Shown: one piece after another, positions 1 through 34,541 of the stretch
How positions within the stretch are numbered: position 1 is the stretch's first letter
How the letters are laid out: each line of letters begins with the position of its first letter
Program-made: the position numbers and the translations under genes
The notes under the pieces: generated by a model
The model's input: the letters and a program-made list of their open reading frames with translations, nothing else
Database searches by the model: none
What the model was told of the DNA's origin: nothing
Assembly (NCBI GenBank): GCA_017475035.1
Contig: JAFVGK010000097.1
Location: forward strand, 1 to 34,541
DNA from: Blautia sp.
GTDB lineage: Bacteria; Bacillota; Clostridia; Lachnospirales; Lachnospiraceae
Length of the DNA: 34,541 nucleotides
Direction: 5' to 3'

Positions 1-267
1 CTGACAGAAAAACAAATTCGAAGGGCAGTTGAAGCAAGGTTTAGGGATACCGAAGAATTCTCCGCAGAATCAAAATTCCGTAACGGTGTAGAAACATTAC
101 CTTCTGTATTACGAAGAAGATATAGGGTTGACGAAATGCCTGTCAGGGGATTAAAGCGAACAAAATTCCGGTTCGGGCTGTCTATTGGAGGTCTCAACTT
201 CATGAAATTACTGAAATTCATGAAGGGTAGGGGAAGTGCGCCCAAAATGCAGCCGTGTTACTCCTGA
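1..267 (+). CDS. C-terminal part of a DDE-type transposase (cut by window edge)
   Basis: Frame 1 is open from the first base to a TGA at 265-267 and gives 88 residues. The segment is rich in Arg and Lys and ends in the pattern PSVLRRRYRVDEMPVRGLKR followed by a hydrophobic LNFMKLLKFM tail. This resembles the C-terminus of IS1182/IS4-like DDE transposases, where an R-R-Y-x-V-x-x-x-x-V-R-G-L run precedes the last helix. The family call is from memory of that pattern, not from a search. The N-terminal part, including any catalytic DDE residues, lies outside the window, so it cannot be said whether the element is intact. No terminal inverted repeat is evident between 268 and 464. Confidence 0.5.
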   Translation: MTEKQIRRAVEARFRDTEEFSAESKFRNGVETLPSVLRRRYRVDEMPVRGLKRTKFRFGLSIGGLNFMKLLKFMKGRGSAPKMQPCYS

Positions 268-307
268 TCAGGGGTATATTGTGTGCCAAAGAGGCGAAAT
301 CATGCTG

Positions 308-313
308 TATAAT
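308..313 (+). promoter_or_regulatory. possible -10 box upstream of the Hsp70-like gene
   Basis: A perfect TATAAT lies at 308-313, preceded by CTG. No good -35 box lies at the ideal distance: TTGTGT at 279-284 is too far, leaving a 23-base spacer. It would put a leader of roughly 145 bases before the ATG at 465. Plausible but weak. Confidence 0.3.
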
Positions 314-464
314 CAGCTGAGAACACGAGGAAACTCCCCGATGGAATGACATCAAGCTAAAAAAGGACAGAAATAAAGCTCTAAAAAGCATGAGAATATT
401 CCGACAATTCATAGAACCCGTGAGGAACACCTTTTTTCTTGGGTTTTGTCGATGCAATCATATA

Positions 465-2666
465 ATGAAAAAAGCGTATATCGGATATGATCTTGGTGAC
501 GGAGAAACCATTACCGACCTTGCGATTCTGGACGAAGAAGCAGTAAGAACTTCTATTCAGATGCATTTTAGCGAAATGGAGATGCCTGACATCAACGAGG
601 CAGGCAAGGCAATTCCTACCGCGTTTGCACTGGATGCTGACGGGGAAGTCATCTTTGCCTCCAGCATACTGGAGGACCCTATGTTGTATCAGCGTATCTG
701 TATCAACTTCAAACGCTGTCCGTCAGATATGATTAAGAAAACAGATGAGAAGAGGACGAAGGAGCTCGTTGATATTTTTAATGCCGGCTGGCCTGCTCCG
801 GAGAGTGTTCCTGAGGTGGATTTTGACAGGCTCAGTGAGTTTGCGGATGCAGTCATCACCTTTACAGACGCCATATTCAATAATGGCAAGTATAACACAA
901 AGGTACATGACGCCATTATCTCTTGTGATTCAGTGATGTTCTGCGTGGGACATCCCACACGGTGGAACAAGCTGGATGTGGCGATTTATAAGTCCATACT
1001 GGAAAAAAGTGTACTGGGAAACGGCACATACGCCGGAAAGAAATCGGAGCTTATGTTAGACGCGGAATCGAGAGCTGCCTTTCTCTATGTGCGCGATAAG
1101 GCAGGCGTGACGATTCTTCCCAAGGGAAAAGCCGCATTGCTGCTCGATATGGGTTCCTCTACCATTGACATCACAGCCACAACGTCCGATTCCCGCAATC
1201 ACCTCTACAATAGTGGCAACAATTATCTGGGTGTGCGCAGCATCGATTTTCTGATCCGCGATTGGTATCTTGAAAAGCTGAAGGAGGATGCGGAGGACTG
1301 GAAGGTCTATGAGGAACTGATCAGCCTCAATCCCACCTTGGAAATGGCGTTGACACTGAGCTGCCGCAAAGCAAAGGAAACAATCTATTCGGTCGCTGCG
1401 AAGCGTGCCAGAATTAGCTTTGCCGATTTTGCATCGGTTCGGCTCTCACAGGATATCTTGAATGAGCTGGTTTACAATCGACCAATTTCGAAGGTTCTTA
1501 AAGAGACGATTAGTATTCCGGATGATGTGGCCGTTGCGCTGGGAGACAAAACCTGGATTACCCTCTTCCGGGAATTTCTGAATGATCAAAAAAAGAAGCT
1601 TGCAACGCAGAAAATCGATGTTGGATGTATCTTACTGACAGGAAGTGCATCCAAGATGCCTTTTGTCAAGGAGCTTGTGACCGAAGTGTTCAACGATCTC
1701 GGTAAGGACCGGGTACTCAGCGACATGAACCCTTCACGGTCCATCTCTATGGGGCTCGCGTTAGTTGGACCGAATGACTATAAAGCGAGGGAGTTCAGCC
1801 TTGCGGTTGAAGATATGATCCGGACCATTGTACCAAAATGCATCGATAGCTCCATCGGCGATCTGGCTGACAGCCTGAGCAAGGTTGTGGAGAACGTTGT
1901 ATTCTCTATCGTAATGAAGCGAATGAAGGAATGGAAAGAGGGTAAGTTTACCACCCTGAACAGCATGACACGTGCAATCGAAAACGATTGCTCCAAGGAT
2001 AAGCTGGACGCACTGCTCCGGAAAAATGAGGCGTATAACAAGGCAATCAGCGACTGGGTGATTAATAAGGTCGGTGCGGATATCGCTATCCAGATGAAAA
2101 GCCTTTGCCAACGCTTCGGTGTTACGAACATTACTGTGGATCAGCTTAATGTGTTCAAGATTCCTTCCGTAAAAATCGAGGGACTCCCCAATCCCACTGA
2201 GGGTATGCTGGACACAATCATGACTGTTGTATCCTTGATTGCGGGCGTGATTACTTACATTGTTCTTCCGACAGTGATTGGCGTAATAATTGGACTGATC
2301 GCCCTTATCTCCGGGGATATTGCACTGCTGTTGCTGGGTCTGCTGCTTGCTATACCTGAAGCTGGCCTGGTGCTGCTGATCGCTATCGCTGGCGTGGCTG
2401 TGGTAATAGCGATACGCAACGGTATGGAGGAAGCGAAGAAAGAGATTCTAAATAAAATCCAGCAATATGACTTGCCGGGTTGGTCCCGTAAACTGGTGTC
2501 TGACGAAAAAGTGGTTGAGAAGCTGAATAACTCCAACATACGCCTGAAGATCAAGGAAGCCATCATGAGCAAGGAGTCTAAAGATCAGATCATTTCTTCC
2601 GTGACCCAGAGTATTCGTGAACAGATTGAGCAGAGGATGGAAGTAATCAAGTATCTGATCAAATAA
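465..2666 (+). CDS. Actin/Hsp70-like ATPase with C-terminal membrane segment
   Basis: The 733-residue product carries the actin-fold ATPase signatures of the Hsp70/MreB/ParM superfamily. A phosphate-1-like motif near the N-terminus reads IGYDLGDGETIT, a phosphate-2-like motif reads LLLDMGSSTIDIT, and an adenosine-type motif reads ILLTGSASKMPF, followed by the Hsp70-like NPSRSISMGLA. Residues about 581-651 form a long, very hydrophobic stretch, probably two or three membrane segments. A charged tail of about 80 residues follows. Classical DnaK has a substrate-binding domain at that end and no membrane anchor, so this is not an ordinary chaperone. I chose the ATG at 465 because it places the nucleotide-binding motif at the extreme N-terminus, as is usual for the fold. 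An in-frame ATG at 390 would add 25 residues, and neither has a strong ribosome binding site. It is the first gene of a same-strand run ending at 10135. Its role there, assembly or gating of a membrane complex, is inference. Confidence 0.8.
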   Translation: MKKAYIGYDLGDGETITDLAILDEEAVRTSIQMHFSEMEMPDINEAGKAIPTAFALDADGEVIFASSILEDPMLYQRICINFKRCPSDMIKKTDEKRTKELVDIFNAGWPAPESVPEVDFDRLSEFADAVITFTDAIFNNGKYNTKVHDAIISCDSVMFCVGHPTRWNKLDVAIYKSILEKSVLGNGTYAGKKSELMLDAESRAAFLYVRDKAGVTILPKGKAALLLDMGSSTIDITATTSDSRNHLYNSGNNYLGVRSIDFLIRDWYLEKLKEDAEDWKVYEELISLNPTLEMALTLSCRKAKETIYSVAAKRARISFADFASVRLSQDILNELVYNRPISKVLKETISIPDDVAVALGDKTWITLFREFLNDQKKKLATQKIDVGCILLTGSASKMPFVKELVTEVFNDLGKDRVLSDMNPSRSISMGLALVGPNDYKAREFSLAVEDMIRTIVPKCIDSSIGDLADSLSKVVENVVFSIVMKRMKEWKEGKFTTLNSMTRAIENDCSKDKLDALLRKNEAYNKAISDWVINKVGADIAIQMKSLCQRFGVTNITVDQLNVFKIPSVKIEGLPNPTEGMLDTIMTVVSLIAGVITYIVLPTVIGVIIGLIALISGDIALLLLGLLLAIPEAGLVLLIAIAGVAVVIAIRNGMEEAKKEILNKIQQYDLPGWSRKLVSDEKVVEKLNNSNIRLKIKEAIMSKESKDQIISSVTQSIREQIEQRMEVIKYLIK

Positions 2667-2695
2667 CCTGCTTTTTTTCTAAGGAGGAAAAGTAC

Positions 2696-3700
2696 TTGAA
2701 GATTGAAATATGCTATGATCATATCCGGCCGTATACTTTTGTAATGATAGAAGGAAAGCCTGTGTCACAGTCTGACATTTATGGTTTCTTATACCCGGTC
2801 CGAGGATATGTGCTGCAGACCTGGCTCAATCCGTCCGGTTCCTGGCGAGGACTTAAGAACGAAATGATGGATCTGACACGTGAAGAGCCTTCCCGGCTCG
2901 TATTCTACGGCAGAGAGATTGACTATCTTGATTTAGAAAGAGCGCTTAACGGTCTTTTAAACTGTCAATGCCAGTTTGTTTACGCTGATTATACCGATGT
3001 CTCGGTAAAGTATCTTGCCGAGGCAGAAAAGTGCTTTGAGAATATAGTGAACACACCGGTAGTAATGGACCGGGATGATTCCGATACGACCAGAACGATG
3101 GCGGAGCTTTTCCCGGAGCAAAAAGCCAGAATCACTGGTCTGGTACGTCAACAGGAAAGGGAATGGCTGTCAACCATCAACACGCAATCTGATTTTTTCC
3201 GGTGCGCGAAAGACGATGGGTGCTGTCTGATCAACGGGGACCGAATCCTTTCATATGATAATTACGGTATGATTGATACCCTTATGACAGGGCTCAGGCG
3301 TTCTCCTGACATGATTGTGGTCGCTTTCGCCTCTGATGAAAAGAAGGCGGATTTCATCAACTTCAACACACAGTACAAAAACCATACTGTTACCTTCGTT
3401 CGATCTGATGAAGCGGCCTGGAAAGAAACACTCAGAGTAAAGTATGGAGTGCCCTGGGAATATCGGAAGAGGCTTGAACGGCTGAGGCGTTGTTATAATG
3501 TGCTGACGTCATGCTTTTTGACGGAAGAGGATGAGAATACCGGAGATGAAGTTTCCTCTATGTCCAGTCACATCAGAAACGCCATACGGAAGAAATATAA
3601 GAAGCGCTGGGCTGCGCACCAGAAAAATCAAATGGACCGCCTGTACAGTCTCCTTTATGGCATCGATTATATCAAGAAGGGAGTAGAACTAAATGCATGA
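2696..3700 (+). CDS. Unrecognised 334-residue protein, partner of the flanking ATPases
   Basis: The start is a TTG at 2696, supported by an AAGGAGG at 2681-2687. No recognised domain was found. The first half has alternating hydrophobic and charged stretches typical of a globular alpha/beta protein. The C-terminal 60 residues are strongly basic (for example RKKYKKRWAAHQK), which could contact nucleic acid or an acidic partner. There is no signal peptide or membrane segment, so it is probably cytoplasmic. The gene lies 29 bases after the Hsp70-like gene and overlaps the next gene by 8 bases (3693-3700), so co-translation with the HerA-like ATPase is likely. Function is unknown. The tight coupling suggests an adaptor or subunit for one of the two ATPases. 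Confidence 0.75.
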   Translation: MKIEICYDHIRPYTFVMIEGKPVSQSDIYGFLYPVRGYVLQTWLNPSGSWRGLKNEMMDLTREEPSRLVFYGREIDYLDLERALNGLLNCQCQFVYADYTDVSVKYLAEAEKCFENIVNTPVVMDRDDSDTTRTMAELFPEQKARITGLVRQQEREWLSTINTQSDFFRCAKDDGCCLINGDRILSYDNYGMIDTLMTGLRRSPDMIVVAFASDEKKADFINFNTQYKNHTVTFVRSDEAAWKETLRVKYGVPWEYRKRLERLRRCYNVLTSCFLTEEDENTGDEVSSMSSHIRNAIRKKYKKRWAAHQKNQMDRLYSLLYGIDYIKKGVELNA

Positions 3701-6700
3701 GGTGACTCTTCATCATGACACACTCTCGCTCGCGGAAAAGATTATCATGCAAACACAGTATAGTGAGCTTGCGTCTATAGAACCTGACCATCTCGCGGCT
3801 GAGACAGAGCAGATCATTCCGGGAAATGTGGCCTGCCTGTTTAAAATCACAGAATTCGTTTATAACCGTGAGGAGAATACGATGGCCAAGATTACCACAA
3901 TTCTCAATTCTCTGCATTCTTGCGGCGCGTCCTGTATGCTGCTGATCAAATGCGTGAACGGAAGCTGTGAGATTTATATCGGCGCGATTAACAAGCAGCG
4001 CTATGACAACGTTTTCTTCCTAAACACGATTCGCGATGTACTGCGCAATGGAATAGAAGGCAATATGCCAGGTACCGAGATTCAGGAGATTTACGCGCGC
4101 AACGATATTGAAGACACACTCAGGGAGTGTATTGACAACGGCTTTGACAGCCAGTGTATCTCTGCCGTTTCATGTATGTCCGGCGATTGGGATACGTCGA
4201 ATAACATTGCGCCAAATGGAATCGAGAGGCTGTTTGAGGCTATCGGCAACAAGAACTTCTCTATCGTCATCCTGGCAGATCCGGTACCCGGCGAAAAAAT
4301 CCAGATGATACGCCACGGATATGAAGAACTTGGCTCTCAGCTTTCCGCATTCGAGCAAAGCTCACTTGCCGTGCAATCCGGAAAAAGCACAACAGTTTCC
4401 AGTAATTACTCTGTCAGCGTGAGCCAGAGCATCGGTAAGAGTATCTCCTATACACAGAGCCACACAGAAGGAAGCGGATGGAGCAGACAGAAAGACAACC
4501 GTTCCGGCAAGCTGCTTACCATGGGCGCCTATCTGCTGACTAAAAATTACCTTGCGATGAATGCGGTTTCCACAATAACCAGCAATCCATCTGAGAGTGA
4601 AAGCAGCCACAACGATAACAGCACGGGCTTTCAGACTGGTACGACAGTTAACGACCAGACGGGTAGTCAGAAGGGCTTTGGGGAATCATTCGCCAGCAAT
4701 GAGGGAATGACGCTTACATATAATTCCAAAAACTACCATATTAAAGCTCTCCTGGAGCGAATCGATTGGTACCTGAAATGGCTCAACAGCCGCGAAAACT
4801 ATGGCATGTTCAATTGCTGCGCCTACATTGTTTCCAGCAGCGCAGGCACGAATATGATGGTAGCAAGTGAGTACCAGGCACTGCTGCAGGGCAAGCGTGA
4901 ACTGAATCAGCCCGCCACATATAATACCTGGACCCAGGAGAATCATGTGGATCAGGTAAGGAAATATCTGATGCATCTGTCCCATCCGGTTTTCGAGATT
5001 AGCGGCAGTACAGAACATAGTGCCTTTACGCCAGCTATGCTTTTAAGCAGCGTGGAGCTGTCCAGGCATCTGGCGTTTCCTCAGCATTCTGTGGTAGGAG
5101 TTTCGGTGAGCCAATATGAAGCGTTCGGCCGCGAGGTGGTGCGTAAGGCTGCTTTGCGATCCGGTAAGACCATTCGCATTGGCTGTGTGCACCATATGGG
5201 AAAGGCGATTGAACACAGGCCTGTGATATTGGATCTGCAGAGCCTGACGGCGCATACCTTTATCGCTGGTACCAATGGGTCGGGTAAATCCAACGCTGTC
5301 TTCAGGATTGTGGAAGAACTGATGAAATCCAAGGTTCCCTTTCTGGTGATTGAGCCGGCAAAGGGTGAATACAAGAATGTCTTCGGTAGAGAAAACAATG
5401 TATTCGTATACGGGACAAACGAAAAAAAATCGGAGCTGTTGCAGTTGAATCCATTCTGGTTTAACGACGATGTCAATGTACTGGAGCATATCGATAAACT
5501 TGTTGAGGTGTTTAATGCGAGCTGGTCCATGTATGCCGCAATGCCGGCAGTTCTTAAAGCTGCGATTGAAAACGCTTATAGAGCTTGCGGGTGGAATTTG
5601 GAGGACTCGTCTTATCCCGGAGAGATAAATGTATTTCCGACCTTTGAGGATGTGTTGTCTGAGTTTGATCAGAAAATGGACTCCACCGCGTTTTCACAGG
5701 AGGTCAAGGGAAATTACGTTGGCGCACTGTCAACTCGCATGGAGACAATGTGTAATGGCATTTATGGAAAAATCTTTGGCGGACGAAATTTGTCTGACGA
5801 AGAATTGTTTGACACAAATGTGATTATCGATCTCAGCAGGGTTGGATCTGGCGAAACCAAGTCCCTGATTATGGGCATGCTCGTGATACGGCTTCAGGAG
5901 TACAGGATGAAAAAGGAAGCCATGAATCTTTCGCTGCAGCATGTCACGATTCTGGAAGAAGCACATCATCTGCTCCGGCGGACCACCTCTGCGCAGAACG
6001 ACGAGGGAAGCAATATTCTCGGAAAGTCCGTGGAGATGATCTCCAATGCCATTGCTGAAATGCGCTCTTTTGGAGAGGGTTTTATCATCGTCGACCAGTC
6101 TCCCGGATTACTGGACATGTCTGTAATGCGCAACACGAATACGAAGATAGTCCTGCGTCTTCCGGAAAGCGGCGATCGTGAAATGGTGGGCAATACCATC
6201 GGGCTCAAGCCGGAGCAAATACATGAGATTTCGCGTTTAGGCACAGGCGTGGCGGTAATCTACCAGAAGGACTGGCGGGAGGCGGTGCTCTGCAAAGTTG
6301 ACAAAGCTGAACATGAGGAACAATTATATGGCTGGGATAGCAGAAACCGCCGGCGTGAAAGCAACTGCACGCTGATTCGTGCAATTCTCGGTGCCTGCGG
6401 AGTTGATATATTCCTCAAGAAAGAAGAAATGGATGATGCGTGTCAGAGTATCCGGTCCTGTGGCCTGTCCGGTAGGGAAAAGAGGCTGCTTTTAAAAATC
6501 CTGACGCAGAAAGGGCGGACCCCATTGACGGTTGCCAGCGGCATTATAAAGAAATTGTGCCTTGTGCGGATTCCAATGCCTCTGTCACCTGACGAGGAGG
6601 ATATCAAAGACTGGTATGCCCTGATCATGCAGAACGAGGAGCTGAAGATTTTCTATGACTCAGGCTGCATTCAGGGAATCCTGCTTTCGATTCTTGAAGA

Positions 6701-7223
6701 AGCTTGCAAGACCGATCCGCGTTATGCAGCTGGAATCATGGAGCTTTCTTCACTGATAAATCCGGGTGTAAACGAGGCATTGAAGAGCGCAAGAGGAATT
6801 GCTTTCCGACGAATTACGCCATTCTCCTTCAAACTGGAGTTACCTGAAAACACAGAGGAATTGAATCACGCAGTGGACCTTCTCTCAGAGTCTGACGCTG
6901 CCGACAGGGAGCTGGCGAATTTACTGAAAAAACATATTCAAAGCCATACGGTTCGGAAATGCAAAGTTATTTTCCCATATTCGACTATAGTCTGGCATAT
7001 TTTCAAAGGAGAAGCCTTGTGGAAAAACACGCAGTGGCTCATTGAGGAACAGAATGTGTCCGGTTGGGACAGCGCAATGCGAAAATGGGTTCGTTTTTTC
7101 ATGAATGCGGATAACTCGACGGAAAATTCCGTTTTGTCATTGCTGTTGCAGCACAAAGGGAAGAATCCGCAGGTTCAGCAGTTTTACCCTGACTGGCTAA
7201 AAAGCTTATATATGACAGTATAG
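3693..7223 (+). CDS. HerA/VirB4-like P-loop ATPase (DUF87-type)
   Basis: This 1176-residue protein has a Walker A at residues 526-533 (GTNGSGKS) and a Walker B at about 751-756 (VTILEE, then AHHLL). Between them lies LVIEPAKGEYKNVFG, typical of the HerA/VirB4/TraG group of ring-forming pumps that move DNA or protein. Downstream motifs (IIVDQSPGLLD, TKIVLRLPESGDREMVGNTI) fit the same group's sensor region. The first 500 residues are not recognised and contain a Ser/Thr-rich stretch at about residues 225-275. The last 300 residues after the ATPase core are also unassigned. There is no clear signal peptide or membrane helix. The start overlaps the preceding stop codon by 8 bases, with AGAAGGGAG just upstream. 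No NurA-like nuclease is encoded next to it, so a DNA-end-processing role is not supported. A transport or remodelling role linked to the peptide and protease genes is inference. Confidence 0.85.
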   Translation: MHEVTLHHDTLSLAEKIIMQTQYSELASIEPDHLAAETEQIIPGNVACLFKITEFVYNREENTMAKITTILNSLHSCGASCMLLIKCVNGSCEIYIGAINKQRYDNVFFLNTIRDVLRNGIEGNMPGTEIQEIYARNDIEDTLRECIDNGFDSQCISAVSCMSGDWDTSNNIAPNGIERLFEAIGNKNFSIVILADPVPGEKIQMIRHGYEELGSQLSAFEQSSLAVQSGKSTTVSSNYSVSVSQSIGKSISYTQSHTEGSGWSRQKDNRSGKLLTMGAYLLTKNYLAMNAVSTITSNPSESESSHNDNSTGFQTGTTVNDQTGSQKGFGESFASNEGMTLTYNSKNYHIKALLERIDWYLKWLNSRENYGMFNCCAYIVSSSAGTNMMVASEYQALLQGKRELNQPATYNTWTQENHVDQVRKYLMHLSHPVFEISGSTEHSAFTPAMLLSSVELSRHLAFPQHSVVGVSVSQYEAFGREVVRKAALRSGKTIRIGCVHHMGKAIEHRPVILDLQSLTAHTFIAGTNGSGKSNAVFRIVEELMKSKVPFLVIEPAKGEYKNVFGRENNVFVYGTNEKKSELLQLNPFWFNDDVNVLEHIDKLVEVFNASWSMYAAMPAVLKAAIENAYRACGWNLEDSSYPGEINVFPTFEDVLSEFDQKMDSTAFSQEVKGNYVGALSTRMETMCNGIYGKIFGGRNLSDEELFDTNVIIDLSRVGSGETKSLIMGMLVIRLQEYRMKKEAMNLSLQHVTILEEAHHLLRRTTSAQNDEGSNILGKSVEMISNAIAEMRSFGEGFIIVDQSPGLLDMSVMRNTNTKIVLRLPESGDREMVGNTIGLKPEQIHEISRLGTGVAVIYQKDWREAVLCKVDKAEHEEQLYGWDSRNRRRESNCTLIRAILGACGVDIFLKKEEMDDACQSIRSCGLSGREKRLLLKILTQKGRTPLTVASGIIKKLCLVRIPMPLSPDEEDIKDWYALIMQNEELKIFYDSGCIQGILLSILEEACKTDPRYAAGIMELSSLINPGVNEALKSARGIAFRRITPFSFKLELPENTEELNHAVDLLSESDAADRELANLLKKHIQSHTVRKCKVIFPYSTIVWHIFKGEALWKNTQWLIEEQNVSGWDSAMRKWVRFFMNADNSTENSVLSLLLQHKGKNPQVQQFYPDWLKSLYMTV

Positions 7224-7304
7224 CTACGGCTGCAAGTACCGCATTTCATAAGTCATGGTGCATTCCGCTATCATATTCACTGTTTGGGATTGGAGGGATC
7301 TGAT

Positions 7305-8015
7305 ATGAACCTGGAACAGAGGACCATCAATGAAGTTAAGCAGGACGATTTCAAAAAAGCCCTCTTCGATGAAACACAAGCCCTGGAACCGGAGAGAGTC
7401 CAAATCCCTGAGATTGGGGATGTTCTTGTCTGTGGCAATCTGTTTGATCTGGCAGACAGGCTGGACGACATACAAGGCGACAACATACTGAACGCCCAGG
7501 GAGACTGTGGCGTGGTGTCTGTAGTCAACATTGCCAGACTGTGCGGCATATCCTGTGACGAAAATGACGCCATTGTGAAGGCAGTACAATTACGTCTGTG
7601 TAATTATTCCACTGCCCTTGATTCTGCCGACAACGGAGGCACAAATGTATATCAGAGAAAGGCGTTGCTGGCGGAATATGGCATTTCATCCACTGTGTTT
7701 ATGGGTGATGAGCTTGCACCTGAGCAAATCGCCCGTCTGGTAGAGACTGGACATGCGGTTAATCTTGGAGTCAATGCCGGTTATGCATGGGGAAACGCAG
7801 ACTATATCAATGACGGCAGTTCAAATCACAGTATCATTGTGACCGGTTCCGCCCGTAATCCTGAGACACATGAACTTGTTGGATTGTTCGTCTGTGACAG
7901 CGGATACCCCGGGAAATCAAATGCTGTTTTTTTACCACTGGGAGTATTGGAAGATGCATACACGAACGCACCCGGTTCCAGTGCACTTGTGACAGACCGT
8001 CCGGTGAGTGTATAA
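7305..8015 (+). CDS. C39-like (papain-fold) cysteine peptidase
   Basis: The 236-residue product shows a papain-like triad in order: Cys68 in NAQGDCGVVSVVN, His175 in SSNHSIIVTG and Asp198 in VCDSGYPG. QGDCGVVS-type Cys motifs and a late NHSIIVTG His motif are typical of C39-like domains, which in peptide-export systems cut leader peptides after a Gly-Gly site. Here there is no fused ABC transporter or membrane segment, so this is a free-standing soluble enzyme. I use the ATG at 7305, which has GGAGGGA at 7292-7298; a TTG at 7284 would add 7 residues and lacks such a site. It lies 81 bases after the HerA-like gene. A role in processing the 96-residue peptide at 8593-8883 is inferred from position, and that peptide has no obvious Gly-Gly site. 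Confidence 0.75.
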   Translation: MNLEQRTINEVKQDDFKKALFDETQALEPERVQIPEIGDVLVCGNLFDLADRLDDIQGDNILNAQGDCGVVSVVNIARLCGISCDENDAIVKAVQLRLCNYSTALDSADNGGTNVYQRKALLAEYGISSTVFMGDELAPEQIARLVETGHAVNLGVNAGYAWGNADYINDGSSNHSIIVTGSARNPETHELVGLFVCDSGYPGKSNAVFLPLGVLEDAYTNAPGSSALVTDRPVSV

Positions 8016-8033
8016 TAAGGAGGGAATGATCTG

Positions 8034-8543
8034 ATGCTTTATTATGAGATTATTTCAGAGCTGAAGAAGAAGGCCGCATACTGCTTTGATGATGCTGTCT
8101 GCCTTTCATATGCAGTTCCAGAGATAGAAAATGGAATACGAGTCGACAAAGCATTTTTATACAGAAATACGCTGGATACGAGCAGAACTCGCCCGTTTGC
8201 CGTATTGGTCACAGCTGCTGATGACGGCAGGATTGTATTGCTCGCAGATTGTCACTACAGCGACTTTGTGGATCCCGGGAGGTTTCCATTTTCCAGGAAG
8301 CTGGATTATCGGATGCCGGAAAAGGAGAGCGTGGAGGATTTTCAGATGGAGCAGCATATGATCCGCAAGCTATATGAAGCGGTCCGTCTGTTTGCGTTTC
8401 AGAAGGGATTAGGGCTTGAGCAGAAGCAACTTCTGGAAAAATACCATTTCCTGTTTTCACACGCTGTACCGAAAGATCTCATTCCTTTTTATGAGGCGTT
8501 GAGTCCTCGCTTTGAAGCATGGATTCAGAGCGAGATATATTGA
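8034..8543 (+). CDS. Unrecognised 169-residue protein
   Basis: The ATG at 8034 follows AAGGAGGGA at 8017-8025, 18 bases after the peptidase stop, so it is clearly translated as part of the same operon. The protein is soluble, with no signal peptide or membrane segment. The middle contains a beta-rich part (FAVLVTAADDGRIVLLADC) and a helical C-terminal third. No family was recognised. A substrate-recognition or immunity-type partner for the neighbouring peptidase or radical SAM enzyme is possible from its place, but nothing in the sequence decides it. Confidence 0.7.
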   Translation: MLYYEIISELKKKAAYCFDDAVCLSYAVPEIENGIRVDKAFLYRNTLDTSRTRPFAVLVTAADDGRIVLLADCHYSDFVDPGRFPFSRKLDYRMPEKESVEDFQMEQHMIRKLYEAVRLFAFQKGLGLEQKQLLEKYHFLFSHAVPKDLIPFYEALSPRFEAWIQSEIY

Positions 8544-8592
8544 AAAAAATGAGATTCCATGAAATATTTTTATAGAAAGGTCAGGGGAATTC

Positions 8593-8883
8593 ATGAAAGA
8601 GGTTATCATGCCAATTGAAGAGATGAAAGAAACTCAAGAGATCAGAGAAGGATCAGATGCGGAGGCGCTGGAGACTGAGGCGGCGGTTCAGGGAACTGGA
8701 TTCAGGGAGGAGACAACAAATGATATTCCCAAATCCATCGCAGATATACTCCAACTGAGCGAATCTGAAAAGCAGGTATATATGAACATCGGCAATACAG
8801 TGGAGCACATGCCTGTTGAGGGACGAATTATTGGTTACAAGAAAGGCTCTTGTAACGAGCGCCTGATTCCTATTCATAATTGA
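8593..8883 (+). CDS. 96-residue candidate precursor peptide for the radical SAM enzyme
   Basis: A small, acidic protein whose first 45 residues are Glu-rich and probably disordered (KETQEIREGSDAEALETEAA). Its C-terminal 30 residues change character to VEGRIIGYKKGSCNERLIPI, with the only Cys of the protein. An acidic leader followed by a Gly/Cys-containing tail, directly upstream of a radical SAM/SPASM gene, is the usual layout of a ribosomally made, post-translationally modified peptide. The start at 8593 has AGGGGA upstream; a second in-frame ATG at 8608 is also possible. Against the call, there is no Gly-Gly cleavage site, no repeated core and only one Cys, so it may instead be a small regulatory or scaffold protein. 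It lies 49 bases after the previous gene and 118 bases before the radical SAM gene. Confidence 0.6.
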   Translation: MKEVIMPIEEMKETQEIREGSDAEALETEAAVQGTGFREETTNDIPKSIADILQLSESEKQVYMNIGNTVEHMPVEGRIIGYKKGSCNERLIPIHN

Positions 8884-8950
8884 TGAAAAGATTCGGGGAT
8901 ATGGGTTTATGCGCCTGAACCGATAACCTGCAGTGGACTGACAATGAAGT

Positions 8951-8972
8951 TTATCAGTAGATTATCAGTAGA
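8951..8972 (+). repeat. 11-base tandem direct repeat before the radical SAM gene
   Basis: TTATCAGTAGA occurs twice in a row (8951-8961 and 8962-8972) in the 118-base gap between the peptide gene and the radical SAM gene. It could be a protein-binding site or chance; no promoter is clear around it. Confidence 0.6.
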
Positions 8973-9001
8973 GTCAACAGATAAAAACAGGGGTGAAAAC
9001 A

Positions 9002-10135
9002 ATGGGACGAACAATGCTGGTTACGCTGCTTATCACACATAGATGCAATTTACGGTGCAGGTACTGTTATGTCCGTTCCTATCATGATGTCGTAATGTCA
9101 ATGGAAACCGCCTGTAAATGCATTACGGACGCATTTTCTGACGCCATTGGCAAATTCGACCGGCTTGAATTTGCGTTTCTGGGAGGGGAGCCGTTCTGCG
9201 TCTTCGATCGTCTTCGCGAAATATGCGAATGGACCTGGAGTCAAAGGTGGCCTCTGCCATATCTTATTTCGGCTTCCACAAATGGAACACTCTGTACAAG
9301 TAAGGTTTGCCGATGGCTGACGGAACATCACGATCGATTCTATCTCTCGTTGAGTTTTGATGGACTGATTGGTGCTCAGGACCGAAATCGTTGCAAAAGC
9401 TCCGATCAGATCGATCTGGATTTCTTTCATCAACACTGGCCTTCGATACCGGTAAAAATGACAATCACAGAAGAAAATGTCGATTGCCTGTATCAGAATA
9501 TCCATATGCTTCATGCCAGAGGGATACAGGTTAATGATACCTTTGCGGATGGTGTTCCGGCCTGGAAGGATTCTTCGCTGCACATACTGGATCAACAGCT
9601 GCAAATGTTGTGTAATGATCAGCTGGAGCATCCACAACCTCATCCAAGCGATTTATTATCAATTGACTTAACGCGAATACTGATGACAGAAACGAGATCT
9701 CTGTTTTCCTGTGAAGCTGGGATCAGCCGTTTTACATATGATTGGGATGGAAAAAAATATGGCTGTCATCTTCTTTCACCGCTGGCTCTCAGTAATCAAC
9801 AGCTCACAGAATTGTCTGCTTCCATGAAAGCTCCGAGGCCTGTTTTCTCTCCCTGCCATAGCTGTGATCTGGATGCTCTTTGTCCCTCTTGCGAAGGCAA
9901 TAACATTCGTCTAAATGGCAATCCCTGGCTGCGCGAAGAAAAAAACTGCAAATTGTTTCGTCATCAACTGTACTATGCCTGTGTTTTTCAAATGAAAAGG
10001 ATATTGAAAAAAGATGAATGGGGAGAGGATTACCGACGCATCTTTGGCTCTATACAGAAAATTATTCAGACAAGACCGATGAGAGAAGTAGTCTGCCGAA
10101 TATACAGGAATTCCGGAATTGAAAGTGGTTCGTAG
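9002..10135 (+). CDS. Radical SAM/SPASM peptide-modifying enzyme
   Basis: The 377-residue product has the radical SAM CX3CX2C cluster at Cys15, Cys19 and Cys22 (HRCNLRCRYC), which binds the [4Fe-4S] cluster that cleaves S-adenosylmethionine. A GGEP motif (FLGGEPFC) follows at the expected distance. The C-terminal third carries many Cys residues (SCEAG, YGCHL, SPCHSCDLDALCPSCEG, NCKLF, YYACV), matching a SPASM-type domain that holds auxiliary iron-sulfur clusters. Enzymes of this class install crosslinks or other changes on peptides. I chose the ATG at 9002 because AGGGG at 8989-8993 is then correctly spaced; an upstream GTG at 8993 would overlap that site. Its likely substrate is the 96-residue peptide encoded just upstream. 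It is the last gene of the region 1 run. Confidence 0.85.
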   Translation: MGRTMLVTLLITHRCNLRCRYCYVRSYHDVVMSMETACKCITDAFSDAIGKFDRLEFAFLGGEPFCVFDRLREICEWTWSQRWPLPYLISASTNGTLCTSKVCRWLTEHHDRFYLSLSFDGLIGAQDRNRCKSSDQIDLDFFHQHWPSIPVKMTITEENVDCLYQNIHMLHARGIQVNDTFADGVPAWKDSSLHILDQQLQMLCNDQLEHPQPHPSDLLSIDLTRILMTETRSLFSCEAGISRFTYDWDGKKYGCHLLSPLALSNQQLTELSASMKAPRPVFSPCHSCDLDALCPSCEGNNIRLNGNPWLREEKNCKLFRHQLYYACVFQMKRILKKDEWGEDYRRIFGSIQKIIQTRPMREVVCRIYRNSGIESGS

Positions 10136-10156
10136 GCCACCATAAATTTAAAACAT

Positions 10157-10179
10157 CCAGCCCATTTATCAAGGGCTGG
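10157..10179 (+). terminator. hairpin after the radical SAM gene
   Basis: CCAGCCC at 10157-10163 pairs with GGGCTGG at 10173-10179 around a 9-base loop, 21 bases after the radical SAM stop codon. The T-rich run after it is weak, so this is a terminator-like hairpin rather than a textbook one. Confidence 0.4.
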
Positions 10180-10193
10180 GTTAGCCGGCTTCT

Positions 10194-10684
10194 TTAACAG
10201 GCTATAAGTATTTCGCACCTGTCAACTTCGCACATGTTCCAGTCGACAGGCGGCTGTACTTTTTTCTGTATATCCTCAGTATAGTGTTTGGCATCTCTAA
10301 GGTTCAAGGGAGATCCATCTCTTACGGTTTTGATAGCTTTTACCTTTTCATCTGTTTCCAGAAGAAAAACGGCTTCTTTGATAAAAGGCAGGAATCTGGC
10401 AGGAATGATGAAAGACCAACCGCTGAAGCACACGTTATATTTGCGCCATATATTGCGAATCCGGCTCTTCGTACGTACTTTTCTAATGCGACCTCATTAA
10501 TAAATTGCTGCCGCACGTACGTTTTTAAAGTGACCTTATCAGAAAATTGCTGCTGTTCGTCTCTGGCTGTTTTAACGCACAGTTGGGGATACATTTTCCC
10601 GCAGTAGGGGTACCGTCCGTTGAGATGCAAGGTAGAGAAGGTTCTCCGGCAGGATGAATTTGTACAGCGTTTGTTCATTTGCAT
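10194..10684 (-). pseudogene. Frameshifted zinc-ribbon / L7-L12-like domain protein
   Basis: Read on the minus strand from 10684, the first part encodes a zinc-ribbon-like start (KRCTNSSCRRTFSTLHL, then RYPYCGK) and a 13-residue internal repeat (VTLKTYVRQQ and VALEKYVRRA). The frame is then lost around 10440-10480. The shifted frame continues with IRNIWRKYNVCFSGWSF and ends with KVKAIKTVRDGSPLNLRDAK. That last motif resembles the C-terminal domain of ribosomal protein L7/L12, which recurs in small clostridial proteins (from memory). The two halves read as one protein only if a frameshift is allowed, so I call it a pseudogene. A sequencing error could give the same picture. It faces the radical SAM gene tail to tail. 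Confidence 0.55.
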
Positions 10685-11029
10685 TCCTACTCGTGATCTT
10701 CAACGCATCCCTGTTTCCCTGTGCTTTTTATCTCAAAAATGATACCTGCCCGGGCTGTGGGACCTTTTCCGCTTGCCGGCGTACAGTGCCTGGTGGATAC
10801 GTACGCGCATCCGGCTGGAATTCTTTCCAGGCTGTGGGAAGCCATCCTCCATCCGCCTCTGATCCAACAACTCTCGACGGCTTTCGCCATACATCAAACC
10901 ATACGCTGATTGTTCCGCCACCAATAAGTCAGCGGCAGAATTTCTTCCGGATTGACAGATGCCGTTTCCGCGCATATAATCAATCTGGTTTCACCGCTGC
11001 CGTTTCTTCCTTTGAGTATGAAGAAAGTT
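10685..11029. other. Gene-free stretch, possibly decayed coding DNA
   Basis: About 345 bases with several overlapping short open frames on both strands, none with a ribosome binding site or a recognisable product. Several minus-strand frames of 60-80 codons overlap without forming one coherent protein. It may be the decayed upstream neighbour of the adjacent pseudogene. No promoter or hairpin stands out. Confidence 0.4.
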
Positions 11030-11042
11030 GTTGCTTTTGTGT

Positions 11043-11089
11043 TCAGGTTTTGTAAGTGGTGGATTTTACGAAAACGCGCAAAATGCATT
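11043..11089 (+). repeat. Degenerate copy of the start region of the XRE gene
   Basis: This 47-base stretch matches 13258-13306, the leader and first codons of the small XRE regulator, with a few mismatches and short gaps. Shared blocks include TTTGTAAGTGG and ACGCGCAAAATGCATT. The ATG of the XRE gene is not kept here. It sits immediately upstream of the carboxypeptidase gene and looks like the remnant of a second copy of the regulator or a shared insertion footprint. Confidence 0.6.
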
Positions 11090-11116
11090 GCAAAGATAAC
11101 TGATGTTGGAGGTAAA

Positions 11117-12616
11117 ATGAGCCAGAAGCTTTATGAATTTCAAAAATACCTGGAGAAACTAAACTATTATCGTCGTGCATGCACCCTGATGAGTTGGGAT
11201 CTGTATACGGCTGCACCGAAACAGGGATATGCAGATATGGCTGACGCCCTTACCTGGTTCTCGACGGAGGAGTTTTCGCTGTCGACTTCCGATGAGCTGT
11301 ATGAGATGCTGACAATGCTGTCTGAAGAGGAAGAGTATAACGCCCTCGACGAGGTGTGGAAATATACAGTGCGTACCATGAAAAAGGATCTGGATGAGAG
11401 ACGCAGGGTACCGAAGGATTTTTACGCTTCCTTTGTGGCGGCTCAAAGCATGTCCATGAAGGCCTGGGAAGAGGCAAAGCGGGCTTCTGATTTTTCTCTC
11501 TTTGCCCCTCATCTGCAGAAAATGATTGACATGACCATACAAATGGCTGCCTATACACATCCCGGTAAGGAGACTTATGACGTATTGCTGGATCAATACG
11601 AGGAGGGCGTCACGGCACAGGACATTGATAAGGTATTTGGAGAGCTTAAAGAAGGTCTGCTTCCGATGCTGCGCCGGATTATCTCCAGACCTGTGCCCGA
11701 ATGCCGCTTCATAGGAAGGGGATATGACCCTGATGCCCAGAAAAAGGTTCAGGAACTGCTTCTAAAATATATCGGTTTTAATATGGACGCCGGTTGCACT
11801 GCTGAAAGTGAACATCCATTTACGCTTGGGTTTGGTTCCCGCGATGTGCGGATTACGAACCATTATCATGTTGACAACCCTGTAAATGCCATTTTCTCCG
11901 CGATTCATGAAGGCGGACATGGTATTTTTGATCAGAATACCCTGCCTGAGGCTTACGGCACACCTGCGGCTGCATGCTCCAACATGGGAGTCCATGAAAG
12001 CCAGTCCCGGTTTTTTGAAAATATCCTTGGACGGAGGCTTTCCTTCTGGAAGCCCGTTTATCCGAAGATACAGGCCATACTCCCGGCGCTGGCTGATATA
12101 TCGCTGGAAGAATTTGTCAGGGAAATCTGTCATGTTCAGCCCAGCATGATCCGTACCGAGGCAGATGAGGTAACTTATCCGCTTCATGTGATCCTGCGAT
12201 ATGAGATAGAGCAGGCTATTTTCCGTGATCACATCCCTGTGGAACAGCTTCCGGAACTCTGGAATCAGAAAATGAAAGAGTATTTGGGAATCTGTCCCGC
12301 CAATGATGCGGAAGGTATTCTGCAGGATATGCACTGGTCCGATGCTTCGTTTGGTTATTTCCCATCTTACCTGTTGGGAAGTATCTACGACGGCATGTTC
12401 CTGGAAACGATCGAATCGGAGCTGGGAGACCTGGATGAAATCCTTAGCCGGGGGGATATTCTCAAAATCACGCACTGGCTGAATGAAAAAATCCACCGTA
12501 CAGGCGGTATGGAAAAACCGAAGGAAATTCTTGCGCGGGTTTGCGGAAAAGAACTGACGGCCCGTCCCTTGCTTGACTATTTCTATCAGAAATATGTTAA
12601 AGAAGGATTCCGGTGA
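11117..12616 (+). CDS. M32-family metallocarboxypeptidase
   Basis: The 499-residue product matches the length and layout of the M32 (thermostable carboxypeptidase 1) family. These zinc or cobalt enzymes remove residues from peptide C-termini in the cytoplasm. The metal site is visible as His264-Glu-Gly-Gly-His268 in IHEGGHGIFDQN, with the third ligand Glu294 in MGVHESQSRFFEN. Family-typical text also appears at the start (YRRACTLMSWDLYTAAPKQG) and end (RTEADEVTYPLHVILRYEIE). There is no signal peptide. The ATG at 11117 has GGAGG at 11108-11112; the frame stays open 55 codons further upstream, but that part does not look like M32 and overlaps the degenerate XRE-start copy. It appears to be a single-gene unit. 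Confidence 0.93.
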   Translation: MSQKLYEFQKYLEKLNYYRRACTLMSWDLYTAAPKQGYADMADALTWFSTEEFSLSTSDELYEMLTMLSEEEEYNALDEVWKYTVRTMKKDLDERRRVPKDFYASFVAAQSMSMKAWEEAKRASDFSLFAPHLQKMIDMTIQMAAYTHPGKETYDVLLDQYEEGVTAQDIDKVFGELKEGLLPMLRRIISRPVPECRFIGRGYDPDAQKKVQELLLKYIGFNMDAGCTAESEHPFTLGFGSRDVRITNHYHVDNPVNAIFSAIHEGGHGIFDQNTLPEAYGTPAAACSNMGVHESQSRFFENILGRRLSFWKPVYPKIQAILPALADISLEEFVREICHVQPSMIRTEADEVTYPLHVILRYEIEQAIFRDHIPVEQLPELWNQKMKEYLGICPANDAEGILQDMHWSDASFGYFPSYLLGSIYDGMFLETIESELGDLDEILSRGDILKITHWLNEKIHRTGGMEKPKEILARVCGKELTARPLLDYFYQKYVKEGFR

Positions 12617-13257
12617 ATTGCTGGAAACCTTGAACTCCTTGGCAACCAGGAATCGGTATGGCCGGGAAAATGAAGACACCCGTCATCATTAAGAGTATTC
12701 CTTCGGTTCCGGTACCTGGCACTGAAGTTCTTGACCAGATTACAAAGAGATAGCTTTTAATGACCGTTTTTTTTTCGGAAGCGTGCAGCAAAATCTTCTG
12801 CAGGAGTAATGTAAAATGAATAACGAAATGAGCTGATCGTTTCAGCGCGAGTATTTAAATGATTACACAATTTGAGGAATTTGCCGAAATGGAATGGAAT
12901 GATATTAACCTTTTCGATTGGATTGGCGATAACACAACAGCATTTGTCGCTTAAAAAACGACCAAATCATTTTCGTTGTCTGCTATATTGAATAAAGCTA
13001 AAGGATTTTACATAAATAACCTTTACATCCGGCACGTCTAAATCTGCCCGGGCTGCGTTGTTGTCAGTCGCCTTGTCTGGACGAATTTATTCTGCACCAT
13101 CTGTATAGGTTATTATTTGTACAGCTCCTGAGAGGCTTTACTGAAAATACAGTTCGCAACTTTTTCGCCGGGAAAACGGAAGTCAGATGTGGTAGAGTAA
13201 AGACAACGCTTCATACCGGCACGTGAGATGTGTCCCTCAGCAATGTTGTTTTAGCGA
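12617..13257. other. Gene-poor interval with one tiny open frame
   Basis: No convincing gene in about 640 bases. A 31-codon frame at 12859-12954 (MITQFEEFAEMEWNDINLFD and so on) is acidic and protein-like in composition but has no ribosome binding site; it could be a fragment of an older gene. AT-rich DNA at 12960-13020 could hold a promoter for the XRE gene, but no matched -35/-10 pair was found. Confidence 0.4.
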
Positions 13258-13286
13258 TCAGGATTTGTAAGTGGGAGGATGTTACG

Positions 13287-13559
13287 ATGTACGCGCAAAA
13301 TGCATTTCCGGTCATTAATTTGGAGAAGACCGGACGCTGCATTGAACGGCAGCGCCGTCAGGCCGGATTGACCGTGCGGGATCTGCAAGCCTATTTCGGG
13401 TTTGAGTACCCGCAGGCTATATATAATTGGCAGCACGGCCAGTGCCTGCCAACGGTGGACAACCTGCTTGCCCTGGCCAGGCTTCTGCAGGTGTCCATGG
13501 AAGACCTCCTGGTATATGAGGACCAGGAGGTCTCTCGTTTTTTATGGGGGCTTTTCTGA
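13287..13559 (+). CDS. Small XRE-family helix-turn-helix regulator
   Basis: This 90-residue protein has the five-helix XRE/Cro-type DNA-binding domain over nearly its full length. A helix-turn-helix core is seen in LTVRDLQAYFGFEYPQAIYN, followed by WQHGQCLPTVDNLLALARLL, a close fit to the usual W-x-x-G-x-x-x-P-x-x-x-N-L-x-x-L-A pattern. The ATG at 13287 follows GGGAGG at 13273-13278. There is no partner toxin gene, so it is a stand-alone regulator of unknown target. Its last codons lie inside a strong terminator hairpin (13502-13543), and its stop codon lies at the edge of a long palindrome (13558-13620). A degenerate copy of its start lies at 11043-11089. Confidence 0.85.
   Translation: MYAQNAFPVINLEKTGRCIERQRRQAGLTVRDLQAYFGFEYPQAIYNWQHGQCLPTVDNLLALARLLQVSMEDLLVYEDQEVSRFLWGLF
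13502..13543 (+). terminator. Intrinsic terminator inside the 3' end of the XRE gene
   Basis: AGACCTCCTGGT at 13502-13513 pairs perfectly with ACCAGGAGGTCT at 13522-13533 around an 8-base loop. Six T residues follow at 13538-13543. The structure lies within the last 20 codons of the XRE frame, so part of the hairpin is also coding sequence. Confidence 0.75.
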
Positions 13560-13620
13560 GTCACGGGGACAGGTTCCTTGACTCAATTCAGTTGAGTCAA
13601 GGAACCTGTCCCCGTGACTC
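13558..13620. repeat. Long palindrome, copy 1
   Basis: Two perfect 29-base arms (13558-13586 and 13592-13620) flank a 5-base loop TTCAG. Each arm contains GTCACGGGGACAGGTTCCTT or its complement. It starts inside the stop codon of the XRE gene. A second copy with identical arms lies at 16842-16908. The followed-by-T context (TTTT at 13621-13624) means it could also stop transcription. Such long, recurring palindromes are typical of REP-like or MITE-like elements. Confidence 0.9.
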
Positions 13621-13627
13621 TTTTCTA

Positions 13628-13656
13628 TTGACATCACATGAGTGGAAATGTAAAAT
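13628..13656 (+). promoter_or_regulatory. Promoter before the C69 dipeptidase gene
   Basis: TTGACA at 13628-13633 and TAAAAT at 13651-13656 are separated by exactly 17 bases, an almost perfect housekeeping-type promoter. The predicted transcript would begin near 13663 and run through two hairpins before the dipeptidase ATG at 13892, giving a leader of about 230 bases. Confidence 0.65.
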
Positions 13657-13733
13657 TTCCATTGATCAATACCATATTCCATCGATGGAGTCGTCCGGTT
13701 GAATACCCCCCCTGGGATGGAAATAAATGAGGC

Positions 13734-13759
13734 ATACCCCGCTGCTTGCGGCGGAGTAT
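13734..13759 (+). other. GC-rich hairpin in the dipeptidase leader
   Basis: ATACCCCGC (13734-13742) pairs with the downstream GCGGCGGAGTAT (13748-13759) with small mismatches, followed by TTTTAATTT. The hairpin resembles the CCCCGC...GCGGGG stem-loops common between genes in Lachnospiraceae (from memory). Confidence 0.5.
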
Positions 13760-13768
13760 TTTAATTTC

Positions 13769-13813
13769 CGAAGCTGTGATAGGGAGACATTTTTGCCCAC
13801 GGCTTCGTTTTTT
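13769..13813 (+). terminator. Terminator hairpin in the dipeptidase leader (attenuator or small RNA end)
   Basis: CGAAGCTGTG at 13769-13778 pairs with CACGGCTTCG at 13798-13807 (one G-T pair), with GGG/CCC able to pair inside the loop. Six T residues follow at 13808-13813. It lies 79 bases before the dipeptidase ATG and about 150 bases after the predicted transcription start. It could therefore attenuate the gene or end a separate small RNA. Confidence 0.6.
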
Positions 13814-13834
13814 GCAGTCGTGACTGAAAGATAG

Positions 13835-13879
13835 TCATCCGTGATCATCGAGTCAACGTACAAAACTTCGTTTTGGGAG
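13835..13879 (+). repeat. Leader element shared with the trypsin-FHA gene, copy 1
   Basis: This 45-base block lies just before the dipeptidase start. It matches 18960-19004 at 34 of 45 positions without gaps, including GAGTCAACG and GTTTTGGGAG at the same spacing. Each copy ends in the ribosome binding site of the following gene for an exported protein. Confidence 0.5.
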
Positions 13880-13891
13880 GAGTGTCGGCTT

Positions 13892-15463
13892 ATGCCTGGT
13901 CAAGTGAAAAATACAATGTACATGTTTCTGAACGGGATCATTCATTCCGGCATCAGGCTGAAACAGGGAGCTGCTGAGCTTCTGTCTGATTCCGGTTTCT
14001 TCCGGATCTGTCCGGTGCTGTTGGCTCTGGCAGTTTTCATCAGGCCGATACAGGTATCTGCCTGTACGGAGATTTATGTCGGCTCCGGTCTGACCGATGA
14101 CGGGAGTTTGATTTTCGGGCGCCTGGAAGAGTTTTCTTCGGACATAGGGTGGCCCAAAACGTTTGACGCGGTTCCCTCCGGCCTGCACAAAACCGGAGAG
14201 GAATATCTGGGCTGTTACGGCTTCAGATGGACATTTACACATGACAGTTATGGGTACACAGCCTTCTGTGACAACATCTCTCAGGGAGTATGTCCGGATT
14301 GCGAAGGGACACATGAACACACGCCTTATCAGGCGGGAGGAACCAACGAAAAGGGCTTGAGTGTTTCTGCTACGGAGACGCTGATCGGGAAAGAAGAAAT
14401 TGCGGCTGTTGATCCGTTCAATACAGAATCGGGTATTGAGGAGGCTGAAATATCGACCATCCTGCTGAGTGAAGCAGCTACGGCAAGGGAAGCAATGGTG
14501 CTTCTGACCATGATTTTCTCTGAGACAGGGGCTTACAACGCCGGAAGCGTGATCGTGGCAGATGCCGATGAAACATGGTATATTGAGAGCCTTAGCGGAA
14601 CACAGTACATCGCTGTAAAGCTGAATGAAGATCTGCTGTTTGTCTGTCCGAATATGTCCGTGATTGGGTTGATTGATCTTGACGATACGGAACATATCTG
14701 CTCTTCAAAGAAGCTGATCGAAACAGCTGTCCGCGCCGGGACGTTTGCCGGTGATGCGGATGCGCACAGGATCGATTTTGCAGCCTCTTATGAGGATGCG
14801 CCTGAATCGGCCTGTGCCCGTCTTGTGGCTGCATTGAATTATCTGTCCTCCCGGAAGGTCTGGCCATCAGACATGAAGCCGGAGGATATTGACGGTTCGG
14901 ATTTCAGAATATCCAATATCGATCCCGGCGGGAACATAGTTCTTCCATATACCGGCATCAGGGCGGGTAAAAAGCTGAATGTGCGTGATGTGATGGAGCT
15001 TTTCATGGAAACACCGATCAGCAGACACAGAAGTCTTGAAACTCACTTATTCCAGATCCGTGATGAAAACAGCGGCGGTATCCTGGAATGGATCTCCATG
15101 GGTGATAACCGATACAGTGTGTTTGTTCCTTACGCCCCCCTGCTTACGACAGAGGTTATCGAGCCATTCCGTACCGGCACGGCAATGCCTGAACTTGTGG
15201 AAGAAAAACCGGCTGAAGGTCACTGTTACGCAACGGAAAAAGGCTTGTGGGGGATTTATCCGGAAGGATGGAAAAACTCTTACTACTGGGTTTTTACCGC
15301 ACTGGAGCACATCGCTGAAGAGGATGACGTGGCAGCTGAGCGCATCGCCAATGCCATGAGAACTCTCCAGAATGATATCTGTCAGCGGCAGGAGACGGGA
15401 AATGCGTCTGCCGGAAAGGCTTATCGGGCGGCGTTGGATCTTCTGAAAGAATTTGGCTATTGA
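13892..15463 (+). CDS. C69-family dipeptidase, exported
   Basis: The 523-residue product fits the C69/PepD peptidase family, Ntn-hydrolases that use an N-terminal Cys exposed by processing to cleave dipeptides. The family signature is at Cys58 in SACTEIYVGSGLTDDGSLIF, followed by GRLEEF in place of the more usual GRNED. Later text (YQAGGTNEKGLSVSATETL, DADETWYIESLSG) also fits the family. Residues 37-56 form a hydrophobic export signal (CPVLLALAVFIRPIQVSA), so the mature enzyme probably acts outside the membrane. The VSAC motif could also be read as a lipobox. I chose the ATG at 13892, with GGGAGGAG at 13875-13882; an ATG at 13841 lies inside the shared leader block. The next gene starts 17 bases downstream, so the two are probably co-transcribed. 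Confidence 0.85.
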   Translation: MPGQVKNTMYMFLNGIIHSGIRLKQGAAELLSDSGFFRICPVLLALAVFIRPIQVSACTEIYVGSGLTDDGSLIFGRLEEFSSDIGWPKTFDAVPSGLHKTGEEYLGCYGFRWTFTHDSYGYTAFCDNISQGVCPDCEGTHEHTPYQAGGTNEKGLSVSATETLIGKEEIAAVDPFNTESGIEEAEISTILLSEAATAREAMVLLTMIFSETGAYNAGSVIVADADETWYIESLSGTQYIAVKLNEDLLFVCPNMSVIGLIDLDDTEHICSSKKLIETAVRAGTFAGDADAHRIDFAASYEDAPESACARLVAALNYLSSRKVWPSDMKPEDIDGSDFRISNIDPGGNIVLPYTGIRAGKKLNVRDVMELFMETPISRHRSLETHLFQIRDENSGGILEWISMGDNRYSVFVPYAPLLTTEVIEPFRTGTAMPELVEEKPAEGHCYATEKGLWGIYPEGWKNSYYWVFTALEHIAEEDDVAAERIANAMRTLQNDICQRQETGNASAGKAYRAALDLLKEFGY

Positions 15464-15479
15464 AGGGAAAGGAATACAG

Positions 15480-16838
15480 ATGCAAGATAAGAAGTACGAG
15501 ACTGAAATTTTCTATCAGAAGCTGCTGCACTTGGGAATCCCGATCTCTCTGCAGAGCCTGATGCTGGCCTCCGTCGCGGCGGGAGACGCAGTGATGCTGG
15601 GACATATCGCCCAGGATCAGATGACGGCAGTTTCTTTGGCGACACAGGTCCAGTTTATCCAGAATATGATTATCATGTCAGTAACCGGCGCCGGATCGAT
15701 CCTCGGCGCCCAATATTGGGGAAAAGGAGATCACAGGACGCTGGAGGATATTTTCTCGATGATCCTGCGGCTGTGCGGTCTGGTTTCTATTGCGTTTTTT
15801 ATTGCCTGTGAATTTTTTCCGCGATATTTAATGCTGATTTTTACGAATGAACCGATTCTGGCAGAGATCGGGATCGGGTATCTTAGAATTGCCGGGTGGT
15901 CCTATCTGATGACCGGGATTTCCCAGTGCTATCTGACCATGATGAAGGTGACCGACCATGCAGCCAGATGCGCATGGATCAGCTCCAGCGCGGTTGTCAT
16001 TAATATCGTACTGAATGCGGTTTTTATTTTCGGCCTTTTTGGCGTGCCTGCCATGGAAGCGAAGGGAGCTGCTTTGGCAACGCTTCTGGCAAGGACCATA
16101 GAATTATGCTGGTCATTCATAACCTCTTTTCAAAAGGGATATGTTCATCCCAGAGCGTCCCGCTTCTTTTACAGGAACCGGCTGCTTTCGAAGGATTTCA
16201 GGAAATGCTGCCTGCCTCTGTTGGGAGCCTCTCTGTTCTGGGGCGTCGGCTTTACTTCCTATACGGCTATTATGGGCCATATGGGCAGCGACGCAGCCGC
16301 GGCAAATTCCGTCACAGCGGTTATCAGAGATCTGTTGTGCTGTGTCTGCAATGGTGTAAGCGCTGCCGGCGGAATTATGGTGGGTTATGAATTGGGAGCG
16401 GGTGACCTGAAAAGAGGAAAGGCCTACGGAGACAGGCTGATGAAGCTCTCCTTTGCGCTGGGATTTGCGGGTACGCTGGTGGTACTGTCGATCATTCCTA
16501 TTGTGACGCGTCTCATCACGCTTACTCCGAAAGCGCAGAAATACTTTGTGGGAATGATGGTCATCATGGCAGTCTATATGATCGGACGTGTGGTGAATAC
16601 CATCATTATTAATGGAATCTTTGCTTCCGGCGGAGACACATTGTTTGATGTCTACAGCCTTGCCGTGTGCATGTGGGGGCTGGCGATTCCTCTGGCTCTG
16701 CTCGGCGCGTTTGTTTTTCACTGGCATGTGTTCGCTGTCTATGCCTGCACCTGCCTGGATGAAGTGGGAAAAATCCCATGGGTGATGTTCCACTATAAGA
16801 AATATATCTGGGTGAAGGATCTGACAAGAACGTTTTGA
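15480..16838 (+). CDS. MATE-family multidrug/metabolite efflux transporter
   Basis: The 452-residue integral membrane protein has about twelve hydrophobic segments and the MATE hallmark near the N-terminus (IPISLQSLMLASVAAGDAVM, then LGHIAQDQMTAVSLATQ). A second family repeat begins near GASLFWGVGFTSYTAIMGHM. MATE proteins export drugs, dyes or metabolites using sodium or proton gradients; the substrate here cannot be told. The ATG at 15480 follows AAGGGAAAGGA at 15463-15473; an upstream in-frame start at 15453 would overlap the dipeptidase. A long palindrome begins 3 bases after the stop codon and probably ends the transcript. Confidence 0.92.
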   Translation: MQDKKYETEIFYQKLLHLGIPISLQSLMLASVAAGDAVMLGHIAQDQMTAVSLATQVQFIQNMIIMSVTGAGSILGAQYWGKGDHRTLEDIFSMILRLCGLVSIAFFIACEFFPRYLMLIFTNEPILAEIGIGYLRIAGWSYLMTGISQCYLTMMKVTDHAARCAWISSSAVVINIVLNAVFIFGLFGVPAMEAKGAALATLLARTIELCWSFITSFQKGYVHPRASRFFYRNRLLSKDFRKCCLPLLGASLFWGVGFTSYTAIMGHMGSDAAAANSVTAVIRDLLCCVCNGVSAAGGIMVGYELGAGDLKRGKAYGDRLMKLSFALGFAGTLVVLSIIPIVTRLITLTPKAQKYFVGMMVIMAVYMIGRVVNTIIINGIFASGGDTLFDVYSLAVCMWGLAIPLALLGAFVFHWHVFAVYACTCLDEVGKIPWVMFHYKKYIWVKDLTRTF

Positions 16839-16841
16839 GTT

Positions 16842-16908
16842 GTGAGTCACGGGGACAGGTTCCTTGACTCAATTGGATTGAGTCAAGGAACCTGTCCCCG
16901 TGACTCAC
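16842..16908. repeat. Long palindrome, copy 2
   Basis: Perfect 31-base arms (16842-16872 and 16878-16908) around a 5-base loop TTGGA. The inner 29 bases of each arm are identical to the copy at 13558-13620; only the loop differs. It starts 3 bases after the MATE stop codon. Together the two copies bracket the dipeptidase-MATE pair. Confidence 0.9.
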
Positions 16909-17049
16909 CCGACTACCCGAAAAAGATCAATTTATACTTGCCTTTTTATAGAAAAAAAGGTAAACTCAAACAAAAAGAATGTTTTAACACATGTATTTTT
17001 TGTATTTTTGCCAAAACAAAAGATGCTTATCTATTGCTATTTTGACAAA

Positions 17050-17078
17050 TTGACAATCAGAGTTTTTTCAATGATTAT
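17050..17078 (+). promoter_or_regulatory. Candidate promoter for the phospho-signalling operon
   Basis: TTGACA at 17050-17055 and GATTAT at 17073-17078 (four of six consensus bases) are separated by 17 bases, in an AT-rich interval (16909-17101) with no gene. Another TTGACA at 17042-17047 lacks a good -10 partner. Transcription would start near 17085, just before the first PP2C gene. Confidence 0.4.
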
Positions 17079-17101
17079 GAAGCGGTTTGTGAGGAAATAA
17101 C

Positions 17102-17875
17102 ATGATATTTCAGGTAGGAATGTCTCAGAATATCGGAAAGCGAAGCGTACAGCAGGATTCGATAGGGAGATCGGATAAAAGCTCTCTGAAAGAACGCGGA
17201 CTGCTTCTTGTTCTGTCAGACGGGATCAGCAGTATGGAGGCAGGAGAACGGTTCAGTGGACTGGCTGTGGAAGAAATGATGAAGGCATACCAGGCAGAAT
17301 CCCCTGATAAAGATCTTTTAGATCGCTTGCTTTCTTTTTATAAAAGAGCCAGGCAGGCAGCTCTGCACCTGAGACTGGAGGAGGGAATCGAAGGCGGCGC
17401 TACTGTCACGGCTGTGCTGGCTCATCATGGGAAATGTGCTTTTGTTTCCTCCGGAGACAGCCGCCTGTACCTGTTGAGGGGAAAAGGACTGATCCAGTTG
17501 AACCGGGAACAGCAGATGGGACACGTTCTGGATGAGCGGGCAGCGTTAGGCCTTACCCTGCGGGAAGAAGCAGAACGCAGTGTTTATCGGAAAGCGCTCA
17601 GCAATCACCTGGCCATGGAAGAGGAACTGCCGTTAGATTACTGTGAACCATTTCAGCTGCTCGGCGGAGACCGGATGATTCTGATAAGCGATGGGGTTTT
17701 CTCTACGTTAAGCGAAGCGGAGCTGGAGGAAATTTTGGCGGATCCTGCCCGGACGGCAAGTGAGGCAGCAGAAGATGTGATAGAGGCCGTAATGAAACAT
17801 GATCAGCCGCGCCAGGATAATTGCAGCGTGATTGTTCTTATAGTAAAAGAAGCACAAAAAAGGAGTGCGTTATAA
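17102..17875 (+). CDS. PP2C-type Ser/Thr protein phosphatase (soluble)
   Basis: The 257-residue protein is a single PP2C domain, a metal-dependent phosphatase that removes phosphate from Ser and Thr. Visible motifs in order are NIGKRSVQQDSIG with Asp19, LVLSDGISSMEAGE with Asp40-Gly41, FVSSGDSRLYLLRG, LISDGVFSTLSEAE and QDNCSVIVL with the last metal-binding Asp. The usual DGxGG at the second motif is DGISS here, so the metal loop is slightly unusual, but all expected acidic residues are present. There is no signal peptide, so it acts in the cytoplasm, probably against the kinases and FHA targets encoded downstream. The ATG at 17102 follows GAGGAAA at 17091-17097. Confidence 0.88.
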   Translation: MIFQVGMSQNIGKRSVQQDSIGRSDKSSLKERGLLLVLSDGISSMEAGERFSGLAVEEMMKAYQAESPDKDLLDRLLSFYKRARQAALHLRLEEGIEGGATVTAVLAHHGKCAFVSSGDSRLYLLRGKGLIQLNREQQMGHVLDERAALGLTLREEAERSVYRKALSNHLAMEEELPLDYCEPFQLLGGDRMILISDGVFSTLSEAELEEILADPARTASEAAEDVIEAVMKHDQPRQDNCSVIVLIVKEAQKRSAL

Positions 17876-17935
17876 TCTGACAGGAAAGATATAGTGTAAT
17901 AAGTTGGAAAGATTCGAAAAGGAAGGAGGAGAGGA

Positions 17936-18931
17936 ATGAAGGAAGAAGCAGGCAGGGCGGTCAGTTCAGGATCCTGGTGGATCTTTCTTGCGGTCGGGCT
18001 GGTTATTGCGGCGGTTTTGATTATCCTGGTACTGATCTCGGCATCGAGAAAGAAGAAAAGCAGAGGTTCCGGAACCATGTCAGGCCGGAAATTGAAGGAA
18101 GGGGTAAAGACGGAAGCTTACGAAGATGTAAAGGGTCAAACCGTTTCCCCCGAGACAGAGGCTTCGGATGACAAAGGGGAGTATGTGAGATCCTGTTTCC
18201 AGGTAGGAGCCGCGCAGACAGTTGGCTCCAGATCAAATCAGGAGGACAGCTATTGCATTTCCCCATGGAAGGATGCAGAAATCGTCTCCAGACAGGGGCT
18301 TCTTGCCGCCGTGGCTGACGGCGTGGGAGGGATGAGTAACGGGGAGGTGGCGAGTACCACGCTGATGCTGACCTTCAGTGAGACCTTTGGAAGCCTTTCG
18401 CCCGAATTGACTGCACAGCAGAAGCTGCTGGAGCTTACGTCAAAAGGTCAGCAGGCGGTTCTGCGCCTGAACAGGGAGGGAAGTCATTGCGGAACCACCT
18501 TGGTGGCTTTGCTGATTGAGAATGGCTATCTGTCCACACTATCTGTCGGTGACAGCCGGATTTGCCTTTATCGTGGGGGCGGATTGCTGCAGCTTAACCG
18601 GGAACATGTCCTGGGGAGGGAAAGCGATGAATATCAGGCACTTCATTTCACCGAAGAAGAAGCAGACGAGCGTAAGCGAAGACTGATCACCTCCTATATC
18701 GGGAAGGATGGGCTGAAACTGATCGACCGGACCTTAAATCCGATCCGTCTGATCTCCGGAGACCGCATTTTGCTCATGTCGGACGGTGTCTTCGGCACCT
18801 TGACGGATGACGAGATGATCGCTTTGCTGAACAAAGAGCCACAGGAAGCAGCACAGGCCATCATCCAGGCAGTAGAGGATCACCGGAAACCTTACCAGGA
18901 TAACGCTACGGTCGTGATAGTGGGGTTATGA
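17936..18931 (+). CDS. Membrane-anchored PP2C-type phosphatase
   Basis: The 331-residue protein has one membrane segment at residues 14-36 followed by a Lys/Arg-rich stop (RKKKSR), a linker of about 50 residues, and a complete PP2C domain from about residue 85. The motifs are VGSRSNQEDSYCIS, AAVADGVGGMSNGE (a canonical DGVGG), TLSVGDSRICLYRGGG, LMSDGVFGTL and YQDNATVVIV. The topology places the catalytic domain inside the cell. A strong GGAAGGAGGAGAGGA precedes the ATG. It is a divergent paralogue of the upstream phosphatase, sharing DSR-x-LYRG-type motifs and LIQLNRE/LLQLNRE. A membrane-tied phosphatase fits a role in reversing phosphorylation of the membrane kinases encoded in the same cluster. 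Confidence 0.9.
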   Translation: MKEEAGRAVSSGSWWIFLAVGLVIAAVLIILVLISASRKKKSRGSGTMSGRKLKEGVKTEAYEDVKGQTVSPETEASDDKGEYVRSCFQVGAAQTVGSRSNQEDSYCISPWKDAEIVSRQGLLAAVADGVGGMSNGEVASTTLMLTFSETFGSLSPELTAQQKLLELTSKGQQAVLRLNREGSHCGTTLVALLIENGYLSTLSVGDSRICLYRGGGLLQLNREHVLGRESDEYQALHFTEEEADERKRRLITSYIGKDGLKLIDRTLNPIRLISGDRILLMSDGVFGTLTDDEMIALLNKEPQEAAQAIIQAVEDHRKPYQDNATVVIVGL

Positions 18932-18959
18932 CTGCAGAATTATGAATGAAACAAAATTG

Positions 18960-19004
18960 CCATCCGAAGATATTGAGTCAACGGACAGAATTTTGTTTTG
19001 GGAG
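18960..19004 (+). repeat. Leader element shared with the C69 dipeptidase gene, copy 2
   Basis: Matches 13835-13879 at 34 of 45 positions. It lies between the PP2C gene and the trypsin-FHA gene and ends at the latter's ribosome binding region. Confidence 0.5.
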
Positions 19005-19020
19005 AAGGAGGAAAGAGTCA

Positions 19021-20229
19021 ATGAAAAAAAGAATATGCAGTGTGGTTTTGGCATTGATTTTGGCGGTATTTTATGTGCTGCCTGCATTCGCGAACCAGGA
19101 TGCGATCCGGGACAGCGTCGTCAGGTTGTATGCCATTGGTCATTTTAAAAGTGAAATCGGTTCTGCGTTTGCGGTGGGTAAATCCGGCAAATCCGTGCGG
19201 TATTTTGTGACGAACAAACATTGTTTATATTGTGAAACCGATGTTAAGGGCGAACGTGAACCGGCGATACGTCTTTCGATCATTATAGGAAACAGCACAG
19301 CGGATATCCCGTGTAATGTTGTTGCGATAAGCGATCGCTGTGACCTGGCGATTGTCGATATTGAAGGATATACGGACGAGAGAAAACCAGCAATCCTGCG
19401 GACTTTTGATCCGGATGTGCTGGGGGAACATACGGAAGAGGTATGGACCTATGGCTACCCGGGGGTCGTGATTGATCTAAAAGGTGGAACCGGTGATTTT
19501 CTTCTATCGGACAGCAAGACGCTGAATGTAACAAGGGGAACAACCGGAATGGTTTCTCCAAACGGTGCTACGGCAGGCGAACAGATTTTTCATGACGCGA
19601 ATATCAGCGGAGGGAACTCCGGCGGACCGCTGGTAGATAAAAACGGATATATTCTGGGCGTAAATACGTGGGGGATTCATGATTCTTATGAAAATAATAA
19701 TGCGGCGCTATTTGGAGCGATTTCCTCAAATGAAGTGGCCCGCTTTCTGGATGAGGAGAAAATACCCTATACGACGGTTAAGGACATCAGAAACCGACGG
19801 ATTCTTATGATTGCGATGATCATCGCTGTTTTGGCAGCGTTTGCTGCTATGATACTGCTGGTGCTGAATCGTAAGCCTCAGAAAGGTAAAAAAATATCCG
19901 GTTCCGGTACCGGCAAGGGAGGCAGCCGTACTTTGGTATGTGACGCCGGTGAATTGGCCGGGAAACAGTATCCGTTATCCAGAAAAATGATGATCGGGCG
20001 GAGCTCTCAATCCTGTGACATAGTCTTTTCAGGCAGCGCCAAGGGCGTCAGCGCAAAACACTGTACGATTACGTTTGAAAATGGAACGGTTATGGTGACG
20101 GATGAAAAATCCACCTATGGCACGTGGATTGACGAAGTGAAACTGGAACCGGGCGTACCGAAAGTCATGCATCGGGGTCAGAAGCTGTACATCGGATCAA
20201 AACAGCAGGCGTTCAGCCTTCATTCATAA
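19021..20229 (+). CDS. Trypsin-like (S1C) protease - membrane segment - FHA fusion
   Basis: The 402-residue product starts with a signal peptide (MKKRICSVVLALILAVFYVL). An extracytoplasmic serine protease domain of the DegP/HtrA type follows, with an intact triad: His67 in VTNKHC, Asp108 in DRCDLAIVD and Ser200 in SGGNSGGPLVD. A membrane helix at residues 261-283 comes next, then a cytoplasmic FHA domain at about 304-402 with MIGRSSQ, SAKHCTI and YGTWID. FHA domains bind phosphothreonine, so the protease is placed under control of, or reports to, the phospho-signalling proteins around it. There is no PDZ domain, unlike DegP. The ATG at 19021 fits the signal peptide and has AAGGAGG at about 19005-19011; the frame is open 25 codons further upstream. 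It is followed after 21 bases by the next FHA gene. Confidence 0.9.
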   Translation: MKKRICSVVLALILAVFYVLPAFANQDAIRDSVVRLYAIGHFKSEIGSAFAVGKSGKSVRYFVTNKHCLYCETDVKGEREPAIRLSIIIGNSTADIPCNVVAISDRCDLAIVDIEGYTDERKPAILRTFDPDVLGEHTEEVWTYGYPGVVIDLKGGTGDFLLSDSKTLNVTRGTTGMVSPNGATAGEQIFHDANISGGNSGGPLVDKNGYILGVNTWGIHDSYENNNAALFGAISSNEVARFLDEEKIPYTTVKDIRNRRILMIAMIIAVLAAFAAMILLVLNRKPQKGKKISGSGTGKGGSRTLVCDAGELAGKQYPLSRKMMIGRSSQSCDIVFSGSAKGVSAKHCTITFENGTVMVTDEKSTYGTWIDEVKLEPGVPKVMHRGQKLYIGSKQQAFSLHS

Positions 20230-20250
20230 CAGGAAAGGGGAATAAACACT

Positions 20251-20829
20251 ATGGCAGGCAAGGGTCGTGTGAACTATACAAATGATTATGGATTTACAAT
20301 GCCTCCGTCGGAGCAGTCCGTTCCACATACGGACGCCGCTAAAGCAGGGAAACAGGCTCCCGCGGATACCGGTATCCCGACGGAACCGGATTATGCGGAT
20401 GACGCCGGCAATGTGACGTTGGTAGATGAAAATCCTTCGCATAAGACCAGAATGATCATGGGCTGGCTGGTCGGTATCACCGGCGAATGCAGGGGAGTTG
20501 ATTTCCGCCTGCACAGCGGGGAAAACAAAGTCGGACGGGGCGAGGACATGGACATTCGCCTGACGGACGGCCATATTGACCGCTCAGCCGTGATCAGCAT
20601 CTATTTTGATCCGATGAATAACAGATATTATGTGAGCCATGGCGGCGGCAGCTGTCTTCCCTATGTAAACCGTGAGCCGGTGATTGGTACCCGTGCCCTT
20701 GAGGCGTTTGACCGTATCCAGCTGGCATGGGAAAAGGATGGCAGCGCCGAGATTATCTGCGAGCTCTTATTTGTACCTCTTTGCGGCGAGAAATTCAGCT
20801 GGTCCCAGACAGAGAAAGGAATCGAATGA
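20251..20829 (+). CDS. Small FHA-domain protein with degenerate binding site
   Basis: The 192-residue soluble protein has an acidic, probably flexible first 65 residues, then an FHA-like fold with NKVGRGEDMDIRLTDGHIDR and YYVSHGGGSCLPYVNREPV. The Gly-Arg of the first FHA loop is kept, but the usual S-x-x-H (here DRSAVIS) and the NGT turn are altered. Phosphothreonine binding may therefore be weak or absent. It overlaps the following kinase gene by four bases (ATGA at 20826-20829), so the two are translationally coupled, and the protein is probably an adaptor or substrate of that kinase. AAAGGGG at 20234-20240 is the likely ribosome binding site. Confidence 0.8.
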   Translation: MAGKGRVNYTNDYGFTMPPSEQSVPHTDAAKAGKQAPADTGIPTEPDYADDAGNVTLVDENPSHKTRMIMGWLVGITGECRGVDFRLHSGENKVGRGEDMDIRLTDGHIDRSAVISIYFDPMNNRYYVSHGGGSCLPYVNREPVIGTRALEAFDRIQLAWEKDGSAEIICELLFVPLCGEKFSWSQTEKGIE

Positions 20830-22544
20830 AAGACAATCCCTTTGCGCTGAAGCCTGGCGCGAGACTGGATGACGGAAAGATCGTAATCGAAAAGGTTTTG
20901 GGAAGCGGCGGCTTTGGAACGACCTATCAGGCTCGCGACGAGATGTACGGTGAAGTCGCGCTCAAGGAATTTCTGCCGGTTTCCATGATAACAGGACGCA
21001 CAGGGCTTGAACCGGACGTGAATGAGGATAAACGGCAGCTTTACGATAAGTGCCTGAGGAGCTTTTGCCGGGAAGCCCGCCTTCTTGCTTCGCTGCATCA
21101 TGAAAATATCGTAAGCGTAAAGTTTTCGCTGGAGGAAAACAAGACAGCGTACTATGGGATGGAATTGATGAAGGGACGGGATCTCGCTGATTATCTGAGA
21201 GAGCGCGCCCCGATTGATGCCTATGAAGCTTATGATCTATTCCTGCCGGTGATGGATGCGCTGATTTATCTTCATCGGAACAAGGCTTTGCATCGTGATA
21301 TCAGCCCGGATAATATTTTTCTCCGTGAAACGAAAGAGGGGATTTCCCCCTGTTTGATAGATTTTGGGGCGGCTTTCTCGGCACAGCGGGATTTTACTCA
21401 TACATTTCCAAGAGTAAAGAAAAACGGTTATTCTCCCATGGAACAGTCCTGGGATTCAAAATATCAGGGAACCTGGTCCGACGTCTATGCCATGACAGCG
21501 ACAGTGTATTATGCTGTGACCGGTACTGTGCCCAGACCCGCTGCAGAGAGGGGAACAGTGGAAAATGACGCGCTGATAAAACCGCGCTCCCTTAACCCTT
21601 CCTTATCAAAGGCAATGGAAAGCTTCCTGTTAAAGGGACTTGCCCTTTTGCCGCAGGATCGTATTCGGGGGATGGCAGAGTTTAAGAAAGAATGGGAAAA
21701 AGCGCTTGATTTTCCCGGGGTCAGGAATCCGTCAATAGAGTCTGAAGCAGACCAGGCGCGGAAAGAAATAGATAATTTCCCGGAAGCCGTATTTTCGGAA
21801 TCCTCCATCGTCAGTGACCTGGAAAACTCAGAAACCTACTCAGAAAAACCGAATTCATCCTTCGCTCATTTCCTGGCATTGCTTCTGGATTGGGGCATCT
21901 GCTGGATCCTGCCGACAGTAATCATCTCCATATTGTCGGGACCGGGCGTGGGGGTGGCGATCGGTACGGCTTTTTCGTTTCTGATGAACGGACTGATCCT
22001 GATGGCGAGAGGGTGTACATTAGGAGAGTTTTTGGCAGGCTGTATGCTGCCGGAGCTTGACAGAAAAAAAGCGCTTGTTTATCTGATCCTTCGCCATATT
22101 ATACCCTTAGCTCTTGCGGATGAAATCAACAGATCCATAAAAGGAGAAGGCTTTCTGGATTCCCTGGTTATGTCGAGGCCGGACAGCTCCTATGTCTCAA
22201 GAAGCGGGACGGCTTCAGAATTTACAGGCATTAGGGAAACCCTGCCCAGACTCCGGTGTGTAAAGGGTACCATGGCCGGACTGGAGCTTATTTTGGATGG
22301 GATGAAAACGGTTGGACGAGGACAGGATATGACATTGAAATATCCGGATGAAGAAACTACCGTCAGCAGACATCATTGTGCCATACGTCGGATGAAGGAT
22401 GGATGGCATGTCGTGGATATGGATTCGCGCAACGGAACCTTTGTGAATGACAAAAGACTGCAGGCAGGGGTGCTTTCTTCCAGGCTGAAAGCAGGCGACC
22501 GACTGAAAGTCGGGAATGATGAGTATATATTTATGGAAGAATAG
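20826..22544 (+). CDS. Ser/Thr protein kinase with RDD-like membrane segments and C-terminal FHA
   Basis: The 572-residue product has a Hanks-type kinase domain in residues 17-300: glycine loop GSGGFGTTY at 26-34, Lys47 in VALKEF, HRDISPDN with Asp158, and DFG with Asp179. Residues about 345-440 are hydrophobic and resemble an RDD-type membrane region (LALLLDWGICWILP and GCTLGEFLAGCMLPEL). The C-terminal 90 residues form a canonical FHA domain (VGRGQDM, VSRHHCAI, SRNGTFVNDKRL). Kinase and FHA would both face the cytoplasm. The start at 20826 overlaps the upstream FHA stop codon and places the kinase motif at the usual distance. Members of this type phosphorylate themselves and neighbouring FHA proteins; targets here are inferred from the operon. 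Confidence 0.92.
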   Translation: MKDNPFALKPGARLDDGKIVIEKVLGSGGFGTTYQARDEMYGEVALKEFLPVSMITGRTGLEPDVNEDKRQLYDKCLRSFCREARLLASLHHENIVSVKFSLEENKTAYYGMELMKGRDLADYLRERAPIDAYEAYDLFLPVMDALIYLHRNKALHRDISPDNIFLRETKEGISPCLIDFGAAFSAQRDFTHTFPRVKKNGYSPMEQSWDSKYQGTWSDVYAMTATVYYAVTGTVPRPAAERGTVENDALIKPRSLNPSLSKAMESFLLKGLALLPQDRIRGMAEFKKEWEKALDFPGVRNPSIESEADQARKEIDNFPEAVFSESSIVSDLENSETYSEKPNSSFAHFLALLLDWGICWILPTVIISILSGPGVGVAIGTAFSFLMNGLILMARGCTLGEFLAGCMLPELDRKKALVYLILRHIIPLALADEINRSIKGEGFLDSLVMSRPDSSYVSRSGTASEFTGIRETLPRLRCVKGTMAGLELILDGMKTVGRGQDMTLKYPDEETTVSRHHCAIRRMKDGWHVVDMDSRNGTFVNDKRLQAGVLSSRLKAGDRLKVGNDEYIFMEE

Positions 22545-22698
22545 AAAACCGGACGAAAAACAAAGCAGACATTGCCGGTTTATTACTGATTTTCGGACGC
22601 TGCTTTCGGGCAGAGAGTCCGGAAATTGTGCAGACTGATATGGGATTCGATCCTGAAGGCAGGATTGTTTTTCGATGATTGGAAAGGGGCAGACAGGT

Positions 22699-24315
22699 AT
22701 GAAGCATCTCAGGCAATTGCTGTGCCTGCTGACTGCGTTGTCTTTATTCGCAGGAGCGGCGACGGTTGCAGCCGCGCAGCAGGAAACGTCCTGGACGATT
22801 GAAGCGGATTCCCAAAAGCTGGATATCCAGAAGGTAACCGTGAAGAAAAACGGCCAGGTCAATATGCTGATTTACAGCGCGGCGGACAATTTAAAAGAGA
22901 AAGATATTTCACTGAGCTTTGAGACAGGGGATATTCCCGTAAAGACGGTGGAGCCTTATGCCGGAAATACGACGTGGCTGTTTTTGGTAGATACGTCCTG
23001 TGTAGGGACAAATACAGGGCGGGAACCGATTATTGAAACGATCCGGACCCTGGTCGAGCATATGGATGAAAACGATGAGGGTCAGATCATCAAGACGGGA
23101 GATACCGGCGGAAATATCGAACTGTTGAGCAAGCGGAATCTGTCTGACAGAATCAACCAGGATTACAAAAATATCGCGGTGCTGAACGACAAAGTTACAA
23201 ATTTGTTTGATACAATCGCTGCCGCTCTTGAATTTCTGAACAGCGCGAAGGTAAAGGATCACACTGTCCTGGTAATCATATCGAATGGTGAAATGAAAAG
23301 CCAGGTCAACAGAAACCTTACGGAGATCCTGCGTCTGATCGATGACGGGGATGTCACGGTATATACGGTGGCTTATGTCAATAATACGGGACAGGATCAG
23401 GTGCAGGAATTTGGAAATCTTGCCCTGGCCAGCTGTGGCGGAGCCGCGATTCAGGAAGCCTATGATTCGGATTCCAATAAAGTCCAAAGTCAGATTTTCA
23501 ATAATGAGGAGCATTTTTATTCCTTGACGGCAGATCCCGTGGAAGCAGGAATCGCCGGAAATATGCTGACACTGGAGTGGAACGGAGCAAAAAGATCCTA
23601 CGCTCTGACGGAAAAAGCAATAAAGCGTATTCTGAACAATCTGGGTGAAGGCGTTACCGTAGCGCCGTTTACCGTAGGGATTACCGAGGTGTACACGGAA
23701 GCTACGACAGAAGAAGCAACAGAAGAAACAACAGAAATTCCTTTGACGCCGTTACCGACACCGACACCGATACCTGATAATTGGATTGATTGGCTTCTTG
23801 ACAATCCGGTGATTTTAATAGCAGGACTTGCGGGGCTGCTTTTATTGCTTGTGCTGATCATCGTCCTTGTTTTGCGAAGAAAACCCAAGGATGTAGCTGG
23901 AGATAAAACATCGGCACAGAATGGCCCGCCGAACCAGCCAACGCCCATCAGTGAGGGAATAAAGACGGAGGTTGATCTTGAGCCGCCTGTTGCCCCAAGG
24001 AAGAAAGGCGTTCTCCTGGTTTTGACAAAAGAGGGAAGCAGTCATGAGCCGTATACCGCAGAACTGACAGATGGAGAGCTGAGTGTCGGACGGCAAAGCC
24101 CTAATTCGGTACTGATCATTGACGATGATGCAAAGATTTCGCGTAAGCATCTGGTATTTCAGTATAAAAATAACAGAATGTATGTGGTTGATTTCAGCCA
24201 GAACGGTACATGGGTGGACGGCGTGAAAATTGAAGGCCCGACCGAGGTTCATCAGCAGTCGCTGCTGCGGATCGGCAGGACAACACTGAGAGTATCCTGG
24301 CAAATCCTGGCTTAA
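22699..24315 (+). CDS. VWA - membrane segment - FHA protein
   Basis: The 538-residue product has a signal peptide (MKHLRQLLCLLTALSLFAGA) and an extracellular von Willebrand A-like domain at about residues 90-280, with LFLVDTSCVGTN and VLVIISNGEMKS. A Glu/Thr/Pro-rich stalk, a membrane helix at about 373-400 (ILIAGLAGLLLLLVLIIVLV) and a cytoplasmic FHA domain (SVGRQSPNSVLIID, ISRKHLVF, QNGTWVDGVKI) follow. The metal site DxSxS is DTSCV here, so metal binding may be incomplete. The ATG at 22699 gives a clean signal peptide and has GGAAAGGGG at 22680-22688. The order outside-sensor, stalk, helix, inside-FHA matches the trypsin-FHA protein and suggests two receptors read by the same kinase. It lies 154 bases after the kinase gene and is followed by a terminator. 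Confidence 0.88.
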   Translation: MKHLRQLLCLLTALSLFAGAATVAAAQQETSWTIEADSQKLDIQKVTVKKNGQVNMLIYSAADNLKEKDISLSFETGDIPVKTVEPYAGNTTWLFLVDTSCVGTNTGREPIIETIRTLVEHMDENDEGQIIKTGDTGGNIELLSKRNLSDRINQDYKNIAVLNDKVTNLFDTIAAALEFLNSAKVKDHTVLVIISNGEMKSQVNRNLTEILRLIDDGDVTVYTVAYVNNTGQDQVQEFGNLALASCGGAAIQEAYDSDSNKVQSQIFNNEEHFYSLTADPVEAGIAGNMLTLEWNGAKRSYALTEKAIKRILNNLGEGVTVAPFTVGITEVYTEATTEEATEETTEIPLTPLPTPTPIPDNWIDWLLDNPVILIAGLAGLLLLLVLIIVLVLRRKPKDVAGDKTSAQNGPPNQPTPISEGIKTEVDLEPPVAPRKKGVLLVLTKEGSSHEPYTAELTDGELSVGRQSPNSVLIIDDDAKISRKHLVFQYKNNRMYVVDFSQNGTWVDGVKIEGPTEVHQQSLLRIGRTTLRVSWQILA

Positions 24316-24383
24316 GAAAAAAGGCGGAGCATGCGGTAAATGCCATGGAAAAATGGTTTGGGCTGCCTGCGCCATAATCCGGT

Positions 24384-24425
24384 AAAAAAGCCTGTTCCGA
24401 TCTGTAAAGCGGGATAGGCTTTTTT
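24384..24425 (+). terminator. Terminator after the VWA-FHA gene
   Basis: AAAAAAGCCT at 24384-24393 pairs with AGGCTTTTTT ending at 24425, and the stem extends inward with wobble pairs (GTTCCG against CGGGAT). The T run makes it a good intrinsic terminator. It separates the operon 17102-24315 from the zinc-ribbon kinase gene, which would then need its own promoter or readthrough. Confidence 0.7.
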
Positions 24426-24488
24426 AGATGTTTTTTGGATGGGTTCTTACATCACAAAGCTGAACAAAGGATGGAATAGGAGAAAAAG

Positions 24489-27137
24489 ATGTCTGAACAG
24501 GCTTGGAAAGAAAGATGTTTTTGGTGTATGGAGCCGATCGAGGCGCCTGACGCAGTCTGCCCTCATTGCGGCTGGGATAACCATAATCGTGTAAATGGCG
24601 AGAGAAGGCTGGAGCAGACCGTGCTGAAGGGACAATATCTGGTAGGACGCACCCTGGGACGGGGAGGCTTTGGAATCACGTATATCGGGTTCGATCTGTT
24701 TCTGCACAGACGGATTGCCATTAAGGAGTTTTTTCCCGCCGCCCAGGTTTACCGTTCTGACGATACGGTTACGGTGCGCCCGTTTTCTGAGAGCCGGGAA
24801 GAATTTGAAAAAGGAAAAAAGGGAGCATTCGCAGAGGCCCAGACGATCGCAAACCTGGAGCATATTCCGAATATCGTGCAGGTTTATAATACCTTTGAAG
24901 AAAACGAAACAGTTTATATCGTAATGGAGTATGTGGACGGCACGACACTGGCAAAGCTTGTAGGGGCACAGGGAAGGATGGGCTGGCAGCAGGCGCTGGA
25001 AATACTGAAGCCGATTATGCGGTCGCTTAGCATTATTCATGAAAATGGGTATATCCACAGAGATGTAAGTCCGGACAATATCATGATCAACAGAAAAAGC
25101 GGAAATCCGATTCTGCTGGATTTCGGCGCTGCCAGAACAGAACAGAACGGAGTGACGATGACACATCGCCCGGGGTTTTCTCCTCCGGAACAGTACAGGA
25201 GCAATCAGAAGCAGGATGGCAGAGGAGACGAGTATGCATTGTGTGCCACGATGTATTATCTTGTGACAGGAGAAGTGCCGGAGGAGGCGGATGTCCGGCA
25301 ATATGCCGGCGCACCGCTGAAAACACCTTCAGAGCTTGGATGCAGGATGCCGGGGGCTGTTGAGAAGGTGATGCTCAAAGGAATGTCGTTGAAAAGCGCG
25401 GACCGATATCCATCGATGGAAGCTCTTCTTGCGGCGTTTGAAAAAGCTGAGCCTGTTCCGGGTCCGAATCCTATTGTCCTGCCTGTGATCATCGGTATTG
25501 TACTGCTGGGAGGCACCGCGGCTTTTTTACTGCATAACAGAGGAAAAGAACCGATGCCAACGTCGATCCCGACAGCAACGCCGGCCGTGACATCCATGGC
25601 GATGCCGATTGAGGCATCTTCACCGTCTCCGACAGAAAAGCCGGAATCGACAGCTGACTCATCTCCGGCAACTGCGCCGGAAGTGACAGCAGCATCATCT
25701 CCAACAGCAACGCCGAAACCCACGGATACGCCGTCTCCAACAGCAACGCTGAAACCCACGGATACGCCGTCTCCGACAGCGACGCCGAAACCAACAGCTA
25801 CACAGACTCCTACAGCAACGCCCGAACCAACTTCAACGCCGACTCCTGTTCCGACGACAGCACCGGTGATTGCTGTGGTTTCAGAACCGGTCATTACGTT
25901 ACAAAGATCAGGGGTGACGGGAGAACATACAATTAGTTATGAGAAGAATGGCAATATAAATGAAATAGAATTTGATGAAACCCTGGCGTGGGGAGAAATA
26001 CGGATCGGCTGGAAGGCAGAGGGCAAAGTGGCTGCGTATTATGTAGAAATCACCGATGAACTAAATGGTGAGAAGATTTACAGCAAGGAAAACAGTCAGA
26101 CGAGCGAAATATTTAATTGGAGGTTTCAGCCCGGAGAGGAAGGAAATCCCGATAACGAGGTATATATGGGAGTCGGTTCTTATAGGATTCGGGCAGGCGC
26201 CATTCCCGAAAACGGCACATTGGAGGATGCTGTCTGGACAGAGGAGGGATTTGGGGTATGGCCATATCTACCGGATCCGGTTGTCACGGAAACCCCCGCT
26301 CCTTCACAGATTACAGCACCTGAGATTATTTTGCAGAGAAAAAGCAAGACCGAAGAACCGATGTTCGTAACCTCACAAGGTGACCAGATCAAGGAAGGTG
26401 AATTCGATGAGGCCGGTCTGGAGTCAGGAGAGATCCGGATCAGCTGGACCGCAGATGGTGACGTTGAGGAATACTCGGTAGAAATCGTAGCTGAAAAGAC
26501 GGGCGATACGCTTTACAGTAAAACTGGACCGCAGACAATGGCGGAATTCCTGCCGGGAGAATACAGCACAGGCACACAATACAGGATCAAGGTTGGCGCG
26601 GTTCCGAAATCCGGGACGGAAGCCGATACGGTATGGACAGAAGAAAAGTTTCTTTTACTCGGGAAATCAAACGGGAATGCCGGCGGGGAAGAAAACAAGT
26701 CGGCAGTGGAGCCGACAGCTGCCCCGACACCGGTAACTGCTGCAACAATTGGAGAGGTAACGGCTGCTGAGATTGTATTACAGAGAAGAAGCAGCAAAGG
26801 TGAGCCTGCAATAGTCATAAAAAAAGACGGGATGATCTCGGAAGGGGAAAATGACAGCACGGGTCTTGTAGGCGGAGATATCCGTGTCAATTGGCATGCG
26901 GACGGTGAAGTGGAACGGTATATCGTTGAGATCCTGAATGAAAAGACAGGGGATACAATCTACAGCAAAGAGGGTGAAGACACGAGCGTTGTGTTGTCGT
27001 GGGGCGACTATACTCCGGGAATACAGTACACTATCCGGGTTGGCGTGATACCGAAAAACGGGTCAGAGACGGATGCGGTCTGGACAGAGGAAAAATTCAT
27101 CATGCTTGGGGAAGCAAAATTTCCCGGAATCGGATGA
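24489..27137 (+). CDS. Zinc-ribbon Ser/Thr kinase with Pro/Thr stalk and three extracellular repeats
   Basis: The 882-residue product begins with a zinc-ribbon (Cys10, Cys13, Cys24, Cys27: CFWC and CPHC). A Hanks-type kinase follows: GRGGFGITY, Lys79 in IAIKEF, HRDVSPDN with Asp192, DFG with Asp211. One membrane helix lies at about 328-348, then a Pro/Thr/Ser stalk at about 355-458. Three homologous domains of about 110-125 residues come last (starting near 469, 612 and 759). Each begins with a xxLQRxx motif (ITLQRSG, IILQRKS, IVLQRRS) and ends in WTEE(K/G)F. They look beta-rich and Ig/FN3-like. The layout is that of a transmembrane receptor kinase such as PrkC, but with different outside domains and an added zinc ribbon. 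The ATG at 24489 has AGGAGA upstream. It faces the same way as the Sel1-protein genes that follow and is 73 bases from the next. Confidence 0.9.
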   Translation: MSEQAWKERCFWCMEPIEAPDAVCPHCGWDNHNRVNGERRLEQTVLKGQYLVGRTLGRGGFGITYIGFDLFLHRRIAIKEFFPAAQVYRSDDTVTVRPFSESREEFEKGKKGAFAEAQTIANLEHIPNIVQVYNTFEENETVYIVMEYVDGTTLAKLVGAQGRMGWQQALEILKPIMRSLSIIHENGYIHRDVSPDNIMINRKSGNPILLDFGAARTEQNGVTMTHRPGFSPPEQYRSNQKQDGRGDEYALCATMYYLVTGEVPEEADVRQYAGAPLKTPSELGCRMPGAVEKVMLKGMSLKSADRYPSMEALLAAFEKAEPVPGPNPIVLPVIIGIVLLGGTAAFLLHNRGKEPMPTSIPTATPAVTSMAMPIEASSPSPTEKPESTADSSPATAPEVTAASSPTATPKPTDTPSPTATLKPTDTPSPTATPKPTATQTPTATPEPTSTPTPVPTTAPVIAVVSEPVITLQRSGVTGEHTISYEKNGNINEIEFDETLAWGEIRIGWKAEGKVAAYYVEITDELNGEKIYSKENSQTSEIFNWRFQPGEEGNPDNEVYMGVGSYRIRAGAIPENGTLEDAVWTEEGFGVWPYLPDPVVTETPAPSQITAPEIILQRKSKTEEPMFVTSQGDQIKEGEFDEAGLESGEIRISWTADGDVEEYSVEIVAEKTGDTLYSKTGPQTMAEFLPGEYSTGTQYRIKVGAVPKSGTEADTVWTEEKFLLLGKSNGNAGGEENKSAVEPTAAPTPVTAATIGEVTAAEIVLQRRSSKGEPAIVIKKDGMISEGENDSTGLVGGDIRVNWHADGEVERYIVEILNEKTGDTIYSKEGEDTSVVLSWGDYTPGIQYTIRVGVIPKNGSETDAVWTEEKFIMLGEAKFPGIG
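25704..25847 (+). repeat. Four tandem 36-base units encoding the Pro/Thr stalk
   Basis: Four units of 36 bases (25704-25739, 25740-25775, 25776-25811, 25812-25847) encode 12-residue repeats of the type TATPKPTDTPSP, residues 406-453 of the zinc-ribbon kinase. The first two are nearly identical at the DNA level and the last two have drifted. Copy-number change by slippage is likely between strains. Confidence 0.85.
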
Positions 27138-27210
27138 GATCTGCTCCCTTTAGCATAATCATTCGCCGTCTGACTCCGATCATAACCGGAAAGCAAAGGA
27201 GAAAAGAAGA

Positions 27211-28638
27211 ATGAGACGTTTTCTCGCTTTTATTTGTTTATTCTTTCTTTTGGGACAACTGCACGGATCTTTTTTTGAGGCGGAAGCACAGGAAACAGAG
27301 GAACCCTACGATATGAGTCTGGCAGAGGACAGGATCGTGGTTCGCTGCAACAATCTCGAGTATTCCTGGAATTTTAATGAGTTTGAAGCGACGATGGATC
27401 ACACGTTTCCGGAAATTTTCTGTGTAAAGGATGGAGCGAAGTATTCCTTTTTGATTTTGGCATCCGAAGATAAAGCGGAGGGGTCTCTTCTGCAATATTT
27501 GACAGAGGTCATAAAGGAAGAGGCAGACGATATCGATGAAGCAGATTTTTCGCAGATTCTTCCGGAAACTTTGCCGAACTTTGAAGACTGGATTGGCATA
27601 TCCGGGCTGATTCAGGCTATTACAGACGGGAAAACGGTTTATTATAAAGTATACGGAGCCACAGATTTTTCCCATACTGTGGCTGCCGTTTTGAAAGCGG
27701 AGGGGAATTCCGAAGAATTTAAATACAAGGATGAGGACATGATGGCTGCATTGGCTGATGTTCTTTACAATTGCAGACCTGTTCCGGATGATGAACCGGA
27801 AAAGGAAGAGGAGACTGAAAAAGTACAGGAACTTGCAGAATATACATATCAGCAAGGGGAAACATGTTTTAATGAGAAGAAGGATTATCAGACTGCTTTA
27901 AAATGGTATTTGTATTCGGCTTCTCTGAATCTTACGGAAGCGGAGTATAAGGCCGGATATACCTGCTACTTTTTGGCGGCCTCTGCAGATGATAAAAAGA
28001 CGTATTCTCAAAATGCCGTAAAATGGCTGTCAAAAGCCGCGGACAAAGGAAACGCACAGGCACAGTACCAGCTTGGTTATATGTATCGGTTTGGAATGTA
28101 CGTTGAAAAAAATTATGAAACGGCCGCGAAATGGCTTCAGTTGGCTGCGGAAGCCGGAAATGACGAAGCACAGAATGCTTTGGGAGAAATGTATTCTTTT
28201 GGAAATGGAGTACCGAAAGACCGGGAAAAGGCTGAAAAATGGTATTCAGAGGCTGCAGGACAGGGCAATGTGAATGCGCTGTTTCACCTTGGATCATTGT
28301 ATTATTTTTATGAACCGAAAGATTATACGAAGGCAATCTCTTTTCTGGAACTTGCTGCTGAAAAGGAAAGCTCCGGGGCACAGAAGCTGCTGGGAGATAT
28401 TTACAGAGATGGCCAGGGAGTACCGGTTGACCTTGAAGCAGCTTTAAAATGGTACCGGAAATCAGCGGAAAACAATAACAAGGTGGGACGGAATGAGCTG
28501 GGCGTCATGTATCGGGACGGGTTGGGAGTTGCTGTGGATTTTGCGGAAGCTGCAAAGTGGTTTCAGGCAGCAGCTGATCAGGGAAATGAAGATGCGCAGA
28601 AGAATCTGGAGGATCTGCAGGAAAGAGGGATTGGCTAA
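27211..28638 (+). CDS. Exported Sel1-repeat protein 1
   Basis: The 475-residue product has a signal peptide (MRRFLAFICLFFLLGQLHGS) and an N-terminal domain of about 140 residues with the markers FLILASEDKAEG, ILPETLPNFEDWIGI and YGATDFSHTVAAVL. These recur in the two Sel1 proteins that follow. From about residue 205 it has six or seven Sel1-type (TPR-like) repeats of 34-36 residues, for example AAKWLQLAAEAGNDEAQNAL. Sel1 repeats form a protein-binding solenoid, so it is probably an extracytoplasmic scaffold. AAAGGAGAAAAG precedes the ATG. The gene follows the kinase by 73 bases and may be co-transcribed with it, which would link it to the signalling cluster. Confidence 0.88.
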   Translation: MRRFLAFICLFFLLGQLHGSFFEAEAQETEEPYDMSLAEDRIVVRCNNLEYSWNFNEFEATMDHTFPEIFCVKDGAKYSFLILASEDKAEGSLLQYLTEVIKEEADDIDEADFSQILPETLPNFEDWIGISGLIQAITDGKTVYYKVYGATDFSHTVAAVLKAEGNSEEFKYKDEDMMAALADVLYNCRPVPDDEPEKEEETEKVQELAEYTYQQGETCFNEKKDYQTALKWYLYSASLNLTEAEYKAGYTCYFLAASADDKKTYSQNAVKWLSKAADKGNAQAQYQLGYMYRFGMYVEKNYETAAKWLQLAAEAGNDEAQNALGEMYSFGNGVPKDREKAEKWYSEAAGQGNVNALFHLGSLYYFYEPKDYTKAISFLELAAEKESSGAQKLLGDIYRDGQGVPVDLEAALKWYRKSAENNNKVGRNELGVMYRDGLGVAVDFAEAAKWFQAAADQGNEDAQKNLEDLQERGIG

Positions 28639-28739
28639 ATAAGTGAAGTGAAAGAAGCTGAAGAGCCTGTGGAACAAATTCTGACAGATTCCCGCCAAAG
28701 GATGCTCCACCGTTGATGATTTCTTGTAAGAGGTAAAAT

Positions 28740-30950
28740 ATGAAAAAAATCTTCCTTATCTTTCTGCTTGTAATCATTTCCATGACCATGCCGGTCTATT
28801 CAGCAGAAATGGAACTGGTAGATGAAGGAATTCTTGTCCATGGGAATTGCTTTGAGTACATTTGCAATACAGATAATTTTTCAGTGGAAATTGTGGATAC
28901 CTATCCTGTTTTAATGCATACAGAAGATGAAATAAAGCATACCTTCGCAATTCTTGCATCGGAAGATCAGATGATAGGGAACCTGCAGGAATATTCTGTG
29001 AAGAAGGCCGAGGACTTTTTCGGAGTCAGTTTTTCTGAGGAGGATATTCTGGATATCTTACCGGAATCATTTGGAAATTTTGAAAAATGGGCCGGGATAA
29101 AGACAAACATATGGCATAAGATGTCGTCTGATCAGGTGATTTCCGCATCCGTGTATGCCATGACAGATTCCACACATACGATTGTGGTTATGCTTTCACG
29201 TGAGGGAGAGAGGGAAAAGATTAAAGATGCTGGCAAGAGAAAAAACGATGCGTATTTTCAGGACTTTTCTCTTTATCCAACAGTAGAAGAAGTTTTTCAT
29301 CCGTCTGCAGAGTCGGATCAATTTGGGCAGTATACAGTTGAGAAAGGTGAAGCCTTATATAATATGAATAATGAGGAAGCTTATGAAAAAGCGATGGAAT
29401 GGTTTCTCCTTTCTGCGAAAATAGAGCAGGCTTCTGCACAAAACTATATAGGATCTATGTATCAGAATGGATATGGAGTAGAAAAAGATTATACAGAAGC
29501 TGTGAAGTGGTATCGTAAAGCGGCGGACCAGGGACATGCAGACGCTCAGAAAAATCTGGGAAACATGTATTATAACGGGTATGGAGTAGAAAAAGATTAT
29601 ACAGAAGCAGTGAGATGGTATCGTAAAGGTGCGGATCAGGGACTTGCAGGCTGCCAGAAAAATATGGGATGGATGTATCTTAATGGATATGGAGTAGAAA
29701 AAAATTATACCGAGGCAGAAAAGTGGTACCGTAAAGCAGCGGTACAGGGAAGTGCAATTGCCCAGAGTAATATGGGATGGTTGTATCAGAATGGATTAGG
29801 AATCGAAAAAGATTATACAGAAGCAGTAAAGTGGTACCGGAAAGCGGCGGAACAGGGACTTGCACACGGTCAGTATCGTCTTGGAATTATGTATGAGAAC
29901 GGTTTTGGTGTAGAGAAAGACATAGAAGAAGCGAAAAAGTGGTATACACTTTCAGCTGAACAAGGAAATGAAAGTGCGAAGGAAGCTCTCACACGTATAG
30001 ATTCCAATTTGAAACCTGTGCTGCTGAAAGAATCCGGCGATCATGTTCCGGGAAATAAGGAAGTGATGCGGTCTGAGATTCAGCGTATTGTAGTTCGGGA
30101 TACATTACAGGATGTACCGGATCATGCCTGGGACATGTCGAAGGATCACAATAGCTCTGTCATGGCCTGGGTAACAGATGATATGTTGACGATTGCCGGA
30201 GAAGGAGGCGTTTTCGCACCGGAATCAGCCTCGTGGCTGTTTTCAGACTATAACAATGTACAATCGATTGATTTTGGAGATTGTTTCCATACAGAAGATA
30301 CAACACAAATGGATCTGATGTTTTTCCGATGTAAATCACTTCTGACTTTGGATGTGTCAGGATTTGATACTTCAAATGTTACGAATATAGAGTGTATGTT
30401 CTGTGAATGTAATGCTTTGAAAAGCCTGAATATTTCCGGGTGGAACACGACAAAAGTGGAGCGGATGTTTCGATTATTTGCTTATTGCACGAACCTTGAA
30501 ACTTTAGATCTGTCTTCTTTTGATACCAGAACTGTGTCTGACGCTAACGATGTTTTCGAAGCGTGTAATAATCTGCAGTCAATATACGTGGGAGAAAATT
30601 TTGTAATATGGGGTGCTACTGATTTTAGATCTTTTACATCTGACGAAATTTTTCCTCGCTGCCCGGCAGTCCTTTATACTCCGGACGGGAAGGCCTATAC
30701 GCAGGATGAATGGCGTCAGAGCGCAATTGCTTTGGAGGGACTGCGCCGCGGCAATACAGGACTGGCTGTGACAGCGCTTCAGAAGCTGCTGACAGAGCTG
30801 GGCTGTATGGAGGGATCTGCAGATGGAACCTTTGGAGAGGAAACAGAAAAGGCAATGTTGCGCTATCAAGAGTCAGCTGACTTGGAGACAACGGGCGAAC
30901 TGGATTACGAAACCTTAAAAGCATTGCGTAAAGTATTGAGTGATGATTAA
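28740..30950 (+). CDS. Exported Sel1 / BspA-like / peptidoglycan-binding-like protein
   Basis: The 736-residue product has a signal peptide (MKKIFLIFLLVIISMTMPVY) and the same N-terminal domain (FAILASEDQMIG, ILPESFGNFEKWAGI, YAMTDSTHTIVVML). Six or so Sel1 repeats of 36 residues at about 215-425 come next (unit like YTEAVKWYRKAADQG). A BspA-like DUF285 region lies at about 520-620, with repeats of the FDTSNVTNIECMFCECNAL type. The C-terminal domain at about 667-736 resembles peptidoglycan-binding type 1 (LQKLLTELGCMEGSADGTFG). The cell-wall-binding tail would hold it at the surface, with solenoid and BspA parts free to bind partners. A GTAAGAGGTAAAAT stretch precedes the ATG. It lies 101 bases after Sel1 protein 1. 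Confidence 0.9.
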   Translation: MKKIFLIFLLVIISMTMPVYSAEMELVDEGILVHGNCFEYICNTDNFSVEIVDTYPVLMHTEDEIKHTFAILASEDQMIGNLQEYSVKKAEDFFGVSFSEEDILDILPESFGNFEKWAGIKTNIWHKMSSDQVISASVYAMTDSTHTIVVMLSREGEREKIKDAGKRKNDAYFQDFSLYPTVEEVFHPSAESDQFGQYTVEKGEALYNMNNEEAYEKAMEWFLLSAKIEQASAQNYIGSMYQNGYGVEKDYTEAVKWYRKAADQGHADAQKNLGNMYYNGYGVEKDYTEAVRWYRKGADQGLAGCQKNMGWMYLNGYGVEKNYTEAEKWYRKAAVQGSAIAQSNMGWLYQNGLGIEKDYTEAVKWYRKAAEQGLAHGQYRLGIMYENGFGVEKDIEEAKKWYTLSAEQGNESAKEALTRIDSNLKPVLLKESGDHVPGNKEVMRSEIQRIVVRDTLQDVPDHAWDMSKDHNSSVMAWVTDDMLTIAGEGGVFAPESASWLFSDYNNVQSIDFGDCFHTEDTTQMDLMFFRCKSLLTLDVSGFDTSNVTNIECMFCECNALKSLNISGWNTTKVERMFRLFAYCTNLETLDLSSFDTRTVSDANDVFEACNNLQSIYVGENFVIWGATDFRSFTSDEIFPRCPAVLYTPDGKAYTQDEWRQSAIALEGLRRGNTGLAVTALQKLLTELGCMEGSADGTFGEETEKAMLRYQESADLETTGELDYETLKALRKVLSDD

Positions 30951-31144
30951 TAAGGGAAATGCAAAGGTTGCAGATTTAACTGCGCAGAATGAACGGATTC
31001 CGAGTGGCAGTAGTATCGCGAAAGCGGCTCTGTCGCGAAGCAATTCATAAAATCAGGATTCAGTCGAGGCAATCAGAATAATAGTGACAGACAAAGAAAA
31101 CTTTACTAAATGCATGTCCGTTTTTCAGCAAAAAGAGGCATAAT

Positions 31145-32500
31145 ATGAAAAGAGTATTTTTTATCCTTCTTCTTTTATTATTTTCCTGCACCGTGCCGGC
31201 TTATTCAGCAGAAATGGAATTGGTTGATGAAGGAATCCTCGTCCATGGGAATTGCTTTGAGTATATTTGTAATACAAATACAGATGATTATTCGGTAGAG
31301 ATTATGGATGGCTTTCCTGCCTTATTTCATACCAGGGATGGGATAAAATATACCTTTGCAGTTCTTGCCGCGGAAGACCAGATGATAGGGGATCTGCAGG
31401 AATACTCTGTAGAGAGAACCGGGGACTTTTTCGGAGTCAGTTTTTCCGAGGGGGATATCCTGGATATCTTACCGGAATCCTTTGATAGCTTTGAAAACTG
31501 GACCGGAATAAGGACAGATTTATGGCACAAGATTCCGTCCGATCAGGTGATTTCCGCATCCGTGTATGCCATGACAGATTCCGCGCATACCCTTGTGGTT
31601 ATGCTTTCGCGTGAGGGGAAGAGGAAAAAGGTCAGGGAAGCCGGGGGAAAGAAAGGAAATGATGCTTACTTTAAGGATTTTCCTCTGCATCCGACACGGT
31701 CTGCACAATCAGACCAGCTTGGTCAGTATGCTTATGAGAAAGGCGATGCTCTTTATAATGAAAATTCCTATGAAAAGGCAATGGAATGGTTTCTCGTCGC
31801 TGCGAAGATGGAATGGGCTTCAGCGAAAAATACGATAGGTGTTATGTATGAAAACGGATATGGAGTAGGAAAAGATTATTCAGAAGCTTTGAACTGGTAT
31901 CGAAAAGCAGCGGCACAGGAAAATGCAGAAGGCCAGAAAAATCTGGGATGGATGTATTATAATGGATTTGGAGTAGATATAAATTACACAGAGGCAGTCA
32001 AGTGGTACCGGAAAGCTGCGGATCAGGGGAATGCAATCGCTCAGAATAATCTGGGATGGATGTACCAGAACGGATATGGAATAAATCAGAATTATAGAGA
32101 AGCGGTATCCTGGTACAGAAAAGCAGCGGACCAGGGGGACGCAGCCGCCCAGAAAAATCTGGGAACCATGTATTACAGCGGATATGGAGTGACAAAGGAT
32201 TTCTCAGAGGCAGTGAAATGGTACCGCAAAGCGGCGGACCAGGGAAATGCAGGCTGCCAGAATAATCTGGGAGTGATGTATCAAAACGGAGATGGAGTAG
32301 AGAAAAATTATAAAGAAGCAGTAAATTGGTACCGCAAAGCGGCAGATCAGGGAAATGCTGCAGGTCAGTATCATCTTGGATTTATGTACGAGTCTGGCTA
32401 TGGTGTAGGGAAGGACATTGAAGAAGCGAAAAAGTGGTATCATCTTGCGGCAGATCAGGGTTTTGGAGAGGCAAAAGCGGCGCTGAGCAGATTAGAATAG
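31145..32500 (+). CDS. Exported Sel1-repeat protein 2 (recent paralogue of the upstream gene)
   Basis: The 451-residue product is very similar to the first 430 residues of the protein encoded at 28740-30950, sharing long stretches such as SAEMELVDEGILVHGNCFEY in the N-terminal domain. It has a signal peptide (MKRVFFILLLLLFSCTVPAY) and about seven Sel1 repeats from residue 207 to the end, but no BspA-like or wall-binding domain. It therefore looks like a shortened tandem duplicate. It lies 194 bases after its paralogue with no clear gene between. A bidirectional terminator follows at 32684-32723. Confidence 0.9.
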   Translation: MKRVFFILLLLLFSCTVPAYSAEMELVDEGILVHGNCFEYICNTNTDDYSVEIMDGFPALFHTRDGIKYTFAVLAAEDQMIGDLQEYSVERTGDFFGVSFSEGDILDILPESFDSFENWTGIRTDLWHKIPSDQVISASVYAMTDSAHTLVVMLSREGKRKKVREAGGKKGNDAYFKDFPLHPTRSAQSDQLGQYAYEKGDALYNENSYEKAMEWFLVAAKMEWASAKNTIGVMYENGYGVGKDYSEALNWYRKAAAQENAEGQKNLGWMYYNGFGVDINYTEAVKWYRKAADQGNAIAQNNLGWMYQNGYGINQNYREAVSWYRKAADQGDAAAQKNLGTMYYSGYGVTKDFSEAVKWYRKAADQGNAGCQNNLGVMYQNGDGVEKNYKEAVNWYRKAADQGNAAGQYHLGFMYESGYGVGKDIEEAKKWYHLAADQGFGEAKAALSRLE

Positions 32501-32587
32501 GAGAGGCATAGAAAACGGATTCCAGGTGACTGCAGGCTGCTGTATGCCGGTGATACACCAAAGGCGTCCTTCAGGATGGGTTTAATA

Positions 32588-32670
32588 GGGTAGAGGAAGG
32601 CGAAGCCGTACCCTTTCCCCCCGGCGGGGCGCCGGTCGCCTTCAGGTGACAAGATTCCTTTCGGCGCCCC
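32588..32670. other. GC-rich structured intergenic element
   Basis: Between the two converging Sel1 genes (32501-32738). GGGTA at 32588-32592 pairs with TACCC at 32609-32613, and GGGGCGCC at 32626-32633 pairs with GGCGCCCC at 32663-32670. Inside the second stem GTCGCC and GGTGAC form a smaller hairpin. It is much richer in GC than its surroundings. It has no open reading frame with a binding site and could be a mobile palindromic repeat or a structured RNA. Confidence 0.5.
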
Positions 32671-32683
32671 TGCCATTAAAAAC

Positions 32684-32723
32684 GAAACTGCCTGGCCGGA
32701 TATAATTCCGGCCAGGCAGTTTC
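32684..32723. terminator. Bidirectional terminator between converging genes
   Basis: GAAACTGCCTGGCCGGA at 32684-32700 pairs perfectly with TCCGGCCAGGCAGTTTC at 32707-32723 around a 6-base loop. A-rich and T-rich ends on each side suit termination from both directions, and the element sits between the stops of the plus-strand gene (32500) and the minus-strand gene (32739). Confidence 0.85.
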
Positions 32724-32738
32724 TGGTATTCAAAGGTT

Positions 32739-34448
32739 TTAAGTACCTGAATTCCGGGGAAGCTTTTTCATCAAGGCTGCTTTTTGAGCGTAATACAATT
32801 TCAATCTGACGTTGCTCAACATTTTATGCAAAGCCTTTAACGTGTCATAGTCCAGCTCGCCTGTTTTTGTCAGACCGGCTGCCTCCTGAAAACTCATCAA
32901 CGCTTTCTCTGTATTGACTCCAAACTGGCCGTCTGCCGTATCTTTCAGAAATCCCATTTCAATCAGGAAGCGTTGAAGGGCAGCTGCGGCCAGCCCGGCG
33001 CTTCCTCTTCGAAGTCCATTCAAGGCGGCAGCACTCTGAAGCCACTCATACTGCGAATATGCTTTCCCGTCAGGAGTCATCACTCTCGCGGGACAATGAA
33101 GAAAAAATTCCTCTTTGTTGTTCAGAGAAGAATAAATACTTTTGTCCGTACTTCCCCAGAATACAAAATCATCTCCGACATAGATGGTCTGCAGATTCGT
33201 ACATTCTCTGAACATACGGCTGCCGTTGTGCAGATTCCTTGTATCAAAGGAAGAAAGATCCAGGCTCTCCAGACTGATACAGGCAGCAAACATCTGAAAT
33301 AAATTTTCGAGTTTTTTTGTCTTCCAGCCGGAGAGGTCCAGATTTTTCAAAGCAATACATTCAGCAAACATACACTGCATGGTAGTAACGTTCGAGGTAT
33401 CAAAACCTGTCAGATCCAGATTCAGCATAGATTGACATTTGAAAAACATATAATCCATATCGTTTGTATCTTCTGTATGGAAATGATCCGCAAAATGCAT
33501 GGACTGCGCATTTGTATAAAAGGCAAACAGGCGGGAGGCATTTTCAGGCGCATAAACGCCTCCTTCTCCGGCAATTTTCAACACACCGTTTGATACCCAG
33601 CCCATTACGGAACCGTTATGATCCTCTGACATGTCCCAGGCATCTTCCGGAACGTTCTTCAGCGTATCCAGAATCACAATGCGTTGTATTTCAGTGCGTT
33701 TCACATCTTTGTTTCCCGGGACATGATCAAACTCATCGTTGATCAGCACAGGCTTCAGATCAGAATCCTCAGGATCCTGTGGGGTCATGGCGGTACTTGT
33801 GCTCAGCCTTTCCATGGCCGCGGCAGCATCCTGATCTCCCTGGTCAGCTGCTTTTTGATACCATTTGAGGGCTTCCTCCGTATTCACATCTGTCCCCAGA
33901 CCATTTTCACAGATGTATCCCATCCAATACTGCGCATTTTTGTTTCCCTTTTTTGCGGCTTTCTTAAACCACTTCGCTGCCTTGGAGTAATCAACATCTC
34001 CGCCTTTTCCTTCTAAAAACATCAGGCCAAGGTAGTATTGGGCTTCTGTGTTTCCGTTATTTGCGGATTTCCTGAACCAGCTTAAAGCCTCTTCATAATG
34101 CTCCGGATTCTTCAGTCCGTTTTGATATTCTATATTGCCCAGCTCAAACTGCGCTTCCGCTTGATTTAATTTCGCCGCGATCTGATACCAGGCCAGGCCA
34201 ATTGTGTAATCCTCCGGATATTCATTGCTGTCGGCAATACATCTTTGGCCTTTTTGAAATGCGTAATTCCCCAGCTCTTTTGCTTCGTCTGTATCTGTCT
34301 GCAAAGGGAGCGCTTCCCCCATTGTTGACCTTATTTCTATATCTTCTGTCAACATGGCATCTGGTATTCTGTCTTCGTTTCCTTCCGCTTCAATAAGGAA
34401 GGGTCTGTCACAAAACGTATGGGTAGCATGGCCTAACCGATATTCCAT
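32739..34448 (-). CDS. Sel1 / BspA-like / peptidoglycan-binding-like protein, N-terminally truncated
   Basis: The 569-residue frame has Sel1 repeats at about 55-215 (unit like YSKAAKWFKKAAKKGNKNAQ), a linker, BspA-like DUF285 repeats at about 345-450 (FDTSNVTTMQCMFAECIAL) and a wall-binding-like domain at about 485-550 (LQRFLIEMGFLKDTADGQFG). It is the same architecture as the protein at 28740-30950. It has no signal peptide. Its first residues (GHATHTF) line up with about residue 143 of that paralogue, so the signal peptide and most of the shared N-terminal domain are missing. A 75-base palindrome ends 16 bases upstream of the ATG and carries an in-frame stop. The gene is therefore either truncated by that element or continues beyond it as a split gene; a product without export would be misplaced. 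Confidence 0.8.
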   Translation of the reverse strand: MEYRLGHATHTFCDRPFLIEAEGNEDRIPDAMLTEDIEIRSTMGEALPLQTDTDEAKELGNYAFQKGQRCIADSNEYPEDYTIGLAWYQIAAKLNQAEAQFELGNIEYQNGLKNPEHYEEALSWFRKSANNGNTEAQYYLGLMFLEGKGGDVDYSKAAKWFKKAAKKGNKNAQYWMGYICENGLGTDVNTEEALKWYQKAADQGDQDAAAAMERLSTSTAMTPQDPEDSDLKPVLINDEFDHVPGNKDVKRTEIQRIVILDTLKNVPEDAWDMSEDHNGSVMGWVSNGVLKIAGEGGVYAPENASRLFAFYTNAQSMHFADHFHTEDTNDMDYMFFKCQSMLNLDLTGFDTSNVTTMQCMFAECIALKNLDLSGWKTKKLENLFQMFAACISLESLDLSSFDTRNLHNGSRMFRECTNLQTIYVGDDFVFWGSTDKSIYSSLNNKEEFFLHCPARVMTPDGKAYSQYEWLQSAAALNGLRRGSAGLAAAALQRFLIEMGFLKDTADGQFGVNTEKALMSFQEAAGLTKTGELDYDTLKALHKMLSNVRLKLYYAQKAALMKKLPRNSGT

Positions 34449-34464
34449 CCCCTTGCCTGGAGGC

Positions 34465-34539
34465 TATGCCAAGCTGTCTTAGGTGTCAAGGGTAAATGCA
34501 CCGCTTCGCGGCCCTTGACACCTAAGACAGCTTGGCATA
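34465..34539. repeat. Palindromic element at the start of the truncated gene
   Basis: Perfect 28-base arms at 34465-34492 and 34512-34539 (containing GCCAAGCTGTCTTAGGTGTC) surround a 19-base centre that itself folds as CCGC-TTC-GCGG. It is unrelated in sequence to the palindrome at 13558 and 16842. It has the look of a MITE-like or REP-like mobile repeat inserted in or next to the coding sequence. The window ends two bases after it. Confidence 0.9.
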
Positions 34540-34541
34540 TC

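Follow-up and report, generated by a model that had tools for sequence, protein, structure and literature searches.

The window, by which we mean the whole stretch of 34,541 nucleotides analysed here, carries seven genes (P1 to P7) that we tentatively read as the Hsp70-type member of a widespread HerA/VirB4-motor family, one that would handle, and most likely move across a membrane, the protein encoded behind the motor. All seven reading frames are open on the + strand in the order given by the initial annotation, and the intergenic gaps from P1 to P7 are 29, -8, 81, 18, 49 and 109 nt (taking ATG 7305 as the start of P4 and GTG 8993 as that of P7), which agrees with its claim of seven consecutive same-strand genes with one overlap, that of P2 and P3. 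It also describes strong ribosome-binding sites before most of the genes; GGAGGG precedes ATG 7305 of P4, and no clear site is seen at the P1 start, 465. The P4 frame is open from TTG 7284 and probably starts at ATG 7305, and that of P7 is open from GTG 8993, with ATG 9002 perhaps the start. P2, P4, P5 and P6 have no Pfam match at E ≤ 1. The set had been put forward as undescribed, and no description of it was found in the open-access literature searched.

The order P1-P2-P3-P4-P5 is kept in five distant Bacillota, and a sixth relative (L054) has P3-P4-P5. These six loci hold the six best motor matches in our cohort, which is the best 80 of 571 relatives confirmed by tblastn (E ≤ 1e-3); among the 80 loci fetched, 5 have P1-P2-P3-P4 in this order, a recurrence beyond chance. 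Other HerA families will be among the 571, and since the best 80 were kept, the gene counts given here refer to the nearest relatives. Motors of the Hsp70 type group in a single clade, whose sister is a dynamin-GTPase type. In a preliminary comparison with 20 further HerA neighbourhoods, the motor was the only one of the window proteins to match (E ≤ 0.01); the link to related loci emerged through clustering and nearer relatives. Gene calling was mechanical, longest frames first, and may misread some of the first (+1) or second (+2) genes after the motor; P5 of three loci was masked by antisense frames, and five loci (L176, L180, L184, L190 and L205) were dropped as repeats of earlier ones. 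The expectation that all seven genes stay together in distant species thus holds for P1 to P5 and fails for P6 and P7, whose optional presence among relatives rules out a fixed seven-gene unit. Regular separation of the first three genes from the last four, named by the initial annotation as evidence against a single system, is not found for P4-P5 and is found for P6-P7.

P1 (465..2666, +) is probably an ATPase of the Hsp70/actin fold; its hydrophobic stretches, residues 580-633 and 635-655, are consistent with the annotated membrane tail. Its match to Pfam HSP70 (E 3.1e-4, 19.5 bits) lies just below the gathering score of 20.6, and a profile of its family matched only three DnaK sequences (E 0.0023-0.0031). 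Relatives with 41-49% identity occur in L050-L053 and L055, and P1 is the type-defining component of the Hsp70 clade, in place of the GTPases of the sister loci. Upstream of P1 in L050-L053 lies a gene of ~246 residues that looks GrpE-like by eye; GrpE is absent among the Pfam matches listed for upstream genes, and a search of the window's genome, a weak negative for want of a positive control, did not find the gene. P2 (2696..3700, +, with a TTG start) is a free-standing domain that we name 'YNPY'. A profile-profile comparison of six P2 proteins with 18 GTPase N-termini gave a probability of 98.4 (E 5.2e-15), and P2 matches seven GTPases by phmmer (E 3.2e-4 to 6.2e-7). On these alignments, P2 is the free-standing form of a domain that is fused as the N-terminus to the dynamin-like GTPases of the sister loci.

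P3 (3693..7223, +) is a motor of the HerA/VirB4 class, as annotated, with a RecA-like pumping-ATPase core, a Walker A motif and a matching fold all present. It comprises an N-terminal domain (residues ~1-221), a Ser/Thr/Gly/Asn-rich segment (~222-346), which varies in length and is modelled as strands at low confidence, the motor proper (~480-880) and a helical C-terminal extension. P3 matches the PADLOC HerA and mad8 models and has FtsK, TrwB and TraG matches of its own in Pfam, and the motors of SIR2-HerA and HerA-DUF4297 rank high against it in Foldseek. NCBIfam NF033849, 'serine-rich protein', a name without a function, matches residues 218-837 (E 1.2e-20) at 72.6 bits, far below its cut-off of 650, and also matches all five further motors scanned. 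Used as a profile, 19 P3-type N-terminal domains gave no convincing match to a solved chain (best E 0.27), and sequence comparison gave no confirmation of an EccE3-like N-terminal domain. The reported absence of an ABC transporter stands: no ABC family exceeds its cut-off among the seven proteins, the C39-domain ABC transporter of RiPP exporters with a C39 leader peptidase is likewise absent, and an ABC ATPase model, TupC, matches P3 weakly (E 0.019).

Directly behind the motor, the GTPase-type sister loci mostly have a gene for a predicted nuclease toxin (WHH, LHH, NucA, GH-E), which is often followed by one for a putative SUKH-type immunity protein. Among 74 +1 genes, six of which are P4 relatives, there were 33 WHH and 33 Colicin-DNase matches (presumably the same proteins, although the tally does not tell), 9 Endonuclea_NS_2, 9 LHH, 2 GH-E and 1 papain-fold Gln_amidase; peptidase-like +1 genes of the sister loci match Gln_amidase and DUF6782. 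The 65 second genes gave SUKH-1 in 28 cases, DUF6985 in 12 and a YezG-like match in 2. A further 31 +1 genes yielded WHH (6), LHH (5), Endonuclea_NS_2 (2) and Gln_amidase (1), with at least 15 of the 31 having no toxin-family match. As a control, genes +4 to +7 (73 of 110 scanned) showed no such toxin or immunity family among the 25 of 171 matches listed. Upstream, where 49 of 121 GTPase, c7 and P1-type proteins and 41 of 73 other genes were scanned, a WYL domain was matched by 10 of these 41. The WYL domain is linked to defence regulators. This context, a slot mostly occupied by nuclease toxins that are swapped and that often have an immunity gene behind them, lay beyond the view of the initial annotation.

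The toxins are exchanged faster than their handling genes. At 60-80% motor identity, +1 proteins are alike (blastp E ≤ 1e-3, with +1 proteins of <130 residues left out) in 26 of 54 GTPase-type pairs; for the GTPases encoded upstream the count is 44 of 44. A strict, short N-terminal leader motif, picked after looking at the sequences and absent from most toxins, was present in 13 of 40 dereplicated toxins against a shuffle mean of 0.50 and a maximum of 5 (2000 shuffles). These 40 derive from 71 sequences, namely 63 of the 74 +1 genes (eight toxin-like clusters) and 8 from L033-L042. In a later set of 21 of the 31 new genes, with loci above L200 and one duplicate left out, the motif occurred in 4, a count reached in 0 of 2000 shuffles. 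A looser motif did worse, with 14 of 40 against a shuffle mean of 2.92, and 4 of 21 in the later set, reached in 56 of 2000 shuffles. None of the 74 +1 proteins has a hydrophobic N-terminus. Nuclease toxins often paired with SUKH-type genes, swapping, a leader motif in about a third of the toxins and the lack of a hydrophobic N-terminus are together the signature of polymorphic toxins.

In the window, the slot after the motor is taken by P4 (7305..8015, +), a C39-like papain-fold protein, and 18 nt 3' of it lies its small partner P5 (8034..8543, +), which directly follows P4 in all six Hsp70-type relatives as well. Gln64, Cys75, His182 and Asp205 (numbered from TTG 7284) are invariant across the seven P4 proteins aligned, and because five of the six relatives match Peptidase_C39_2 at E ≤ 0.1, that of L052 above the gathering score, the 'C39-like' label holds, weakly, for the family. 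One P4 relative, a neighbour of a second set of Hsp70 and HerA, has lost the catalytic residues (Ser aligned with Cys, Gln with His), as if binding rather than cutting had been kept. Comparison of P4 with solved structures gave nothing of note. Across 392 genomes of the order, P4 was not found outside HerA loci; it was found in the window's genome and one other (G667), where its neighbours are again an Hsp70 and a HerA. At E ≤ 1e-100 the second Hsp70-HerA family occurs in just 2 of the 392 genomes and is thus rare. C39-like proteins also lie behind its motors in L048 and L216, as would be expected of a core component more than of a toxin. The small proteins behind these genes do not match P5, and no C39-like gene was seen, by eye or by profile, in two further Hsp70-HerA neighbourhoods (L049, L218).

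The P5 model (pLDDT 83.7) has no convincing fold match and no known immunity fold. Neither P4 nor P5 is swapped within the Hsp70 clade: in all 15 pairs formed by its six relatives the P4 proteins are alike. The polymorphic-toxin hallmark is therefore absent from the window's own branch. Because the pair occupies the toxin and immunity slots, P4 can be read as cargo and P5 as its protector. P4 is more likely to be a cargo or core partner than a peptide trimmer, a role made less likely by its presence in three loci (L050, L052, L053) that keep P4-P5 with no P6 or P7 seen within the stretches read.

P6 (8593..8883, +), a peptide of 96 residues, and P7 (9002..10135, +), a PapB-like radical SAM/SPASM enzyme, are optional: P6-like ORFs occur in three of the six Hsp70-type relatives and P7 relatives in two (L051, L055), and in these two they adjoin. 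The N-terminal motif of P6 resembles that of P4, a resemblance spotted post hoc, and its C-terminus, GYKKGSC..RLIPI, is common to L055. P7 comes nearest to the model of PapB-type ranthipeptide maturases (NF047865, E 2.5e-29), although its 102.6 bits are far below the curated cut-off of 340, and also matches the PADLOC viperin and CARF models. The annotated enzyme class is thus upheld; the idea of a peptide that is modified, cut and then moved or sensed by a two-ATPase complex is not, given the few relatives with P6 or P7. As both genes lie outside the core, the machine is not built around the P6 peptide.

In our preferred reading, P1 and P2 would form a membrane switch, driven by nucleotide, from which the P3 ring receives its cargo, and a short N-terminal leader would serve as the recognition signal. 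P4 would be a papain-fold effector from which P5 shields the producer, P6 a second cargo bearing a leader similar to that of P4, and P7, where present, might modify the C-terminus of P6. The delivery, toxicity and immunity roles are those that we infer, and Pfam searches of the seven proteins revealed no delivery parts such as repeats or WXG100 proteins. A more elaborate version, which we consider speculative and rather unlikely, is a further toxin-delivery machine in which the Ser/Thr-rich strand insertion of the HerA/VirB4 ring forms a membrane pore, dynamin-like GTPases or the Hsp70-like ATPase load it via the P2 adaptor, short leaders are read, and the Hsp70 branch carries two kinds of cargo with a similar leader, one a papain-fold protein, the other a peptide modified by the radical SAM enzyme.

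Intracellular defence or abortive infection is a possible explanation, if a less than even one: a HerA ring would sense or handle invading DNA and hold an effector (P4 here, a nuclease in the sister clade), and P5 would be the antitoxin, as in SIR2-HerA (Nezha) and HerA-DUF4297. The Foldseek rank of those motors, the PADLOC HerA matches of P3, the upstream WYL domains and cargo without a hydrophobic N-terminus all fit, as do GTPase and HSP70 conflict systems whose effectors are mostly intracellular in the part of the source consulted (PMC7159879). Structure matches support the same plan of a HerA-class motor with an adjacent effector; however, neither SIR2 nor DUF4297 is found among the seven proteins (Pfam E ≤ 1, PADLOC E ≤ 0.1), and the window locus has a separate immunity-like gene and the additional P1 and P2. 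Defence also sits uneasily with P4 matching no PADLOC model at E ≤ 0.1, with a leader motif common to some toxins, and with two features typical of toxins that reach a cell from outside, namely the separate SUKH-type genes that follow many of the nucleases and the rapid exchange of toxins.

Peptide maturation, in which P7 modifies P6, P4 trims it and a P1-P2-P3 complex exports it, could draw on the kinship of P7 with PapB, the pairing of P6-like frames with P7 relatives, the weak C39-like match of P4 relatives and the similar N-terminal motifs of P4 and P6, but it is improbable when P4-P5 persist where neither P6 nor P7 is seen and when P4 occupies the toxin slot of the sister clade. Least credible, and very improbable, is a conjugation or mobilisation ATPase set carrying passenger genes: beyond the FtsK, TrwB and TraG matches of the motor, no conjugation family is found among the seven proteins by Pfam, and GTPases or Hsp70 are the partners that stay constant, toxins and immunity proteins those that vary.

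The delivery reading finds its closest parallel in polymorphic toxin systems, as far as the consulted part of their description goes (PMC3482391). The GTPase-type sister loci share with them constant handling genes, a variable toxin and an adjoining immunity gene, and have toxin and immunity families in common, whereas the delivery systems described there are without a motor combined with a dynamin-like GTPase or Hsp70, the cargo proteins here are short, and the Hsp70 type keeps its cargo unswapped. P3, with its Ser/Thr/Gly/Asn-rich insertion of variable length and its VirB4-like motor, may be likened to the EccE3-HerA ATPase of extended Type III-A CoCoNuT operons (PMC11090510); however, the seven proteins include no McrBC-type (CnuB/CnuC) family by Pfam, and here the motor is accompanied by a toxin-immunity or P4-P5 pair together with a GTPase or Hsp70. 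In the conflict systems centred on GAP1-N2 GTPases, which include HSP70 and GrpE, a constant NTP-driven GTPase or HSP70 is likewise combined with variable effectors, but the sections consulted (PMC7159879) mention no HerA-class motor; the likeness drawn here is one of role. If the delivery reading is right, a conflict machine is encoded from gut Clostridia to Paenibacillus, Brachyspira, Leptotrichia and others, and for its apparatus no description was found in the open-access literature searched. A home would be found for many pairs of nuclease and immunity protein that lack a signal peptide, a motor type mentioned only in passing in CoCoNuT operons would gain a likely cargo, Hsp70-like and dynamin-like switches would have a common role, and whether and how signal-less toxins exit the cell would become a directly testable question. 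A scan for regulatory signals offered no help in deciding whether the genes form one transcript: it gave 20 promoter-like sites against a shuffle mean of 16.2, and 17 terminator-like sites against 9.1.

The seven consecutive same-strand genes proposed in the initial annotation were borne out at 465-10135 of the window, which is an entire 34,541-base contig from a 5.08 Mb draft genome. They encode an Hsp70/actin-like ATPase (P1; 733 residues, including a long hydrophobic region), a 334-residue protein with no Pfam match (P2), a 1176-residue motor (P3), a C39-like papain-fold protein most likely starting at 7305 (P4), a 169-residue protein (P5), a 96-residue peptide (P6) and a radical SAM/SPASM enzyme perhaps starting at 9002 (P7). 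By eye, an open frame at 1-267, directly upstream of the locus, resembles a transposase end. Translations read by eye also show a second gene group at 17102-34448, apparently comprising two PP2C phosphatases, FHA-domain proteins, two kinases, a VWA-like protein and four Sel1-repeat proteins.

Using a profile built from 14 motors, we scanned named genomes, confirmed at least 571 motor relatives (tblastn E ≤ 1e-3) and took the best 80 with their flanks as the locus set. Among these 80 loci, the order P1-P2-P3-P4 recurs in L050, L051, L052, L053 and L055, and P3-P4 in L054; all six are metagenome-assembled Bacillota, with record names indicating rabbit, rumen and soil among others. Each of the six also has P5 after P4; a search found it in three, and in the other three it was recovered from reading frames, where an overlapping antisense frame had masked it. 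P6-like frames occur in L051, L054 and L055, and P7 relatives in L051 and L055. The suggestion that all seven genes stay together thus held for P1-P5 (five relatives, with P3-P4-P5 in L054) but failed for P6 (3/6) and P7 (2/6). As P4 and P5 are kept across the six relatives and P6 and P7 only in some, the core consists of P1-P5, with P6-P7 as an add-on. The P6-like frame of L054 (14858-15061) has 67 residues and is perhaps a decayed or minimal form; no P7 relative was found in that locus. A gene of ~246 residues precedes P1 in L050-L053 and was not seen upstream of the window's locus.

In a quick-search tree of 54 motors, rooted on three second-family motors that all lie on long branches, the window groups with L050-L055 in a single clade (SH-aLRT 100), whose sister is a group of 44 motors (support 83). 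Upstream of the motor, the sister group mostly encodes dynamin-like GTPases: 49 upstream proteins from 121 listed were scanned (44 sister-type and 5 related to P1), and Dynamin_N was matched by 44 and HSP70 by 3. Sel1-repeat proteins replace the GTPases in a few loci. P2 matches the N-terminal domain of these GTPases with probability 98.4 and E 5.2e-15 (a smaller profile used earlier gave E 0.0034) and is, on profile comparison, homologous to it. This homology implies that the Hsp70 and GTPase types have the motor and an adaptor domain in common and differ in the NTPase. The motor is present at E ≤ 1e-60 in 46 of 392 genomes of the window's order and occurs in 8 of 398 sampled across the phylum (the window's own included in both), and the best 80 of the at least 571 relatives extend to Spirochaetota, Fusobacteriota, Synergistota, Bacteroidota, Pseudomonadota and Methanosarcina. 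Sel1-repeat proteins apparently adjoin the motors in L104 and L119, recalling the window's 17102-34448 group. L064, L072, L073, L076, L085 and similar loci form a separate motor clade, in which an upstream GTPase of ~720 aa (cluster c7) is accompanied by proteins of ~280-420 aa (c6).

The gene directly after the motor (+1) lies on the same strand in 74 of the 80 loci, six of these genes being P4 relatives, and a second same-strand gene (+2) follows in 65. Pfam matches of the 74 +1 genes include WHH (33), Colicin-DNase (33), Endonuclea_NS_2 (9), LHH (9), GH-E (2), the Gln_amidase papain-fold toxin (1) and a putative metallopeptidase family (1), and all three Peptidase_C39_2 matches are P4 relatives. 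The 65 +2 genes match SUKH-1 (28), DUF6985 (12), YezG-like immunity (2) and others. No such toxin or immunity family appeared among the 25 families listed, of 171, for 73 control genes at +4 to +7. Another 31 +1 genes, sampled in a later set and in part adjoining more distant motors, gave WHH (6), LHH (5), Endonuclea_NS_2 (2), HNH (2) and Gln_amidase (1), with none of these toxin families for at least 15.

Among GTPase-type loci with motors 60-80% identical, +1 proteins were alike in 26/54 pairs, +2 proteins in 17/51 and upstream GTPases in 44/44; at 45-60% identity the counts were 135/473, 73/401 and 320/355 (the pairs overlap in loci and are non-independent). At ≥80% identity, +1 proteins were alike in 10/11 pairs, the sole exception being the Brachyspira loci L092 and L111, with motors 91% identical and unlike +1 genes. 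P4 was alike in all 15 pairs of the Hsp70 clade; in 14 of these pairs the motors are 45-60% identical. The swapping that characterises polymorphic toxins is therefore seen in the sister group but not in the window's clade.

Gln64, Cys75, His182 and Asp205 are invariant across seven aligned P4 proteins, and by analogy we take them to be a papain-type site. A second Hsp70-HerA family, with a shorter motor and DnaK-like neighbours, carries a C39-like protein behind the motor, directly in L048 and after one frame in L216 (profile match 92%, E 6.1e-7). In L213, a P4 relative precedes the Hsp70 and motor genes. This gene neighbourhood suggests that P4 belongs to Hsp70-type loci as an integral component. 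The L213 relative has Ser and Gln aligned with the Cys and His of P4, and this loss of the site suggests that P4 may act by binding. The second family (motor ~890-906 aa) was seen at L048 7224-16501, L216 1882-9446 and L218, with a small partner beside the C39-like protein in L048 and L216.

The best account of the locus is a cargo-handling machine with P4 as effector and P5 as protector. Such a machine is probably one for delivery; the strongest rival is intracellular defence. Searches of an open-access library brought up no paper recognisable as an account of toxin-immunity pairs combined with a HerA motor and dynamin or Hsp70.

No hydrophobic stretch was found in the first part of the 74 cargo proteins. 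Of 40 dereplicated toxins covering several folds, 13 carry the motif [LAYV][DN]xP[LI] in their first 100 residues (shuffled sequences average 0.50 and peak at 5 over 2000 shuffles) and 2 carry it in their last 100; elsewhere it occurs in 0/65 immunity-slot proteins and 16/936 other genes. In the later set it was found in 4/21, some of these carriers resembling earlier ones (equalled or exceeded in 0/2000 shuffles; 3/201 other frames). A looser form was weaker (14/40 against a mean of 2.92; later 4/21, equalled or exceeded in 56/2000 shuffles). In the Hsp70 clade, an 'E-x-ALE' type motif, devised after inspecting these same P4 and P6 sequences, lies ~20-65 residues in (P4 4/7, P6 4/4, other genes 0/1124), and the four P4 proteins carrying it are those from loci with a P6-like frame. 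By eye, L033 carries at 10579-12120 a papain-fold and a WHH-like gene, both toxin-like and with similar leaders (MLDFNIEETLSKMES... and MFNFNVAEVFSNMET...).
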